The notes beneath the pieces are model-generated. The model was not told the DNA's origin and did no database searches. It worked only from the letters and a program-made list of their open reading frames with translations. From positions 434,001-498,000 of the forward strand of contig NZ_CAAGSW010000002.1 in assembly GCF_900774055.1 (NCBI RefSeq): 64,000 nt of DNA, written 5' to 3'. Within the stretch, counting starts at the first letter, position 1, and the number at the start of each line of letters is the position of its first letter. The position numbers and the translations under genes are program-made. Below are positions 1 through 64,000 of the stretch, in pieces. This DNA is from Methanococcoides sp. AM1 (GTDB lineage Archaea > Halobacteriota > Methanosarcinia > Methanosarcinales > Methanosarcinaceae).

Positions 1-426
1 TTCCACTTGCTCGAATCAAACATCATTCCAGATGTACTGATCGTGGACGACAGGACGAAAAGAGCACCGGCTTCCTCACAGGTCGTCGATGGTACGAAAC
101 ATCAGGGATTTACTGAAATTTCAGTTGATAATCCTGCTGGTGTTATCTCCGAAGAATTGATCTCTGTGATAGGCGATGCAGTAGTGTCCGATCAGAATGT
201 CCGGATATTCGTAAAAGGCGAAGAGGATCTTGCCGCTTTACCTGCGATGATGATGGCACCTATAGGTTCGGTTATCATGTATGGGCAACCGGATAAAGGT
301 GTAATGCTTGTAAGGGTCACAGAATCCAAAAAAGCAGAAATAAAAGATCTATTTGATAAAATTCTTGAAAAACAAGATCATAAAGAACAGTTCAATAATG
401 TGCGGAGGAAATTAAATGGATATTAA
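1..426 (+). CDS. GTP-dependent dephospho-CoA kinase, C-terminal part
   Basis: The frame is open from the window edge, so the N-terminus lies outside; about 141 codons remain. The visible part contains VLIVDDRTKRAP, VDNPAGVIS and the run ending MMAPIGSVIMYGQPDKG, which I recognise as the archaeal DUF359 family. These enzymes phosphorylate dephospho-CoA with GTP in the last step of CoA synthesis. The 3' end overlaps the start of the S24e gene by 11 bases, so the two are cotranscribed. Linkage to rps24e and rps27ae is common in euryarchaea and supports the call. What is seen is motif and context; the GTP preference is family knowledge. Confidence 0.85.
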   Translation, partial: FHLLESNIIPDVLIVDDRTKRAPASSQVVDGTKHQGFTEISVDNPAGVISEELISVIGDAVVSDQNVRIFVKGEEDLAALPAMMMAPIGSVIMYGQPDKGVMLVRVTESKKAEIKDLFDKILEKQDHKEQFNNVRRKLNGY

Positions 427-754
427 TATCACAGAAGATAAAAACAACGCACTTCTCAACAGAAGGGAAGTGAAGTTCGATGCTACATTTGAGGGTGCAA
501 CACCTTCAAGGATCGATGTAAAGAACAGACTGGCTGCAATGCTTAACGTGCCACTTGAGCTCGTCATTCTCCAGAAGTTCGATAACAGCTACGGTATATC
601 TGCAGCTGAAGGATACGCAAAGATCTACGAAGATGCAGATCGCATGAAGGTTGTAGAGAAGGAATATGTCCTTAAGAGGAACGAACTTCCAGAACCTGAA
701 GTTGTCGAAGACGAAGCATCTGAAGAACCAGCTGAAGAAGCAGACAGTGAGTGA
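416..754 (+). CDS. rps24e: 30S ribosomal protein S24e
   Basis: 112 residues, close to the usual archaeal length. The N-terminal core ([18 protein letters not shown], then a segment ending [11 protein letters not shown] and KIYEDADRM) matches S24e. The C-terminus is an acidic tail rich in Glu and Ala, common in this family. The start ATG follows GGAGGAAATTAA inside the end of the upstream gene, showing translational coupling. It is a structural protein of the small subunit. Confidence 0.95.
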
Positions 755-759
755 TCATA

Positions 760-909
760 ATGGCAGTTAAAGACTACTACAAAGTTACCGGCGATTCCAT
801 CGAAAGGCTCAGGCAGTTCTGCCCACGCTGTGGCGATGGTGTATATCTTGCAGACCACAAGGACAGACTTACCTGTGGTAAATGCGGATACACTGAATTC
901 AAGAAATAA
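760..909 (+). CDS. rps27ae: 30S ribosomal protein S27ae
   Basis: A 49-codon gene encoding MAVKDYYKV, then FCPRCGDG and [11 protein letters not shown]. The two CxxC pairs form the zinc ribbon of S27ae. The start lies 5 bases after the S24e stop, in the usual archaeal gene order. The C-terminus ends at FKK as expected for archaeal S27ae without a ubiquitin fusion. A strong hairpin follows the stop codon. Confidence 0.95.
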
Positions 910-921
910 TTATATTCTAAT

Positions 922-955
922 GCATCGCAACGTATGTTGTGATGCTTCCTTTTTA
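922..955 (+). terminator. hairpin and T-tract after rps27ae
   Basis: A 10-bp stem (922-931 with 936-945, one G-T pair) with a 4-base loop GTAT is followed by TTCCTTTTTAATTT. It lies 12 bases past the stop. A second hairpin, CATCCA/TGGATG (978-998), may serve the converging response-regulator gene. Confidence 0.6.
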
Positions 956-1035
956 ATTTCAATATATATTATCAAAGCATCCATCTTTAATCTGGATGTG
1001 TGTATCAACGCACCATTTTTAATAACTGGTCATCT

Positions 1036-1434
1036 TCAAGTTTCTTCAAGTCCTTTTTCCACTCTATAATTGTGGAGTGCAAGCTCTATGGTGGCATGGA
1101 GGCTGTTTTCTTCGAAAGGCTTGATAATATAGCCATAAGGTTTTGTCCTTTTAGCTCGGGCCAGTATCTTTTCATCGGAATATGCTGTAAGGTAGACTAC
1201 GGGAACATCGAAAAGCTGTCGGATCTGTTCAGCAGCTTCGACACCATCCATATCTCCTTTTAACATTATGTCCATCAAAACAAGATCCGGAAATGTGATC
1301 TCTGCTTTACTGATGGCTTCTTTTCCGGAAGATGCGATGCTGGGGACAAGGTATCCCATATTCTTCAGCATCTTCTTGATACCTAAGGCAACAATTTTTT
1401 CATCTTCTACGACCAGGATCTTAGTTTGAGTCAT
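1036..1434 (-). CDS. response regulator, receiver domain only
   Basis: 132 residues and a single CheY-like domain: acidic pair in ILVVEDEKIV, phospho-acceptor Asp in DLVLMDIMLKGDMDG, Thr in VVYLTAYSD and the conserved Lys in IIKPFEE. No output domain is attached, so it must act through protein contacts. I chose the ATG at 1434 because GAGGGA lies just upstream; a longer frame starts at 1455. The gene follows and nearly touches the large sensor kinase, so it is the likely phosphorylation target. Confidence 0.9.
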   Translation of the reverse strand: MTQTKILVVEDEKIVALGIKKMLKNMGYLVPSIASSGKEAISKAEITFPDLVLMDIMLKGDMDGVEAAEQIRQLFDVPVVYLTAYSDEKILARAKRTKPYGYIIKPFEENSLHATIELALHNYRVEKGLEET

Positions 1435-1444
1435 TAATTCCCTC

Positions 1445-3964
1445 TCATATATCATATTTTTCTTCTGTAAATATTATTGTGAACTTTGTACCAGTCTCTT
1501 TATCAAGCGTGATCGTTCCATCGATCTGCTCGACCAGATTCGTCACAAGCTGAAGTCCAAGGGATTCGGTATCTCTGAAGTCAATATCTTCAGGTATTCC
1601 ACATCCGTTATCGCAGACAGTTAGTGTGAAGTCGTCTCCTGAATGCTTTATGTCTACTGATATAATCCCCTTCTCTCCTTTGTCTTTGAAAGCATACTTC
1701 AGTGAGTTTGAAACAAGTTCATTGATAATGATCCCTAGTGGCACTGCTGTATCCATGTTCAGGAAAATATCTTCCACTTTCAGATCAATTTTTATATCCC
1801 GGTCCCCGACAACGTATGACTGTGACAGGTAATTAATTAAATTCTTTGTATAGTCTGCAAAGTCAATGCTTTCCATATCCTCTGACTGGTATAGTTTTTC
1901 ATGAACAAGTGCCATTGTTCTGACCCTGTCCTGACTATCCCTGAAAGCTTCCTTTACCTTTTTATCCTTGAATTTATCAGATTCCAGGTATAGTAATGTG
2001 GATATTACCTGCAGGTTATTCTTTATGCGATGATGGATCTCTTTCTTGCGAATATCCTCTATCTTTATAAGAGCCTCTTCAGCACGTTTTCTTTCATCAA
2101 TGTTTACAATGATCCCTTGCAGGTAGTTCACATTTCCATCTTCATCACGGCGTATGAATGTCCTCTCATCTGCCCAGAGGACAGTACCGTATTTGGTCAG
2201 GATCCGATATTCGATGTTGAACTTGCTGTATCCCTCATCACATCTTCTTTGCAGTTCGGCTTCGACTCGTGCAAGGTCCTGTGGGTGGACAATATCTCCA
2301 TACTTTACTTTACCTGATTCAAAATCTTCAAGTGAGTAACCAAACTGTGAAATGTTCTTGGATACGAACTCAATAGGCCATCCTTTTTCTGGCTTCCATT
2401 TGAATACGACAACAGGGCTGTTCTCGATGACATGCTCCATCTCTTCCTTCATCTGATTGGAGTGTTCAAGCTCTTCCGCATACTTTATTAATTCCTGCTT
2501 GGCCTTTTTCTGTTCGCTAGTGATCTTATATAGGGCCTGCCTTGTTTCTTCAATACCATCAGTAAGTATCTTGAAGTCGCCTTCCCCTTTGATACTGATC
2601 TGGTGTGTAAAATCTTCTCTCTGGAAAGCCATTAGTACTGAATTGGATTCATCAATAATGTTATTGAGCTTTTCAGCAAACCTGTCGAGGGTATCTCCCA
2701 GATCTTTGAAGTCACCTTTAAGACCGGGGGCGATACGTGTTTCAAGTTCTCCTTTTGCAAGGCCGTTGGCCACACGCATGGTGTCAGCCATTGGTTTGGT
2801 GAAGGCGTCAAGGATCTCGTTCAAACCCAGGGGTATGTCCTTGAAATCGATATCTACTTCGGTATCAGCTCGGGCATATATTTTCCCTCCTACTGCTGCA
2901 TCGGAAACGTCCTTAAAGCTGGCTACGATAGCATTGATGGGTCTTGTGACAAAGCCTGCAATAAGTGCTGCAAGCCCGGTCATGAAAATGATGGATATGG
3001 TGGAGATCACAATGAGGTTGTTACGAAGCTCAACAACACCTGCAAGCATCTCCTCCTTTGGAACTACAAGTATAAATGAAAAATCGCCGGTCTTGATCGG
3101 TTCATAGAACATTACTACCTCTTTTCCTGTGGTAGGATCGATAGTATCTATATATCCTCCCTCTCCTACTTTGATGTCATCTGCCATGGTGGTTATTTCC
3201 GGGACATCAAAATCATAGAGTGTCTTGTAACCGATCCAGTCCTTCTGTTCGGGTTGTGAGACAAGGATGCCTGTATTTCCTGTCATGAATGCATATCCTG
3301 TGTCGAATGCCTTCACTTCACTTACCACTTCATCAAGGTAGGTAAGGGAAACATCCACGCCACCGATGCCGATAAATTTCCCTTCCTTTATTATGGGGGT
3401 TACATAACTTACTATGAAGACTCCTTCGTAGAAGTAAGGATCAATGATCTGGTCTTCCTTCAGTATCTTTGGTAACTGGTAGTAATCGGAAGTATCATAA
3501 TTTAGCAGTGGGTCAAGTTGAAGGTCACCGTTGATCCTGTTCCAATACGGGATGAACCTTCCTGTGGAATCATGCCCCTGTGTATCTACAAAAGTGATGT
3601 CATTGCCATCAAAGGCATTTGGTTCATAACAAACATATGTTCCAAGGAGGTCCGGGTTCTCGACTGCTATTTCTTTCAATATTTCATTGACCTCGTCCCT
3701 GTCAGCAGTTTCGTATGCAGCCATTGAATTTGCGATCGTCTTACCTATTGCATGGTTCTTTCGCATATCAACATCGAACTGGTTAGCGTAACCTCTTGAT
3801 TTTTCGATGGATTGCTCATATGCAAGATCTACTTCCTGATTGGTAACAGTGGATATGATGACAGCAGTTGATGTTACAAGTACCAGCAAGACACCTATTA
3901 CGATAAAAAGGATCAATTTAGACCTGAGTGGTACGTTTTTCCATTCTATTTTTCTCAAAGCCAT
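1445..3964 (-). CDS. membrane sensor histidine kinase (Cache-HAMP-PAS-HisKA_2)
   Basis: 839 residues. A basic N-terminus and a membrane helix (about 14-36) are followed by an extracellular Cache-type sensor domain (about 40-310), a second helix (about 315-340), a HAMP-like linker and helical region, a PAS domain (about 515-640), a HisKA_2 phospho-acceptor region with His in EIHHRIKNNLQ, and a C-terminal ATPase with NELVSNSLKYAF and DNGCGIPED. The Cache domain often binds small molecules outside the cell, so a methylated amine is a possible but untested ligand. It is followed by its receiver gene and preceded by a FilR1 regulator next to the mtb operon. Confidence 0.9.
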   Translation of the reverse strand: MALRKIEWKNVPLRSKLILFIVIGVLLVLVTSTAVIISTVTNQEVDLAYEQSIEKSRGYANQFDVDMRKNHAIGKTIANSMAAYETADRDEVNEILKEIAVENPDLLGTYVCYEPNAFDGNDITFVDTQGHDSTGRFIPYWNRINGDLQLDPLLNYDTSDYYQLPKILKEDQIIDPYFYEGVFIVSYVTPIIKEGKFIGIGGVDVSLTYLDEVVSEVKAFDTGYAFMTGNTGILVSQPEQKDWIGYKTLYDFDVPEITTMADDIKVGEGGYIDTIDPTTGKEVVMFYEPIKTGDFSFILVVPKEEMLAGVVELRNNLIVISTISIIFMTGLAALIAGFVTRPINAIVASFKDVSDAAVGGKIYARADTEVDIDFKDIPLGLNEILDAFTKPMADTMRVANGLAKGELETRIAPGLKGDFKDLGDTLDRFAEKLNNIIDESNSVLMAFQREDFTHQISIKGEGDFKILTDGIEETRQALYKITSEQKKAKQELIKYAEELEHSNQMKEEMEHVIENSPVVVFKWKPEKGWPIEFVSKNISQFGYSLEDFESGKVKYGDIVHPQDLARVEAELQRRCDEGYSKFNIEYRILTKYGTVLWADERTFIRRDEDGNVNYLQGIIVNIDERKRAEEALIKIEDIRKKEIHHRIKNNLQVISTLLYLESDKFKDKKVKEAFRDSQDRVRTMALVHEKLYQSEDMESIDFADYTKNLINYLSQSYVVGDRDIKIDLKVEDIFLNMDTAVPLGIIINELVSNSLKYAFKDKGEKGIISVDIKHSGDDFTLTVCDNGCGIPEDIDFRDTESLGLQLVTNLVEQIDGTITLDKETGTKFTIIFTEEKYDI

Positions 3965-3979
3965 ATTGTTTGTTCCTTA

Positions 3980-4768
3980 TTAGATATCTTTCAACTCACG
4001 GGATCGTTCCTGATAATATGAGAACAATTCTTCACCCCAGATGCGTGCACTATCATCAAAGCTCATGATCTTCCGGTGGTCGTATCTGCCATCTTTGTTG
4101 AAGAGGCATATGTAAGTAAATCGTTCTGTGACAGATATGGTCGTCAGCTTGATACTATCATCACATACATGAAGCTGCGTATTATCAGATGAAATGAGCA
4201 GTTTAAGATGATCGAGGCAATCGTTCTTCATTCGATCGAGGACAGAGTCTGTAAGGATGAGTTCGAATTGAATGCCCTTTTCAATGATCTCTGAAAATAG
4301 TTCCGGGTATAATGGGTGGAAATATGATGCAAACATCTTAACATCTTTTGACCTTGTCAGGTTTTCTGTAAATTCGACAGGAAGGTCGAACATGTGATTC
4401 AGATCAGGTTCTATAAGCATACATTGTCCTAACTCTCCCAGCCTGTACGCAAGGGGTCCGGGTATTGCTGTAAGGTCGCGGGTAGCCCAGTACTCCCTGT
4501 TTTCCTCTATTACTTCAAGTGTCTTCAATAACGGGCTCATATTCCTGACTATTATCCTGCCAACATCAGAAAGTTCATACTCATCGTTTTCGTTCTGTAT
4601 GATCATGTCCTGCTCTTTGAGTATCTTTATCTGGGGCATCATTGCCTTTGACGTGACATTCAGGGACGTCTTTATCTGGTCGATATTCCTTGGTCCCTCA
4701 ACGAGCAGTAAAAGAAGGTTTTTCCTTTTTTCAGAAAGCCATATTGTATCACTTAATGAGGATTTCAT
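3980..4768 (-). CDS. FilR1/DUF1724-type winged-helix regulator (Msr-like)
   Basis: 262 residues: an N-terminal winged helix (about 10-75; KRKNLLLLLVEGPRNIDQI, VTSKAMMPQIKILKEQDMI) and a downstream domain with GELGQCMLIEP, FASYFHPLYPELF and the end DDSARIWGEELFSYYQ. This is the architecture of methanogen regulators such as the Msr proteins of Methanosarcina, which control methyltransferase genes. It is transcribed divergently from mtbC across a 357-bp gap, so control of the mtb operon is a reasonable inference. The start follows GGAG. Confidence 0.85.
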   Translation of the reverse strand: MKSSLSDTIWLSEKRKNLLLLLVEGPRNIDQIKTSLNVTSKAMMPQIKILKEQDMIIQNENDEYELSDVGRIIVRNMSPLLKTLEVIEENREYWATRDLTAIPGPLAYRLGELGQCMLIEPDLNHMFDLPVEFTENLTRSKDVKMFASYFHPLYPELFSEIIEKGIQFELILTDSVLDRMKNDCLDHLKLLISSDNTQLHVCDDSIKLTTISVTERFTYICLFNKDGRYDHRKIMSFDDSARIWGEELFSYYQERSRELKDI

Positions 4769-5125
4769 CGAAACTCCTCTATAAAATCCAGTATTAACAT
4801 TAATGATTCTTTCGGTTGTTCCTCGGGATGAACTGAATTTATAGTAAAATAATTATTTTTTCAAAAAAGAAGCCTGTTGGATTTGATTATTTAATAAATG
4901 TTCAAATCTGCATATAAACCAAAGCCTTTGGAATTTCTCATGCCTTTAGAATATCCAATGACACTGGTCTTTTCTCATGGTCTTTTCCATTTCCAACATC
5001 AGTCGAACTTCCAACGCAAATTATGCTATATATGATTCTGGTTCTTCATTCTATTAGTGGTAAGGAGCAATCCTGCTACCATAATCATGTGGTAGATATT
5101 CCACGACTTTAATGGAGGTTGTAAC
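4769..5125 (+). promoter_or_regulatory. control region and leader of mtbC
   Basis: No gene is seen here. A TATA-like CATATAAA at 4911-4918 would start transcription near 4940 and give a leader of roughly 185 bases. Two near-identical 14-mers, GCCTTTGGAATTTC (4924-4937) and GCCTTTAGAATATC (4942-4955), lie 18 bases apart around that start and are candidate regulator sites. GGAGG at 5114-5118 is the mtbC ribosome binding site. Confidence 0.45.
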
Positions 5126-5767
5126 ACGACAAACGAGGAATTATTCAAAGAGCTATCCGATGCGGTAGTGTCCTGCAAAAAAGATGAAGTATTAGCTGCA
5201 GTAGCAAAGGCAAAGGGCAATGTGCCAGCAGTAGAGATCATTGATAAGGGTCTTGCAGCAGGTATGAACGAAGTTGGTGTTCTCTTCGAAAGAGGAAAAC
5301 TTTTCCTTCCACACGTTATGATGGCAGCAGACGCAATGTCTTCAGGTGTCGCAGAACTGGATGACGAGATGGCAGGCAGTGGAGCTGCTTCAAAGCTCGG
5401 TGTAATTGTCAATGGTACTGTCGAGGGCGACGTACACGATATCGGTAAGGCAATTGTATCAACAATGCTCCAGGCAGCAGGTTTTGAAGTACACGACATT
5501 GGCAGAGATGTACCTCTCCAGAATTTCATTGACAAGATCAAGGAAACCGATGCTGACATGGTCGGTCTCTCCGCACTTATGACAACAACACTCCAGGGAC
5601 AGAAGGAAGTCGTTGAACTTCTCAAGGAGAACGGTCTCAGAGACAAGGTTAAGGTCATGGTCGGTGGTGCTCCAGCAACAGATGCATGGGCAAAGAAGAT
5701 CGGTGCAGACTGCTATGCAGAAAATGCAAGTGAAGCTGTAGTCAAAGCAAAGGAGTTACTTCTTTAA
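5126..5767 (+). CDS. mtbC: dimethylamine corrinoid protein MtbC
   Basis: About 213 residues. The N-terminal helical cap is followed by the B12 domain with the cobalt-ligating [11 protein letters not shown], then [17 protein letters not shown] and MVGGAPAT. The protein carries the methyl group from dimethylamine, via MtbB, to coenzyme M through MtbA. It precedes mtbB by 17 bases. Odd: the expected N-terminus [17 protein letters not shown] is in frame but has no ATG, GTG or TTG before it; an in-frame stop lies at 5093. ACG at 5126 sits 7 bases after GGAGG and aligns with where Met should be. The first canonical start, GTG at 5168, would remove 14 conserved-looking residues and has no ribosome site. 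Confidence 0.93.
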
Positions 5768-5784
5768 TTTATGGGGTTATTAAA

Positions 5785-7188
5785 ATGGCAACAGAATATT
5801 TCTTAAGAATGGGTGACGGCGCAAAGATCTTCATGAGCAAGGAAGATATCCGTGCTGACATCGAAGCAGGTTCCGCAGATGCAGCAGATCTCGGTGACAT
5901 TGCTGCACTTACTGAAGACCAGATGGATAAGATGCTCGACATTATCACCAACCCTAACAGGATCGTTGGTGTTGAGCCAGGCATGGAAGTTCCTGTAACC
6001 CACGATATCGGTGCAATCAGGATCGACGGTGACCAGGGTAACAGTGGTGTAGGTATTCCTTCAAGCAGACTTGTTGGTTCAATGATGCACGAGCGTGCAT
6101 TTGGTGCAGACACAATGGAACTCGGTCATATTGACTACAGTTACAAGCCTGTCAAACCAGTAATTTCACAGGAATGCCAGACAATGGAATCCTGCCAGCA
6201 GAATATGATCATTCCTATGCTCTATGGCGCAATGCCAAACATGGGTCTTTACTACACTCCTGATGGTCCATTCGAGAACCCTGGCGATCTTATGAAAGCA
6301 TTCAAGATCTCCGAAGCACAGGACTCTATTTTCCATGCTGCAGAGCACGGTATCCGCGACATGACCTGGATCATGCAAAAACTCCAGAATGTTGGTTGTG
6401 ACGGTGTCAACTTCGATACCATCGGTGCAGCCGGTGACGGTGACATGTATGCATCCCTTCATTCTATCGAAGCATTGAGGAAAGAATTCCCGGGAATCTA
6501 CATTGAAGCAGGTATGGCAGGAGAACTTGTTCTCGGTATGCACGGAGAGCTTGAGTACGATGGTACAGTACTTGCAGGTCTGTGGCCACACCAGCAGGCA
6601 CCACTTATAGCAAAGGCAGGAGCAAACATATTCGGTCCTGTATGTAACACCAACACCAGCAGGTCATCCGCATGGAACCTTGGTCGCTCAGTTACCTTCA
6701 TGAAGGCAGCTGTTGAGGCATCAACAATTCCAGTTCACGTAGATATGGGTATGGGTGTCGGTGGTATCCCAATGCTTGAGACTCCACCAATAGATGCAGT
6801 AACCAGGGCAAGCAAGGCAATGGTCGAGATCGCAGGCGTCGATGGTATATAGATCGGTGTCGGTGACCCACTCGGTATGCCAATTGCACATATCATGGCA
6901 TCAGGTATGACCGGTATCAGGGCAGCTGGTGACCTTGTTGCAAGGATGCAGTTCGCTAAGAACATGAGAATCGGCGAAGCAAAGGACTTCGTTGCAAAGA
7001 AAGTTGGAGTTTCAACCGCAGATCTCTCCGACGAGTATGTCATGAGGGAACTCAGGGAAGAGCTCGACATTGGTGTAATCACATCAGTTCCTGGCTGTGC
7101 AAAGGGTATTGCAGCTAAGATGAACATCGAGAAGCTTCTCGGAATCGACATCAACTGCTGTGACAAGTTCAGGGAAACTATCGCTTAA
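5785..7188 (+). CDS. mtbB: dimethylamine methyltransferase MtbB (pyrrolysine protein)
   Basis: Reading from ATG 5785 (after TATGGGGTTATTAAA), the frame runs 355 codons to TAG at 6850 and continues without break to TAA at 7186-7188: 467 residues if TAG is read as pyrrolysine, at residue 356. The flanks VDGI and IGVGDPLG match the known MtbB amber context. The enzyme moves a methyl group from dimethylamine to the corrinoid of MtbC; pyrrolysine is thought to activate the amine. The downstream part ([19 protein letters not shown] and on) has the same composition and no start site of its own. Pyl genes are not in this window. Confidence 0.96.
6850..6852 (+). other. in-frame amber codon read as pyrrolysine
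   Basis: TAG lies in frame between GGT ATA and ATC GGT GTC, with family homology continuing on both sides. It is the only stop in the 468-codon mtbB frame before the final TAA. Decoding by tRNA-Pyl is established for this family. Confidence 0.95.
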
Positions 7189-7216
7189 ACCTTCCGGGTT
7201 TAATCGTACATTATTG

Positions 7217-7257
7217 CCGATATGGGCCTGACAGATATCAGGTCCATCTCGGTTTTT
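7217..7257 (+). terminator. hairpin between mtbB and mtbP
   Basis: CCGATATGGGCCTGA pairs with TCAGGTCCATCTCGG around the loop CAGATA, with two small internal mismatches, followed by TTTTT. It can end mtbCB transcripts or lower the yield of mtbP relative to them. Confidence 0.55.
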
Positions 7258-7304
7258 CTTTATTGCTAGTTTAAGCAAATTTTATAAAAGGAGTGTGATG
7301 GAGT

Positions 7305-8807
7305 ATGTCTGAAGAAAAAGGATCTGGCGTAGACTGGGCGCACGCAGAGCAGTGTGCTAAAGTTGTCTGTGATGCCGGTGAGCTCGAACGATCGATCGAT
7401 TGGAAACAGGGATTGGCTATTGCTATTGGTGTACCTTTATTGATCTTGCCATCTATTGGTTATTTTGCTAGTTATCTATGGTCATTTGCTATTATTGTAT
7501 GGGGTCTCTCTGTTTTCCAGGGATTTATGCAGAACCTCGCTTATGGTGAACTTGCAACAACTTTCCCTAACGCATCCGGTCTGCCTGGATTTGCGCAGAA
7601 CGTTTTCAAGTCACCTAACCATGAAGGAAAGTACGACAAGGGTAAATTGATCGGTGGATTCAGTGCATGGAGTTACTGGTTCGCATGGAACCCTGTACTT
7701 GCTATCTTTGCGATCCTTGTAGGTTTTTATCTCCACAGCCTGTTCCCTTCACTGGCAGCAACTTTCAGCGAGTACCAGCTTGCAATGATCGCAGGTGTTG
7801 TGATCTTCGGTGGATTGATACTTGTTAACTACCGTGGACTTTCAAGTGGTGCGCTTGTAGGTTATATTCTTGCAGCTTTCTCACTTATTCCAATGGCAAT
7901 TATTACACTGGCACCTTATGCAACCGGTGACTTCGCAATGTCTAACATCACCAGCACATGGCTGCCTACTGACTGGGCATGGGATTTCCATCATATCCTG
8001 ATCCTTCTCGGTATCTTTGCAATGGCTCAGTGGAGTGCTTGTGCATGGGAAACTGCAGCTATCTATGGTCCTGAATACAAGAACCCGGGTTCTGATGTGC
8101 CAAAGGCATTGTTCTCCTGTGGTGCTATCTGTCTGGTAGCTTACATCCTTGTACAGATGACCATTACCGGTGTACTTGGTATCGATGGTATTGCAGCTGC
8201 ACCAATTGACCCAATGCTTCCACTTGCACAGGCAGCACTTGGTGATGTCGGTTCAACAGTAGCTATTGTCATGCTCATTGCAGCAATGGTATTGATCATC
8301 CAGACTGCATACCTTGGTTCCTCAAGGGCAATGCACTCAATGGCAACTGAAGGAAACCTTCCTAAAGTATTCGCAAAGACAAATACACACGGTACTCCAA
8401 TCCTTGCAATGGTCGTTATCGGTATCTTTAACCTGATCCTGATCTCAATGGGTACTCCATCAGCTATCCTTGCTGCATCAGCAATTGGATATGTTTGTGC
8501 TAACGGTATCAGTCTTTTCGCATACGTAAAGGCAAAATCAAGGCCTGACCTTGCTGGTCTTGAGAGGCCATTCAAAGCACCATCCGGATGGAAGAACGTA
8601 GCATTGCTGTTCGGTCTTTTCAACCTGCCACTTTGTCTGGTCGGTGTGATCTACCTTAACAGTGTTGAAGGTAGCTGGTTCTCAACCATTGTCGGAATAT
8701 GCGTGCTTGGTCTCTATGTTCCAATGTGGTTCTACTCACAGCACGAGGCTCATGTCGATAAGATCGCTGCTGTAAGTCTGGTATCAGCAATTTCAAAGGA
8801 GAAGTGA
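7305..8807 (+). CDS. mtbP: methylamine permease MtbP (APC family)
   Basis: 500 residues, about 12 membrane helices, with a hydrophilic N-terminus (MSEEKGSGVDWAHAEQ). Amino acid-polyamine-organocation features are visible: GLSVFQGFMQNLAYGELATTFPNASGLPGF early and ACAWETAAIYGPEY in the middle. In methylotrophic Methanosarcinaceae this type of permease follows mtbCB and is thought to import dimethylamine. The start has AGGAGTGTG just upstream. A perfect hairpin terminator follows. Substrate is inferred from linkage. Confidence 0.88.
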   Translation: MSEEKGSGVDWAHAEQCAKVVCDAGELERSIDWKQGLAIAIGVPLLILPSIGYFASYLWSFAIIVWGLSVFQGFMQNLAYGELATTFPNASGLPGFAQNVFKSPNHEGKYDKGKLIGGFSAWSYWFAWNPVLAIFAILVGFYLHSLFPSLAATFSEYQLAMIAGVVIFGGLILVNYRGLSSGALVGYILAAFSLIPMAIITLAPYATGDFAMSNITSTWLPTDWAWDFHHILILLGIFAMAQWSACAWETAAIYGPEYKNPGSDVPKALFSCGAICLVAYILVQMTITGVLGIDGIAAAPIDPMLPLAQAALGDVGSTVAIVMLIAAMVLIIQTAYLGSSRAMHSMATEGNLPKVFAKTNTHGTPILAMVVIGIFNLILISMGTPSAILAASAIGYVCANGISLFAYVKAKSRPDLAGLERPFKAPSGWKNVALLFGLFNLPLCLVGVIYLNSVEGSWFSTIVGICVLGLYVPMWFYSQHEAHVDKIAAVSLVSAISKEK

Positions 8808-8836
8808 TAGAAAACAACTCCTCTATTTGCTGAATA

Positions 8837-8871
8837 GTTCCCGGATATTTCCGGGAACGGTTATCTTTTTT
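8837..8871 (+). terminator. terminator after mtbP
   Basis: A perfect 8-bp stem, GTTCCCGG (8837-8844) with CCGGGAAC (8851-8858), loop ATATTT, then TTATCTTTTTT. It closes the mtb operon. Confidence 0.7.
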
Positions 8872-8931
8872 GGATAAAAATTTAGAATTCTGATATATGA
8901 TTAATTTAATTTTTTGAATGGGGTAGGTGCT

Positions 8932-9831
8932 ATGATAAAAGGGATCGTAAATTTGCCGGATCTTCAAGACGAGATGCCTGAGGTCTCATTCGTCTGGAAG
9001 TCTGAATATGGGTGGCCACTGGAATCCGTATCAGATGATGTGTGTGTTTTCGGCTATGAACCCAATGATTTTTTACTTGGTGGCCTGTCCTATGAAGATA
9101 TTATTCATCCTGCTGACCTTGAAATGGTTAGAAAGGCCCTGCAGAAGTACTCTGATAATTCCACAGAGGATTTGGTGCAGGAATATAGGATAATGAATGC
9201 AGATGGTGATGTCCGGTGGGTTCGTGAGAAGACGCAGATCATCTATGACGATGATGGTTTTATGCGATATTTGAAGGCGAAGATAGTTGATATCAATGAT
9301 GAGAAAAAACGTGATGACTTTATGTTCATTCAGGATGAGCTGGGAAGCGATCTCAGCTGGCCTGTTAATCTGGAGGACTCAATGGATGTCCTTCTTGAGC
9401 TGACCACTCAGCTCGATGCTATTGATATTTGTGCTTTGTATGTGGTTGACGAGGTTACCGGGGGGCTGGTACTTGTGAATCATAAGGGACTTTCAAATGA
9501 ATTTGTACACAGTGTCTCCTATTTTGGAGCTGATTCCGGTCAGGTGAACTTTGCACAGAAAGGCTTCCCTATTTACAAGCATTATTCTGAAATATATCCT
9601 TTCATTACAGGTGCTCGGATGCAGGATGAGGGTTTGCAGGGTACGGCCATTATCCCTATCCATCATGAACATCGGTTTGTGGGATTATTGATCGCGTCGT
9701 CATCTTCTGAATTTATTATTCCTGAAGGTGATCGTGACAGCCTTGATGTGATCAAGTCGTTAGCCGGTCTTATGATCAGTAATATGACGAGGTCCGTAAT
9801 GAGCGATGGTGTGCATTACAGTACGGCATGA
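8932..9831 (+). CDS. PAS-GAF sensory protein without kinase domain
   Basis: About 299 residues. The N-terminal PAS fold (FVWKSEYGWPLESVS, FGYEPNDFL, YEDIIHPADLEMV, a C-terminal cap with WVREKTQIIYDDDG) closely resembles the PAS of the kinase at 1445-3964. A GAF-like domain follows (about 150-295; LLELTTQLDAIDICALYVV, IPIHHEHRFVGLLIASSS). No His-kinase or other output domain is present. ATG 8932 is preferred over the TTG at 8914. A receiver gene follows, so it may feed a partner kinase. Confidence 0.75.
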   Translation: MIKGIVNLPDLQDEMPEVSFVWKSEYGWPLESVSDDVCVFGYEPNDFLLGGLSYEDIIHPADLEMVRKALQKYSDNSTEDLVQEYRIMNADGDVRWVREKTQIIYDDDGFMRYLKAKIVDINDEKKRDDFMFIQDELGSDLSWPVNLEDSMDVLLELTTQLDAIDICALYVVDEVTGGLVLVNHKGLSNEFVHSVSYFGADSGQVNFAQKGFPIYKHYSEIYPFITGARMQDEGLQGTAIIPIHHEHRFVGLLIASSSSEFIIPEGDRDSLDVIKSLAGLMISNMTRSVMSDGVHYSTA

Positions 9832-9894
9832 ATGGGTATATGTTTGGGGTATGGGTACGAAAATGGTCCTGTTTGGGATGATCTGGATATTACT

Positions 9895-10299
9895 ATGAAA
9901 AGTAAGAAGATAGTTGTTGTTGAAGATGAAATGATCGTCGGTATGATGATCAAGTTGAAACTTGAGAAAATGGGTTACTCTGTAACTGGTTTTGCTTCAA
10001 AGGGCAAAGAAGCCATTTCCATGGTGGGTGCGATCCACCCTGATCTTATACTTATGGATATAAGGTTAAAGGGTGGAATGGATGGTGTTGAAACAGCTAT
10101 GAAGATACGTGAGTCATATAGCATCCCTATAGTATTCATCACCGCAGATTCTTCAAAGGTTACGCGTGAAAGGGCAAGCCGGGTAGGGCACCAGGGCTAC
10201 CTCACGAAGCCCTTTATGGATGAAGATCTGGGGGATATTGTTCATTCTGTGTTTTACAACTCCGTGGATGGGGCAGGAGAAGTTAACGTTTCAGCCTGA
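9895..10299 (+). CDS. response regulator, receiver domain only
   Basis: 134 residues with VVVEDEMIVGMMIK, phospho-acceptor Asp in DLILMDIRLKGGMDG, Thr in VFITADSS and Lys in YLTKPFMDEDL. It resembles the receiver at 1036-1434 and also lacks an output domain. The frame is open back to 9832, but the domain begins right after the ATG at 9895. It lies 63 bases after the PAS-GAF gene and is probably cotranscribed. CCTGA/TCAGG (10295-10311) plus a T-rich run can end the transcript. Confidence 0.85.
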   Translation: MKSKKIVVVEDEMIVGMMIKLKLEKMGYSVTGFASKGKEAISMVGAIHPDLILMDIRLKGGMDGVETAMKIRESYSIPIVFITADSSKVTRERASRVGHQGYLTKPFMDEDLGDIVHSVFYNSVDGAGEVNVSA

Positions 10300-10627
10300 T
10301 TTGCGTTCAGGTTAAATCGTGTCTTCTCCTTCCTTTTCTACACATTTCTCTTTTTTTCATATATCTATTTATTTTTTGTACATAAATGAATTGCAATTCG
10401 ATTTTATTGTATTTTTCCTACAAGTGTTATTTACCGTTTCAGTCTACTTTTTTTTAGTCTTTAAAGGTATTGTCCTTCGATCAAATCGAAACCTATATAT
10501 ACAACATTATCTTTTAGGAAAAAACACTTCTAAATAACAAAACGAGTCGCGGTTTGTGTATATACGATACCGGTTGACTTTTCAACCTCTGTCGCATGCT
10601 TAGCCCCCTCATTGAGCGTGATAAAAA
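10300..10627 (+). other. non-coding gap with T-rich run and promoter
   Basis: A pyrimidine-rich stretch (10319-10460) has no convincing gene. CTATATATAC near 10494-10503 is a good TATA box; the next gene starts about 125 bases later, implying a leader of about 100 bases (10525-10627) that could fold but matches no RNA I recognise. Confidence 0.35.
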
Positions 10628-10804
10628 ATGGTAGAAATGGAAGATGTTATTATTGGAGCTTTTGCATTTGCAGGAATAGCAACACTGATCATTTATGTAC
10701 TTACGAATCCTGGTGGCATCATCCCTCTAAACCTTCAGGATGTTGCAGTTGGTTCTTTCGTCGTCTTTGCACTTAGCAAAGTATCCTTCCTGTCAAGTCT
10801 TTGA
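10628..10804 (+). CDS. small hydrophobic protein, 58 residues
   Basis: MVEMEDVIIGAFAFAGIA begins a protein with two hydrophobic helices (about 7-25 and 38-57) separated by TNPGGIIPLNLQD. An internal ATG at 10637 would give 55 residues. I do not recognise the family. It stands alone behind a TATA box and long leader. The acidic start and small helices are likely membrane-embedded. Confidence 0.55.
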   Translation: MVEMEDVIIGAFAFAGIATLIIYVLTNPGGIIPLNLQDVAVGSFVVFALSKVSFLSSL

Positions 10805-11003
10805 TGGTGGAGCATTTTCCTCCGTACGCTGATGTATGGGGGAGTAGACCTACCCCGTCGTATCTTTCTGCTTTTAATGATCGTATGCTTGCATTTATTC
10901 ACTGTTTTATTGTCTGATAATCTGATTTTCCTGTAAAGAGCGTAGAATTTAAGTTCTACCCTTCACTGATATATTTCAAAGATATGATTCCGGAGTTTGT
11001 CCT

Positions 11004-11156
11004 GTGAGTACTAATTGTTGTGATGTCTGTAAGGTCTATGAGGAATGTTCAAAGCTTGGGCTAAAGGAAACTGTGAACGACCTGAAGGACAAGAAGCTGG
11101 CAGCTTGTTTATATGCATGTGAGTTGCAGTATCGGAAAGTAATTGATGGCGAATAA
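11004..11156 (+). CDS. small Cys-rich protein, 50 residues
   Basis: GTG start, GGAG 8 bases upstream. The product begins MSTNCCDVCKVYEECSKLG and has six Cys (CCxxCxxxxxC near the start, then CLYAC), a pattern that can hold zinc or an iron-sulfur cluster. It ends with basic and acidic residues and has no membrane helix. No family recognised. It is flanked by non-coding sequence on both sides. Confidence 0.5.
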   Translation: MSTNCCDVCKVYEECSKLGLKETVNDLKDKKLAACLYACELQYRKVIDGE

Positions 11157-11230
11157 CTGTTCTCATCATCAAAATTCAGGCTATTGCAATATGCAGTAAT
11201 ATGTGCATTGCTCTTTAGTTAAGGTTCTCC

Positions 11231-11256
11231 AAAAAGGTTAGTGGTGTTCTGATTGG
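11231..11256 (-). pseudogene. possible decayed 3' end of a tRNA-Glu gene
   Basis: The string AAAAAGGTTAGTGGTGTTCT resembles AAAAAAGTTAGTGGTGCTCC at the 3' end and flank of tRNA-Glu (11845-11864). Identity fades after about 25 bases and no tRNA can be folded. It may be a fragment left by recombination, or chance. Confidence 0.3.
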
Positions 11257-11389
11257 TATGGGTTCTGTTGAGGTCTGGACCTTTCGGAAACCCTACTACC
11301 TCAATCATTTAAAAGAACGGCAAGTTGGTCAGGTGTTCCCAAAAAGTAGTATCGTTAATGTGGGTTAATTAGCCCTGTTGGATCGTATA

Positions 11390-11656
11390 TCATTTGTTCA
11401 TTTTATTGAACATGATCCAGAATACTATTATACCAATTATCGCACCTATTATTGCACCTGTGATCGTATAGTTAAATGATGCTTCTGCTATTGGTATCAA
11501 TATCTCCTCTGTGCCGGTTAGGTCTGCTCCCCTTGTCATGACCACTCCTAATGGTAGTTTGCCTACTTGTGGAGCTTCCGGTCTTAGTAAATATGCGATT
11601 AATGCGCCGATCAGCGTTCCTGCTAAGGGCAATTGTGCTAATTTTTTCTGGTCCAT
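11390..11656 (-). CDS. small two-helix membrane protein, 88 residues
   Basis: One helix near the N-terminus (LPLAGTLIGALIAYLL) and one near the C-terminus (ITGAIIGAIIGIIVFWIMF) flank a 40-residue loop that contains VMTRGADLTGTEE. The Gly and Ala spacing suggests helix packing. The ATG follows GAGAGATATA. It is monocistronic between a non-coding stretch and tRNA-Glu. No family recognised. Confidence 0.6.
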   Translation of the reverse strand: MDQKKLAQLPLAGTLIGALIAYLLRPEAPQVGKLPLGVVMTRGADLTGTEEILIPIAEASFNYTITGAIIGAIIGIIVFWIMFNKMNK

Positions 11657-11854
11657 TATATCTCTCTTTAGCCATGTTGTCTTAATACGTTTTTTAATAA
11701 ATGTATGGTTCTGTGCTTAATATATTTTTGCTGCCCGAACTGTCTGGATCTGACTGATAGGACAACTGATCTCATGAAGCAATACTTAGTATCAAACACA
11801 AATTATATTTCTTCGAAATTGAGTTCAAAAAGAGTAGAATCATAAAAAAGTTAG

Positions 11855-11932
11855 TGGTGCTCCGATGGGGATTCGAACCCCAGTCGCAGGAGTGAGAGTC
11901 CTGCATGATTGGCCGTGCTACACTATCGGAGC
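11855..11932 (-). tRNA. tRNA-Glu (CTC)
   Basis: On the minus strand the acceptor GCTCCGA pairs with TCGGAGC, the anticodon stem CAGGA/TCCTG holds the loop CTCTCAC (anticodon CTC), and the T-arm is CTGGGGTTCGAATCCCCAT. Discriminator A at 11858; CCA is encoded at 11855-11857. Confidence 0.95.
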
Positions 11933-12016
11933 ACACGGTTTAGTGCTTTTCAGCACCCCCTAAAAGCAATCGATTATATTTATACTTATCGTCTAAAAGG
12001 TAGTTGGAAGTTCGCT

Positions 12017-13264
12017 TTAAACGAACATTCCAAATGGTGCATTTACTTCTTCTTCTGATACGACCTTTTCGAATGCATCAAGGAGGTCTTTCATGGTTAT
12101 CATATCGCCTCTCCTTCTCAGAACGAACATGCCTGCTTCCTTGACTATTACGTTCAGGTCTGCACCACTCAGACCATCGGTCATGTTTGCGATCTTAGCG
12201 AGGTTGAGACCTTCTTCGAGTGACATCTTCCTTGTGTGGATCTTAAGGATATCTTCCCTTGCTTTCTCGTCCGGCAGTGGCACTTCGATTATACGATCGA
12301 ATCTGCCAGGGCGAAGGAGTGCAGGGTCGAGCAGGTCTATCCTGTTGGTTGCTGCCATTATCTTGACATTGCCGCTGGGGTCGAATCCGTCCATCTCTGC
12401 CAGAAGTTGTAGCATTGTTCGGTTCACTTCTGCAGAGCCGGTTGTACCGTCGTGTGTACGCATACCTCCGACTGCATCGATCTCGTCGATGAATAGGATT
12501 GATGGGGACTTGTCCCTTGCAAGCTGGAATATGTCCTTGACAAGCCTTGCACCCTCTCCGATGAACTTCTGCACGAGGTCTGAACCTGACATGCGGATGA
12601 ATGTGGCATTTGCTCTTGATGCAACTGCCTTTGCTATCAGTGTCTTCCCTGTTCCCGGACTTCCGTACATGAGGACTCCGCTTGGTGGTTCTATTCCGAT
12701 GTTCTCGAAAAGTTCCGGTTCGGTCAGTGGAAGTTCAACTGATTCGATGACTTCCTTGAGCACATCGTCAAGGCCACCGATCATATCGTAGTCAATGCCT
12801 GGTGAATTGATGAGTTCCATGACCTGGGCACGGACATCTGCTGCCTTACTGATCGTGGATATGATGGAAAACGCTGCATTAATGCTCACGCGCATACCTG
12901 GTTCAATGATGCCCTGCATCCCTGGTGGCACTCTTGTCATAACTTCCTGATTATTGCCATGCTGTCTCAGAAGTACCATATCGTCTTCTATCTCCATGAC
13001 ACTAGCAATGAATAGTGGTGGTGTTGTGAGGTGGTCCAACTGCTCCTTCAGCTTTTCGATCTCTGAAAGGTACTTGTTAGCCATCATGTTGGCTTCAAGG
13101 AGCTTTGCTTTCATAGTTTCGTTCTGGACCTTCAGGACCTCATTCTCGTTGAGTATCGACTGGACGTCCATGTCTTCAACTTCTTCTGCTTCGCGGGTTA
13201 TTTTGTTGGAATTCATATCCGTCACATCATTTCCCGTTGATGATCCTGCACTTACGTCGGTCAT
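12017..13264 (-). CDS. proteasome-activating nucleotidase (PAN-type AAA ATPase)
   Basis: 415 residues: an N-terminal coiled coil (about 35-80), an OB-like domain, then the AAA core with Walker A GSPGTGKT, Walker B ILFIDEIDAVG, sensor AATNR and Arg fingers in LRPGRFDR. The C-terminus FGMFV has a hydrophobic-aromatic-any end like the HbYX motif that docks into the 20S proteasome. It unfolds substrates for degradation. The extended N-terminus (Ser, Thr, Asn-rich) is a little longer than usual. PAN is the best call; another AAA of the same family cannot be excluded. Confidence 0.88.
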   Translation of the reverse strand: MTDVSAGSSTGNDVTDMNSNKITREAEEVEDMDVQSILNENEVLKVQNETMKAKLLEANMMANKYLSEIEKLKEQLDHLTTPPLFIASVMEIEDDMVLLRQHGNNQEVMTRVPPGMQGIIEPGMRVSINAAFSIISTISKAADVRAQVMELINSPGIDYDMIGGLDDVLKEVIESVELPLTEPELFENIGIEPPSGVLMYGSPGTGKTLIAKAVASRANATFIRMSGSDLVQKFIGEGARLVKDIFQLARDKSPSILFIDEIDAVGGMRTHDGTTGSAEVNRTMLQLLAEMDGFDPSGNVKIMAATNRIDLLDPALLRPGRFDRIIEVPLPDEKAREDILKIHTRKMSLEEGLNLAKIANMTDGLSGADLNVIVKEAGMFVLRRRGDMITMKDLLDAFEKVVSEEEVNAPFGMFV

Positions 13265-13875
13265 GTTTCGTCCTTATAAACATCATATAATATAAAAGCA
13301 ACTGACTGGGGCAATAATGGTTTGTGCGGCAGGTGTTCGGATCGCTTCTGGATCTATATCTCTTTGTTTTTATAACTTTATTTTTAATTTAAATGATAAT
13401 TGTACCTTTTATGTACTTAATATCTGTTTATTATTTTTATTTTATATTCTAAAGGCTTAATAACTTTTTATTTTGATTTTAAGTAGATGATCACAGCAAA
13501 AAATGTATGAAAACAAACCCCCTTACTTCCACTGGAATGTTCACTGGAATATGCTGGTATTCTGGCTTTTCTTGTTTTTAGACAATTATATTCTATGTTT
13601 TTTAAAGCGTTTTAATCAATTTATTTTTGAAAAAAACTGTTTTAAAAGCTTTAATTTACCATTCTACAGATAATGACTTGTATTTATATCCCAACATTTA
13701 TATACCATTAAGTACAATGGATGTATTGCAGTTCAAAGCAATTGTACTATCAAAGTACAAATCGATTGCATGAAACTGTATTCACATAAAAGCTAAGCCA
13801 TTATCTGAGGGGATGAATGGTTTGTGAATCCACCGATCTGAGGGGATGGATGGATACGCTGCAGAGGCGCAGAAG
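13265..13875 (+). promoter_or_regulatory. 611-bp AT-rich control region with operator-like palindrome
   Basis: No gene is supported. TTTATATACC near 13698-13707 is a TATA box for the gene at 13876. Downstream lie AGTACAA (13711-13717) and a perfect inverted repeat TTGTACT-5-AGTACAA (13742-13760). ATCTGAGGGGATG occurs twice (13803 and 13836 areas). The first 400 bases are AT-rich and otherwise featureless. Confidence 0.45.
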
Positions 13876-14730
13876 ATGAAGATTCGGCTCGAAATAATCG
13901 ATGACGAAGGAAAAGAAAACACCAGTATTGAATTTGCTGGTGAGAACGTAAAAGAACGGGTTATCAAGTTTATTGATACTTTATGTGAGGTGCAGCCTCG
14001 TTCGACCGTTTCTTCATCCTCCGATCTGCAATCTGAACAAAACGTTCAGCAACTATTTTCACAAAAAACTTCCGCGACAACTCCGGAAACTGTTGTTTCA
14101 CAATCTCCACAGGTTGTACCACCACAATACTATCCTGTATCCGTGATGCCAGTTCCACAACAAGCACAGCCTTATTACCAGCCTGTGCAGATGCCGGTAC
14201 AGCAAATTCCACAGTACCCACAGTACTATGTGCCTGTAAACCAGCAAACAGTTAATCCAGTTGTGAATCCTGTAGTGAACCAGCCGGTTTGTTATCAACA
14301 ACCAGTACAACCGCTGCAAGCGACTGCATCTTCTGGCAACTTCGCTCCTGTTCGTCCAGTTCAGGGTGCTATGACAGAACAACAGGTCCCACAGGTTAAC
14401 AACAATACTGTTTCGAATGTACCACTTCGCGACAAGGTAGACAATTCAAAGCTTACGATCAACGAACGGCTTGAACTGTTCCTGAAGTATGAGCATCCTC
14501 GTGTTTGGTCCACTTCACAACAGGTCCAGCAGAACTACGAACGCGTTTACGGCGAGATCAAGCTAAGCACAGTTTCTACATATCTCTCCCGCATGTATCG
14601 TAAGAACCTTCTGGAACGCCGTGGTAACCGTACGCAGCGTGAATATCTTTACATCGGGGACAGGGAAGAGGTTGCTGCCCAGGCTACACAACAGGGATAT
14701 GCTCCTGTGTGGCAAATGCAGAGGATATAA
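13876..14730 (+). CDS. winged-helix protein with Pro/Gln-rich linker
   Basis: About 284 residues. The N-terminal 35 residues (MKIRLEIIDDEGKENTSIEF) form a small charged domain. Residues about 40-185 are low-complexity, rich in Pro, Gln, Tyr and Val (QYPQYYVPVNQQ, NPVVNPVVNQP). The C-terminal 80 residues look like a DNA-binding winged helix (NERLELFLKYEHPRVWSTSQQ, LSTVSTYLSRMYRKNLLERRG). ATG 13876 has GAGG 8 bases upstream; the ATG at 13846 touches its own purine run. Likely a transcription factor, perhaps acting on the palindrome in front of it. Function not known. Confidence 0.7.
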   Translation: MKIRLEIIDDEGKENTSIEFAGENVKERVIKFIDTLCEVQPRSTVSSSSDLQSEQNVQQLFSQKTSATTPETVVSQSPQVVPPQYYPVSVMPVPQQAQPYYQPVQMPVQQIPQYPQYYVPVNQQTVNPVVNPVVNQPVCYQQPVQPLQATASSGNFAPVRPVQGAMTEQQVPQVNNNTVSNVPLRDKVDNSKLTINERLELFLKYEHPRVWSTSQQVQQNYERVYGEIKLSTVSTYLSRMYRKNLLERRGNRTQREYLYIGDREEVAAQATQQGYAPVWQMQRI

Positions 14731-14951
14731 TTTTTATTGACCTAATTTGATTATTTTCTATGGAATTACAAATGGTGATCTGAAACTTTTTTTGTAAATT
14801 ATCATTGGTCTTTCCTTGTTTTTGCAGGTGGGATGCCGTGGCCAAATGTTGTGGACATGTAATTATGTATTTACATCATGTTGTATTGTGAATAGGGTCA
14901 AAGTGTCGCATACATACGTTTATAGATATTCACAGACATATTCACAGAGTG

Positions 14952-16934
14952 ATGAGCAATTTTAAGCTTGTATCTGAATATGAACCAAAAGGTGACCAGC
15001 CAGAAGCTATCGCAAAGCTGGTAGATGGCCTTAACAAGGGCTTAAAGCATCAGGTATTATTGGGTGTGACCGGTTCCGGTAAGACATTCACAGTTGCAAA
15101 TGTTATTCAGAAAGTACAGAAGCCTACGCTTGTAATTGCTCATAACAAGACCCTTGCAGCTCAGTTGTTCTCGGAGTTCAGGGAGTTCTTCCCTGATAAT
15201 GCTGTGGAATATTTTGTCAGTTATTATGATTACTACCAGCCTGAGGCTTATCTTCCGACCACCGATACCTACATTGAGAAGGATTCCTCTGTGAACGAGG
15301 AGATCGACAGGTTGAGGCTTTCAGCCACTAAATCGCTGATCGAACGCAGGGACGTCATTGTTATTTCCAGTGTTTCAAGTATCTACAACATCGGTTCTCC
15401 TGAAGAATGGAGGTCCATGTCCGTAATTCTGAGGCCGGGTGAACAGATCGAAAGGAGTGACCTGTTCGCACGTCTTATCAACATTCAGTATGAACGTAAC
15501 CAAATGGACTATGCCAAAGGCACGTTCCGTTCAAAAGGGGATACTGTTGAAGTGTTTCCGGCACAGGAGACTCATGGTATCCGTGTCGAATTGTTCGGGG
15601 ATGAGATCGATAGGATCTCTTCCTTTGATCCTCTGACCGGCAAGACACTCGGGGTTGTAAAAGAGGATAACAGTATTGTCATATATCCTGCAAAGCATTT
15701 TGTAATGCCTCAGGAAGAGATGGTGCATGCGCTGGATTCTATCGAGGAAGAGCTTGAGGGTCAGGTCGCAAAGCTTGAGTCTGAGAATCGGATACTTGAG
15801 GCTCAGAGGCTGCTACAGCGTACGAAATTCGATATGGAGATGATCCGTGAACTGGGGTACTGCAGCGGTATCGAGAACTATTCCCGTCATTTCGATGGCA
15901 GGAGTCCGGGCGATCCTCCATCCTCTTTGCTTGAATTCTTCCCTGATGATTTCCTTCTGGTGATCGATGAGTCCCATGTGACCATTCCTCAGATAAGGGG
16001 GATGCATAATGGTGACCGTGCCAGGAAGGAATCACTGGTCAACTATGGTTTCCGCTTACCTTCTGCTTTTGATAATAGGCCTTTGAGGTACAATGAGTTC
16101 CATCAGAAGATAAACCAGGCAATATATGTTTCAGCCACTCCTGCGGACTATGAGCTGGAGCTCAGCAGTGCAGTTGTGGAGCAGATAATCAGGCCGACAG
16201 GGCTTGTGGACCCTGAAGTATTCGTGCGCCCTGTGGAGAATCAGATCGACGATCTTATCGGGGAGGTTAACAAGGTAACGGAACGCGGCTGGCGCACTCT
16301 TGTGACGACCCTGACCAAGCGTATGGCTGAAGACCTGACCGATTATTTGCTGGAGATGGGGATCCGGGTGCGTTACATGCATTCGGACATTGATACTCTC
16401 ATGAGGGCAGAGATCCTCCGGGACCTGAGGAAAGGCGAGTTCGATGTTCTTGTCGGTATCAATCTTTTGAGGGAAGGTCTTGATATTCCTGAGGTTGCTT
16501 TTGTTGCGATCCTTGATGCAGACAAGGAGGGATTCCTGCGTTCTGAAAGGTCGCTGATACAGACGATCGGAAGAGCATCCAGAAATGCGGAAGGGTACGT
16601 AATACTGTATGCTGACAATATAACTGGCTCAATGGCAGGTGCCCTGAAGGAATCCAGCCGCAGGCGTGAGATGCAACTTGCGTATAATAAGGAGCATAAC
16701 ATAATCCCGCAGACCATCAGGAAGGCTTTACAGAAGGAGCTTGTAGAGACCGAATATGAGGAAGTTAAGTCCGAGGTTCTTGAGGTTGCAGAAGACCTGT
16801 CCGATATGGAGCTTGCAGATATGGTCATTGATCTTGAGGCAGAGATGCATTCGGCAGCTGCAAATCTGGAATTTGAGAGGGCAGCAGCACTAAGGGACCA
16901 GATCAAGGAGCTTCGCAGCACATATTCCTTATAA
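14952..16934 (+). CDS. uvrB: excinuclease ABC subunit B
   Basis: 660 residues. Walker A GVTGSGKT near the N-terminus, the beta-hairpin [21 protein letters not shown] region that clamps damaged DNA, the helicase motif [17 protein letters not shown] and QTIGRASRN, and a C-terminal UVR motif ([16 protein letters not shown]). UvrB verifies lesions for UvrC incision in nucleotide excision repair. It is a bacterial-type system found in methanogens. uvrA and uvrC are not in the window. A GTG at 14949 is an alternative start. Confidence 0.97.
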
Positions 16935-17034
16935 GTGTGGCCGGGCGTATTGGAGCTGGTGCAATACAGTTGTCTTGCTATTAGGTTTAGGCGAAAAGGT
17001 TATATTCTAAAAATGCAAGTTAGGGGATGCAAGT

Positions 17035-17106
17035 GCGCTGATGGTCTAGTGGCTATGACTGGGGCCTTCCAAGCCCTAAACCCGGGTTCAAATCCCGGTC
17101 GGCGCA
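17035..17106 (+). tRNA. tRNA-Gly (TCC)
   Basis: 72 bases. The acceptor GCGCTGA pairs with TCGGCGC, the anticodon loop is CTTCCAA (anticodon TCC) on stem GGGGC/GCCCT, and the T-arm is CCCGGGTTCAAATCCCGG. Discriminator A; CCA is not encoded. Confidence 0.95.
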
Positions 17107-17218
17107 TCCTTTTAATTTTCTTATGACCAATGCTCCCTGGAGTGATGACTGTGGTTTTATTATCATCATTTTGTTTTCCTTTCTAAAGACTTATTAAGTT
17201 CCCACTCCCATATTCATC

Positions 17219-17803
17219 ATGGAGAAATTGGGGGCAGTATTTGTGATATTGTTGCTAATGTTAGCTCTTGTTGCAATATGGTTTCTGGTGGGGGTCAGGG
17301 TTTCAATGAGTACTGAACAACTTAATTATACAGTGATAGAAGAGGTTGGTAACGGAGTTGAGATAAGGCAGTATGGTGAAAGTACATTCATATCTGCAGA
17401 AGCAAAGGATTCGAACTCTGGTTTCAGGATACTCTCCGACTATATCTTCGGCAAGAACGAAAATGATGCAAAGATCGCGATGACTGCGCCTGTAATGTCC
17501 CGGCAGGAGGACACTGTCCTGCATATGTCTTTTGTCTTACCGGAAGGCTATGATTCAGGCAACGCTCCTCTACCTGTGGATGAGGCTGTATCGATCCACG
17601 ATGTATCTCCCAGGAAGCTTGCCGTGATATCTTTTTCAGGATATGTGACCGTTTCTAAAATTGAATCTCATCGACTCATACTTGAGGAGAAGCTCTCAGA
17701 GCATGGGCTGAAGCCAAAAGGCGAGATGTTCCTGATGCGATATAATCCTCCCTGGGTCCCTCCTATGATCATGAGAAACGAGATCGCAGTGGAGCTCGAA
17801 TAA
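17219..17803 (+). CDS. SOUL-family heme-binding-like protein
   Basis: 194 residues: an N-terminal membrane anchor (about 7-27) and a SOUL fold with YTVIEEVGNGVEIRQYGES, IFGKNENDAKIAMTAPVM and a C-terminal MRYNPPWVPPMIMRNEIAVEL. The MTAPV and NPPW segments are typical. Many prokaryotic members have no proven heme role. Its TAA overlaps the photolyase ATG (TAATG), so the two form one unit. Confidence 0.85.
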   Translation: MEKLGAVFVILLLMLALVAIWFLVGVRVSMSTEQLNYTVIEEVGNGVEIRQYGESTFISAEAKDSNSGFRILSDYIFGKNENDAKIAMTAPVMSRQEDTVLHMSFVLPEGYDSGNAPLPVDEAVSIHDVSPRKLAVISFSGYVTVSKIESHRLILEEKLSEHGLKPKGEMFLMRYNPPWVPPMIMRNEIAVELE

Positions 17804-19194
17804 TGTCCCGGTTCCAGAGGTCCCTTTTTATTTTCAGGAGGGACCTGCGGGTCGATGATAATACAGCCCTCATAAATGCACTGCAAAGTTCAGTTGAGGT
17901 CATACCTTGTTTCATATTTGATCCCCGGCAGAAGGAGGATAACAGGTATTTCAGCCAAAATGCTTTCCAGTTCATGGTGGAATCTCTGAAGGATCTTAGG
18001 TCTCAGCTCAAAAAAAGAAATGGGGATCTGCACATATTCTATGGGAAAGCACATGATGTCGTAGAACGGGTGATAGAAGAGCAGCAGGTGGATGCTGTCT
18101 TTGTTAACAGGGATTATACTCCGTTTAGCAAAAAAAGGGATGTTCTGGTAGAAAAGGTCTGTAATAGGCATAATGCTGTTTTCTTCCAGAGTCCTGATGT
18201 CCTTCTCAATGAACCTGAGGATGTAATTACAAAAAGTGGTAAACACTATTCAGTATTCACTCCTTTTTTCAAGGCATCATCTAAGTTGCCTGTGGAGTTC
18301 CCTTCGATGATGGATTCGGGTAATTTCTTCAAAGGAGTCATTGGAGGTGAGGATAAAGGTATTCTGGACAAAATGCTGAGTCGGGATAATAGCAACATAT
18401 ATTTGCACGGGGGCAGGGAAAATGCATTGAAGATCCTCGAAAACCTCGACATGTTCGATAATTATCATGAAGAAAGGGATTATCCCTCCCTTGATGCAAC
18501 CACCGGACTCTCTGCACATAACAAGTTTGGCACGATCTCGATAAGGGAGGTATATCATGCCATAGTGGAAGAGCTTGGACTGCATCATCCACTGGTGGCA
18601 CAGCTCTACTGGAGGGACTTTTTCACTCACCTTGCATACAATGATCCTCATGTTTTTGGTCACCCATTCCGGAAAAAATATGAATCCATGGAATGGGAAA
18701 ATGACAGGAAAAAGTTCAGTAGGTGGTGTGGGGGGATGACAGGATTTCCAATAGTTGATGCAGGTATGAGGCAGCTCAACAGCACCGGGTACATGCACAA
18801 CCGTGTGAGGATGATCGTAGCTTCCTTCCTTGTGAAAGACCTTCATATCGACTGGAGGTGGGGTGAGCGATATTTTGCAAGCAAACTTGTGGACTATGAT
18901 CCATGTGTGAATAATGGTAACTGGCAATGGGCTGCTTCCACTGGTGCTGACTCTCAGCCATATTTCAGGATATTCAATCCCTGGCTGCAGCAAAAGAAGT
19001 TCGACAAAGATTGTGAATACATCAAAAAGTGGATCCCGGAACTGGCAGATGTTGAACCACGGTACATTCACAAACCGGATAAGGATGGTGGAGTAGAGGT
19101 TCCGAACTATCCGGAACCTATTGTTGAGCACAGCAAAGAAAGGGAGATCTCATTATTCATGTTCAGGTCAGCAAGTCAGGTTACCGATATCTGA
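17803..19194 (+). CDS. phr: deoxyribodipyrimidine photolyase, class I type
   Basis: 463 residues. N-terminal antenna domain (LFIFRRDLRVDDNTALI) and C-terminal FAD domain with YWRDFFTHLAYNDP, MRQLNSTGYMHNRVRMIVASF and WQWAASTGADSQPYFRIFNP. Light energy passing through FAD splits pyrimidine dimers. The pattern is of the class I photolyase/cryptochrome group, not the class II enzyme also known in methanogens. It overlaps the SOUL gene by one base. Confidence 0.92.
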   Translation: MSRFQRSLFIFRRDLRVDDNTALINALQSSVEVIPCFIFDPRQKEDNRYFSQNAFQFMVESLKDLRSQLKKRNGDLHIFYGKAHDVVERVIEEQQVDAVFVNRDYTPFSKKRDVLVEKVCNRHNAVFFQSPDVLLNEPEDVITKSGKHYSVFTPFFKASSKLPVEFPSMMDSGNFFKGVIGGEDKGILDKMLSRDNSNIYLHGGRENALKILENLDMFDNYHEERDYPSLDATTGLSAHNKFGTISIREVYHAIVEELGLHHPLVAQLYWRDFFTHLAYNDPHVFGHPFRKKYESMEWENDRKKFSRWCGGMTGFPIVDAGMRQLNSTGYMHNRVRMIVASFLVKDLHIDWRWGERYFASKLVDYDPCVNNGNWQWAASTGADSQPYFRIFNPWLQQKKFDKDCEYIKKWIPELADVEPRYIHKPDKDGGVEVPNYPEPIVEHSKEREISLFMFRSASQVTDI

Positions 19195-19330
19195 TGATGT
19201 GAATAAACAGTTGCATGGTCTTATGTTTATAATATTGATGTATTTTGTGAATCTTCTTTTTTGGTTTAGTTGTTTTTGACGTTGATCTCTGTTTTGTTCT
19301 TTATTTTTTGTTCGATAGTTCTCCACCATT

Positions 19331-19360
19331 CTTAAATATTAGTTAGTCTAACTAACCAAT
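19331..19360 (+). promoter_or_regulatory. MarR promoter with 17-bp operator palindrome
   Basis: A TATA-like TTAAATATT (19332-19340) is followed by the perfect palindrome TTAGTTAGTCTAACTAA (19339-19355), just before ATG 19361. The spacing suggests a leaderless transcript with the operator over the transcription start, as expected for self-repression by the MarR protein. Confidence 0.65.
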
Positions 19361-19792
19361 ATGCCCGTACAACTTTCATTTGAAAAGGTCGACAAGTACT
19401 ACCAGAAGATCCTTAACAAAAATGAAATGCTTGAGAAGTACTCCGATGTGAGCTTTAATTCTTTATTATATCTCAGGGAAGTTCGGTCACTTATCAATCC
19501 TACAATATCGGAGCTTGCATCTGCAATGGATGTTAAGAAACCTTCTGCAAGCAACATGGTCAGGAAACTTGTTGATATGGGTTTGCTGGAGGTCGAACGC
19601 TCGAACACTGATAAACGTGTATCCAGGTTGACCCTCTCTGCAGAAGGAAATGAAGTGATCGAACTGAGCAGATCTGCTGATGAATTATTCTTTGAAAAGA
19701 TCAGGGAAATACTCAACGATGATGAGTTCGAGGTCTTTGGAGGCTTGTGGGAAAAGATAACTTCCAATCTTGAATGGAGTCGTGGGAAATGA
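19361..19792 (+). CDS. MarR-family transcriptional regulator
   Basis: 143 residues. The winged helix is clear: ISELASAMDVKKPSASNMVRKL (recognition helix) and GLLEVERSNTDKRVSRLTLS (wing). The ends are helical, as in dimeric MarR proteins. ATGA overlap with the MATE gene shows one operon, and the palindrome before its start suggests autoregulation and drug-responsive control of the exporter. Confidence 0.9.
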   Translation: MPVQLSFEKVDKYYQKILNKNEMLEKYSDVSFNSLLYLREVRSLINPTISELASAMDVKKPSASNMVRKLVDMGLLEVERSNTDKRVSRLTLSAEGNEVIELSRSADELFFEKIREILNDDEFEVFGGLWEKITSNLEWSRGK

Positions 19793-21144
19793 GTGAAGAC
19801 GAACTGGCAGTTGAAAGTATCGGGAAGTTATTCCGGAAATTTGCATTGCCTGCAGTCTTTGGTTTCATCATCAGTGGCGTTCAGATCACAATTGATGGTT
19901 TTTTCATCGGCAATGGTGTTGGCACTCTTGGACTTACATCAGTGACGCTTGTTTACCCTTTGCTCATTGCTATGGTGGCAACAGCTTTGCTTATCGGCAC
20001 TGGTGGTGCTTCACTTGTGGCGATTGAGCTTGGAAAGGGTAACAAGAAAATGGCTCACCGTATTGCTTCTGATATGCTACCTTTAATAGTTGTGGTAAGC
20101 ACATTTTTTGCTATTTTAGGCCTATTTTTTACCGAACCATTGCTTAGACTGGTGGGTGCCAATGGAACTGTTTTTGATATGGCTAACGATTATCTTCGTA
20201 TAATGTTCATAGGTTCGATCGGTCTTGTTGCAGGCATAGGTCTCGACTCTCTTGTGCGTAATGACGGTCGTCCTTCATTCGCGATGAAAATGATGGTGGC
20301 GAGTGCAGTGATCAACGTTGTTCTTGATTACCTTTTCGTCATGCGCTGGGGAATGGGTATGCAGGGTGCAGCGGTTGCTACGGTGATAGCATTTGTGACT
20401 TCTGCTGTTGTATTCACAGCATATTTCTTCAGCAGCTATGCAAATTTGAGGCTTCGTCTTTCCGATATAAGCCCTGATCCGAAGATAATTGCAGGTATAT
20501 TGAAGACCGGTTTTCCTGCATTTGTAATGCAGATATCTCTCGGAGTGCTTGTTCTGAGCTATAACTATATGCTTCTGAAGTACGGTTCAGAGGTCGCTGT
20601 ATCTTCCTATGGTGTCATCGAATATTCGTTCGCGATTTTCTACATGATATTCGAGGGTATTTCTGCCGGTGTCCAGCCAATAATCGGCTTCAATTACGGT
20701 GCAAAGCTCTATTCCCGTGTCTATAGTGCGATAAAGATGGCAATGTTATCCTGTTTTTTGGTAGGGCTTTCAGGATTTATTGTGCTGTACACGTTTCCGG
20801 AAGCTATCATCCAGCTTTTCAATCGCAACGATCCGGAGTTGTTGATAACCGCTGCTGAAGGCATGAGAATATTCATTTTCGGGATCATCGTTGAAGGTAT
20901 TATAATCTCCTCAGCGGTCTATTACCAGTCCGTGAATAAGATAAAACCGTCATTGTTCATCCATTTCGGTAAGATATTCATTTTCATTATCCCCTTATTG
21001 TTCATTTTGCCGAAACAATACGGTCTTATGGGTGTCTGGATGGCAGCTCCGATCGGTATATACCTGATGCTCGTAGTTGTGGCGGTCATGTTCCTGAGGG
21101 AAATAAGGTCCCTCAAACATCCTCCGGCTGAATCTGTTAATTGA
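19789..21144 (+). CDS. MATE-family efflux transporter
   Basis: 451 residues with about 12 membrane helices in two related halves (SIGKLFRKFALPAVFGF early; ISAGVQPIIGFNYGAKLYSRV in the second half is a signature of the family). It exports organic cations or drugs in exchange for Na+ or H+. ATG 19789 overlaps the MarR stop as ATGA; an earlier ATG at 19774 would add five residues. Confidence 0.9.
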   Translation: MSEDELAVESIGKLFRKFALPAVFGFIISGVQITIDGFFIGNGVGTLGLTSVTLVYPLLIAMVATALLIGTGGASLVAIELGKGNKKMAHRIASDMLPLIVVVSTFFAILGLFFTEPLLRLVGANGTVFDMANDYLRIMFIGSIGLVAGIGLDSLVRNDGRPSFAMKMMVASAVINVVLDYLFVMRWGMGMQGAAVATVIAFVTSAVVFTAYFFSSYANLRLRLSDISPDPKIIAGILKTGFPAFVMQISLGVLVLSYNYMLLKYGSEVAVSSYGVIEYSFAIFYMIFEGISAGVQPIIGFNYGAKLYSRVYSAIKMAMLSCFLVGLSGFIVLYTFPEAIIQLFNRNDPELLITAAEGMRIFIFGIIVEGIIISSAVYYQSVNKIKPSLFIHFGKIFIFIIPLLFILPKQYGLMGVWMAAPIGIYLMLVVVAVMFLREIRSLKHPPAESVN

Positions 21145-21245
21145 GAACTGTACGGGCTGCGATATGGGTGCATAGAAAATAGATTCTGGCATATCCATTG
21201 CATAAGATTAAATATCAAAAATGAGTTTACAGATTGTTTCTGTTT

Positions 21246-21286
21246 GCGGGGGTTGCCCAGCCAGGTCAAAGGCGCAGGGCTTAGGA
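21246..21286 (+). pseudogene. 5' half of a tRNA-Leu (TAG) gene, split by integration
   Basis: The acceptor strand GCGGGGG, a complete D-arm and the anticodon stem strand CAGGG with loop CTTAGGA are present. After 21286 the sequence (AACTTCTCACAGGGGTTCGT) only weakly resembles a tRNA and then becomes AT-rich. A TATA-like TTAAATATC lies 29 bases upstream, so the promoter is intact. The missing half is at 57733-57776: together they make a perfect 85-base tRNA-Leu. Confidence 0.9.
21276..21286 (+). repeat. left attachment core
   Basis: AGGGCTTAGGA, covering the anticodon stem and loop of the interrupted tRNA-Leu; identical to 57722-57732. Confidence 0.85.
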
Positions 21287-21374
21287 AACTTCTCACAGGG
21301 GTTCGTAATATTTTTAAATGAAAATACTTCCGTAATATTAATATGTAAAATAGCTATTTAACAACAGCAATTGT

Positions 21375-21459
21375 GCGAGGGTTGCCCAGCCAGGCCAAAG
21401 GCGATGGGCTTAGGACCCATTCTCGTAGGAGTTCGTGCGTTCGAATCGCACCCCTCGCA
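21375..21459 (+). tRNA. tRNA-Leu (TAG), intact and element-borne
   Basis: 85 bases: acceptor GCGAGGG/CCCTCGC, anticodon stem ATGGG/CCCAT with loop CTTAGGA (anticodon TAG), variable arm CTCGTAGGAG, T-arm GTGCGTTCGAATCGCAC, discriminator A, no encoded CCA. A TATA-like TTAATATG lies about 30-37 bases upstream. It sits 89 bases inside the left end of the element and differs from the split gene by paired changes in two helices. Confidence 0.95.
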
Positions 21460-21500
21460 TTCAGGTTATTTAAATTTGATAATACATTAACTACAACCGA

Positions 21501-22325
21501 TTATTTTTCATTCACTTTCTCTTTATTAATAGAAGATAGTAATTTATCTTCCACATCTTTGTATTTTGTTTTTAATACCAAATTTTGGTGAACTGGTGGT
21601 TCCCCATCTTCAGCATCTATATCAGTAAGTGAATCGTGTGATACATCTTTGTATTTTGTTTTTAATAACAATTTTTGGTGGATTAGTGGCTCTTCATCTT
21701 CTGCATCTGTATTATATAGTAATGGTCTTAGCACATCTTTGTAGTAACCATATTCGTAATTTTTGTATCTCAGCGAATTGTTATGGTCACCCAACAAACA
21801 CCTGAATACATCTTCATCCAGTTGTTCTTCTTCAACATGTTTGGTCAATTTATTGAGCATGGGTGCAAGTTGATCATCTATCATTAATCTATAATCTTTC
21901 GACCCCTGATTCTTTTTATCTGTTTCGGAATATTTTTTTAAATCCATCAGCAACAATTTAATAATTTTTGTGATGGCATGATTGAGATGGATGTATTGGT
22001 AATATGCTGTATTTGTAGCGTCGTTTGCCATTTCATTTATTTTATTGTATGCAAGATTTCTTCTATATTCTACGCCACCACCACGAGTTCCTTCTAATTT
22101 AGTTCGAATAACATAATTTTCGAAAATTAAAAAGTCCAAGTATTTAGTTAGTGTACTCTTGCTCATCATTCCTAATTTTCTATGAGATTTTTTTTCTTCG
22201 ATTTGTTTTATCCTTTTAAGATTTGGTTTTAATTTATCATACAATTTATTGTATCTTATTGGATCTCCATTTTCTGGAATCGCATCATATATTTTTTTAT
22301 ATATATCATAATTCATCTTTTGCAA
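21501..22325 (-). CDS. winged-helix protein with C-terminal 30-residue repeats
   Basis: 274 residues, not assigned to a family. The N-terminal 90 residues look like a winged helix (GMMSKSTLTKYLDFLIFENYVI). A helical middle follows. The C-terminus carries repeats beginning YKDV and containing DAEDEEP or DAEDGEP and HQ-L-LKTK. TTG 22325 has GAGG 8 bases upstream; ATG 22316 is an alternative. A perfect 18-bp palindrome lies between its TATA-like box (22363-22373) and the start, so self-repression and control of the divergent replication operon are likely. Confidence 0.65.
   Translation of the reverse strand: MQKMNYDIYKKIYDAIPENGDPIRYNKLYDKLKPNLKRIKQIEEKKSHRKLGMMSKSTLTKYLDFLIFENYVIRTKLEGTRGGGVEYRRNLAYNKINEMANDATNTAYYQYIHLNHAITKIIKLLLMDLKKYSETDKKNQGSKDYRLMIDDQLAPMLNKLTKHVEEEQLDEDVFRCLLGDHNNSLRYKNYEYGYYKDVLRPLLYNTDAEDEEPLIHQKLLLKTKYKDVSHDSLTDIDAEDGEPPVHQNLVLKTKYKDVEDKLLSSINKEKVNEK
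21530..21743 (-). repeat. in-frame 90-bp tandem repeat
   Basis: ACATCTTTGTA recurs at 21553, 21643 and 21733, exactly 90 bases apart. The first two copies match over more than 20 bases. They encode two full 30-residue units and a third partial one in the C-terminus of the regulator. Confidence 0.8.
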
Positions 22326-22340
22326 ATTGTATTCCTCTAC

Positions 22341-22358
22341 ATTTAGTACGTACTAAAT
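22341..22358. promoter_or_regulatory. 18-bp perfect palindrome, likely operator
   Basis: ATTTAGTACGTACTAAAT lies in the divergent gap between the regulator and the replication operon, just downstream of a TATA-like box on the minus strand. Half-site relatives TGTACTAATT occur twice at 41100-41121. Confidence 0.65.
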
Positions 22359-22448
22359 AGATGATATATATTCCCCTGCCCATTATAGGATTGAATCTTC
22401 ATGATTCAAACTCCAAAATAAATCAAAACAAATATAAGGAGTATAAAA

Positions 22449-22616
22449 ATGGTAAATAGTCAAAATTTGAAAGAAAATGAATTAGTTAAAGAATTTGCTT
22501 TGTTGAAGAAAAAGAATCCCGAATTGTATGATCTGATGGCCAAAACAAAACCGATGTTAAAATTGTTTGTTGATGTTTCGGTTGAAATCATGAATATTAA
22601 TGAGGCAGAGGCTTAA
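22449..22616 (+). CDS. small helical protein, 55 residues
   Basis: MVNSQNLKENELVKEF begins a charged helical protein with no Cys or membrane segment. GGAG lies 7 bases before the ATG. It is the first gene of a tight three-gene operon ending in the primase-helicase. No family recognised; a replication accessory role is a guess from position. Confidence 0.6.
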   Translation: MVNSQNLKENELVKEFALLKKKNPELYDLMAKTKPMLKLFVDVSVEIMNINEAEA

Positions 22617-22644
22617 AATGTGGATAAATAAAAAGGTGACTAAA

Positions 22645-22989
22645 ATGATTAATCGTGATGAAATGTCCGTTGAAGAAAGAATAGAATTTGCAAATGATCT
22701 GATCATAGTTGCAGATGAAAGAATAGAAATTGCAAATGAAATGATCGAGGCTGCAAGAGAAATGATTAACTTTGCAAATGAAAAAATAGAAATTGCAGAG
22801 CTAAAAATGAAAATTGCAAATACATTCATCCAAAAGTTAATTGCTAAAATGGAAACGGATGACGAATTACTTGAAGGATATTCCGCTACCTATGAAATTA
22901 TGGGATGTACAAAAGAGGAATGGGAAAAACTATCCTCATTATTGGATTATTGTTTATCTTGCAATACGTACAAGGTGATCCAAATATGA
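22645..22989 (+). CDS. coiled-coil protein with 14-residue repeats
   Basis: 114 residues from ATG 22645, preceded by GGTGAC. Residues about 11-65 are four near-repeats of 14 residues (ERIEFANDLIIVAD, ERIEIANEMIEAAR, EMINFANEKIEIAE, LKMKIAN), which should form a long coiled coil. A globular Cys-containing tail follows. ATGA overlap with the primase gene shows tight coupling, so it may be a partner of that enzyme. No family recognised. Confidence 0.65.
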   Translation: MINRDEMSVEERIEFANDLIIVADERIEIANEMIEAAREMINFANEKIEIAELKMKIANTFIQKLIAKMETDDELLEGYSATYEIMGCTKEEWEKLSSLLDYCLSCNTYKVIQI

Positions 22990-25022
22990 CTGATAATCCG
23001 AAATCTGAACCCGTTGATGAAAAAGAATTTACGGATCTCGCCAAAAACCCGCAAATTAATAATGCTGCAAAAGGAAGTAAGCCAGAAGATGGATATAAAG
23101 ATATCGGAGATCCTAAAAAAACCGATGTTTCAGCATCTTTCATGCTTAAAACAAGCAACTCTGACTTGCAATTTGTGATTGGATATGATGGCAAAAATTT
23201 CCAATTCTATGCAAAATACAAGGATGAACTTCATCCATCCTTTGTCAAAATCAAAGCCGATGATCTCTTTTCATATAATAAAAAGAGAACCATGGACGTT
23301 GCTAACTATATAGCACAAATTACTGAAGGAAACATAGAAGGAAGAAATGCGAAGTCAATTGCTGATGTATTAATGAATAAACTCGGTAATGAACATATCG
23401 ATAATCTTAATGAACTCATTAAAGCATATAATAAGAGGCATCAAAGATCCCTTCATGATAAAGGTAGCAATATCGATATAAAGCCCTTCTGTAAACATCA
23501 CCAGCTGGAAGAAACTCTTGGAAAGAAGATGTTAGAAACTGGAATTAATATTGTAAACGATGGTGCTACGGAAGATTATGTTGCCAGTTCGCTTGAAGAA
23601 AAGTACAAAGTATCTTCAGAAGCCGCATTTGAACTTGCTGACATATTAATGGATATGAGGTATGCTGAAATAATAAACAGCAAACCATCCGAATATTTTT
23701 TGGATGAAAAAAAGAACATCGATGTTCCATTATTGGCATCTGACATTAGGAAATTTTATAGATTCCTAACTGTTGGCAAGAGTGGTAAGAAAGACATCTA
23801 CGTCTACAGGAATGGTGTTTATGTCAATGACGGTGTTGAAGTTATAAGGTGGATGGTCAACAGGTTATTACAAAAATATGTCAAAGAAAAGGATCGTTCA
23901 GAAGCCCTAAGATTCATTGAGGATGAAACTCAAATAGAAAGATCCGAATTAAACAATGATGCACATCTTATAAACCTCACCAATGGACTTTATGACATAA
24001 ATAATGGGCAATTCATACCGCATACACCCGATGTGTATTCTACAATTCGAATTCCAGTAAAATATAACCCCGATGCAGATTGTCCAATGGTTAAGAAGTT
24101 CATGTCCGAAGTCGTTTCTGAAGAAGATGCTCAAACTCTTATTGAATATTCCGGATACTGCCTGATACCAGATACAAAATTGCAAAAAGCATTGATGTTA
24201 TACGGAAATGGAAGGAATGGTAAATCTATATTCCTTCTATTCCTGGAAGATTTTATCGGAGAACATAACATCAGCGGGGTATCACTTCAAAAGCTTGATA
24301 AGGATAAATTCTCTGTTGCCAGACTATTCGGAAAATTGGTGAACATATCGCCTGATATTCCATCACATAGGATTTATTCAGACTCTACTTTCAAAATGCT
24401 AGTTGGTGGAGACAAGATACATGGGGAACAGAAATACAAGGATTCCTTCGAATTCGAAAATACAGCACGATTAATTTTCAGTGCCAACAATCTGCCCCCA
24501 ATTGAAGATGGAACCTATGCGTATTACCGACGGTGGCTCTTAATCCCATTCCCAAATACTTTTGATGGAAAAAAGGAAGATAAAAATTTGCTTCAGAAAT
24601 TATGCACTCCTGAAGAGATGTCGGGATTCTTGAATCTTGCACTTGAAGGTTTACACCGAATACTTAAGAATAACAAGTTTACCTATGAAAAATCCCCCGA
24701 AGATATTGAAAAAACATATCGAGCAAATATAAATTCAGTGGAAACTTTCCTTGAAGATTGCGTTGTGTTCGGTTCCAATGGGTTAATATCAAAGCAGGAA
24801 ATGTATGAAAAATTTAAGGAATGGTGCACCGATAACTGTGCAATACCCATTAAATATAATGCATTTTGCAAAAAGTTGAAAAATGAAGGGGTGCAGGATC
24901 ATCGTATTAATGATGATTCTGGAAACAAGGTATCATATTGGACTTCTGTCAGCTTTAAAGGTGTCAACATTTCACAAATGTCCACCCCGAAAAAGCTAAA
25001 CTTAAAAATTTGCCAGAATTAA
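22986..25022 (+). CDS. P4/D5-type primase-helicase
   Basis: 678 residues from ATG 22986, which has GGTGATC upstream. The SF3 helicase core has Walker A GNGRNGKS (about 405), NISPDIP (about 447) and FSANNLPP (about 495), followed by a D5 C-terminal winged helix. The large N-terminal part may hold primase activity, but I see no clear catalytic primase motif there. This enzyme type starts plasmid, virus and satellite replication. It ends the operon; the terminator overlaps its stop. Confidence 0.88.
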   Translation: MTDNPKSEPVDEKEFTDLAKNPQINNAAKGSKPEDGYKDIGDPKKTDVSASFMLKTSNSDLQFVIGYDGKNFQFYAKYKDELHPSFVKIKADDLFSYNKKRTMDVANYIAQITEGNIEGRNAKSIADVLMNKLGNEHIDNLNELIKAYNKRHQRSLHDKGSNIDIKPFCKHHQLEETLGKKMLETGINIVNDGATEDYVASSLEEKYKVSSEAAFELADILMDMRYAEIINSKPSEYFLDEKKNIDVPLLASDIRKFYRFLTVGKSGKKDIYVYRNGVYVNDGVEVIRWMVNRLLQKYVKEKDRSEALRFIEDETQIERSELNNDAHLINLTNGLYDINNGQFIPHTPDVYSTIRIPVKYNPDADCPMVKKFMSEVVSEEDAQTLIEYSGYCLIPDTKLQKALMLYGNGRNGKSIFLLFLEDFIGEHNISGVSLQKLDKDKFSVARLFGKLVNISPDIPSHRIYSDSTFKMLVGGDKIHGEQKYKDSFEFENTARLIFSANNLPPIEDGTYAYYRRWLLIPFPNTFDGKKEDKNLLQKLCTPEEMSGFLNLALEGLHRILKNNKFTYEKSPEDIEKTYRANINSVETFLEDCVVFGSNGLISKQEMYEKFKEWCTDNCAIPIKYNAFCKKLKNEGVQDHRINDDSGNKVSYWTSVSFKGVNISQMSTPKKLNLKICQN

Positions 25023-25045
25023 TCCAATTCTGGACCTTTTTCTTT
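25013..25045 (+). terminator. terminator after the primase-helicase
   Basis: CCAGAATT (25013-25020) pairs perfectly with AATTCTGG (25026-25033) and is followed by ACCTTTTTCTTTTTT. It overlaps the stop codon. Confidence 0.75.
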
Positions 25046-25105
25046 TTTACGATACTCTTAATTATTATCATTAACAAGAACTAGAAGTTTACTATAATTT
25101 CATAG

Positions 25106-27058
25106 TCAAGGTCCTTCCTTGACATCTTCCCATATATGTTCGTCTGGTTTGCATAATTTGTAATAGTTTTCAAAATTTGTAGAATCAGAGACTATCCCCA
25201 ACTCCATGAAAAAGTCACTTGGATATTTTTGGTGTGGCTCTTCTACAAAAACATCAACAAATCTTTCATACAAATGCTTTAAAACTTCTGCAAAATTGTA
25301 GAACCAATATTCTTTTGGTTCATATGCATTAATCAATTCTTTGTTTTCAGCAAAAACACCTAATTCAGCTATATCAAATAATAATGCATTCGAATTATTA
25401 GGCCACTCCTTAATGATGATTTCGTTTCCGATTTTATGAAGATCATCTATAATGTAATGTATTGCATAATGTACTTCATTACCAATTGCTGCCCGAGCTA
25501 TTTGTCCATATGCTGAATAGACATTATAAGTAGTAGAGTAATCATCTCGTTTCAATAATTCCATGGTTATCTGCTTTAAAATTAAGCTGATTGTCTCAAT
25601 AAGATTTTCTCCATTTTTAGAAACATCATTTATTGGAGTGATCTTTTTAATTATTTTTGTATTCAGAAGTTCCAAATCATTAATTATTTGGTTAACCGGA
25701 TTGTAATCTGATTCTGTTTTTGATGTATAATCGTCTCTTATGGATCGATGCTTTATTTGGTAGTCAACATTTACAATATCTTCTGCAATTGCACCTATTA
25801 TTTCTAACCATCTTTGTATTTTTTGATCATCATAAGATTCTTTATCGATATAGTAATTAATCAAATTAAAAATACAGTCATTTCCTTTATAAGAATAGTC
25901 AACATGGAATGTTTTACTATTAAGGTCAAATGAATGAGTTCCAACACAATCAACTATTTTTTTTGCATTCTTAAAATCGTTTGTGTCGATAAGTATTTTC
26001 CCGATTTTTTCATAATTGTGAATTAAAATTGTATAAGAATGGTAATTTTCTTCGTGGATTGAGATTTTTGCTAGCTTTGTGTAATTTTCAATTATCAATA
26101 ATACAATGTTCTCTTTGATCGTATCGTTAAGAGCATTGTCAAGTAAAATTGGAAATATTTTCTCATTCATTTTATCAATACATTTTGAGAAAAATTTATA
26201 TTCTGATTTTTCAATTGCTAATGCTAAAATATCAAAAACTGACTCAAGATCAGACTCTTGACCAAGAGTTCTTATGTCTAAATTCAATTTTCTAATCTTT
26301 TCACCATCTCTCTTTATATTTTCTGCAAATGTAGGCAAATCAACTTTTTCATCATCATCTGTGTGTTGAAATGTATAATAAGAATGTTTTAAAGCGATAA
26401 GTGGACCCGATATATTTTCTTCTTTTGGATATTCAAATTTATTACAAACTTCAGAAAAAATATCGTAGCTACTTAATGATTTTAAATATAATTCGATTAG
26501 AGTTGATTTATTTGAATAACATAACAATTTGTACAATACGAATAATAGGAAGAATATTGGGAGAAATATGATAGGTAATTCAATATTTAATTCTCGACTG
26601 GTAGGTGTATGATAAAAATTTATTGCCAACACTGCAAAATAAAAAAGTAAGATCAATGCTAAAAAGAAACCATTCATTCTTTTAAATAATAATGTTTTCA
26701 ATAACGGATGGTACTTTGGTTCTAAAACTTGGTGTATTGCGATACCAATGGTTATGATTATAGTAAATAATAAAATAATAGATTGGATTAGCTGATTCAA
26801 TACATTTATCTTTATATCCAATACATCTCCGGTAGATTCAGTATTTCCTGTAACAACATTTGTAGTAGAATTTGTATCGTTATCAGGTAATTGACTGTTG
26901 TTTTTGTTAGATATGTTTTCATTTGTTGTAGAATCATAAGTTCCATTTTGAGTTGCAATATCTGAGGCATAAGCACTAAAAGAACACATTAAAGTCAGGG
27001 CTAAAACCACTAATAAAATTACATATCTGCGGGCAAATATTTTATACAATATTCTCAT
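25106..27058 (-). CDS. large membrane-anchored protein of unknown function
   Basis: 650 residues. An N-terminal signal or anchor (about 12-32, ending FSAYASD) leads to an Asn/Thr-rich stretch (about 35-80) that would be outside. Three to four membrane helices follow (about 85-110, 127-150, 160-185). The remaining 460 residues are hydrophilic, helical and probably cytoplasmic, and have no motif I recognise. AGGGGA lies before the ATG. It is monocistronic next to the ABC-3C operon; a sensing role in defence is only a possibility. Confidence 0.65.
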   Translation of the reverse strand: MRILYKIFARRYVILLVVLALTLMCSFSAYASDIATQNGTYDSTTNENISNKNNSQLPDNDTNSTTNVVTGNTESTGDVLDIKINVLNQLIQSIILLFTIIITIGIAIHQVLEPKYHPLLKTLLFKRMNGFFLALILLFYFAVLAINFYHTPTSRELNIELPIIFLPIFFLLFVLYKLLCYSNKSTLIELYLKSLSSYDIFSEVCNKFEYPKEENISGPLIALKHSYYTFQHTDDDEKVDLPTFAENIKRDGEKIRKLNLDIRTLGQESDLESVFDILALAIEKSEYKFFSKCIDKMNEKIFPILLDNALNDTIKENIVLLIIENYTKLAKISIHEENYHSYTILIHNYEKIGKILIDTNDFKNAKKIVDCVGTHSFDLNSKTFHVDYSYKGNDCIFNLINYYIDKESYDDQKIQRWLEIIGAIAEDIVNVDYQIKHRSIRDDYTSKTESDYNPVNQIINDLELLNTKIIKKITPINDVSKNGENLIETISLILKQITMELLKRDDYSTTYNVYSAYGQIARAAIGNEVHYAIHYIIDDLHKIGNEIIIKEWPNNSNALLFDIAELGVFAENKELINAYEPKEYWFYNFAEVLKHLYERFVDVFVEEPHQKYPSDFFMELGIVSDSTNFENYYKLCKPDEHIWEDVKEGP

Positions 27059-27715
27059 TAATTTTCCCCTAATACTTTTTCAAGAACAAAAGCATAATAA
27101 AATTTATAGTTTCTCTTTAAGATCGTGTGGGTAATTATTCCTTCTTACAAGCAAATATTCGCAATTGTAGATAGTTCCCTTGGACAATCCTTTAACTGAT
27201 ATGTGATATTTTTGGTCATACGATTGCGATTTGCATGAGTTCTTTGAATTCCATGACGATTGAAAGGCAGATGTAAATTAATTTAGTTACTCACTCGATG
27301 TTGAGGAGATCCAAAAATAGATTGTACTCCCCTTACATGAGCATTTGAGCAAATGGAATTTCAATCTTAGTGTTTTTCGATATCATGATATCAAGCAATC
27401 AAAGAACCATTAATTTACGAGGGTGTAGGGAGGTTCTACTCTAGCTTTTGGATATAGATAACTCAACATTTATCCAATCATCCAATTGTTTTAGTATCTT
27501 CAAAAGATCAATAACTTTGATATAATATAAACTAACTAACACTTTGCATAATAGTTTGAATCAAAATCGCTATATTTCAGGAAAATTTAATTTTTTTGAA
27601 TAATGTAATAACGCATAAAATGAAATAAAACACGTTCATATTCAAATTTATATTCTTGAAAAATGTAGAATACTATATGCCTAAATTGATGTTTTGAGAA
27701 AATGAAGTTGAGTAT
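27059..27715. other. 657-bp non-coding stretch
   Basis: No gene is supported. It contains the perfect 14-bp palindrome GATATCATGATATC (27379-27392) and, near 27671, a TATA-like ACTATATGCC suited to the ABC-3C operon. It is AT-rich otherwise. Confidence 0.4.
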
Positions 27716-28846
27716 ATGGGTAGTAAAATAAAGCATAGTGCAGCACCCTCAATTGAAGGGACAATATATCAATTCTATATTGCTATTGACAAATGTTTTG
27801 AACTACTTGAAGGTGAAAAAATATTCATTGAGACGTATGGTGATGTAACTGTCTCTGGTATGTGTCAAATAGAAGTGAAACATTACACCGAAGATTTAAC
27901 AGACCTGCATGAAAATGTTTGGAAAACAATCAATAATTGGTTACAAGATAATTTTGATACCGGTTTTTATAAAAATCTAATACTTCTAACAACTCAAAGA
28001 TTCGGATCAAAATCATCATTCAAAGGATGGAATAATAGATTGAAGTCTGAGAAAAAGCAGATATTAGATGATATTGCTCTGAAGTACCAGCAACGAAATA
28101 ATAGAAGTCAATCAACTGAAAAGTTACTTGATTCAGTCTTGGATGACACCAAAAAAGATAAGCTACTGGATATTTTAGACAAATTTATAATTTTTGATTC
28201 TTCGGCAGAAAGCACCACTTATTATGAAATGATTAAACAAAAACATGGAAAAGCTGTTTTATCTTCAAATGCAGATGATTATATTAATTCATTAATGGGA
28301 TATTTACTTTCACCAGAAGTTAGAATTGGTGACGGATGGGAGATTACATATCAAGGTTTTACTTCCAAAGTGAGAGCATTAGTAAATCAGTTTCGATCTG
28401 GAACTACTATTTTTCCAAAACCAAGTTTAAACATTGATAATGATAAGATTGATAGTCACAATGAACACCTATTTGTAAAAAAAATAGAAGACATCGATTA
28501 TCATGAGATAAAAGGTAAAGCTATTTCAGATTATGTACGCACAAATTATACTATTTCTCAAGAATTTAAAAAATATGCTGTCGAGAAAAAGCACTATAAT
28601 GACTATGAACAAGAAATATTGGATACCTATAATCCTGCTTATAGTAAAGCTTCAAGAAACACAAATGAAACTGACAGAACAAGCGATTCAAAAGATTTCT
28701 ATGATACAATTACTGCTTCAGAAGCTCCACAGTTCATACATTTCAATGACACTCCAAAGTTCTTTAAAAATGGAATTTTGCATGGTTTGGCAAACGATGA
28801 AGATAAAAATGTTGTTTGGAAATTAAAGGTGGATAAGGATGAGTAA
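27716..28846 (+). CDS. ABC-3C effector with PD-(D/E)XK-like nuclease domain
   Basis: 376 residues. The N-terminus (SIEGTIYQFYIAIDKC, then FIETYGDVT and CQIEVKHYTED) resembles the restriction-like nuclease domains of DUF4297/Cap4-type proteins, with candidate catalytic Glu, Asp and the E-V-K core. The C-terminal half has no recognised motif. Its last 8 bases overlap the middle-component gene, and the ATPase follows, which is the order of ABC three-component systems. The effector probably cuts nucleic acid when the ATPase is triggered; that is inferred from the family. Confidence 0.75.
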   Translation: MGSKIKHSAAPSIEGTIYQFYIAIDKCFELLEGEKIFIETYGDVTVSGMCQIEVKHYTEDLTDLHENVWKTINNWLQDNFDTGFYKNLILLTTQRFGSKSSFKGWNNRLKSEKKQILDDIALKYQQRNNRSQSTEKLLDSVLDDTKKDKLLDILDKFIIFDSSAESTTYYEMIKQKHGKAVLSSNADDYINSLMGYLLSPEVRIGDGWEITYQGFTSKVRALVNQFRSGTTIFPKPSLNIDNDKIDSHNEHLFVKKIEDIDYHEIKGKAISDYVRTNYTISQEFKKYAVEKKHYNDYEQEILDTYNPAYSKASRNTNETDRTSDSKDFYDTITASEAPQFIHFNDTPKFFKNGILHGLANDEDKNVVWKLKVDKDE

Positions 28847-29300
28847 ATTTGTAGATAGCGTATCTCAAATACACAACAATCCATTTGTATTATCTCCTTT
28901 AATTGTTGAGTTTTTTAAGTATATACCTCCAAAACCCCAAAATCTCCTTTTAGCATATTTAGTGTTACCATTAGTTTTGCATGAAGACAGCAAAAATTGG
29001 TTGTCACGAGCTAAAACAACAAGTTCAATACATACATTGAAAAAGAACAAAGAGAACCTTTTTGGACTTCAAGAGAGAGTCTATCTCTATCAAGATTTAA
29101 CAAATAAATGTATCCAATATGCAGTGGATAATGAAATAATTAAAATCAATGATGACTTAATTATTGAAGTGTTGAAGACAGAATATAACACTGCAGAATA
29201 CCTGAAAAAGTCGCTAAAAGCATCATCAAATTTACATAAAGTTTTTCGAGATTTAGAGATTGTTGCCATATATCGATTATTGGGAGTTAAAATGCTATGA
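28839..29300 (+). CDS. ABC three-component system middle component
   Basis: 153 residues. The segment NLLLAYLVLPLVLHEDSKNWL is the hallmark of the middle component; further helices follow. AAGG lies just before the start, inside the effector gene; ATGA overlap couples it to the ATPase gene. In known systems it bridges effector and ATPase. It has no catalytic motif of its own. Confidence 0.82.
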   Translation: MSKFVDSVSQIHNNPFVLSPLIVEFFKYIPPKPQNLLLAYLVLPLVLHEDSKNWLSRAKTTSSIHTLKKNKENLFGLQERVYLYQDLTNKCIQYAVDNEIIKINDDLIIEVLKTEYNTAEYLKKSLKASSNLHKVFRDLEIVAIYRLLGVKML

Positions 29301-31321
29301 AAAGCTGTTTACTATATATTGGGGTGATTGACAAACTTGATAAAGTACATTTTGTTGAGTTTGGACCTGGTGTTAATGTAATAACTGGTAAATCATCGAC
29401 CGGTAAAAGTGCAATGATTGAAATATTTGATTATTGCTTTGGGAGTTCTGAATTCACTATACCAGCAGGAATTATTACCGATTCTGCTCAACTTTATTTT
29501 ATTGTGTTGTCAGTTAAAGAAACCAATATCATTTTGGCAAGGACTCCACAAAAAAAAGCAGTGTTTTTGAAAACTGAATCTTCTTTACCCAACATAGAAG
29601 ATCTATCGATTGATTACTTCGATGATAATTATTTCATCAATTTCAAAGATTTTAAACTTGAACTTGGCCGATATTTTGGTCTTGAAATCGTCGACACGGA
29701 TGAAGATCTGGAAGACCGAAAATATACAAAAATGAAAAAAGCTAGGCCATCTATAAGAAATATGACTCCCTTTATGCTACAACATCAAAACTTAATTGCA
29801 AATAAGCATGCTATCTTTTACAGGTTTGATGAAAAAGAAAAAAGGGAACATACCATTGATCAATTTAAAATATTTGCTGGTTTTGTAAACCAAGAATACT
29901 TTTTAATTAACCAGAAATTAGCAGATGAAGAGAGAAATCTAAAACAGTTGGAAAGGAAGCAAAAAAGCATTGAAGAGCAATTTGCTAAAAACTGCGAAGA
30001 ACTTGAAAATTTATTAAAAGAATTCATTGCAATTACTGGTAATGAATGTTTAAAAGAAAAACCCAAAACAATATTGTCAAACCCAGCAAATTACCTAGAT
30101 AAAATAAATTCTAAAAAAATAGAATCAAATTATGAATCAAATGAAGCCCTAATTCAGTTGCAAAATTTAAAAGAACGTAAAAATAATTTATTTGCACAAC
30201 AACGAACTCTTCAAATTAAACTTAATGACATAAATTCATCGGTAGAGTATGCAAATAATTATAAGGAATACTTAAACGATGTTCCTGAAAAAGATGATGA
30301 AATTATTTATTTATCTCAGTGCCCCTTTTGTAAAACTTCAAATGAAAGTATTTTAACTGAGGCTAATCTGCTATCTGAGTCCATTAAATGGCTTAATGAT
30401 GAATTAAGTAAATCCACTTACTTATTGGATTCTTTTGAGTCTGATAAAAAAAGATTTGAACAAGAAATTAAGCAAACTAAAAGAGAAATTACAGGGGTAT
30501 ACTCTGAAATTACAAAGCTTGAAAATATAACAAAAAATTTGAGAGCAAATCGTGATTTAGATGAACAAGGATTAAAAGTAAAATTAAAAATAGAAAACTT
30601 TTTAGAAAAACAGATTGCAGCAAATGGTTTAAATCTAGAAACGGAGATGAAAAATTCAAAGGATCATATTAAAAGTCTTAAAAGCACTCTCCGAGAAAAA
30701 TACAATGTTGAACACAAGCTCAAAGATGCAGAAACATATATAAACAATACAATGAACCAAATTGGTAATAATTTTGATTTTGAAGAATCATACAAACCAG
30801 TTAACCTTAAATTTTCATTAGATCGTTTTGAACTCTGGAACGAAAAAGGTCAATATGAAAGAATATATCTTCGTTCTATGGGAAGTGGTGCAAATTGGTT
30901 ATATAGCCATTTAACGCTTTTCATGTCACTTCACAAATACTTCTGCTCACTGGGTAGTCAATCTTTGCTTCCACCAATCTTGTTTTTAGACCAACCAAGT
31001 CAAGTATATTTCCCAACATCAATTGTAGACGATGGCAACAATTTTGATGCTTCAAAATTAAAAGAGAAGGAAGGCAAAAAGGAAAAAACTGATGACGATT
31101 TAGCTGCAGTGAATAATTTATTTGACCAAATTGTTAAATTTGCGAATAATACTCTCAAAGAAACAGGAATCAAACCTCAGATTATTATTACAGATCATGC
31201 AGATAATTTGAAATTGGATAATGCTGAATTTGATTCATTAGTAAAAAATCGAAGATGGAGGGACAGAGGTTTCATTGTGCCATCTGATAAAATTAGTGAA
31301 GTAAACATACTTGGTGAATAA
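29297..31321 (+). CDS. DUF3732-type ABC ATPase of the ABC-3C system
   Basis: 674 residues. Walker A GKSSTGKS at 31-38 follows VNVITG. A long SMC-like coiled coil (about 200-500) is interrupted by a CPFC motif near 338. The C-terminus has LRSMGSGANWLYSHL as signature region and ILFLDQPSQVY as Walker B, then a region with IIITDHADNLKL. This is the architecture of ABC-3C ATPases, proposed to sense DNA and license the nuclease. The stop overlaps a possible GTG of the next small gene. Confidence 0.85.
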   Translation: MKSCLLYIGVIDKLDKVHFVEFGPGVNVITGKSSTGKSAMIEIFDYCFGSSEFTIPAGIITDSAQLYFIVLSVKETNIILARTPQKKAVFLKTESSLPNIEDLSIDYFDDNYFINFKDFKLELGRYFGLEIVDTDEDLEDRKYTKMKKARPSIRNMTPFMLQHQNLIANKHAIFYRFDEKEKREHTIDQFKIFAGFVNQEYFLINQKLADEERNLKQLERKQKSIEEQFAKNCEELENLLKEFIAITGNECLKEKPKTILSNPANYLDKINSKKIESNYESNEALIQLQNLKERKNNLFAQQRTLQIKLNDINSSVEYANNYKEYLNDVPEKDDEIIYLSQCPFCKTSNESILTEANLLSESIKWLNDELSKSTYLLDSFESDKKRFEQEIKQTKREITGVYSEITKLENITKNLRANRDLDEQGLKVKLKIENFLEKQIAANGLNLETEMKNSKDHIKSLKSTLREKYNVEHKLKDAETYINNTMNQIGNNFDFEESYKPVNLKFSLDRFELWNEKGQYERIYLRSMGSGANWLYSHLTLFMSLHKYFCSLGSQSLLPPILFLDQPSQVYFPTSIVDDGNNFDASKLKEKEGKKEKTDDDLAAVNNLFDQIVKFANNTLKETGIKPQIIITDHADNLKLDNAEFDSLVKNRRWRDRGFIVPSDKISEVNILGE

Positions 31322-31439
31322 AACGACAAAGATCCTTGGCCTATTTTTAAGATTTATGTCTTCGCCCGCTCTATTAATAGCAGCCATCGTTTACGTGCTG
31401 ATCCCTGATGAAAGAGAATATCAAAGATATGATTATTAA
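31314..31439 (+). CDS. possible 41-residue membrane protein after ABC-3C
   Basis: GTG at 31314 overlaps the ATPase stop (GTGAATAA). The product is MNKTTKILGLFLRFMSS, one hydrophobic helix (ALLIAAIVYVLI) and a polar tail PDEREYQRYDY. Positive-inside charge suits a single-pass protein. A shorter version starts at ATG 31356 (27 residues). It sits 8 bases before another small membrane protein. Real but unproven. Confidence 0.4.
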   Translation: MNKTTKILGLFLRFMSSPALLIAAIVYVLIPDEREYQRYDY

Positions 31440-31447
31440 GTGATCAA

Positions 31448-31645
31448 ATGAGTTCTGCAAATTTTGAACCTCTGGAATCATTCATAAATTCAATAATTGG
31501 TATTGTTTCGCTATTAATTATTGCAATACTTTTAGCCGTATTTCTTGCAATATATCAGTATTTGAACATGGATGTAACTTTCATTATACCTTTACTTGAA
31601 GCAATAAATTCAGTTATTAACAGTCTTCAATCATTATTTGGTTAA
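31448..31645 (+). CDS. small membrane protein, 65 residues
   Basis: One long hydrophobic helix (about 16-38, IIGIVSLLIIAILLAVFLAIY) and a second amphipathic or hydrophobic stretch (about 45-65). Preceded by AGTGATCAA at usual ribosome-site distance. It follows the 41-residue frame by 8 bases and closes the ABC-3C operon. No family recognised. Confidence 0.6.
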   Translation: MSSANFEPLESFINSIIGIVSLLIIAILLAVFLAIYQYLNMDVTFIIPLLEAINSVINSLQSLFG

Positions 31646-31692
31646 GGTAAGTTCAAAATAAATTATTCTTAGAATCAGAGATTGATATTCTT

Positions 31693-31893
31693 ATCCTGTC
31701 CAGTACCCTGTCCGCAGAATATCGCCATCAATAGGCACTGTTGGACAGGATGCAGGATAAAGCCCATATTGTAATCTCCACAGGAATATTTTCTCAAAAT
31801 TTTTCTATAATAATCTACAATATGGCTTTTTTTCTCATCCTGTCCAGTAGATTAAGATTATTCAAATTTAATCAGGACAGGTTGTTGGACAGG
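31693..31893. repeat. cluster of CCTGTCC/GGACAGG heptamers
   Basis: In the 639-bp gap 31646-32284 the heptamer occurs six times: forward at 31695, 31707 and 31839; reverse at 31743, 31875 and 31887. ATCCTGTCCAGTA is a perfect 13-bp repeat (31693 and 31837). ATCCTGTCC (31693-31701) can pair with GGACAGGAT (31743-31751). It looks like iterons of an origin or a multi-site operator. The rest of the gap is AT-rich with no gene. Confidence 0.6.
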
Positions 31894-32284
31894 TTACTAC
31901 AAAGTTCAAAATAAAAAATTTACAGCATATCAAATAAGTTTATATAGTGTCAAATTAATTCTATATTATCATATTTATCTCCTATTTTTTCTCTTTTTCA
32001 GAACGAAGTCCATTTAAAATTAATTAATGCTGAAACACTTCGCTTAAACCTTATTTTAAACCTTCCTAAAGGCATTGCATTGCAAATCATACATTTCCAT
32101 TTACTCATTGTTTTCTACTCTCAAACAGGCTGAGATTCACTCTGAGATACATTCAAAGCTATACTTAGTCCTCTTCAGAAGCTGCACCGAAGCTTCCAGA
32201 ATACAGTCCAAAACGAATGTTTATATAAATAAATCGTAAAAAATATTATTAGGTCTACACTATGTGCAGCCCTAGGAGAAATTA

Positions 32285-33178
32285 ATGAAAAAGTACAATG
32301 ATAATTCACTTAAAAGTCAAATACTGAATGCGGTTCATAAGCTTGGAGATAATGCAATTTCCAGGAAGATACGTGAGTTAATCGAATACAAAGGTTCCAA
32401 CTCCAACTTCAAGTCGGAAATCTATGCCCTTAAACGCAGGGGATACCTTAGCTTCGCTCCTGAATCAAAGGACAGAAAGGTAAAACAATACATTCTGACA
32501 AAAAAAGGAAAATTCCATCGGTTGCAGCCGGACTATTATCAAAGAATGAAGGTACAAAAACTCAATGCAACAGTCCATGGAATACTCAACGATGATGAAA
32601 AATTCACAGCAGCAGTCGATAGTGAAGTTGATAATAGAATGGAAATTATCGAGAAAAATGTTGAAAGCATTATAACCGGTAGTGCGAATAATTTCAGTGA
32701 ACCCACTTCAAAAGGTGAAATGACTGTAGCGAATATAATCGCAAAGAAAGATAAAGAAATAAAAACTTGGCAATCTCGTTATTTCAATCAGGTCAATTCA
32801 CGTCCTGTCGAAAGTAAAATCAATAAAACTACACAGCGAACTGCTAAGAAGAATACTGATGAAAAAAGAATTGAGGACAGGAAAAAACTTGCCAACCATT
32901 ATTATCAGAAGAAGTTATGGCTGGATTTTGAATTTTTCTCACAATGGAAGAATATGGTTCCAGTGCTTCTTAGCGGAAAGAAATTCCTGAACAAGAGAAG
33001 CGTTGAAATTATGTCAATTGATGAAGCCAAGCGGGAGATGGATAGAGGGCATACCAGAGCAATATTGCAGTCCAATGATGAGATTCTAGCTTGTTGTTTC
33101 CGGATTGATAAAATAAATAAAGATGGGATAGTCGTCAAGAGCGATAGATTGGATTTGAAGAAGAATATGAAATGGTAA
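32285..33178 (+). CDS. winged-helix DNA-binding protein
   Basis: 297 residues. The N-terminal 75 residues look like a winged helix (LKSQILNAVHKLGDNAIS, FKSEIYALKRRGYLSF, then KQYILTKKGKFHRL). A charged middle and a C-terminal domain (about 215-297, YYQKKLWLDFEFFSQW and DEILACCFRIDKINKDG) have no known match. AGGAGA lies 8 bases before the ATG. It follows the heptamer cluster, so it could be the protein that binds there, as initiator or regulator. Family unknown. Confidence 0.6.
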   Translation: MKKYNDNSLKSQILNAVHKLGDNAISRKIRELIEYKGSNSNFKSEIYALKRRGYLSFAPESKDRKVKQYILTKKGKFHRLQPDYYQRMKVQKLNATVHGILNDDEKFTAAVDSEVDNRMEIIEKNVESIITGSANNFSEPTSKGEMTVANIIAKKDKEIKTWQSRYFNQVNSRPVESKINKTTQRTAKKNTDEKRIEDRKKLANHYYQKKLWLDFEFFSQWKNMVPVLLSGKKFLNKRSVEIMSIDEAKREMDRGHTRAILQSNDEILACCFRIDKINKDGIVVKSDRLDLKKNMKW

Positions 33179-33292
33179 AATTGTATGTGGCATCCATCAA
33201 GTTCTGACTAGCATTTGATAAATGAAAACTCTATAAAATATTAATGCGGGTGCTGATTAAATTTTTATAGAGCAGGATGCTCTTAATCTATA

Positions 33293-34984
33293 ATGTCTAT
33301 GAAGAATTTTTATTGCGTCATTTGTGGTTCTGAACTTGAAGACCGTGGACATACGTGTTCCAACAAATGCCACTTAGCATTAATGGATTTTAAAGGGAGT
33401 TACAAAGAATATTTACCGAATGGATATTGTAATTTTTGTGGTAAACCCCATAGCCTAACAAAAAACCTTAGCCATAAAAATATGATACTCCTTCGACACC
33501 CTGAATGCTATTCTTCTTCATTTGCCAAGCAATTTTGTGATAAAAATAAGGTCGCTAAAGTAATGACAAAAGACATAGACACAAATAAAGAATTCAGATT
33601 AGCATCAGGAGAAAAGGTATATGATACTCTCACTGGGCTTTTAATGTGTCCAAAATGTAAAAATTATTCTCTTGAATATAATGATTGGAAAAAAGAATGG
33701 ATTTGTAAATTATGCGGAACGAATTCTAATAAATCATTAATAATTAATTGGTATGCATTCAATTTAAAAGACAATGACAAATATATGATATACAAGAATC
33801 ACGGCATTGAAGCACTTTCTGAAATTACGAAAAAACCTGTGGGCAAAATTGAACTTTTTATATCATCATATTTTGAGAATTGTTGTACTTCAAAGGGAGA
33901 AAAATGTCCATATCATACTTTTTTTGATGTACCTGATAATTATGAAGCAGCTAAAATCAGTCACTTGTTCTATGACATGAGAAATAAATATGTTCGATTA
34001 TTGACTGCCACCAATATGCTTAAACATGGGATAAAAGAATCTGAAAAACGTTTCAAAATAAATGATTTAATCATCCTCGAGTTCTTTAAAAGTGAACTAG
34101 AGGAATTATATGAAACGATACTCCAATCAATTAATAGAATGCACGATTATATGATTGGATTTGCGGACGATGACATAATAAGAAACCAATGTGTTTATTA
34201 TTCTGAAATAAATCCAAATATCATATACGTAACCGGCAAAGAAGAAAATGCATGTTATGCTTGGAATGATGCAATAAAAGGGCAGTTGGTTGGTGTATTT
34301 GGATTACCTATTAGTGCAATTATGGATTTTGCCCATAGTATTACTGAAACTTACATGGCATTTCAATTATTTTTGGAAAAGCAACCACATGCGAAGTTAA
34401 AATCCGAAAAAATAGAACCTATTGAAAAGAAGGTTTTGAATTTAATAAAATCTGAAAAAGGCATTTATCAAATGGATGTGTGGAGAACATTGGGAATGGA
34501 CTACCGAGAGTGCTCAAGAATTGTGACAAAATTATTGAGTAAAAATTTAATTAAAAGAGAGAAAGCTCCATCAAATGTATTAGCTACCTACAAATTATTA
34601 CCAAAATCTACAATTCATAAATCTGAATCAGCAGAAGATTTTCTGAAACAATATTATGTGGAACTGGACGACCTTATTAATTATGATTTTAAGGAGCCTG
34701 AATTATGGTATTGGACATTTAAAGAATCCTATGACCAAGATATCGTTTTTACAAATTTTGGCAATCCTGATTTGCAGTATAAGAAGGATATGCAAGAATT
34801 TGTAGAAAGCTTGCAAAAAGAGAAGCTTCCTTTCGAAATATTAGAGTCATTACATATTAGCTCAAGGGTGGTAAAAATTAATAATATTACATATTATGAA
34901 ATTACGAATGAAGACCTTATTGAAATATATGAGGAAGATGGATATTTCATCGATATGATTCATGCAAATATCATAATAAATTAA
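33293..34984 (+). CDS. multi-zinc-ribbon protein with winged-helix domain
   Basis: 563 residues. Several Cys pairs lie in the first 155 residues: CVICGSE with CSNKCH, CNFCGK, CPKC with CKLCG, enough for about three zinc sites. A mid region has a further CC/CPYH group. Residues about 375-440 look like a MarR or AsnC-type winged helix (EKKVLNLIKSEKGIYQMDVWRTLGM). The C-terminal part has no recognised motif. A TATA-like box (TTTTTATAG near 33262) close to the ATG suggests a leaderless transcript. Probably a nucleic-acid binding protein; function unknown. Confidence 0.6.
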   Translation: MSMKNFYCVICGSELEDRGHTCSNKCHLALMDFKGSYKEYLPNGYCNFCGKPHSLTKNLSHKNMILLRHPECYSSSFAKQFCDKNKVAKVMTKDIDTNKEFRLASGEKVYDTLTGLLMCPKCKNYSLEYNDWKKEWICKLCGTNSNKSLIINWYAFNLKDNDKYMIYKNHGIEALSEITKKPVGKIELFISSYFENCCTSKGEKCPYHTFFDVPDNYEAAKISHLFYDMRNKYVRLLTATNMLKHGIKESEKRFKINDLIILEFFKSELEELYETILQSINRMHDYMIGFADDDIIRNQCVYYSEINPNIIYVTGKEENACYAWNDAIKGQLVGVFGLPISAIMDFAHSITETYMAFQLFLEKQPHAKLKSEKIEPIEKKVLNLIKSEKGIYQMDVWRTLGMDYRECSRIVTKLLSKNLIKREKAPSNVLATYKLLPKSTIHKSESAEDFLKQYYVELDDLINYDFKEPELWYWTFKESYDQDIVFTNFGNPDLQYKKDMQEFVESLQKEKLPFEILESLHISSRVVKINNITYYEITNEDLIEIYEEDGYFIDMIHANIIIN

Positions 34985-35094
34985 AGATGTAATGATTGGA
35001 AGGTCATGTTCTGAGATTAATATTTTACGTATTATACCCATCCTTTTTTAATATCTTTTACAATCAGAGTTCCTGAATTTCTATTTCTTGAATC

Positions 35095-36453
35095 CTACGT
35101 AATGGGGTTAAATGATGAGGTATGTCTTTTTGGATAAAATCTTGGTTCTTCATCCGTTACAATTTTTATCCTTCCCTGAACCCATTTTTGTATCCTTAGT
35201 TTATTATCATTATCATGTTCAATTATTTCGCAATCAAAATTTGACATTTTGAAACGTTTCATATCGCTGACAAATATTTGATACTCAGCAAGAATTGTTA
35301 CTTTTTGTTCATTATAGTCTTTGAAACTACAATCATCAATATTTCGATTGGACTCTCTTATTTGAATTTCATTCCACAACAACTTGTTCAAACTTTGACG
35401 GGATTTTGGAATATTTGGTTTTGGATTTTCTTTTGTTTGGTTATTGGTATGGACATCTGTAATATGCTGTTGCAAAAGAATTTCGGTAGGGAAATTTTGA
35501 CCACAATATTTACAAATTTTATAAGTATGTATCTTTTTGATATGTTTATTCAAACTCTTTTTTGATTGGAACATTTCTCCACAGCATTTGCATGTGACAT
35601 GCATTTCTTTAATATGCTTTTCCAAACCATTTATTGATTGGAAAAATTTTCCACAGCATTTGCATATGAAGTGGGTGTCTTTGACATGTTTTTTAAAACT
35701 CTTTTTTGATTGGAAAATTTCTCCACAGCATTTGCATGTGACATGCATTTCTTTAATATGCTTTTCCAAACCATTTATTGATTGGAAAATTTCTCCACAG
35801 CATTTGCAAGTATGCACGTCTTTAATATGCTGTTTTAAACTAATATCAGATTGGAACTCTTTATCACAATATTTGCAAGTATGCACGTCTTTAATATGTT
35901 GTTCTAACAGAATTTCTGATTGGAACTCTTTATCACAATATTTGCATATGATGTGGGCATCTTTAATATGCTGTTGCAAAAGAATTTCAGTAGGGAAATT
36001 TTGACCACAATAGTTGCAGTGGTAATGCACATTTTTAAGATGCTTTTTCAAACTTTTCATTGATTGGAAGTATTCACCACAGTATTTGCAGCTGTTATGC
36101 ACGTCTTTAATATGCTGTTCCAACAGAATTTCTGATTGGAACTCTTTATCACAATATTTGCATATGATGTGGGCATCTTCAATATGCTGCTTCAAAAGAA
36201 TTTTTGATTGGAACTTTTCATCACAATATTTGCAAATATAAGTATTCAGCATTTCATCGGAATATACTATATGCTTTCCTTCATCCTCTCCATGAATTGT
36301 TGGTAGTGGAGTTTTTACAGTTGATGAGGATTTAGCTTTAATAAAATCAAGTTCACCTTCATCTTTCACTTCAGTAACGTATACAGAAGTCATACAATTG
36401 CTGCAAAATTCATTAAATCCAACAGTTTTTCCACAACTTCTACATATCAACAT
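35095..36453 (-). CDS. polydactyl C2H2 zinc-finger protein (11 tandem fingers)
   Basis: 452 residues. A zinc ribbon (Cys 4, 7, 17, 20) starts the protein. From about residue 74 to 335 there are eleven consecutive fingers of the form C-x2-C-x12-H-x4-H (examples CKYCDEKFQ to HIEDAH; CNYCGQNFP to HIKDAH), joined by only one to four residues and without the TGEKP linker of eukaryotic proteins. The C-terminal 110 residues are not recognised. Arrays of this length are a eukaryotic hallmark and rare in archaea. DNA binding is likely, target unknown. The + strand shows near-identical repeats of fingers. Confidence 0.85.
   Translation of the reverse strand: MLICRSCGKTVGFNEFCSNCMTSVYVTEVKDEGELDFIKAKSSSTVKTPLPTIHGEDEGKHIVYSDEMLNTYICKYCDEKFQSKILLKQHIEDAHIICKYCDKEFQSEILLEQHIKDVHNSCKYCGEYFQSMKSLKKHLKNVHYHCNYCGQNFPTEILLQQHIKDAHIICKYCDKEFQSEILLEQHIKDVHTCKYCDKEFQSDISLKQHIKDVHTCKCCGEIFQSINGLEKHIKEMHVTCKCCGEIFQSKKSFKKHVKDTHFICKCCGKFFQSINGLEKHIKEMHVTCKCCGEMFQSKKSLNKHIKKIHTYKICKYCGQNFPTEILLQQHITDVHTNNQTKENPKPNIPKSRQSLNKLLWNEIQIRESNRNIDDCSFKDYNEQKVTILAEYQIFVSDMKRFKMSNFDCEIIEHDNDNKLRIQKWVQGRIKIVTDEEPRFYPKRHTSSFNPIT
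35564..35789 (-). repeat. two-finger duplication, 144-bp period
   Basis: A stretch of more than 60 nearly identical bases around CCACAGCATTTGCATGTGAC (from 35579) recurs from 35723, exactly 144 bases or two 24-codon fingers later. Another long match links the finger at about 35455 with that at about 35958. It shows recent expansion of the array. Confidence 0.75.
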
Positions 36454-36588
36454 ACAATTGCTTTAATTATTAAATATATATAAGCATGCCTAAAATTAAT
36501 TTATATTTAATATGTTAGGAATATATTGCTAAATTTAATGCTATCGGAATTATAAGTTCTTAAATAAAATAAATCTTTAATTTAATTT

Positions 36589-37137
36589 ATGGATAAAGAA
36601 AACCGTTCATATCTGAAAATCAAAAGAGAGCACTTACAAAAACTAAGACACATAACGGTTAAAGACCAAGATTCTTTTTTTTCAAGATATCCAAAATATA
36701 ATTTATTTCGTGAAAAGATTTACTGTATTCTTTTAGTTCAAGGTGCAGCTTTGCATTATGTTAATGGAATTAATGGGATTAAAGATTTTGATGTCCTAGT
36801 ATTATACAAAGAAAATGGCAATAAATATGATGAAGATGGCAAGTTGATACGAATTTATCCAAAAAGAGTATGTTCTTATGATTGTGAGATGGCAGAATTT
36901 GGTCGGTATCCAAATGATGATATTGATAAATATCCCAATCGTAGAGTTGATGTTTTAATGAGAGAAATTGGAAATGATTTAACAGATAATTCTGATTTGA
37001 TTACAGCAATTAATAAATATTTTGAAAATGGCACTACCCAGTCTATAAAAGAATGGAGAAAAAAGGCTGTAGTCGGAATATGGCCAGATGAGATTCAAAG
37101 CAAAGTGATGTGGCATAAAGAACTCATACTTGATTAA
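36589..37137 (+). CDS. nucleotidyltransferase-like protein
   Basis: 182 residues. A nucleotidyltransferase core is suggested by QGAALHYVNGING, then IKDFDVLVLY (paired acidic residues) and a third Asp in NRRVDVLM. No HEPN or other partner domain is fused. The transcript may be leaderless. It could be the catalytic part of a toxin or modifying system such as MNT or AbiEii-type proteins, but no antitoxin is seen next to it. Moderate certainty for the fold, low for the role. Confidence 0.55.
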   Translation: MDKENRSYLKIKREHLQKLRHITVKDQDSFFSRYPKYNLFREKIYCILLVQGAALHYVNGINGIKDFDVLVLYKENGNKYDEDGKLIRIYPKRVCSYDCEMAEFGRYPNDDIDKYPNRRVDVLMREIGNDLTDNSDLITAINKYFENGTTQSIKEWRKKAVVGIWPDEIQSKVMWHKELILD

Positions 37138-37249
37138 TTACGAGAATGCTGTGTCTTTAATAGAATGCTGTTCGATACCCTCAACTTAGTCATTTAATTT
37201 AAATATGAAGATAACTTCTATACAATTCTGATAAATGAGGTGAATTATT

Positions 37250-37924
37250 ATGGACTATTTTTGCTCAAAGTGCAAAGAAGCGATTACATCTAAAGAATAT
37301 GATTATTCTATGAACAAATACAATTGTGCTTTATGCCGAGAACATCAAAAAAGTTTCTCCAGCACAAATAATCCAACAATAAAATCTAATAATAATTCAA
37401 TTTCTGAAGAACCTACTAAAAAAGATTCCCAGAGCGGTCTATCCAAGAGGGAACATTATTACAAAGAGAGCATGATTAAAGGCAGGATTGCAGAAACTCT
37501 TATTGAAGAATTGTTTTTGTCTTTAGATTATTCTGTTTTCAGGTACGGTATGGAAAACACTGTGCCCGGAATAATGAATCTTTTAAAGGGAGTCAGAAGT
37601 GATGTGGCTACAAACATCAGGCGTATGCCAGATTTCGTGATTCAAAATAACAAAGGGGAAGTCTTTTTTATTGAAGTGAAATTCAGAAAAAGCGAAGAAT
37701 TTAAATTCAAAGATTTACCCAAAGATTATCCATATGAAAACTGTTATTTTGTTGTCGTTTCAAAGAAGCACATAAAATGCATCTCATATGAAGAACTTAA
37801 AAATGGTAAAGAAATAACTCCAAAATGTCATAATTATTTGGGCAATAGAAAGGAGTTTGAATTGGATAAAGATGTGATTGTTGATTTCTGTAATTTTGCA
37901 GTGAAGTTCTTTGATTCAGTATGA
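37250..37924 (+). CDS. PD-(D/E)XK nuclease-like protein with zinc ribbon
   Basis: 224 residues. An N-terminal ribbon (CSKCKE and CALCRE) precedes a Ser-rich linker. From about 85, GRIAETLIEELFLSLDYSVF, RMPDFVIQNN and VFFIEVKFRKS give the E, PD and ExK residues of a restriction-like nuclease. GAGGTGA lies before the ATG. It ends 9 bases into the convergent BglII-like gene. Confidence 0.7.
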   Translation: MDYFCSKCKEAITSKEYDYSMNKYNCALCREHQKSFSSTNNPTIKSNNNSISEEPTKKDSQSGLSKREHYYKESMIKGRIAETLIEELFLSLDYSVFRYGMENTVPGIMNLLKGVRSDVATNIRRMPDFVIQNNKGEVFFIEVKFRKSEEFKFKDLPKDYPYENCYFVVVSKKHIKCISYEELKNGKEITPKCHNYLGNRKEFELDKDVIVDFCNFAVKFFDSV

Positions 37925-38428
37925 GTTATTTTCTGGTAGTAATCCCAACAATAGTATAGGAACTGGAATCGGCAATAATTTGAAATATCGATATGCAAAA
38001 TCAAATTCTGCCATGTTGCTAACACTCGATGGTCTTGTTGGAAAGAACTCTTTTGGGGTAGTTGGAACAATCAGCACCGCAAGTGAAAGCAAGTTTTTTG
38101 TTAATCCATAATGGAATTTGTAGTAATCACGGTAGATAGTGGCACTGTTTCCAAACTGAACTTCTATGAATACATCATCCTTTTGAAAATCTCCTATCAG
38201 CTTCGGATTATCGTGGAGTAATGGTTTCTTTTGCCAATCAGATTTTGAAAATTCAGCTTCAAATGCCTTGTTATATGCTGTTTGATGTTGGAATGTATTA
38301 TTGCCAACTTCAATTTCAAATTCAGGTTTCCACTCTATAGCATCAATGCAATCAAATATCTCATGGACTTCATCGACATTGCGTAGAAGCTTAGGACTGC
38401 AAAAGAAATATTCTTCCTTAAATTTCAT
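37916..38428 (-). CDS. BglII/BstYI-family restriction endonuclease-like protein
   Basis: 170 residues, shorter than BglII itself. The segment LIGDFQKDDVFIEVQFGNS followed by IYRDYYKFHYGL matches the active-site region of this family (Asp, then E-V-Q). LAVLIVPT is also typical. No DNA methyltransferase for such a site lies beside it. Its ATG overlaps the stop of the upstream membrane protein (ATGA), so it is the last gene of an operon of four. A lone nuclease like this may target invading DNA. Confidence 0.7.
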   Translation of the reverse strand: MKFKEEYFFCSPKLLRNVDEVHEIFDCIDAIEWKPEFEIEVGNNTFQHQTAYNKAFEAEFSKSDWQKKPLLHDNPKLIGDFQKDDVFIEVQFGNSATIYRDYYKFHYGLTKNLLSLAVLIVPTTPKEFFPTRPSSVSNMAEFDFAYRYFKLLPIPVPILLLGLLPENNSY

Positions 38429-39003
38429 GAATTAGCCTTCCATTCAACCTTTTCAAGCATCTCCCCAATTTCCCTTCCAATATTCATAAGTTCACGATGT
38501 CTTCTTTCATCTCTAGAATAATGTTGCTCTGTTGAAGTCCATATAACAGCAACGTTTCCTATCACAATTTTTCTTGCAATATTCCCTAAATAGTTATGAG
38601 AATTGGTTACAACAACACGATTACCTTTATCGCTAAATCTAATTCCACCAGACTTCTCAAAACCTGATTTTCCATTCTTAGCGTAAAAACCGTTCTTTTC
38701 AGAAAATTTAATAACATCATTAATATTATATTTGCATGTTTCAGCTTTACATGTTTCAGTTTTATCGATTTTAGAATCTGTAAAAATAATTGCATCTATA
38801 ATCCCAATTGCTACCAATGCCGTCACTCCAAACAGCATACATACAAAGGAGCCAAACAAAAAACCTGCTGTTTCATAGTAAGTACCATAACTTTTTGCAT
38901 CTATTAAATATAATATAATATTGCCCAAAACGAAACTATAACACGCAAATTTAGTGACAACAAGTTCATCCTCATTTCCAAGACCTAATTTTTCATATAT
39001 CAT
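38425..39003 (-). CDS. membrane protein with cytoplasmic tail
   Basis: 192 residues with two helices (about 20-40, LGNIILYLID; about 45-75, FLFGSFVCMLFGVTALVAIGIIDAIIF) and a C-terminal hydrophilic domain that contains TCKAETCKYN and ends EKVEWKANS. No family known. ATGA-coupled to the BglII-like gene. It may anchor or sense for the operon. Confidence 0.55.
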   Translation of the reverse strand: MIYEKLGLGNEDELVVTKFACYSFVLGNIILYLIDAKSYGTYYETAGFLFGSFVCMLFGVTALVAIGIIDAIIFTDSKIDKTETCKAETCKYNINDVIKFSEKNGFYAKNGKSGFEKSGGIRFSDKGNRVVVTNSHNYLGNIARKIVIGNVAVIWTSTEQHYSRDERRHRELMNIGREIGEMLEKVEWKANS

Positions 39004-39071
39004 TTTTTCATTGTCCTTTTATGATTCATCGCTCCATCATCTTTTTCACAACAAACTTCCATGCCATTACC

Positions 39072-39545
39072 TCATTCCTTCAAGACATACTTATTTGTCA
39101 GACGTTTTGCTTCATCAAGTCCTCTCGTAAGGTAAACAGCACCAAATAATGCTTCAAATACTTCAGCATTAGGCGTTACATCATCCATTTCAAATGTTTG
39201 ATTCTGAATGTCCATATATTCGAGAACTTTTAATTTTATGGCAATTGGTGCAAAGTTCTCATCCTGTTCAATGCCAAGTGTTGTTTCTGTACCTTTTGCA
39301 GTATCAGAGAGCTGACCCTTTGTCCAATCTGGATGTTGCTTATAGAGGTGTTCACGGATAATCAAACGAAGAACAGAATCACCTATGAATGCAAGCCGTT
39401 GATTGTGATTTACTAATGAATTGTTGCTGCTATGAGTAAGTGCAAGCTTGTACATCTCCAATTCATCATCTGTGAATTCGAATTCATTATCCAGAAATTT
39501 GTACATGAATTTGATAACTTGTTCCACGATATCGCTCTCATTCAC
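39072..39545 (-). CDS. RNase III-like domain protein, altered active site
   Basis: 157 residues, no dsRNA-binding domain. The fold is clear: ALTHSSNN, NQRLAFIGDSVLRLI, KGQLSD, and AEVFEALFGAVYLTRGL. Compared with the E-x-x-E-F-x-G-D signature, the key Glu is Ala (LAF), while Asp of IGD stays; in the second motif, the usual Asp is Glu and the last Glu remains. It may bind but not cut dsRNA. ATGA overlap with the PLD gene. Confidence 0.75.
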   Translation of the reverse strand: MNESDIVEQVIKFMYKFLDNEFEFTDDELEMYKLALTHSSNNSLVNHNQRLAFIGDSVLRLIIREHLYKQHPDWTKGQLSDTAKGTETTLGIEQDENFAPIAIKLKVLEYMDIQNQTFEMDDVTPNAEVFEALFGAVYLTRGLDEAKRLTNKYVLKE

Positions 39546-40984
39546 TTACATTCATAATTATTCCTCAATTCATCGATTTCATCAACAATTTTGAAATACT
39601 TTAAGTCATTAAATATTTTCTTAGCCTTCTTTAGATGATGGCATGTTTCAACATTCCAATTATAAGAATTGGCAATATCTATCCTTACACTTCCTTCCCA
39701 ATATTTAGATTTTAATTTATTTTTTGCTATTGAAAGTGCATGATTCAAATGCTTATTAATTTCAATTTCGTGACCATTGATATTATGTTTTAGCTTGTTC
39801 TCTACTTTGTAAGCTGCTGCAATATTGCAATTGTTTATCGTAGAATTCCAATCTTCTGCTAATAAATCCATTTTTTTATAATTAATAATTGCATTGGAGA
39901 TATGCACTATTGCTAAAGACTTATTGTTTTTTAATTTGTATTCTGCTGATGAATGATATGCAGAACCAACATTGTAATAGTTAGTATATTCTAATTTCAT
40001 AGCATCTGATTCATAAATATGAATAAATTCATCACATTTTTTGTTTATTTCATCTAATTTAATTCTTGAATCAATGGAACAAACTAACACATCAAGAAGG
40101 AGAATATCATCTTTCAATATTTTTGCTAACTTTTCTGCTTCATCAATAGGTTTTTGAGCATTTTCAAACATATACATACGGGAATATGACTTTGAAATAC
40201 CAATTAAACTGTGAATTTTTTTGAGAGTGAAATGATTGTATCCCTCTTCGATTTTAACCAGTTTGCTAAATATCTCGTATGATTTTTGATATGAATGTAA
40301 AGCTCCTTCAATATCTCCCATTTCGTATAAATTTTGGCCTTCATTGAGCAATGATTCCGCTTCCTCCCACAATTTAGTGTTATCATCATTTAAGCTTTCA
40401 GAATCAACTTTTGAGTTGAGGTACTCATTTAATTTCATTGTAGCTTCTTTGTTTTTTTCATTAGCTTTGTCCCTATCATCTTCGTTCATAGTTTTGTTTT
40501 CACTATATAGCTTAATGATTTCATCATCCAAAAGCACACTTTCTGAGTCTAATTGTTTAAAATATTCAATTGCATTTTTTATTGGGGATTCAGATGCCTT
40601 GCCAGTGAACATTAAATTAGCTTCATAATTTGTAGAGAAACCACCTTCACTTAAGTTCGAAGAACCAACAATTATAGTAGCATTGTCATCTTCGTTCTCG
40701 AAAATATACAATTTTGGATGAAAATTAGTTCCATGTACAATACTGCAATTTATTCCTAAATCTAATAGTTCACGAAGAGCTTCAACATCAGTAATCGAAA
40801 AATCCAGACCCGTAATGATAGAAATTTTAGTATCAGTATTTTCTTTAATACTTTGTTTAATTAAATCCAGTCCTGAATTTTTCAGAAATGCTACAGCAAT
40901 TGAAACTTTATCACTTGAATCAAATAGCTCTGGGATTTCATTATTAAGGTCGTTTGATATTGAATCAATGAATTTGATTGTCAT
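39542..40984 (-). CDS. PLD-type nuclease domain fused to TPR-like repeats
   Basis: 480 residues. The N-terminal 165 residues carry a phospholipase D-like active site (FHPKLYIF near 85, GSSNLSEGG near 105, then NYEANL), as in restriction enzymes such as BfiI and NgoFVII. From about 190 on the protein is helical with TPR-like pairs (QNLYEMGDIEGALHSYQKSYEIF). GGAG lies 8 bases before the ATG. First gene of a four-gene operon. Sensor and nuclease in one protein is the simplest reading. Confidence 0.7.
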   Translation of the reverse strand: MTIKFIDSISNDLNNEIPELFDSSDKVSIAVAFLKNSGLDLIKQSIKENTDTKISIITGLDFSITDVEALRELLDLGINCSIVHGTNFHPKLYIFENEDDNATIIVGSSNLSEGGFSTNYEANLMFTGKASESPIKNAIEYFKQLDSESVLLDDEIIKLYSENKTMNEDDRDKANEKNKEATMKLNEYLNSKVDSESLNDDNTKLWEEAESLLNEGQNLYEMGDIEGALHSYQKSYEIFSKLVKIEEGYNHFTLKKIHSLIGISKSYSRMYMFENAQKPIDEAEKLAKILKDDILLLDVLVCSIDSRIKLDEINKKCDEFIHIYESDAMKLEYTNYYNVGSAYHSSAEYKLKNNKSLAIVHISNAIINYKKMDLLAEDWNSTINNCNIAAAYKVENKLKHNINGHEIEINKHLNHALSIAKNKLKSKYWEGSVRIDIANSYNWNVETCHHLKKAKKIFNDLKYFKIVDEIDELRNNYECK

Positions 40985-41319
40985 TTAATGTTCTCCAATT
41001 CCATAAATGATTTGTTAGAAATACAGCATCCACACTTCAAAGTTGATATTAAGAGCATATTTTTAAATGCATATATACTTTTTTATATTTTTTTATGTAT
41101 GTACTAATTCCTGTACTAATTTTATTTTTTCTTAACGGATGTTTGAAAGCCAGTATTTTTCAATCACATAATATAGGTGTTTGCCGCCTTCATCACCTTA
41201 AGATAAAAAGAATACATTTATTTTAAAATCTTTAAGGTTGCATTTTAAAATAAAATAAATGATTATTAATAGTTTCAAGACACACTAACAACAGTAAAAT
41301 TATATTTTGATGTGTAAAT
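40985..41319. promoter_or_regulatory. 335-bp divergent control region
   Basis: AT-rich, no gene. TGTACTAATT occurs twice, at 41100-41109 and 41112-41121, resembling half of the 22341-22358 palindrome. AATTATATTTTG (near 41298) may be the TATA box of the gene at 41320. Confidence 0.45.
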
Positions 41320-42345
41320 ATGCAACTAAAATCACTCTACATGCCAGACAGTATTATCCAAAATGATGAATTTCCAGCCCATGTTACTTGGAACAAGAAT
41401 GATAATTTAGAGATAACTGTAATTTTGCCAGAAACAATTGAAATTAAAGAAGTGTATAATGTACCTTCCGAATATATTGAAAATTTAGAATCGTCTTCTG
41501 CGAAGTTTGATGAATTTGAAGTAAATGGATATTTAGGCTTTGTTTTTAAGACACGATTGTTGAATGAATCAAAATCAATTGAAGATGTAGAATTTATTAT
41601 TAAAGATTTGGATACTTCAAAAACAAAACGTTTTGTCAAACAAATACAGTTGTTCAGACCAGCAATAGAGTTAATCAAAACACCATCAAATATTGTAATA
41701 AAACATGATTCTGAGGATAATTTAATTATTGATGAAAAAATTCACCTTAAAAATTATGGAAATGGAACTGCTTTAATCTCGGTGAAGATAGATTCTGAAG
41801 ATGGATTTAATATGGCAGTTCCTCATGAGATTGATGATTTCAACACAAAAGTACTACATACATTTGAAACTGAGCTAGAGGGTCTGAAATCAGATTATCC
41901 AGAACATTCTTCTCTTCTTGATGACTTTTATTCTTTGCTCAAGGAACCAATATCTCTAGACAAAGACACTAAAGCGAAAATTGAATCTATTGAATCAAAT
42001 TTTGTATCAATATTTGAAGAAAACGAAAAATTCCATGAAGGTTTCTCATTGTGTATCTGGAATGCCTACATAAAAAATGTTCAACTTGTTACTAAAATAG
42101 AAAGCTTCATGAGTTATCTTAATTCCGTAGGTAAAAATAAAATATTATTGCTCAATTCGATTGAACTTTTAAAATGCGAAAAAATGGAAGGGAATATAAA
42201 ACTATTGATAGAAATAACTGACCTCAATTATAACGATTATCCAACAATAGAAATCCCTAGTATAGCTATCAATTGTGAAAAGGAATGCAAAGTTCCAATA
42301 TACTCTTTGTTTGAATGGAATGGTGAATCAGGAGCAGGTGAGTAA
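41320..42345 (+). CDS. unrecognised protein, 341 residues
   Basis: Mostly beta-rich with repeated immunoglobulin-like-looking strands in the first 180 residues (EFPAHVTWNKNDNLEITVIL, IKEVYNVPSEYIEN), then a helical part (about 190-290) with acidic residues, and a final strand segment. No catalytic motif, Cys cluster or membrane helix. The stop abuts the ATG of the next gene, so the two products probably work together. Confidence 0.6.
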   Translation: MQLKSLYMPDSIIQNDEFPAHVTWNKNDNLEITVILPETIEIKEVYNVPSEYIENLESSSAKFDEFEVNGYLGFVFKTRLLNESKSIEDVEFIIKDLDTSKTKRFVKQIQLFRPAIELIKTPSNIVIKHDSEDNLIIDEKIHLKNYGNGTALISVKIDSEDGFNMAVPHEIDDFNTKVLHTFETELEGLKSDYPEHSSLLDDFYSLLKEPISLDKDTKAKIESIESNFVSIFEENEKFHEGFSLCIWNAYIKNVQLVTKIESFMSYLNSVGKNKILLLNSIELLKCEKMEGNIKLLIEITDLNYNDYPTIEIPSIAINCEKECKVPIYSLFEWNGESGAGE

Positions 42346-43284
42346 ATGTCTTATGAATTGGCACAAAAATTAACGGACCATGCATTAAAAAATGCTTCAA
42401 AAGTATACGACACAATAAGGGGCTCATACAATGTATTCCCACCAGAGATTGTAATTTATTGCCCTGAAAATATCCAAAAATATTCCATTGTTTTCGAAGC
42501 AAAGGGTGGATTTCTACCTAAAAAAATTAAGTTCCCATATGGAGCTGCACGTAGAATCAAACTGAGACCACTTCGTGGATTAACAGATTTATCAGATGCA
42601 GTCGTTCGGACAACAGATGGATTTGAGCTAAAAACAAAATCAATGGAATCTGAAGATACTTTCATATTGGACTTGGAATACGATATCCAAGACCCTAACT
42701 ATATAACTTCTTTAGTTGAGCGACATCATGCAAAAGAAATTCCGAGTACAGATAGTCATGAATATTGGATGCATGCTGAATTAAAACATCCGAAAGTACT
42801 AAAGACAAAATATGGAAAGCTTGAGTTGCAAGATATTGATTTTAACGTTGACGTTGGCATAAGTGGTGATATAAATACTGTAATCCCAGATGCATTCAAA
42901 AAAGAACTACAAATTGGGGTTGAGATTTTAAAAGAAACAGACCCTCACCGATTCCACCAACTTGGTGTAGAGAAAATACAAGCAATGCGTTCTAGGGGTA
43001 AGAAGAAAACAGCTGTTGAAGCTCTGGGTGCACTTCAAGAAGTTTTCATACCACAATCATTCTGCAAATATATAGACGTGGAAAAAGATTTTCATTATTC
43101 TGACTGCTTAAGGGGAAATAAATGTCATGACACCGTTCCATGGAATTTAACTTGGCCTAAAACAATGAAGGTCATATCAAGAACAGACTTAAACCTTGAT
43201 AATTTTGCAGCTGAAGGTATTGTGAAATACAATAGACGGAATTTTGTCGATGAGGTCGGAAAAATTGTAGGATATAAAAAATAA
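42346..43284 (+). CDS. unrecognised protein, 312 residues
   Basis: Begins MSYELAQKLTDHALKNASK. The ATG follows TAA directly, with GGAGCAGGTGAG as ribosome site inside the upstream gene. There is a His/Cys-containing C-terminal part (QSFCKYIDVEKDFHYSDC, NKCHDTVPW) and a Lys/Arg run (RSRGKKKT). No family recognised. Tight pairing with the 341-residue protein suggests a two-component unit in this defence-rich stretch. Confidence 0.6.
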   Translation: MSYELAQKLTDHALKNASKVYDTIRGSYNVFPPEIVIYCPENIQKYSIVFEAKGGFLPKKIKFPYGAARRIKLRPLRGLTDLSDAVVRTTDGFELKTKSMESEDTFILDLEYDIQDPNYITSLVERHHAKEIPSTDSHEYWMHAELKHPKVLKTKYGKLELQDIDFNVDVGISGDINTVIPDAFKKELQIGVEILKETDPHRFHQLGVEKIQAMRSRGKKKTAVEALGALQEVFIPQSFCKYIDVEKDFHYSDCLRGNKCHDTVPWNLTWPKTMKVISRTDLNLDNFAAEGIVKYNRRNFVDEVGKIVGYKK

Positions 43285-43407
43285 TATATCCTTCTAATTT
43301 TTTACATTTTTCTGAAATTGTTATTCCATTTGCATCTAATATCTTTCAGCTATTTTACATTTAAATAATAATGTATATATATAAATTCAAAGTTATTAAC
43401 TTTTTAT

Positions 43408-44052
43408 ATGAATGTAAAAAGTAAAGTAAAAGCTGGACTCTACATCAGGACATCTACTGATAATCAGAGTGAATCGATAGAATTACAGAAAAAAGAATTA
43501 AAAAAATACTGTCAAGCTAAAGGATACGAAATCGTTGAAACGTATATTGATTTCGGTTTCAGCGGTAAGAATACAGAGCGTCCTGCATTTCAGAATATGA
43601 TACAAGGTGCAGAAATTGGTAAATTTCAAATTCTACTTGTAACCAAGATTGACCGTTTTGCAAGGTCGATTATTGATTGTCTTATTAATGTTGAAAAACT
43701 GGAATCGTATGGAGTTGCATTTGCAGCAACAAGCCAACCTATTGATACATCGTCAGCTATGGGCAAACTTACACTTCAGATTATGGCCTGCTTTGCGGAA
43801 TTTGAACGTTCCATCATAAATGAAAGAATGAAGGCTGGAAGAAAAGCTGCTGAGCAAAGAGGTGTTGTTTGTCATCGACCAAGGAAAGATATTCCCCAAA
43901 GGAAGCTTGAAGAACTTGTTGGGAAAGGATTATCTGCCAATGCATGCGGTAAATTCTTTGGAGTAACTGCTTCGACTATTACACATCGATTGCTTGAATA
44001 TGGATATGTTTATGAAAACGGAGAGTGGATGAAAAGCTCAGATTCCTTGTAA
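43408..44052 (+). CDS. serine recombinase (resolvase/invertase family)
   Basis: 214 residues. The catalytic domain is complete: Ser in YIRTSTDNQ, YIDFGFSGKN, LLVTKIDRFARS and MACFAEFERSIINERMKAG. A C-terminal helix-turn-helix (SANACGKFFGVTASTITHRL) binds the site. TATATATATAAA lies about 25 bases before the ATG, so the transcript is probably leaderless. In elements such proteins resolve dimers or invert segments. No crossover site was identified. Confidence 0.9.
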   Translation: MNVKSKVKAGLYIRTSTDNQSESIELQKKELKKYCQAKGYEIVETYIDFGFSGKNTERPAFQNMIQGAEIGKFQILLVTKIDRFARSIIDCLINVEKLESYGVAFAATSQPIDTSSAMGKLTLQIMACFAEFERSIINERMKAGRKAAEQRGVVCHRPRKDIPQRKLEELVGKGLSANACGKFFGVTASTITHRLLEYGYVYENGEWMKSSDSL

Positions 44053-44192
44053 TCTAAGTATTTTTGATTTATTCAGGATGAATCATAGCAGTATGATAAT
44101 CATTGCGAAGTATTATGCAAGATTTTGCTGGATATTGAAAGGGATTTGAGTTACAGCATATGGGAAGTATGATAGTTAGAATGATAAAATCA

Positions 44193-44627
44193 TCATATCC
44201 CTTCATCAATGAACCACTTTCTTATGGCATCCTTCGGTTTATCAAAGCCAGCATCTAAAAAAATAGCACCTGCAATCGCTTCAAGCGTTTCAGCTAACAC
44301 ATGATCACTATTGCCATGATTTTGAATTATTTGGCCTTTTCCTAATCTTAGAAAAGGTTCGATCTTAAGTTTACGGGCAGCATTTGAAAGTCCTTTCTTT
44401 TTCTCAAGTTTAATACGTGCAGGAGTTATTGTCCCCCCACTTCTTTTCCCAGATCCCATTAACATCTCTGTTAAGGCAAGCTTTATTACAACATCTCCAA
44501 CTGTTCGAAATTCATTTTGATCCTTGCATAGATGTTCATTTGAATATGCTCGTGTCGTAAGTGCTTGGATTAATAGTTCTTTATTACTGAAATGGTATCC
44601 AAGAATTTCTTCTATATTGCCCGTCAT
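44193..44627 (-). CDS. second RNase III-like domain protein
   Basis: 144 residues, no dsRNA-binding domain. LGYHFSNKELLIQALTTRAYSNE and QNEFRTVGDVVIKLA are the first half, AETLEAIAGAIFLDAGFDKPKDAI the second. At the key Glu of the signature there is Arg, while the Gly-Asp is kept; in motif 2 the Asp is Glu and Glu is kept. GGTGATG precedes the ATG. It differs from the one at 39072 and is not a recent copy. rRNA-processing-like members exist in methanogens; function here is unclear. Confidence 0.75.
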   Translation of the reverse strand: MTGNIEEILGYHFSNKELLIQALTTRAYSNEHLCKDQNEFRTVGDVVIKLALTEMLMGSGKRSGGTITPARIKLEKKKGLSNAARKLKIEPFLRLGKGQIIQNHGNSDHVLAETLEAIAGAIFLDAGFDKPKDAIRKWFIDEGI

Positions 44628-44692
44628 GCATCACCTGTTACGAATTAAATGATATTAACATATCAAACCAAAAGGAAAACCACTTTGTTATT

Positions 44693-45514
44693 TCAATCAC
44701 TTCTTAAATGATATGACTCATCAATATTCTTCATTTTTGTCCTTTTCAAAATCGAACGACACTTTTGACAAAAGGGATCTTGGGTAAATTCACTTTTAGA
44801 AATAATCTCTTTGCATTTTGTACAAACAAATACAACTTTCTCTTTTTCGATTTTCTTCAATGATGTTTCCGTTTTGATGTTTATACACGTCTCAAAAATA
44901 GGTATAATTACTTGCAGTTTATGTTTGAAGATTTCATCATCATTTTGAAATTTAGTAGATACAAGTTCTATATTTGGTGTTTCAATAGGATGTGATGTTC
45001 CTTTAACTTGCATTAAATTCAATCCTCTTTTTCGAATTTCATCTACTTTTATGAACATCTCTTCTATTGAATCATTATCCAGTTTGTTTGATTGTATTAG
45101 AAACTCCTGCTTGTAATCAGGTCGTTGACTAAAATGATTATTTTTTATTTTACTGTTTACTTTTGTTGAAAATGAATCATCCAATTGACTTATTTTCTCA
45201 AGAAGATAGTTTTTTTCGCTGTTGTGAAACTCATGAAGGATATTTTTCAATTTTTTCACACTATTTAATGTATTGGCATCAAGCCCGATTACCACATTTT
45301 GTTCATCGTCATCGATTGAAACATAAATGTTTGGTTCCATCCGGTTCTTTGCCTCATTCATACTTCTCTCCGAAGGTAGTGGTAGCATCAACCATTCTTC
45401 TTTAGAGATCCATTCTGAGATTATTTCATTATCATCTTCAACGTGCTTTACAAGATTGTCACCAAGTACATCTTGTGCAATCTGATAGAGTTGAACATAT
45501 CTTTGAATCTTCAT
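44693..45514 (-). CDS. zinc-ribbon protein at end of restriction operon
   Basis: 273 residues from ATG 45514, which overlaps the upstream stop as ATGA. Helical and highly charged; a segment SMNEAKNRMEPNIYVSIDDDEQNVVIGLDA could be a conserved domain. The C-terminus has a zinc ribbon (FVCTKCKEII, then FCQKCRS). Not recognised. Operon position suggests it assists the type III/Mrr set. Confidence 0.6.
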   Translation of the reverse strand: MKIQRYVQLYQIAQDVLGDNLVKHVEDDNEIISEWISKEEWLMLPLPSERSMNEAKNRMEPNIYVSIDDDEQNVVIGLDANTLNSVKKLKNILHEFHNSEKNYLLEKISQLDDSFSTKVNSKIKNNHFSQRPDYKQEFLIQSNKLDNDSIEEMFIKVDEIRKRGLNLMQVKGTSHPIETPNIELVSTKFQNDDEIFKHKLQVIIPIFETCINIKTETSLKKIEKEKVVFVCTKCKEIISKSEFTQDPFCQKCRSILKRTKMKNIDESYHLRSD

Positions 45515-46527
45515 TCCTCTATCACCAAACTCCATATTCTTTTTAGCGGTAACTCTGCTTTAAGTTCATCATCAAACCGTTCATAATACTTGAAAATTTC
45601 AGCAAGTATGTTTCCCTGATCCCACAATCTTGTTGTGAAAAATGCATTTTTAGCTTCCTGTTTTGCAGCAGAGTTAAATCCACCCCATGAAACTAAGAGA
45701 GCTTGGTCAGCCCCAACAGTTGACATTACGCCTTGTAGTTCCCTGAGTATCTTCACATCTACTGGAGAATATGATGATTTCACTTGCACACATATCCTTG
45801 GATTTTCAAAGCCTAATGGACCTGATGCTGCAAGTATATCAATCCCACCATCTCTTCCCGGTGGTGAAACCCTCGTAATGTATCCCTGTGCCTTTAGAAT
45901 TTCATCAACAAGTCTTGCTAGACCATGTCCTTTGAATTTTGATTCAATATACTTTACAATTTGATCCCTGGAATAATCCTCAATATCAATAGTTTCTTCT
46001 TGATCATTTTCCGTTTCAATTTGTGGCACTTCATTGCTTGTTCCTTTTGGTTGTACTTCCCCTTTCAGAAGCTTCATAACACGGTTTTTAGCATCATTTC
46101 TCTGGATTTTACACACCGTCATGAACGCACCAAGAGAATATAGAATATCTTGGTCAAAAGCAGATCTTGGAAGTGTTTTCAACCATTTCACAGGCCTGAT
46201 GTGTCTTACATTATCAGACAATTCTTTGTAAGTGTAATTCCCATCTATCTTTCCAATAGCAATTGATGATTCAGTTTTCAGAGGAAGTGCTACCAAGTCA
46301 CCAATTTGCATCTCTCGGACAAATCTCCATATTTGTCCAACTTCATTGCCTGCTTTGTTCTTACTAGCATCGGGATATTCTTCTCTATAGATTTGATATA
46401 ACTCATCTCTACTTTTGACGCTGGAAAGGTCTGGAAATTCATTCCAGCCTATTGTGACGACATTTTCTTCTAAAGCTACCTGTTCCTGTTCCCCGTGACT
46501 ACCTGCTCTTACTAACCAAAAACTCAA
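45511..46527 (-). CDS. Mrr-type restriction endonuclease with EVE-like N-terminus
   Basis: 338 residues. TTG start after GGGGGG. The N-terminal 150 residues (WLVRAGSHGEQEQVALEENVVTIGW, IGDLVALPL) resemble EVE/PUA-type readers of modified bases. The C-terminal Mrr domain has PPGRDGGIDILA and ICVQVKSSYSPV, the D-to-QxK active site. It would cut DNA with a modified base. It lies between res and the zinc-ribbon gene and is cotranscribed. Confidence 0.8.
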   Translation of the reverse strand: MSFWLVRAGSHGEQEQVALEENVVTIGWNEFPDLSSVKSRDELYQIYREEYPDASKNKAGNEVGQIWRFVREMQIGDLVALPLKTESSIAIGKIDGNYTYKELSDNVRHIRPVKWLKTLPRSAFDQDILYSLGAFMTVCKIQRNDAKNRVMKLLKGEVQPKGTSNEVPQIETENDQEETIDIEDYSRDQIVKYIESKFKGHGLARLVDEILKAQGYITRVSPPGRDGGIDILAASGPLGFENPRICVQVKSSYSPVDVKILRELQGVMSTVGADQALLVSWGGFNSAAKQEAKNAFFTTRLWDQGNILAEIFKYYERFDDELKAELPLKRIWSLVIEE

Positions 46528-46557
46528 TTAGTTTCCCCCCTATTCACTAAATCAACA

Positions 46558-49500
46558 TCATAATTTATCGTCAAGCATCTTGCTAACATATTTCTCTCCT
46601 TCTTCAAGGAAGAAAATATGATTTTCTTCATATTTATTACGAGAATTTGTATGGAATATCGTTTGTACTTCTCTAAATGGTGTTCCAGATATAATGTAAG
46701 AATCCAATACAATTTTCTGTTTTACTCCACGTTCTTCTAATTTTTCGGCAAGAATGCTTTCAATATTCTTTATATATTCGTGAAGTTTTATTTTTTCATC
46801 TTCAAAACCATTATCATACATTTTTGCTAATCCTTTAGGATCTGCAAAAATAATGTGTTGTTTATCATTCTTTTTTATCCATACAATGAAATCAGGATAG
46901 TAATTGAGCGTCTCAACAAAGAATCCAACACCTTTTCGAGGAATGTTCCTGAGAACAAACAGTTCCTGTTGTTCGGAAAATTTGGATTTGTTCTGCTGAA
47001 CGTACTTTTTTAAATGCAAAAGGAATTCATTTTCACCTTTGTTTAAGCTATCTGGAACAATCTTGTATTTTGGAGAATTACTTTCATCTTTGACAAACAA
47101 AGGTTGATACAGGTGTTTTTCGAAGTAAACGTTTGGAACATATTGAACTTCGTCTCCTGCATACAACTCTTCAAAGCTTTCTTTTCTTAGATTTTCTTTC
47201 AGAGAATTAATCGCATCAATGATCTCCACATCGTTTTCATTGACTGTTACTCTAAAATTCCTGAACTCAAAATTACCATTTGATTCGGTGATAGGAACAG
47301 CATCAATATTTGATTTAGTCCAGACATTTCTATGGCGATTGTGAACGCTTTGTAGATATTTCTTCAAGATTGACACAACAATCTCTTCAAGATGCCAAAC
47401 GTCTTCAAATTTAGTAGGAGTTATATCATCATCCGGACATTTCAAGAAATATGTATTTTCATTCCGTTCGATTATTTCACGGAGCACTTCTTTTGAAAAG
47501 ATCATGTTGTTCCATGACTTTGCAACTTTAAACTCAAGAAGTGAGAAATATATTCGTGACCAATCAAGTAAGTCAAGATATTTATGTTCGATTACTTTTG
47601 CTTTTGTTTCAGATTGAGCACCTATGCCACGGTTTTCCTGACTTTCAATTATCTCAATCTTGGGCATGAGGTCAACTTCAACCTGTTTAATATTTTCATC
47701 GGCTTTTACTTCAAAGAAGTCTTCTTTTCTAAACCTCTTTTTATCGACATATGGGATTAATAGATCTTCTTTCAGATATCCGGTGTTAAGTTTTATCGGA
47801 ACTGGAATATCTACATAATTTTCAGAAGGCAAACCTTCGTTTTCAAGATATTCCTTGAATTGATCCATATAATTTGCTTCAATCCCGAAGATATTGAGCT
47901 TTTCAAGAACATGCAAACTCTCAGGTGCATATTCATCCACCGCTTTGCTTCTCTTTAGCGAATGGTTTTTCCCTCGTAATCGTACACCACGACCAAAAAG
48001 CTGGATTATTTGTGTTCCTTCACTTTTTCCAATGTTGAGAAGTCCCATATTTGAAACTCTCCAGGAATTCCACCCTTCTATGAATTTCTTTGCTCCGATG
48101 AGCACATTTATGTTTGAATTTTTCTTATTAATATCATTAAACAAGGAAGTTCCCATTTCATCTTTGTTTGTATTTATACCAGCCTTCTCAGCGAGTTTCA
48201 GGAACTGTGCGTCATCTCCTATGTTTATAACACCAAAATATTCCCCTAAACCACATTTTAGTGCAATCTCGCCTGCAGCATTCTTTATGTTGAAGAGGTA
48301 TAATGGTGCTTTATTTTCGCTGTGAAAAATACGCTTGAGGACATCTTTAAAGATAACTTCCGGAGTGTAACCACCATCTCGTAAGTATCCAAGTCGTTGT
48401 TCAGGATATGTTGGCAAGAATATGTCTCTGTCGTTTTTATCTTTAAGGCCTGAATTCCCCGAGAGTATCTTTTTGATATTATCTACAGTCCAATTCTCTT
48501 TATTGTTGAGTGCAAGATCGAAGAATTTTATAACTTCGAGTATGTCTGATTGGTTTTGTTTTCCCTGAACTTTACTCCCTACAAATACCCATAGTGGATC
48601 TTCGATATTGTATTCTTCAATTTCATCAAAATATTTTTCAAAAACAACCTTTTGTTCGTATAATGTGAGAAGATTAGCGAGCATTACTAAGTGTTTAGTC
48701 GGTTCAGAATATTTTGAATCTTTAAGATTCAGTATACTGAACTCTTTACCATATCCATCACTATGGAAGTAGCGGTAGGAATAATCAAAGATAATTGATT
48801 TCCCATATTTGTGAAGCAAATCAAGTGAATCTTTTTTATTTGCTGCAGCAACAGCTTGCCCGAATGTTGCACTGTATTCAAAAGCAAATCCTTCTTTTGA
48901 CAGCTCTTCTCGGAAGTATTTCCATTTATTTCCACCTGAACCTTTGTGACCCTCATCAACAAATATGAGGTTTTTCTGCCCAAAGCTTTCAATGTCTATA
49001 GTTACTCCCTGACCTTTCTTCTCGTCTGTAAGCTTGTGAATATCAATAACCTTTACCACATTATGTCCAGCGTACTGAGACATGGGACCAATGTTCTGGG
49101 AACGGAAGAGTTCACATGGAATGCTACTTTTTTGCATTTCTTCGATGTGCTGTTTAGAAAGGGATTCGGTGGGAGTAACTAATAGTATGTTGTCAAGTTC
49201 TATTTTGTTTGGCCCTTGATTATACTTCATAAACTGAAGATAATTTATGTGCAACAAGAAAGTCTTTCCTGCTCCTGTTGCCATCCAGAATGCCAATTTT
49301 TTAAGATCTTTCTTGACAAAACTAGGATTAAAATCTTTGTTTTTCTTTCTGGAATGAATAAATTCTTCTGGACTTGGGGTTAGCCCGTTCATCAGTTTAA
49401 TGGGATCATCGAAATAGCGGTCTAGATATATCTCAGTGAAAAGAACGGAAAGGTATTGGAAATATTTCAACCGTATAGGTGTCTCTTGCTTGATATTGAT

Positions 49501-49749
49501 GTAATCCACATACTCTTTAATATTGGAGTCATACTCTTCGAGTTTCGTTCTTAAATGTGAATTAATGCTCTTTTGGGAATAAAGTACATTGAAGACGTAA
49601 CTTCTACCCTCATCATCAAAACCATCCTCTACATTTTTTAGTATCTTTTGAAACTCATCAAAATTCTCCATCCCAAATAATTTGTTCATATAATTGTTGA
49701 GCACGAGATAATCATCGAGTCGAACTTTCTTATTATTAGCTGGAACCAA
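46558..49749 (-). CDS. type III restriction enzyme, Res subunit
   Basis: 1063 residues. Helicase motifs Walker A MATGAGKTF (about 155), FVDEGHKG (about 263) and QLFGRGVR (about 580) define an SF2 translocase; a C-terminal nuclease domain has DFIVWIKK and IIFADPKG (about 950-965). TTG start 3 bases after the mod stop, with GGTGGT upstream in the end of mod. It translocates along unmodified DNA and cuts at a distance. No frameshift is seen, so the system looks intact. Confidence 0.92.
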   Translation of the reverse strand: MVPANNKKVRLDDYLVLNNYMNKLFGMENFDEFQKILKNVEDGFDDEGRSYVFNVLYSQKSINSHLRTKLEEYDSNIKEYVDYINIKQETPIRLKYFQYLSVLFTEIYLDRYFDDPIKLMNGLTPSPEEFIHSRKKNKDFNPSFVKKDLKKLAFWMATGAGKTFLLHINYLQFMKYNQGPNKIELDNILLVTPTESLSKQHIEEMQKSSIPCELFRSQNIGPMSQYAGHNVVKVIDIHKLTDEKKGQGVTIDIESFGQKNLIFVDEGHKGSGGNKWKYFREELSKEGFAFEYSATFGQAVAAANKKDSLDLLHKYGKSIIFDYSYRYFHSDGYGKEFSILNLKDSKYSEPTKHLVMLANLLTLYEQKVVFEKYFDEIEEYNIEDPLWVFVGSKVQGKQNQSDILEVIKFFDLALNNKENWTVDNIKKILSGNSGLKDKNDRDIFLPTYPEQRLGYLRDGGYTPEVIFKDVLKRIFHSENKAPLYLFNIKNAAGEIALKCGLGEYFGVINIGDDAQFLKLAEKAGINTNKDEMGTSLFNDINKKNSNINVLIGAKKFIEGWNSWRVSNMGLLNIGKSEGTQIIQLFGRGVRLRGKNHSLKRSKAVDEYAPESLHVLEKLNIFGIEANYMDQFKEYLENEGLPSENYVDIPVPIKLNTGYLKEDLLIPYVDKKRFRKEDFFEVKADENIKQVEVDLMPKIEIIESQENRGIGAQSETKAKVIEHKYLDLLDWSRIYFSLLEFKVAKSWNNMIFSKEVLREIIERNENTYFLKCPDDDITPTKFEDVWHLEEIVVSILKKYLQSVHNRHRNVWTKSNIDAVPITESNGNFEFRNFRVTVNENDVEIIDAINSLKENLRKESFEELYAGDEVQYVPNVYFEKHLYQPLFVKDESNSPKYKIVPDSLNKGENEFLLHLKKYVQQNKSKFSEQQELFVLRNIPRKGVGFFVETLNYYPDFIVWIKKNDKQHIIFADPKGLAKMYDNGFEDEKIKLHEYIKNIESILAEKLEERGVKQKIVLDSYIISGTPFREVQTIFHTNSRNKYEENHIFFLEEGEKYVSKMLDDKL

Positions 49750-49752
49750 GTC

Positions 49753-52700
49753 TTATACCACCATGAGTTTCTTGAATTCTGGTTCTATTGGTAATGCTCG
49801 TTCCACATAGAAGTCGGCATTTATGTAAGTCTTTGAAGGTTTAAATTCAGCAATGATTTTTTCTTCAATGAACGTTTTATCTTCTTTAAGATCAAGGTTT
49901 TCACAATCTCTCCAAATAATTAAAATTGTGTCCTCCTCTTTCTTGCCTACTACTACTTTGTAGTAAGTACCATTATTATCAAAAGTCCTGATATTTTTAA
50001 CATGAATTCCTAGCAAATAGTTGAAAGTTTCAACCAAATCCACTTTCTCTTCCTTCAATTCATTTCCATTTGCAATTTTAAGTGTATAATCAAAAGGCTT
50101 GTTCAGTTTCTCTATATTTAGTCTGCAAGGACTTTTGTCCTTGGTCTCAAAGTCGAGCATGTAACGCAGGAAGTATCCATCCATATCCATGAGTGTTCTC
50201 TGAACAGAACCGCTTTCTGTAAATTCAATGTTGTTGAGTGTATCTTCATATTGTTCAAGAGACTGGTACTTGAAAATATGACTTATACCTTCATCAGACA
50301 AAGGTTTTCCACCTTTCCATTTGTCTGAATACATTACTTTCTGGATGCGTGGTTTAGTAACACTCTCAAAATATTCGCCCATTTCTACAAGAATATATTT
50401 TCGTTTACCATTATCTTCTTTGTTAAGATTTAATACAGCATGACCTGTTGTTCCGGAACCAGAAAAAAAATCAAGTATAATGTCACTTTTGCTGCTATTT
50501 ATGGCAACAATATATTTTATGAGATCAGTTGGTTTAGGATAATCAAATACTGTCTTATTAAACAAATTTTTTAGCTCTGTATTTCCATTTCTTGTTAAGG
50601 CGATATTTAAAAGAATACTTCGTGGTTTAATTCTGTACTCATTTCCGTTTTCATCATAAAGATACATTTTAGTAAAAATTTGCCATTCATCATTTCTATT
50701 TTTAATGAAGTCAATTTTTCCTTCATCTAATTCTTTAAGAAATCTTTTTTGTTCCCATCTCCAAATTGTAGGTGGGTAAATTTCAATCCCATCTGGGCAC
50801 TTTATAGGATATCTTAAATTAGGTCTATCAGTATCAATACCTGTTTGATATAGGTTTTTTCTTTTGTAAGGGCCAAACTTTTCAAAGTTTTCATCATTAT
50901 ACTTATATTCTGATTTTAAAGTGCCTGTTAGACCTGTAAAGTACTTTTCTTGTTTAGTTTCATCTTTAGAAAATAATACCATGTACTCATGATCTGCTGC
51001 ATAATATCTAGCATCAGAACCCCCACCAGCTTTCTTTTTCCAAACAAGCTGTGAAATAAAATTATTTTTATTAAATACATTATCCATTAAAAGTCTCAAG
51101 TTTGGTGATTCTATATCATCTATACTGCTATAAATCACTCCAGATTCATCTAATAATTCTTTTGAAGAAAGTAGACGGTCTTGCATCATCGTCAACCAAC
51201 TCGAATGCTGATAAGCATCTTTGTAGATGAATTCATCACTCCCTGTATTATACGGCGGATCAATGTAAATACACTTCACTTTCTCAGCGTACTTCTCCTT
51301 CATTAGATTCAATGCCTGCCAGTTCTCGCTATTGATCATAAGCCCACCAGTGGCTTCATCAATGTCATCAAATGAAGCAAGCAGCCTGTCCTTGAACTCA
51401 TATTTAAAGAACTTCGTATCAATCACAAGATACAGATGTTCTCTTAGATATGATTCATTAATGTCCTCATTTCCAAATGAAGTAAGATTGGACTGCTTTT
51501 TCTCCCCAATATAATTTAATTCACTCCATTCATTGAGCTGATCTTCATTCTGCACAATTTCTGAATAAAGTTCGTCAGGCACATTGTCCAGAGTCACACA
51601 ATAATCTGTCTTCACAACGAATTTTTTCTTCTCAAACAGCATTTTCTGGAAATCCTCTATTTGTGCAAGGAGATCGATAACCTTCAAGCAAATATTCTTC
51701 ATAACCTTTGCTCGGGTTACATATTGCTCCACAGTCACTTCATTCTCAGTACCTAGATCATCCAGATGGAATACTTCATTTTTGATGTAGAAATCCAGTT
51801 CTTGGGAGAGAAAATTTTTCAAGTCCTTGTGGATGAAATAATCAGTGGTATTCTTTTTTGTGTAAACACCTAAATGCTTTTCAAGAACTTTTCTTTTTGT
51901 GCTTTCATTCACAAATTTATCTAAAGCCGTTTTCAATCCAGGATCTGATACCCTTGAAATGATTTCTTCGTTAAGTTTTGTTAGGATGTTCTCTTGAACA
52001 TTCGTTTTACCATATTTTGTTTCTTCTTCCTGAGTCAATCCTCGGTATTCAAAGAAAATGGTCAGTTTCTTTTTTGAATCATTATAATCAAGAGAATTAT
52101 CGGAAGAAGACAACACAAAGAAACGCTTATCAGCTTTGTTGTTATTAGCGGTTGCCTCAGCTTCCTTTATAAGAAACTCAACAGCATATTCGCCTACTTT
52201 GAATGAGTAGTTCTTGAAATTTACTCCAGTCTTAATGTAATACTGGTCTTTGTTAGCCCAGTGAAGCATAACTTCTTCACCGTTATAGGGAATAGCGTAT
52301 TTCTCTTTCTGTGAATAACGCCTCATTGACATGAAATCCCCGTTGTCATAGTATCGTGAAAAAAATTGGAAAATATGACTGAATATTTCAGCTTCGTGTT
52401 GATCTGACATTCCAGAATCTTTCATATTGGCACATGCCTTCTCATACTTTCCGACCAACTCTTTTGCAAATGGGGTCGTAACAAAAATAGGTTTAACTTT
52501 CTCATTCTCATCGAATGCATCTTCACCAAGTTTATCCCATATTTCGGATTTGATAGCTTCAACTTCTTCTTCAAAGTTCTCATGTTTTGAATTAGAATAT
52601 TCACTAAACTCTGCATTCACTACATCAATAAGATCCTTCTCAATGAAACGTTCAATTTCTGTTCGTTTCTTGTTCATTATGCGGTATATCCCAAAATCAA

Positions 52701-52770
52701 GGTCCGCAGAATCAAACTGAAATAAATTCTTGAGTAAACTTTTGAGTTGGTTTTTGTAATTTTCTGCCAT
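49753..52770 (-). CDS. type III DNA methyltransferase, Mod subunit
   Basis: 1005 residues from ATG 52770 (GGGTGA just upstream; GTG 52779 would add three). DPPYNTG near 507 precedes DFFSGSGTTGHAVL near 770, the beta-class order of N6-adenine methyltransferases; the long region between holds target recognition. The N-terminal 480 residues are larger than in classical Mod proteins. It modifies sites and gives specificity to Res. Confidence 0.92.
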   Translation of the reverse strand: MAENYKNQLKSLLKNLFQFDSADLDFGIYRIMNKKRTEIERFIEKDLIDVVNAEFSEYSNSKHENFEEEVEAIKSEIWDKLGEDAFDENEKVKPIFVTTPFAKELVGKYEKACANMKDSGMSDQHEAEIFSHIFQFFSRYYDNGDFMSMRRYSQKEKYAIPYNGEEVMLHWANKDQYYIKTGVNFKNYSFKVGEYAVEFLIKEAEATANNNKADKRFFVLSSSDNSLDYNDSKKKLTIFFEYRGLTQEEETKYGKTNVQENILTKLNEEIISRVSDPGLKTALDKFVNESTKRKVLEKHLGVYTKKNTTDYFIHKDLKNFLSQELDFYIKNEVFHLDDLGTENEVTVEQYVTRAKVMKNICLKVIDLLAQIEDFQKMLFEKKKFVVKTDYCVTLDNVPDELYSEIVQNEDQLNEWSELNYIGEKKQSNLTSFGNEDINESYLREHLYLVIDTKFFKYEFKDRLLASFDDIDEATGGLMINSENWQALNLMKEKYAEKVKCIYIDPPYNTGSDEFIYKDAYQHSSWLTMMQDRLLSSKELLDESGVIYSSIDDIESPNLRLLMDNVFNKNNFISQLVWKKKAGGGSDARYYAADHEYMVLFSKDETKQEKYFTGLTGTLKSEYKYNDENFEKFGPYKRKNLYQTGIDTDRPNLRYPIKCPDGIEIYPPTIWRWEQKRFLKELDEGKIDFIKNRNDEWQIFTKMYLYDENGNEYRIKPRSILLNIALTRNGNTELKNLFNKTVFDYPKPTDLIKYIVAINSSKSDIILDFFSGSGTTGHAVLNLNKEDNGKRKYILVEMGEYFESVTKPRIQKVMYSDKWKGGKPLSDEGISHIFKYQSLEQYEDTLNNIEFTESGSVQRTLMDMDGYFLRYMLDFETKDKSPCRLNIEKLNKPFDYTLKIANGNELKEEKVDLVETFNYLLGIHVKNIRTFDNNGTYYKVVVGKKEEDTILIIWRDCENLDLKEDKTFIEEKIIAEFKPSKTYINADFYVERALPIEPEFKKLMVV

Positions 52771-52788
52771 ATTTCTCACCCACTTTCA

Positions 52789-55503
52789 TTATTTAAATTT
52801 GCAAATACGTTTGAAATTACATTTCCCACAGAATGTTCCTGGGCAAGCTGTAAAATCTCGTTTCATAATTCCATCAATATATCTTTCTGCGTTTGTTTCA
52901 GCATTCTGGAGTGCCATCTCGCTTACATCTACAGATTCAGTGCTTGCATTTTCCAAAAAAGAAACTGATCCCTTGGTAACAGGTTCACCAATCATTTTTA
53001 AACCCTTTGTGTAAAGTTGTACTTGTAAAGCTACTTCTTCCATGGATGTTACAGAATCTGACGTTTTATAGTCCCGTATCTCGAGACCTTCATCATCGTG
53101 AAGTATCACATCGACTTTACCCATAACAGTAGCTTTTTGCATTGGGAACTCGATGCGGCTTTCTACCTCTTTGATATGATTCATATCATCCTCATGTTCT
53201 GTTACAAACCTTACAAGTTTATCGACAGCTGTTCGTTTGGCGTTTTCTGTCATGGTTTTTCCAGCAAATGGCAAATGGAAATTTTCATCCAAAGCTTCCA
53301 CAATAGCACTCATTGAGTTATATCCTTCATCACGTATGAGTTCTCCAGCACGACGTAAACAGAAATGTAATGTATTACCATATCCAAGCATAGGATCTAG
53401 TCCTGGTTGATAGTTCCATACATGTGTAAATCTGTAAAGATAGGGACACTTCCCATATGTTATTAGTTCGCTTGCAGCAAAGGTTTGCAAATCTTCAATG
53501 TCCTCTATTTTTTCAACTTTGCACAAAGGTAAAGTATCGCTACTTGACAATTCTATCATTTTGTTAACATCAAGATCATCGGTTATGAATTCACTCGGTT
53601 TGACATTATTGTTGACTCTTTTGAAATAGCTAACAACAAGAATCTCCTTTGCTCGAGTAAGTGCCACATAAAATAGTTTCCTTTCACTATCAATGTCACC
53701 TTCGTATTTTTCAACATCGAACATATCACGTGGTATGGACCATTTCCTTTGTCTTCCTGTCATAGTCGATGGAAAACGCCTTGCCAACATTGAAGGAATG
53801 AAAACAATTGGCCATTCCAGTCCTTTGGCCTGATGTACAGTCATAAGTTGGACTGCATCCACGCCACCAATATCATCTCCTGCTTGCTCTTCATAAGAAG
53901 ATGTAGCATACAATGTCATATACCAAAACAGACCTTTCAGGTCACGTTCCCATTTTCGTTTTCTTCCACCAAGCATATTAGCAGCTTCATAATCAGAAAG
54001 AATTGAGCCGAATCTCCCAAGATTGGCCATTATAACCATATGATTTGGATTATCTGGTTCAAGTTGATGAAAACCAAGTTTGATAAGAAGTTCATGATAA
54101 ATCCTAGAAAAATCTCCATATTCTCCCGCAAGTGCCGATTTTTTCCATTCCACCAAAGTTGAAACCATGTCTCCAGGCAAAGAAATATCAGACGCACCAA
54201 TATTCCAATCTTCAAGTGCTGAATAGAGGATATCATCACCTTCAAGTGGCTCTTCGTCAGAATTATCTTTCCAAAAGGCTCCTTCAAATAGCCATGCAAA
54301 AAGTTTACCCACCGCTTTGATTTCATATCTACGGAAAAGACCAACTTTTCCTCCCACCATTACAGGTATGTTCCTTTCTCTGAAGATATCAATGAAAGCA
54401 GGGGCAGAAGTCTTCACACTACGAAACAATATTCCGAAATCGCTATAAGTACATGCACCACTATTAACATGTGATTCAATCTGATCAGCAATCCATTCTG
54501 CCTCTTCAGCAGCATCTTCAAACTGACCAAGATAAACAGCCCCATCCTCTTTTCTTGTTGAGTCTAAGTGAGCATACTTAGTTTCAAACTTATCTGCAAA
54601 TTCATTTGCTATATTGAGTATGGATTTCGTGCTACGCCTATTCTCTGTTATGGGAACTGTATCAGTATCAGAGTAATATGTAACAAAATCATCAAAACAG
54701 CCTTCATCTGAACCACGCCACTGGTAAATAGTTTGCCTAGGGTCTCCAACAATGAATATGCTAGCTTTTTCACCAATTAATCGAATAAGCTTCTCCTGTG
54801 CTCGATTAATGTCTTGGTATTCATCTACTATTAGATATTTTACATGTTCAAGAACTTCTGGATTGGGACTCAGATTCTCGATTGTAAGATTTATCATACG
54901 GTTGAATGTTAGACGCTTGTGAGAATCCAATATTTCCTCGTATTTAAGAAAATGATTCTGAAATTCTGGTGCATCCTTTTTAATTTTACTTTTTAGAATT
55001 AATTCTCCATAAACAACATTGGAAGTATTTAGAAAAGTTTCACAGTTTGTTGAATATTTACCGCTTTTACCAAGTCCAATTTCCCATCCAACACGCATCA
55101 AAAAAGCCATTTCTTGGTTTTCATCAATTACTCCATAATCCCCATATCCAAAATAATCTTCCAGCAATTGTGAACAATATCCATGAATTGTACCAACAAA
55201 CATGTCACCAAGTTTAGCACAGATTTCATCGCCAGCCATATGTTTGATTCTATCATAAACACGACTTTTCATGCTTTGAGCAGCTTTTTCAGTGAATGTA
55301 AATGCGACAATAGATGAGGGATCCACCTTTTCGTGAAGAAGTAGATATACAATTTTTCTTGTAAGAGTTTCTGTTTTACCAGCACCTGCACCTGCAATAA
55401 TCCTCAAATGGCTTTTTTTGGATAAGACGGCATCTTTTTGGCTATCTGATAATTTTTTAGGTTCATTCAGTATTTTGTCGAGCAGATCCCTTTCCCCATT
55501 CAT
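52789..55503 (-). CDS. UvrD/AddA-like helicase with C-terminal Fe-S nuclease
   Basis: 904 residues from ATG 55503; TTG 55515 is possible. Walker A GAGAGKTE near residue 35, LIVDEYQDIN near 222, QTIYQWRG and ALTRAKEILVVSYF show SF1A helicase. The C-terminal 200 residues carry a Cas4/AddB-type nuclease: GKVDVIL, IRDYKTSD, and Cys of GKCPYLYRF plus C-x4-C-x2-C-x5-C for a 4Fe-4S cluster. It heads an operon with Mod and Res (stop only 18 bases before Mod). It may process DNA ends made by Res. Confidence 0.88.
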   Translation of the reverse strand: MNGERDLLDKILNEPKKLSDSQKDAVLSKKSHLRIIAGAGAGKTETLTRKIVYLLLHEKVDPSSIVAFTFTEKAAQSMKSRVYDRIKHMAGDEICAKLGDMFVGTIHGYCSQLLEDYFGYGDYGVIDENQEMAFLMRVGWEIGLGKSGKYSTNCETFLNTSNVVYGELILKSKIKKDAPEFQNHFLKYEEILDSHKRLTFNRMINLTIENLSPNPEVLEHVKYLIVDEYQDINRAQEKLIRLIGEKASIFIVGDPRQTIYQWRGSDEGCFDDFVTYYSDTDTVPITENRRSTKSILNIANEFADKFETKYAHLDSTRKEDGAVYLGQFEDAAEEAEWIADQIESHVNSGACTYSDFGILFRSVKTSAPAFIDIFRERNIPVMVGGKVGLFRRYEIKAVGKLFAWLFEGAFWKDNSDEEPLEGDDILYSALEDWNIGASDISLPGDMVSTLVEWKKSALAGEYGDFSRIYHELLIKLGFHQLEPDNPNHMVIMANLGRFGSILSDYEAANMLGGRKRKWERDLKGLFWYMTLYATSSYEEQAGDDIGGVDAVQLMTVHQAKGLEWPIVFIPSMLARRFPSTMTGRQRKWSIPRDMFDVEKYEGDIDSERKLFYVALTRAKEILVVSYFKRVNNNVKPSEFITDDLDVNKMIELSSSDTLPLCKVEKIEDIEDLQTFAASELITYGKCPYLYRFTHVWNYQPGLDPMLGYGNTLHFCLRRAGELIRDEGYNSMSAIVEALDENFHLPFAGKTMTENAKRTAVDKLVRFVTEHEDDMNHIKEVESRIEFPMQKATVMGKVDVILHDDEGLEIRDYKTSDSVTSMEEVALQVQLYTKGLKMIGEPVTKGSVSFLENASTESVDVSEMALQNAETNAERYIDGIMKRDFTACPGTFCGKCNFKRICKFK

Positions 55504-55515
55504 GTTATTAGCCAA

Positions 55516-56538
55516 TGAATAGCCAATATATTAATCTTGTTATTTTTTTTGCAGGTATCTTGAATATTTTGATATGATTTGATAAGTTGAGAAGTCGATA
55601 GTTTCATTATTGTGAAAATTATATCTATGCTTGAAAGCCATTGATTGAATAATAAATTATAGTACTATACATTTCAAAATTTGAAAGATATAACAGCAAT
55701 ATGATACAGCATTTTGAGAATTAATTTGGTTGTGTACCTATATGCAATGGTTAAATGTTACATGTTGATTGATAGAACATTTTCACAGTAGGGTGGATGA
55801 TCCATAATGATGGATGTCTTGCGGGGATAGAATATTTGAAAATGATTTTGATGTAACTTGTATAATGAACAATTAAATTACTTCTATATGTATATCGATA
55901 AGATGGTCATCATTCTGATGACCTGATGGAGAGCTGAAAGTTCGGAGAGAGAAGGCAGGCAGAGGGGTATGTTTCCATATGAATACATATGTTGCAATTG
56001 GAGAAATCTTCACTTCCAAATCAGCTCCGATATAATATTATATAGGCGATTAAAATTCAATGAATATATATCTGCTTGAAAATATTAATTGAATTGATTT
56101 ATATCTCCATCTTATCAGTATTCTGTACATCGTGGGGATAGAATTCATGAAATGCTTTTGGTGTAATCGTAGAATCAATAGTTTTCGGAATGTTATATGT
56201 GTCATAAAAAAGATTACATGGCATATTGCCATGCTGTTCAGGAAGGATGGAAGTTTAAATGGGGAAGGAAGCAAAAGTTGTTTAAGTCTGGAATTTGAGT
56301 ATTTTTTCTCACCTTTCTTTTTCAAAGAATTTGTGAACTATATAGTTGTTTCACTACTTAGTGTAATAGGCAAAGCTAGAGCATGTTTTGTTGCATGCTC
56401 AGAATGAATGTTGATAAACTGAATTTATTAATAGATGTACTGTGCTGGTTGATGGGCATTTTGTTCTATCATAATGTAAAGTACTAGTTCCTCTTCCTAT
56501 GCTATTAATAAAATATCAGCTTGAAATAAATGAGTTTA
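55516..56538. other. 1-kb non-coding region next to the integrase
   Basis: No credible gene. A perfect 8-bp hairpin GGTCATCA-TTC-TGATGACC lies at 55905-55923. Two related blocks occur about 310 bases apart: GGGGATAGAAT with a following AAAATGATTTTGATGTAA (from 55823) and GGGGATAGAAT with AAATGCTTTTGGTGTAA (from 56135). CATATGAATACATATG lies at about 55976-55991. It may hold an origin, integrase accessory sites or an RNA gene. Confidence 0.4.
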
Positions 56539-57660
56539 TCAATCTTTCTTTTGCAAATCTTCAAATATCTTTCGAGCTTCTTCATTCTGCATAAATTGCA
56601 CCAATAATTCTGACATTTTACCTTCATATTGTTCAAGATCCATGGCTGTTAAATCATCCAACACCAATGAACAATGTGAGCAATATTTTGCATCACATGG
56701 ATTTTTATTATGACATCTTGGACATTCGATAGGTGTAAGTGTTTTATTTTCTTCGGGCTTTTTAGTATCAGTTTCAATGCCATGAATTGACAATATTTTA
56801 TCATCAACATCTTTACCGCTAATATGCAAATATATTTCTGGCATCTTTGAGCTTCGTTCCCAACCTGCAAAAACACGCATATCCATTTCACCAAGACCAC
56901 GTTTTGCCATTTCAGTTAATCTACCATGCCTAAATGAATGAGGATTTACTCGTTTATTCACTCCTGCATTATTGGCACGGTCTTTCAACATATTTTGTAT
57001 TCTTCTAATACTAATGCGTTGAAATTCTCCGTTTGTCTTTCGTTCCACAACAAATAATGGTTTATCTGGATTGTCTCGATAAGGATGTTGATTTAACCAC
57101 AATTTGATTTCAGGCTCGGCATTAATTAATCTTATACGCCTTTCACCTGTCTTACCATTGACAGTAATAGCAGCACCATATTGGTCAAATACCACATCAC
57201 CAACATTAAGCCGAATCAGCTCTTCAATTCTTGCGGCACTGTCATATAATATAGCAATAATTGTTCTATCTCTTTGTGTTTTACAAGCAGCGAGAAGTTT
57301 TTTGATATCCTTTGGATCTAATGGATTATTTGTTGGGACTGTTTTTCTTTTTGGTGGAACTTCTATGTTCTCAAAGAAGCTATTTTCTGGTTTTAACCAG
57401 TTAAAAAAAGGTCGTAACTCTTTGATGTCGTTTTCGTATGTTCTTTCAGATTTGTCTTTTCGCCTTTCAAGTAGATATTTTTCAATATCTTCTTTTACAA
57501 CTGTATTTAAGTCAATGTCGTCATTATTTATTAGAAATGTATATATTTTCCACAATTTTGTATTTATTGTGCTTTCTTTCCGACCTTTTAAATTTAAATG
57601 TTCTGTATAGTTTTCTATAATCTCAGCATTTCTGCCTGTATATTTGGGGGGGTGTTTCAT
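56539..57660 (-). CDS. tyrosine integrase with C-terminal zinc ribbon
   Basis: 373 residues. Catalytic Arg in DSAARIEELIRL, HSFRHGRL box (His and Arg) and Tyr in EIYLH are visible; the N-terminal arm is a SAM-like domain. After the catalytic domain comes a zinc ribbon, CPRCHNK with CSHCSLV, and a helical tail. TATATAAAT on the minus strand (about 57686-57694) lies too near ATG 57681 but fits a leaderless start at ATG 57660. It sits beside attR, as expected for the enzyme that inserted the element. Confidence 0.92.
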   Translation of the reverse strand: MKHPPKYTGRNAEIIENYTEHLNLKGRKESTINTKLWKIYTFLINNDDIDLNTVVKEDIEKYLLERRKDKSERTYENDIKELRPFFNWLKPENSFFENIEVPPKRKTVPTNNPLDPKDIKKLLAACKTQRDRTIIAILYDSAARIEELIRLNVGDVVFDQYGAAITVNGKTGERRIRLINAEPEIKLWLNQHPYRDNPDKPLFVVERKTNGEFQRISIRRIQNMLKDRANNAGVNKRVNPHSFRHGRLTEMAKRGLGEMDMRVFAGWERSSKMPEIYLHISGKDVDDKILSIHGIETDTKKPEENKTLTPIECPRCHNKNPCDAKYCSHCSLVLDDLTAMDLEQYEGKMSELLVQFMQNEEARKIFEDLQKKD

Positions 57661-57721
57661 GCATCTATGTATGGTATTCATTCTATTTATATACTCGCAA
57701 TTAAAGCGAAGCCCTGTAAAT

Positions 57722-57776
57722 AGGGCTTAGGACCCTGTCTCGTAGGAGTTCGTGCGTTCGAATCGCACCCCCCGCA
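57722..57776 (+). pseudogene. 3' half of the split tRNA-Leu (TAG) gene and right att core
   Basis: After the core AGGGCTTAGGA (57722-57732) come CCCTG, a variable arm, GTGCGTTCGAATCGCAC and CCCCCGC plus A. CCCTG and CCCCCGC pair perfectly with the halves at 21246-21286 but not with tRNA-Leu 21375-21459. AGCCCT-6-AGGGCT (57710-57727) forms an inverted repeat at the junction. Confidence 0.9.
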
Positions 57777-58293
57777 TATTTTTCATATATTTACAATCTA
57801 AATGTGTTACTTTATTCCTGTTTATGTGGCAAGATCAAGTTACTATCTATAATGCTGTCAACATATCAGAAATTTCTTTCTTTATCTTCAAAAATCGGAA
57901 ACTGATCATAAAAAAGGAAAGATGAGCCCCCACTCATCATATCTTATTCCCAACCTTGTCATGCCTTTACACTCTTAATAGGGTGTATCACTATATATTT
58001 ATATCGAATAAATAAAAGTTTTAAATCAAATTTACTTCATTTAAATCGTTTTATCCTTTTACTATTTTATGTTTTGAGGGTCTTCTCATCTATTCTTTAA
58101 CTTTTTCAGAAAGGTTGGCTTCCAGATATTCAATCAATTAAATTTTATAATATCTTTTTTTGCTTCATTCATTTGAATGGGGAACGATGCATGTCTGAAC
58201 CTTATACCTGTGCTGGATCTGCTGTTTGCTGGAAGGTTATAAAGGGTTAACTACAAATCTTCTTATTACTAATTATAAAATGGGGTGTTATAT
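57777..58293 (+). other. non-coding chromosomal gap right of the element
   Basis: No gene. GATGAG-CCCCCA-CTCATC (57921-57938) is a small hairpin. TTATAAAG near 58236 is a TATA box for the following gene. The remainder is AT-rich. Confidence 0.4.
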
Positions 58294-58860
58294 ATGAAAT
58301 TAAGATTAGTAATTTCACTGGTTCTTGTAGCTATACTTTTAATGGTGCCTGCGAGTGCAGATCTGTTCGATGATCTAAATGCTCAGGTCGGTGAATACAA
58401 TGATAAAATTGATCAGGTTCCCGGAACCGTGCAGTCTATATTTTCGGATCAGCATGTAATTCTTGCTATTTACATGAATGATGCTGAAAATGGGACTACA
58501 GGTGGCCCTGAATTTGATGTGGTTCTCAGTGACGGTCCATTCGTTACTGAAAGTGGTGTCACTATGAACATGATCGCTATCACAGATAGTGATGCTACTG
58601 TATCCAATTTCGGCAAATGGAGTGAGATGGATCCCGAATACAAGTGGGATGGTGTGGATTTTGCTGAAACCATCATTGTAACAACAAATGAGGATACTGC
58701 AAGGGCGATCCTGGATTCCGAATCTCCGGGAGAGACATTTATGGAAGCATACGATAGTGACATGATCATCATTGAGGGTGCCGATGATGCACGTATTACA
58801 ACAAAAATATCTCTTGCAATAATGCCCCTGGTGATGAAGTTCTATGCTTTGATCAGTTGA
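58294..58860 (+). CDS. secreted or anchored protein of unknown function
   Basis: 188 residues from ATG 58294, after GGGGTG. Signal peptide (LRLVISLVLVAILLMVPASA) with likely cleavage after ASA. The mature part has about 165 acidic residues-rich positions with ILAIYMNDAENGTTGG, DVVLSDGPFVTESG and DTARAILDSE, perhaps an SCP2-like lipid-binding fold, but this is not certain. C-terminal hydrophobic patch (LAIMPLVMKFYAL). Monocistronic. Confidence 0.65.
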   Translation: MKLRLVISLVLVAILLMVPASADLFDDLNAQVGEYNDKIDQVPGTVQSIFSDQHVILAIYMNDAENGTTGGPEFDVVLSDGPFVTESGVTMNMIAITDSDATVSNFGKWSEMDPEYKWDGVDFAETIIVTTNEDTARAILDSESPGETFMEAYDSDMIIIEGADDARITTKISLAIMPLVMKFYALIS

Positions 58861-58960
58861 TCCTGATCATATATTTTTTTAGCTCATTGGAGGTTCCAAT
58901 GGGCCGGTTCTTTTCATGGTTTGGTCGATGGTTGTTTACTTCATTCATTTGATGTTCAGC

Positions 58961-59287
58961 TTAATCTTCCTTTACAACTTTCAGCAACTTTATGATCTCA
59001 TCTTCGTTGATCTCTTTCAGGGAAAATATCTTGATATGCTTCATTGTTTTTCCTGTCCCCTCAAAAAGTTCTTTCTCTTCTTCTGACATCCCATCAATTG
59101 AAAAGCCAATGTTCACATGGTCTTTGAGTCCAACGAGGTAATATTTGCCTTCATACCAGGGAACGCCCATTTTGAACTCTTCCTTTATGCCAGGACATGT
59201 CTTCAGAATTATATGTCTTAATTTCCCGATGATCTCTTTTTGTGGTGACCTTTGCTTTTTGATATATGCCTCGACTTTATTGTCCAT
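58961..59287 (-). CDS. DUF1801/YdhG-like protein
   Basis: 108 residues. The pattern IIGKLRHIILKTCPGIKEEFKMGVPWYEGKYYLVGLKDHVNIGFS is typical of DUF1801. This small single-domain family has no established reaction. It stands alone. Confidence 0.85.
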   Translation of the reverse strand: MDNKVEAYIKKQRSPQKEIIGKLRHIILKTCPGIKEEFKMGVPWYEGKYYLVGLKDHVNIGFSIDGMSEEEKELFEGTGKTMKHIKIFSLKEINEDEIIKLLKVVKED

Positions 59288-59374
59288 ATTCCCACCTCCC
59301 CGTGCTCATATGAGTTTGATATCATCATAATATTGGGTTGTGGGGCTATAATACTTGGGTCAGCAATAGAAACC

Positions 59375-59433
59375 TTTATAAACGATTAATCATTATAGAT
59401 ATGTGCAATGATTAATCGTGACAGTTAATCATT
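59375..59433 (+). promoter_or_regulatory. promoter with 12-bp inverted repeat and third half-site
   Basis: TATA box TTTATAAA (59375-59382) is followed by CGATTAATCATT (59383-59394) and its exact reverse complement AATGATTAATCG (59407-59418), 12 bases apart. A third TTAATCATT lies at 59425-59433. Such spacing places dimer sites around the transcription start of the 55-residue gene. Confidence 0.65.
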
Positions 59434-59472
59434 GACAACACAACCTTATACAAAAATTGGAGGAAAGAAGAA

Positions 59473-59640
59473 ATGGACACATACTACGAAGGTTCCATGA
59501 TGGACGATGAAGAAAGCATCCTTGAATGGACTGCTAAAGGACTTAATGTTGATGGCAACGGTGCATTCATTGCCACACTTACAGTGTCCATTGCTCTGAT
59601 GGCTTTCCTCAGACTTGCATCTTATATCAACCTCTTTTGA
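59473..59640 (+). CDS. small membrane protein, 55 residues
   Basis: GGAGG lies 9 bases before the ATG. The product starts MDTYYEGSMMDDEES (very acidic), then WTAKGLNVDGNG, and ends in one hydrophobic helix (AFIATLTVSIALMAFLRLASYI). Strong promoter, operators, ribosome site and a terminator make this a real, highly regulated gene. Family unknown; similar in layout to the 58-residue protein at 10628. Confidence 0.75.
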   Translation: MDTYYEGSMMDDEESILEWTAKGLNVDGNGAFIATLTVSIALMAFLRLASYINLF

Positions 59641-59652
59641 AGTAAGGGAAAA

Positions 59653-59680
59653 TTCCGGTGATCCGGAAACTCCTTTATTT
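59653..59680 (+). terminator. terminator of the 55-residue gene
   Basis: TTCCGG (59653-59658) pairs with CCGGAA (59663-59668), followed by ACTCCTTTATTT. Confidence 0.5.
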
Positions 59681-59741
59681 CAGAGATTTCCATTATTTTT
59701 CATTATTTTTCATTATTTTCCATTTTCTTTTTTGTAAAAAA

Positions 59742-60203
59742 TCAGTTTGATCTCAGCTTTTCGAAGTACATCTGATGATATTCTTCTGCAGGATAAAAAA
59801 TTGAAGCCGGAACTATCTCGGTCTTTATTTCGCTATCATATCTTTTGCTGTCTTCCTGTTTTTTCTTTGAACTCAGGGCAGCTTTTTTTTGCTTCTCATC
59901 ATGGTAGAAGATCGCAGATCGGTATTGTGTGCCGATATCCGGTCCTTGCTTGTTCTTTGTTGTGGGGTCATGTATGCTCCAGAACACTTCCAGCAGCTCC
60001 TCATATGAAATGATCTCCGGGTCGAAAATGATCTCTATGGATTCGGCGTGTCCGGTTTTCCCTGTGGCTACATCATAGTATCCGGGATCTCCCATTGAAC
60101 CACCGGTATATCCTACTTTTGTTGATGCTACTCCCCGTACCCTGCTGAAGTTCTCCTCAACTCCCCAGAAGCATCCTGCTGCAAATGTGGCTTTTTCCAT
60201 CAT
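59742..60203 (-). CDS. msrA: peptide methionine sulfoxide reductase MsrA
   Basis: 153 residues. Catalytic Cys in TFAAGCFWGVEE; also YTGGSMGDPGYYDVATGKTGHAE, FWSIHDPTTKNKQGPDIGTQYRSAIF and EEYHQMYF. It reduces methionine-S-sulfoxide in oxidised proteins, likely with thioredoxin. The resolving Cys of the C-terminus, found in many relatives, is absent in the short end (FEKLRSN). It follows msrB by 28 bases. Confidence 0.95.
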   Translation of the reverse strand: MMEKATFAAGCFWGVEENFSRVRGVASTKVGYTGGSMGDPGYYDVATGKTGHAESIEIIFDPEIISYEELLEVFWSIHDPTTKNKQGPDIGTQYRSAIFYHDEKQKKAALSSKKKQEDSKRYDSEIKTEIVPASIFYPAEEYHQMYFEKLRSN

Positions 60204-60231
60204 TGTTACTCATCCCTGTCCTTTCGTGTTC

Positions 60232-60630
60232 TTATTCCTCTTCCCCGAACTGCAGGGATGCAGAATTTATACAATAGCGCTTCCCTGTGGGTTCAGGTCC
60301 ATCATTAAAAACATGTCCCAGATGGCTTCCACAACTGGAACAGAGCACTTCTATCCGATGCATGGAGTGGCTATCATCAGTAACAAGTTCCACACGGTCA
60401 CTGGAGATCACATCGTAAAAGCTTGGCCAGCCAGATTGCGAATCGAATTTTTTATCTGAAGCGAATATAACCTGACCACAGGCACCACAGTTATATGTTC
60501 CTTTTTTTTTGTTTGACAACAGCTTTCCCGTAAATGGCATTTCCGTTCTCTTATTTCTTAAAATAGCATACTGTTCAGGCGTCAGCAGCTTTTTCCACTC
60601 CTCATCTGATCTCTTTATTTTTTCTATTAC
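60232..60630 (-). CDS. msrB: peptide methionine sulfoxide reductase MsrB
   Basis: About 132 residues. Zn-binding CGAC and CSSCGSH pairs, and [11 protein letters not shown] with the catalytic Cys, are present; it reduces methionine-R-sulfoxide. Odd: the domain should start near [16 protein letters not shown], but no ATG, GTG or TTG lies there. GTA at 60630 is 7 bases after a GGGGGG run; ATA at 60627 is next. ATG at 60699 would add 23 residues across a TATA-like TTTATAC, which argues against it. Confidence 0.9.
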
Positions 60631-60819
60631 GCTAAAACCCCCCTTTAGCAGAAAAATAATGTATAAAAATTGGGGTTTGAAGATAAGTACTTTATGCAAT
60701 AATTGAGACTACTGTGATATATTTTATCATTATATAAATACATAATATGTAATACTCTTAATTGGAAAGAGGGAATGTTCTTATAGAGATCCTACAAATA
60801 ATTAATGGGGTAAACTATT

Positions 60820-61155
60820 ATGGCGGAATATATAGAATTGTGCAGCACAACTGATGTGCCGGAAGGAGAAATGAGAAGCTTCGCTACAGGGGATAGTGAG
60901 GTTATGGTAGTTAACCTGAAAGGCGATTTCTATGGTCTTGACGCCATCTGTAATCACATGGGAGGCAAATTGGTCAAAGGAAGGCTCAGGGATAACCTTG
61001 TCATATGCCCTGTTCATCGATGCCGTTATGATGTGACATCCGGGAAGGTCAAAAGGGGTGCCGGATTTCTTGTTGAATCGCTTTCAGGTAAATGTGGTGA
61101 CCAGAAAGCATATGAGCTGAAAGTAGAAGATGGCAAGGTCTTCGTAAAAATATAA
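60820..61155 (+). CDS. Rieske-type [2Fe-2S] ferredoxin
   Basis: 111 residues. CNHMGG and CPVHRCRYD give the two Cys and two His of a Rieske cluster. No membrane helix or oxygenase domain is present, so it is a soluble electron carrier. TGGGGTAAACTAT lies upstream. Its partner enzyme is not apparent in this window. Confidence 0.9.
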   Translation: MAEYIELCSTTDVPEGEMRSFATGDSEVMVVNLKGDFYGLDAICNHMGGKLVKGRLRDNLVICPVHRCRYDVTSGKVKRGAGFLVESLSGKCGDQKAYELKVEDGKVFVKI

Positions 61156-61160
61156 ATTCG

Positions 61161-61670
61161 TTGTTTGATCTATATTCGAGCAATTTTGCTACGGTTCCTG
61201 ATACATTAGTTCCTACCGTAAATGCTTATATCAGGCAGTCTTATCATGTATTCATGGCACTTCTACTTATATTGGGATTCATTTCTGTCTTAGTATTACT
61301 TACTGTTATCATGCTTGGTATCGGGGTAAAGAAGAACTCTGATGTTGATCAGAGCTCAGTAATATATCCTAAAGGTTACTGGCTGGGAAGAGGCATTGCC
61401 CTTGGTCTTCTGCTTGGTGTGCCATTAGGTCTTGGTGCAGGTATCTTAACCGGGAATCTCGGACTTGGTATTGCTCTTGGTCCTGTATTTGGAATGGGTT
61501 TTGGAAGTGCTATAGGGTCTATATTTGAAAAGAAACATAAAAATCATATCCGGGAACTGACAGAGGAAGAAAAAAGGCTTCAAAGGACACTTCTGGTCTT
61601 TACCATCAGTTTTCTGATCCTTGGTGTCACTGTGCTCTTCGCTTTGTTCTACTTATACAGTAGGATGTAA
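61161..61670 (+). CDS. small integral membrane protein, Gly-rich
   Basis: 169 residues from TTG 61161; ATG 61254 (138 residues) is the alternative and neither has a clear ribosome site. Helices at about 32-55 (ALLLILGFISVLVLLTVIML), a Gly-rich zipper region (LGLLLGVPLGLGAGILTGNLGLGIALG) and a C-terminal helix (LLVFTISFLILGVTVLFALFYLY). Just 5 bases after the Rieske gene, perhaps cotranscribed. No known family. Confidence 0.6.
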   Translation: MFDLYSSNFATVPDTLVPTVNAYIRQSYHVFMALLLILGFISVLVLLTVIMLGIGVKKNSDVDQSSVIYPKGYWLGRGIALGLLLGVPLGLGAGILTGNLGLGIALGPVFGMGFGSAIGSIFEKKHKNHIRELTEEEKRLQRTLLVFTISFLILGVTVLFALFYLYSRM

Positions 61671-61796
61671 GTACTTGCTTAGGTGCCGGATCTTAAATTC
61701 AAAGTTCAGGTTCTGGGTTAAACAGGTGACTTTTAGCCAGATCATATCTCTTGACAATAGTCAAATATGTATATCATCTGTGCGTAATGATATTCT

Positions 61797-62696
61797 ATGG
61801 ATGTTCTAGGTCTGATCCCTTCCTGGCTCTCATGGGATGATGCGATAATTTTGTCCGTATTTCTGGTCATAATATTGACCTTCCTGTTAGCTAAGCTAAT
61901 AGATCGGCTGCTAAAAGCATATTTTGTATTGGCCAGCAAGAAGATGAACATCGATGAGACAACTTACGGGCTTGTACGACGAATAATAGTGGCGATAGTC
62001 TATTTCTCCGGTTTCCTTGTGGTCATTTTCAGTAATCAAAGCCTTCGTGATCTGTCCATAGCTCTTTTTGCAGGAGCAGGATTTGCAGGTATCGTCATTG
62101 GTATGGCTGCCCAGAACACGCTTTCCAATATCATTGCAGGTATTTCCCTTGCGACCTTCAGGCCATTTCGTGTAGGTGACCTGCTGACCATACATAATGA
62201 ATATGGTCGTGTGACGGATATTACGCTGGGCTATACAAAGATCAGGACATGGGACAACAGGAGGCTGAACATCCCTAATCATATCATAAGTGATGAGGCC
62301 ATTATTAACTGGTCCATTGATGATCCTTCCGTCAACTGGACAGTTGAGGTCGGAATAAGTTACGATTCAGATATCGATCTTGCACGTAGTATAATGATCG
62401 CTGAGGCCCGTAAACATCCAAAGGTCATGAATTATGAACAACTCCTGCATTATCAGCCCAATAAACTGAGTGGTGAAGAGATCTCTGTGCTGGTCACTGA
62501 ACTGGGTGATTTCGCGGTGAATCTTAAATTATATGTGTGGGTCCATGACCGCTCAGTTGCATTTGACACTGGCTGTGAACTGAAAGAGGCTATTAAGAAA
62601 AGGTTCGATGCTGAAGGGGTGGAGATCCCATTCCCATACAGGACCATCGTTTACAAAAAAGATCTTGAAGAGTCACAGCACGAGTCTGCGGCTTAA
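61797..62696 (+). CDS. small-conductance mechanosensitive channel, MscS family
   Basis: 299 residues: three helices in the first 130 residues, the pore helix with FAGAGFAGIVIGMAAQNTLSNIIAGI, and the cytoplasmic domain with FRPFRVGDLLTI and DNRRLNIPNHIIS. It opens under membrane tension to release solutes. It overlaps the converging methyltransferase gene by 4 bases. Confidence 0.92.
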   Translation: MDVLGLIPSWLSWDDAIILSVFLVIILTFLLAKLIDRLLKAYFVLASKKMNIDETTYGLVRRIIVAIVYFSGFLVVIFSNQSLRDLSIALFAGAGFAGIVIGMAAQNTLSNIIAGISLATFRPFRVGDLLTIHNEYGRVTDITLGYTKIRTWDNRRLNIPNHIISDEAIINWSIDDPSVNWTVEVGISYDSDIDLARSIMIAEARKHPKVMNYEQLLHYQPNKLSGEEISVLVTELGDFAVNLKLYVWVHDRSVAFDTGCELKEAIKKRFDAEGVEIPFPYRTIVYKKDLEESQHESAA

Positions 62697-63322
62697 ACTT
62701 GCTTTTTGAAGATCTGGCATCTGATGTATGATTTCAGATAGGCTTCCCTCTCCAGGGTCATGGAGTTCTCTTCACAGATCTCTACATAAGCGTTGTTCCA
62801 GTTGTCTTCATTGGTCTTGAACATGAAAAATGGTAGCATCATCACACTGGTTATTGAAAATCGTGGTCTTGCACAGTCTATAATAATAAAATGACCGTTG
62901 GTGACCAGTACTCTGGAAGCTTCTTTTATTGCAGATCTCCTAACTTCTGAATTTGTTTCACAGAATGCGACACTCGTAACCACCATATCAAAGCTTCCAC
63001 TCTTAAATGGCAGTTCATCCATAGTGCCTTTGTATAGGGAGATCTCATCGGCTGTCCGTTTTATCTTTGAATGGGCATAGGCAAGCTGGTTATTTGAGAT
63101 GTCTATTCCAAGGACCTTTCCGGTATGTTCCATCTTCTCTTCGATCTCAAGATCAAGTGATGCAGTACCGCATCCAAGATCAAGTACTTTCATTCCATTT
63201 TCAATAGGCATCTCCGATACAGCTCTTTCATAGAAGGAATGTCCGAATCCCAGTAATGTTGCGAAAATATCGTAGTTCTTCCCGCCATATATAGTCCCAA
63301 AGTCGTTACCCTTCGCACTCAT
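62693..63322 (-). CDS. class I SAM-dependent methyltransferase
   Basis: 209 residues. SAM motif I VLDLGCGTASLDLE, acidic motif II VLGIDISNNQLAYAH, and FDMVVTSVAFCE in motif IV. Resembles UbiE-like small-molecule methyltransferases; the substrate is unknown. Converges on the MscS gene. Confidence 0.85.
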   Translation of the reverse strand: MSAKGNDFGTIYGGKNYDIFATLLGFGHSFYERAVSEMPIENGMKVLDLGCGTASLDLEIEEKMEHTGKVLGIDISNNQLAYAHSKIKRTADEISLYKGTMDELPFKSGSFDMVVTSVAFCETNSEVRRSAIKEASRVLVTNGHFIIIDCARPRFSITSVMMLPFFMFKTNEDNWNNAYVEICEENSMTLEREAYLKSYIRCQIFKKQV

Positions 63323-63476
63323 CCAATAAAATATATGAGACCATTTATTATATATTTATTTCACATGTGATACTCAGTGGGTATTTGTCCCATTTCGTAT
63401 CATGGAAGAATGTTTGACAAATAATTTATACTACAATTCTGTTCTTAACTACAATTAGAATAGAGAATGTGCAATT

Positions 63477-64000
63477 ATGATAGGTCGATTCAAACACGTT
63501 GATGATGTTTTCTATGGTAACGTCAGCGGTGATCTCGTTACATCCATGGACCACGAAAGCAGGACATTTGAGCTATCTGAGCTTGTTGTACTCCCTCCTG
63601 CAACTCCTTCAAAGATAATATGCATTGGTCTGAACTATGTCGATCATGCTATTGAACTTGATATGGAGATTCCCACAGAGCCTGTTATATTCATGAAACC
63701 GTCATCTTCCATGATCGGGCCGGGTGGTAAGATAGTCTATCCTGCCATGAGCCATCGTGTGGACTATGAGGCAGAGCTGGCAGTTGTGATCGGGAAAAGA
63801 TGTAGGAACATCAGCTCGGAGGATGCAATGGATGTTATCGCAGGTTATACCTGCTTTAATGATGTGACTGCTCGTGACCTGCAGCAAAAAGATGGCCAAT
63901 GGACACGCTCCAAGAGCTTTGATACATTTGCACCCTTTGGTCCGTTCATTGTTCCAAAAGAGGAATTTGATCCTTCTGATGTCAATGTTAGCAGCTTTGT
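63477..64000 (+). CDS. fumarylacetoacetate hydrolase-family protein, N-terminal part
   Basis: The frame is open at the window end after about 174 residues. IICIGLNYVDHAIEL, FMKPSSSMIGPGG, VDYEAELAVVIG and CFNDVTARDLQQ are hallmarks with metal-binding Glu residues. The family includes hydrolases and decarboxylases of acyl-pyruvates; the exact substrate is not clear. Confidence 0.9.
   Translation, partial: MIGRFKHVDDVFYGNVSGDLVTSMDHESRTFELSELVVLPPATPSKIICIGLNYVDHAIELDMEIPTEPVIFMKPSSSMIGPGGKIVYPAMSHRVDYEAELAVVIGKRCRNISSEDAMDVIAGYTCFNDVTARDLQQKDGQWTRSKSFDTFAPFGPFIVPKEEFDPSDVNVSSF

Follow-up and report, generated by a model that had tools for sequence, protein, structure and literature searches.

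The closest described system is tRNA-dependent lysogeny in mycobacteriophages, proven by experiment for Fionnbharth (K4) and for Cluster L phages (Guerrero-Bustamante & Hatfull 2024; PMC10865867): according to the available text of that paper, integration at a 10-bp core leaves the host tRNA gene unrebuilt and the phage tRNA is required. The same text cites prophage Lj965 of Lactobacillus johnsonii, which reportedly does not rebuild its target tRNA either and encodes the cognate one, and its authors raise the question of how far such lysogeny reaches past the actinobacteriophages. For Archaea, the accessible part of a review of tyrosine recombinases (PMC8371274) states that targets are as a rule rebuilt and describes no carried replacement. 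ICEHin1056 and ICEApl1 enter a tRNA-Leu gene of hosts with several copies, where a 66-bp repeat yields a complete but altered tRNA-Leu, and they carry no separate full tRNA (PMC4908127).

We analysed a 64,000-nucleotide stretch of the genome of Methanococcoides sp. AM1 (the window; genome G000), in which an integrated element splits a tRNA-Leu(TAG) gene and carries an intact one. By analogy, the mechanism appears to be that of tRNA-dependent lysogeny, here in Archaea, with a re-paired anticodon stem as a new feature. Shared with the mycobacteriophage system, as the available text of PMC10865867 presents it, are a tyrosine integrase, an attB within a host tRNA gene, a core of ~10 bp, an unrebuilt target, a complete carried tRNA and a single host copy. 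On the other hand, i) the hosts here are archaeal, and the elements are mostly non-viral defence islands, with one tailed virus (vir524); ii) the tRNA adjoins attP, while that of Fionnbharth lies ~2.8 kb from the integrase gene; iii) the integrase clade spans five leucine isoacceptors and is known here from sequence alone, the mycobacteriophage systems from experiments; iv) the anticodon stem is consistently re-paired, a point not discussed for mycobacteriophages in that text. Lj965 differs in being a bacterial prophage, and ICEHin1056 and ICEApl1 resemble the present element in their tRNA-Leu target. With the canonical archaeal integrases (SSV, pNOB8, pTN3 and pT26-2 types, as covered in the accessible part of PMC8371274) the element shares a tyrosine recombinase and an attB in the anticodon region of a tRNA; unlike them, it leaves the target unrebuilt, keeps its integrase gene unsplit (not the suicidal SSV type) and carries a full replacement tRNA. 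A literature search, with most subscription journals outside its range, found no description of this arrangement in Archaea.

Intact and split tRNA-Leu(TAG) genes in the window

ARAGORN called a tRNA-Leu(tag) at 21374-21460, and Rfam model RF00005 matched 21375-21459 (46.1 bits, E 1.3e-8) with the region searched alone. The gene (21375..21459, + strand) has the anticodon stem ATGGG/CCCAT, keeps its pairing in all five helices and lies ~90 bp inside the left end of the element, where the earlier note had placed a tRNA of the element's own. RF00005 scans of the whole window and of the whole genome left it unlisted, as they did, genome-wide, the GAG tRNA; tRNA counts from the whole-genome RF00005 scan alone would mislead, so copies were sought by DNA and pattern searches.

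The native tRNA-Leu(TAG) survives as two separate pieces, a 5' part at 21246..21286 (+ strand; attL; 84% match to the intact tRNA, C2:455245-455306), which ends in the att core AGGGCTTAGGA (21276-21286), and a 3' part at 57722..57776 (+ strand; attR; 95% match at C2:491723-491777), which begins with the second core copy (57722-57732). This 11-bp core is common to both junctions and contains the anticodon loop. Because attP and attB share only ~11 bp, the gene is cut in two and not rebuilt: each junction holds half a tRNA and neither encodes a full one. Joined in a script, the halves gave a complete 85-nt tRNA that differs at one base from its intact native counterpart in G001, G006 and G004. 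Relative to the native gene, the carried tRNA has its fourth acceptor pair changed from G-C to A-T and its anticodon stem from CAGGG/CCCTG to ATGGG/CCCAT. These are the helix changes that the earlier note had named (A-T for G-C in the acceptor, AT/AT for CA/TG in the anticodon stem), and as compensated pair differences from both halves they bear out its statement that the intact tRNA is the partner of neither.

Empty and occupied sites in Methanococcoides

In the same neighbourhood of G001, G004, G006 and G007 there is one intact tRNA with the stem CAGGG/CCCTG and no insert, and G003 has the same kind of native gene near a contig end. Thus the tRNA found at this place in element-free strains is of the native CAGGG type and not the carried one, a result that could have gone against the proposal that the intact copy belongs to the element. 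In G002, G005, G008, G009 and G010 the site is occupied: a broken 5' part is followed, after 90-100 bp, by an intact tRNA of the ATGGG/CCCAT type, and the broken 3' part adjoins the integrase at the other end. A chance origin is excluded, since five further Methanococcoides genomes have the same arrangement at this locus. The carried tRNA of G010 is identical to that of G000 over 86 bases, while their integrases are only ~50% identical. G002 also has a second native-type tRNA-Leu(TAG) locus (L137, 754-832), a few kb beyond attR, with native-type flanks and a partly deleted anticodon arm, possibly the scar of an imprecise excision.

Whether the host has another tRNA for these codons had been left to a count in the full genome. 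DNA and pattern searches of G000, G005 and G010 with the TAG D-arm and anticodon arm returned two kinds of match only, the arm left from the broken native gene and the intact carried copy. G005 and G010 are each assembled in a single contig and bear the same kind of element; in G000, a draft (99.93% complete, 46 contigs) whose gaps could hold a second TAG gene, no second intact copy was found. Leucine tRNAs located elsewhere in G000 have the anticodons GAG, CAG and TAA. Under standard decoding rules CUA is read only by UAG, and CTA accounts for 26 of 5601 codons in 15 window genes outside the element. By these searches no intact TAG tRNA besides the carried one was found in G000, although another tRNA might decode CUA in an unusual way, and tRNA-Leu(TAG) is presumably essential to the host.

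Attachment arms, promoter and cargo

The element body spans 21287..57721, as delimited by the core copies at 21276 and 57722 and by genus-mates without the insert, and the integrated unit measures 36,446 bp (~36.4 kb) from core to core. Near-inverted repeats, CGAAGCCCTGT on the right (57707..57717, + strand) and ACAGGGGTTCG on the left (21295..21305, + strand), would flank the core in the deduced attP and are putative integrase sites. Left arms comparable to that of the window, AGGGCTTCG, occur in G002, G005, G008, G009 and G010, and similar right arms in G010 and others. The stretch at 21287-21310 resembles a tRNA variable arm, as though a longer piece of the tRNA had been duplicated, but as a near-inverted repeat of the right arm it is better taken as the left attP arm.

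Upstream of the carried tRNA, the TATA-like box TTAATATG (21338..21345, + strand) is, by position and spacing, its putative own promoter. Nine elements have such a box at -35 to -39 of their carried tRNA, with the spacing of the native gene, which points to an independent promoter; the carried tRNA is presumably expressed and charged.

The tyrosine integrase (56539..57681, - strand; 380 aa; Pfam PF00589 and alignment) has zinc-ribbon-like cysteines at its C-terminus. Its gene starts ~40 bp from the right core, and the reading frame is unsplit, with the att core outside it; the enzyme is probably still active. Further along the element are a D5-like primase/helicase (D5_N, DUF5906; 22905..25022, + strand), a probable replication protein by Pfam and by its PHROGs match to DNA primase, and as cargo i) Lamassu-like or ABC-three-component defence genes (LmuA, LmuC, LmuB; 27716..31321, + strand; PADLOC, Pfam) and ii) type III restriction-modification genes (methylase, helicase/nuclease) with an Mrr-like nuclease (PDC-S02; 45511..52779, - strand; domain matches and PADLOC). 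No structural or packaging family was found by Pfam or PHROGs among the proteins scanned from the window element. Judged by its genes, the element is an integrative island with a tyrosine integrase and defence genes, and does not count as a temperate phage.

Several other features of the window deserve mention. A 452-aa protein encoded on the element (35095-36453, - strand) has ~ten tandem C2H2 zinc fingers, with 72-bp DNA repeats at 35447-35980; long tandem arrays of such fingers are typical of eukaryotes. Two genes on the element have RNase III domains (39072-39545 and 44193-44627, both - strand), RNase III being uncommon in archaea. At 6850-6949 (+ strand) lies an mtbB PYLIS element (Rfam RF02509), which indicates pyrrolysine use by the host, as expected for a methylotrophic methanogen.

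An integrase clade across the leucine isoacceptors

By score, the integrase falls into a well-separated clade: 33 loci exceed 468 bits in 238 genomes of the class, and the next stands at 318 bits. Of the 35 clade loci examined, 34 have a tRNA-Leu 3' half near the integrase; 18 control loci with weaker-scoring integrases gave one genuine tRNA-Leu match. The sole clade member without a recognisable tRNA-Leu half alongside, on contig C7 of G008 (L141, L158), is either decayed or directed at another target. The broken tRNAs of the clade comprise all five leucine isoacceptors (TAG, CAG, TAA, CAA and GAG), the integrated copies at CAA and GAG targets being read at the integrase end only. Wherever the left end is readable, the broken 5' half is followed by an intact tRNA with the matching anticodon: TAG in Methanococcoides, Methanolobus, the Methanosarcinaceae MAG G034 and a Methanomicrobiales MAG, CAG in G008 and Methanosarcina UBA5, and TAA in G034 and Methanosarcina UBA289. 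Since the compared elements share little besides the integrase, integrase, attP and tRNA appear to travel as a module.

In Methanosarcina UBA289 (L216, 949-8000) and in L164 (at 6151) several left ends stand in tandem with TAA and CAG tRNAs, some without a native 5' half; this resembles an array built up by repeated insertion. At 2557 of L216 a CAG tRNA lies behind a CTTAAGA core, a possible mismatch between target and carried tRNA.

Two sequences show the module in attP form. On a 3.4-kb metagenomic contig (L155), the integrase start, the core GTTGAGGG and an intact tRNA-Leu(GAG) follow one another with no native 5' half, the layout of an attP as a circular or tandem form would present it. 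Moreover, vir524 (L253, BK063669.1), a circular record of 38.5 kb assigned to the tailed viruses of Methanomicrobiales, encodes at 8793-10113 an integrase of 39% identity, the core GGTTCAGGGCC and, ~50 bp further, an intact tRNA-Leu(CAG) with the stem CTAGC/GCTAG; this match came from the scan of the phage collection, the viral_contigs scan yielding only a 26% hit. From this gene order vir524 looks like an archaeal temperate virus bearing the module, and tRNA-dependent lysogeny in an archaeal virus is probable.

The re-paired anticodon stem

In ten native/carried comparisons the anticodon stem differed in every one and the loop in none: 19 of 50 stem bases, 0 of 70 loop bases and 11 of 290 bases in the acceptor and D-arm were changed. 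The significance given by the Fisher p of 3e-12 is overstated, because the comparisons share ancestry, and the Methanosarcinaceae TAG cases may be a single event. Within the 5' half, native and carried copies differ in the stem alone in G034 (TAG), UBA5 (CAG) and UBA289 (TAA), and in Methanolobus at one D-loop base as well. Carried tRNAs that were read over their whole length have a stem whose two sides pair, and helix changes are compensated across carried and native tRNAs.

The loop is kept because it is the anticodon, and the same loop is where the integrase crosses over. On the simplest reading, the changed stem keeps the carried tRNA from serving as attB for its own integrase. Alternatively, the change could be neutral, the tRNA having been captured from a lineage with another stem without selection; TAG genes beside tRNA-Gly in other genera of the family are also ATGGG. 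In view of these genes and of the possibly single TAG event, we put protection from the element's own integrase only a little above an even chance.

Mechanism and alternatives

We consider it highly probable that the element breaks the single tRNA-Leu(TAG) of its host and survives by carrying a complete replacement for CUA decoding. The crossover core of the tyrosine integrase would be the anticodon loop of the host's only tRNA-Leu(TAG), a full-length tRNA-Leu(TAG) under a TATA-like promoter of its own would take over CUA decoding from the destroyed gene, and the carried copy, loop retained and stem re-paired, may be spared as attB by the integrase that brought it.

Ordinary tRNA-targeted integration, with the target rebuilt at one junction and the third copy an unrelated duplicate, is the rule in archaea (accessible part of PMC8371274), and ICEApl1 rebuilds tRNA-Leu through its 66-bp repeat (PMC4908127). 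Here it is refuted by the junction sequences, both of which hold only half tRNAs, and it keeps hardly any probability: compensated pair changes set the intact copy apart from both halves, and many unrelated elements have such a copy next to attL. A carried tRNA might instead serve the element's own translation or counter tRNA-cleaving defences, roles that the available text of PMC10865867 discusses for phage tRNAs, with rescue of the host incidental; that is very improbable for a single tRNA that stands next to attP and is of the broken isoacceptor, for TAG, CAG and TAA targets, in elements whose other genes are mostly unrelated.

The earlier note had seen in the tRNA both a replacement for the broken gene and an addiction device. 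The former part holds, as the carried gene is the only intact TAG tRNA found; the latter is not supported in that form, as the halves rejoin to a complete native gene. That the tRNA mainly makes loss of the element lethal is in our judgement unlikely. It is the only TAG tRNA, as addiction would have it, and in Methanolobus vulcani PL 12/M attL has apparently been lost, so that no exit would restore the native gene. The broken halves are, however, well preserved, and precise excision would restore the native gene complete; clean loss should cost the host nothing, and therefore retention against clean loss is not enforced. If just the left end were lost, the one TAG tRNA would go with it. We therefore prefer to see the tRNA as the means by which a host survives insertion into an essential gene, and its protection against imprecise loss as secondary.

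M. vulcani PL 12/M has an intact carried-type tRNA (GCTTGG, GATGGG) directly after a native-type promoter; a broken 5' half was not found, and the 58.4-kb contig of this tRNA also holds integrase and attR. The two 5' repeats have probably been joined by a deletion, suggesting that there the element's tRNA has turned into a host gene and the element is locked in, with no clean exit. For the clade as a whole, the balance leans narrowly towards a wider reading: its integrative elements and viruses would have spread over the five leucine isoacceptors with crossover site and carried tRNA changing in step, the replacement would be a disguised target, and occasional loss of attL would make the foreign tRNA a permanent host gene.

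Thus a strategy proven in mycobacteriophages can now be placed in Archaea, in defence islands and a tailed virus and across several methanogen genera. The re-paired stem suggests a simple answer to the problem of self-attack that such elements face, and the arrangement suggests a route by which an essential host tRNA gene may be replaced by a mobile element's version. Annotators should note that in several Methanococcoides and Methanolobus genomes the tRNA-Leu(UAG) gene is carried by an element.

Follow-up and report, generated by a model that had tools for sequence, protein, structure and literature searches.

Long tandem arrays of C2H2 zinc fingers are treated as a hallmark of eukaryotes, and a gene encoding one lies on the minus strand of the DNA analysed here, a 64,000-nucleotide stretch of Methanococcoides sp. 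AM1 hereafter called the window. An earlier, model-written reading of its letters (the sequence-only reading) had placed the gene in an archaeal mobile element, and had suggested that its product could read a long DNA site, bind RNA or proteins, or counter host defences. The questions raised by this locus are whether the array is genuine, where the protein ends, what carries the gene, and what the product might do; the features bearing on them are collected in Table 1.

Table 1. Positions of the finger gene, its parts, its neighbours and the borders of its carrier element in the window.
Feature	Coordinates	Strand	Evidence
attL, the 3' part of tRNA-Leu (gene 21374-21460)	21406..21460	+	
D5-type primase-helicase of the element	22905..25022	+	PF19263, D5_N, PHROG DNA primase
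GATC-free block, 12,861 bp, holding the finger and restriction endonuclease (RE) genes	31442..44303	.	39 sites expected
Winged-helix-like gene, left edge of cargo slot	32285..33178	+	weak HTH match; homologue in G024 element
Poly-C2H2 gene, probable full frame, 473 aa	35032..36453	-	TAG at codon 453
C-terminal domain, predicted mixed alpha/beta, residues 336-473	35035..35448	-	
In-frame TAG at codon 453, with a conserved tail behind it	35095..35097	-	same position and tail in G018
Eleven tandem C2H2 fingers, residues 74-335	35449..36234	-	built of 72-nt repeats, some duplicated in blocks
N-terminal CxxC...CxxC module, residues 1-21, probable zinc ribbon	36391..36453	-	
ORF between finger and RE genes, nucleotidyltransferase-like by eye	36589..37137	+	no Pfam match
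VRR-NUC-like ORF between finger and RE genes	37250..37924	+	weak PF08774, E=0.0098, below cut-off
BglII/BstYI-type restriction endonuclease gene, 170 aa	37916..38428	-	PF09195, E=8.6e-10, over cut-off; counterparts in M. alaskense and G018 96% identical
Serine recombinase, right edge of cargo slot	43408..44052	+	83% identical to copy in GATC-free G024 element
Tyrosine integrase of the element	56539..57681	-	PF00589, E=3.8e-21
attR, 55-bp copy of the tRNA-Leu 3' part	57723..57777	+	95% identical

The finger array

The sequence-only reading had described eleven C-x2-C-x12-H-x4-H units in a row, and all eleven were recovered, with 44 of 44 metal ligands intact and the classical F-x5-L core in every finger, one of them carrying Phe in place of Leu. 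Very short linkers and a lack of TGEKP, also claimed, were borne out by a listing across the eleven fingers, in which the linkers (II, NS, YH, II, T, T, VT, FI, VT and TYKI) span one to four residues. Pfam matches were correspondingly strong (zf-C2H2_4, E=8e-37 over 11 stretches; PF00096, E=4e-31), and AlphaFold2, answering the structure prediction proposed as a check, modelled the eleven as distinct beta-beta-alpha units (block pLDDT of about 57-87, lowest towards the last fingers). We infer that the array is occupied by zinc.

The DNA encoding the array is a 72-nt tandem repeat in which blocks of two or three fingers have been duplicated, such that finger pairs 2/5 and 7/9 are 97% identical. 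Across 780 finger pairs from five family members, metal and core codons gave a pN/pS of 0.03, the remaining framework 0.63, and helix positions 2, 3 and 6 about 1.06. Given these ratios, the fingers are maintained as such, and it is the exposed residues of their helices that drift or diversify; strong diversifying selection on the contact residues was rejected, as the ratio lies near 1 and not clearly above it. The array is not a product of chance, and its metal-binding frame is under constraint.

In spacing, F-x5-L core, predicted beta-beta-alpha fold and tandem layout the units resemble the classical C2H2 finger (PF00096 / PF13894), and the fingers themselves are of a known kind. They differ from it in having mostly one or two residues between the last His and the next Cys in place of TGEKP-(F/Y)-x, a uniform H-x4-H, and a Ser nearly fixed at helix position -1 (36 of 40 fingers). 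Positions 2 and 3 are often Ile or Leu, and 2, 3 and 6 vary. The arrays of the close family are mildly basic (net charge of +0.9 per finger, pI 8.6-9.4), and those of distant relatives are near-neutral. The best Foldseek matches of the array were the DNA-bound arrays of ZFP568, CTCF and TFIIIA; superposition on DNA-bound arrays was poor (rmsd of about 14-34 A), although the inter-finger geometry of the model is unreliable. Because Ser is nearly fixed at -1, Ile and Leu are common at positions 2 and 3, linkers of the classical type are absent and charge is low, base reading in the eukaryotic manner seems doubtful. Eukaryotic poly-finger factors (ZFP568, CTCF, TFIIIA, PRDM9) likewise have long arrays whose length changes through finger duplication, but their TGEKP-type linkers and diverse -1 contact residues are not found here, and in place of a KRAB, BTB or SET partner the archaeal protein, borne on a mobile element, has a Cys4 module and a C-terminal domain.

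Reading frame and terminal domains

As an open frame, 35095-36453 on the minus strand encodes 452 aa, and the sequence-only reading had ended the protein there. That boundary did not hold up: the stop is a TAG, and homologous sequence continues in frame beyond it to a TAA at 35032-35034. The TAG and its tail are conserved between the window (35032-35097) and G018 (L035, 5959-6024), and a profile of the C-terminal domain passes through the TAG in both. The tails that follow, DSRNRNSGTLIVKDIKKGWV in the window and DSKNRDLGTLVVKEIKRGWV in G018, align with those of M. alaskense and G024, which run on without a stop and have GCG and TTA, respectively, in place of the TAG. Stops of this kind are rare: TAG ended one of 99 ORFs in chromosomal loci of related genomes, and three of 43 in the window, namely the finger gene, the dimethylamine methyltransferase gene mtbB and an unassigned ORF at 5026-5658. 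The source genome contains pyrrolysine machinery (pylS is present, with a PylS match of 420 bits), and mtbB (5785-7188; PF09505, E=7e-252) has an in-frame TAG at codon 356; this gene serves as an internal control for pyrrolysine decoding. Since pylS is present in the genome and a genuine pyrrolysine gene lies in the same window, the product is probably a 473-aa protein with pyrrolysine, or readthrough, at residue 453. Partial termination at this codon is a possible alternative.

Two claims about the protein's ends stood in part. The zinc ribbon proposed to precede the fingers is supported by its four cysteines, which are invariant in all five family members, and less so by its fold, which was weakly modelled (block pLDDT falling from 53 to 43 over residues 1-30). 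The trailing domain, described as unknown and of 110 residues, comprises 138 residues once the TAG is read through. Folded with the TAG as a residue, it is predicted to form a compact alpha/beta domain (pTM 0.57, core pLDDT of about 70-81) in which the post-TAG tail forms the final strand. Searches with this domain gave no Pfam match and no significant structural match (best Foldseek E of about 1; best VIA-align Z of 3.7, mostly to ferredoxin-like folds). Its only match outside the genus, an apparent leucyl-tRNA synthetase, was taken as spurious.

Carrier element, relatives and the neighbouring nuclease

The attribution to an archaeal mobile element proved sound. The finger gene is cargo of a 36.3-kb low-GC island that extends from a tRNA-Leu gene to a 55-bp copy of its 3' end and contains att repeats, an integrase and a replication gene, as expected of an integrative element. 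The island also holds a type III restriction-modification (R-M) pair, Lamassu genes at 27716-31321 (LmuA and LmuB models, separated by a small gene), and two RNase III-like genes, at 39072-39545 (PF14622, PF00636) and 44193-44627 (assigned by sequence only). A viral origin was considered and rejected: phage records yielded only weak homing-endonuclease matches; viral contigs yielded one match, to an unrelated phage fragment, and nothing when queried with the alignment or with the nuclease; and the PHROG matches of the finger protein were generic zinc-finger families.

The proposed search for relatives was fruitful, recovering close homologues from three further genomes of the genus, together with more distantly related poly-C2H2 genes elsewhere in Methanosarcinaceae. 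C2H2 matches occurred in four of 11 genomes of the genus. Close relatives share the N-terminal Cys4 module and the C-terminal domain, and differ in finger number, with 11 in the window, seven in M. alaskense, seven and 12 in the two G024 copies (the latter broken by a frameshift in its C-terminal part) and three in G018. Three elements, those of the window, M. alaskense and G024, have the gene between a winged-helix-like gene and a serine recombinase; G024 has an additional, lone copy in ordinary chromosome. Among the distant relatives, which also start with Cys4, are two small genes in a type I R-M operon (HsdM, HsdS-like, DUF262-like, HsdR) followed by a PifA-type KAP NTPase. In M. alaskense this pair (L032, 14780-15847; G016:C3, 469779-470846) lies behind HsdR with gaps of 40-46 nt, and one such operon-encoded protein has a weak match to the restriction-alleviation protein Lar (E=0.002, below cut-off). 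Two further poly-C2H2 genes in G038:C4 (L043, 7257-9641) directly follow a PLD-helicase gene and precede one for a MkoA-like helicase, and the four genes share a strand. Among 392 sampled genomes of the phylum, matches beyond Methanosarcinaceae were short stretches, mostly in small ORFs. Poly-finger genes on Salmonella and Cardinium plasmids have TGEKP-like linkers and were ruled out as close relatives. On a plasmid of Halorussus vallis (L139, 2501-3952), a thioredoxin-like/DUF3105 protein is encoded in fusion with C2H2-like fingers.

At three of five close-family loci, the window among them, the finger gene is preceded on its own strand by a BglII-type nuclease gene. In M. alaskense and G018 it is a BglII-like gene 82 nt away, and in the window two opposite-strand ORFs intervene. 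The three nucleases are 93-96% identical as proteins, and the adjoining arrays differ in finger number. Like the BglII/BstYI endonucleases (PF09195), the window's enzyme has a D-x8-E-x-Q active-site motif, which aligns with that of BstYI, and by family membership it would cut AGATCT or another site with a GATC core. It departs from them in being short, in lacking an adjacent methylase, and in being paired with a poly-finger gene. A cognate methylase beside the nuclease gene was not recognisable at the window, M. alaskense or G018 loci, and one may be encoded elsewhere in the source genome. The pairing is not universal: G024, with its two finger genes, has no BglII-type nuclease gene, and G063 has such a nuclease (79%) and no close finger gene. 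In the latter genome (G063:C8; L041, 7448-9163) the nuclease gene directly follows a Cas1 gene, and GATC sites in this region number about a third of expectation.

The DNA that carries these genes is entirely free of GATC. Besides the block in the window (Table 1), GATC was absent from 37,653 bp of the M. alaskense element (G016:C3, 447138-484791; 133 sites expected), which lacks GGCC as well, from 36,390 bp of the G024 element (G024:C11, 26873-63263; 125 expected), and from all 13,948 bp of the G018 contig (43 expected). GATC density is normal in the chromosome flanking the GATC-free elements. In the 18-kb region around the lone finger gene (G024:C8) GATC is also normal, and the gene occupies a 1.2-kb gap devoid of GATC, which would fit a recent arrival. 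Avoidance of restriction sites is a known antirestriction strategy of mobile DNA (PMC4687349). The BglII-type nuclease was rejected as sole cause of the loss: a second M. alaskense element (G016:C5, 70886-91175), integrated at the same site as that of G024, is GATC-free over 20.3 kb (66 expected), and contains neither finger nor nuclease genes. GATC loss is thus a property of the element backbone. At most other D5-primase loci sampled GATC was normal. Host DpnII restriction was not supported as the cause, DpnII being found in none of the 11 genus genomes and in four of 111 in the family; other GATC enzymes may be responsible.

Candidate functions and their meaning

Considering the recurring, often operon-like nearness to defence nucleases and helicases, the kept finger frame and the mild positive charge, we tentatively favour the finger protein as an accessory nucleic-acid-binding component of mobile restriction and defence cassettes. 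It would be a zinc-dependent protein, comprising the Cys4 module, eleven C2H2 fingers and an alpha/beta C-terminus that spans the TAG, carried as cargo by integrative elements of Methanococcoides and its relatives. Its partner in the island would be the BglII-type endonuclease, with which it may cooperate. The array may be a DNA binder whose sequence preference is modest or repetitive, and could either bring in or retain the nuclease or govern its expression or activity. Against such a partnership stand the two of five close members, both in G024, that lack the nuclease gene, and the G063 nuclease that lacks a close finger gene; nearness within defence-rich islands may reflect shared transfer alone. 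A more ambitious proposal, which we consider unlikely as a whole, is that tandem C2H2 arrays in Methanosarcinaceae are interchangeable DNA-binding modules of mobile restriction and defence enzymes (BglII-type, type I R-M and PLD-helicase), and that the arrays change in length via duplication. Under this proposal, the GATC-purged block would be protected by the absence of sites, allowing a nuclease without an adjacent methylase to reside on such DNA with no need for methylation.

Two serious rivals contend with the accessory role. A scaffold that binds a structured RNA, or a partner such as a host transcription or translation factor or another defence protein, is rather unlikely in our estimation; it would be consistent with the hydrophobic residues at helix positions 2 and 3, the near-neutral arrays of distant relatives, the two RNase III-like genes of the island, and the presence among the Pfam matches of PF12171, the dsRNA-binding JAZ finger. 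However, the JAZ match is one of many generic C2H2 matches, and no RNA-related partner recurs among the relatives. The other rival, a transcription factor of the element or host whose array would bind double-stranded DNA sequence-specifically and repress or activate element genes, with no part in restriction, we also hold to be unlikely. The Foldseek matches to ZFP568, CTCF and TFIIIA speak for it, as does variation between fingers at the contact positions in excess of that in the framework, but the missing TGEKP, the near-fixed Ser and the low charge are not those of such a factor, and a target site would shift each time that array length and order changed, as they have between close relatives.

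Counter-defence or restriction control, in which the array would inhibit or moderate the nuclease of its neighbour or host, and shield DNA without a methylase, is decidedly unlikely. The suggestion that the protein counters host defences found no direct support, and the recurring neighbours are restriction and defence enzymes. In its favour are the missing adjacent methylase in a window with 68 RGATCY sites (about the expected number), the absence of a PF02086 methylase from the source genome, and the weak Lar match of a short distant finger protein. Yet that match is below cut-off and in another protein, PF01555 methylases present in the source genome could protect its DNA, and the neighbouring enzyme may not be active as a nuclease. 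Least credible is an expanding, functionless 72-nt repeat in decay: recent block duplications, near-identical fingers and the frameshifted G024 copy are what a selfish repeat might leave behind, but the intact ligands, the kept frame, the constraint on metal and core codons and the tail conserved past the TAG largely refute it.

Among known archaeal proteins, AFV1p06 and B-129 (PDB 2wbt) share a C2H2-type fold and an origin in archaeal elements. AFV1p06 binds DNA and has a single finger with Glu as fourth ligand (PMC3541406), whereas the present protein has 11 fingers, all C2H2; B-129 has 129 aa, matches over 68 residues only, and is not a long array. Nearer in layout are METEV_RS11795 of the Methanohalobium evestigatum plasmid pMETEV01 and other methanosarcinaceal genes, plasmid- or island-borne with a Cys4 start and C2H2 fingers, although their fingers are fewer or irregularly spaced and they lack such a C-terminal domain. 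The archaeal C2H2 proteins described in the papers searched are very small or have a single finger (PMC3541406, PMC6562870). In the literature searched, which left most subscription journals outside, we found neither this architecture, an archaeal array of this length, the pairing with restriction genes nor the TAG-containing C-terminal domain, and no description of a role as nucleic-acid-binding helper of DNA-cutting defence systems.

A family of three to 12 fingers, expanding and contracting through finger duplication within archaeal mobile elements, offers a prokaryotic parallel to the evolution of poly-finger genes. With its conserved TAG tail, the finger protein is a candidate for pyrrolysine use beyond methylamine metabolism, and the recurrence of restriction enzymes beside it provides a testable function. 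The total absence of GATC from the elements that carry it points strongly to restriction pressure on DNA in these methanogens.
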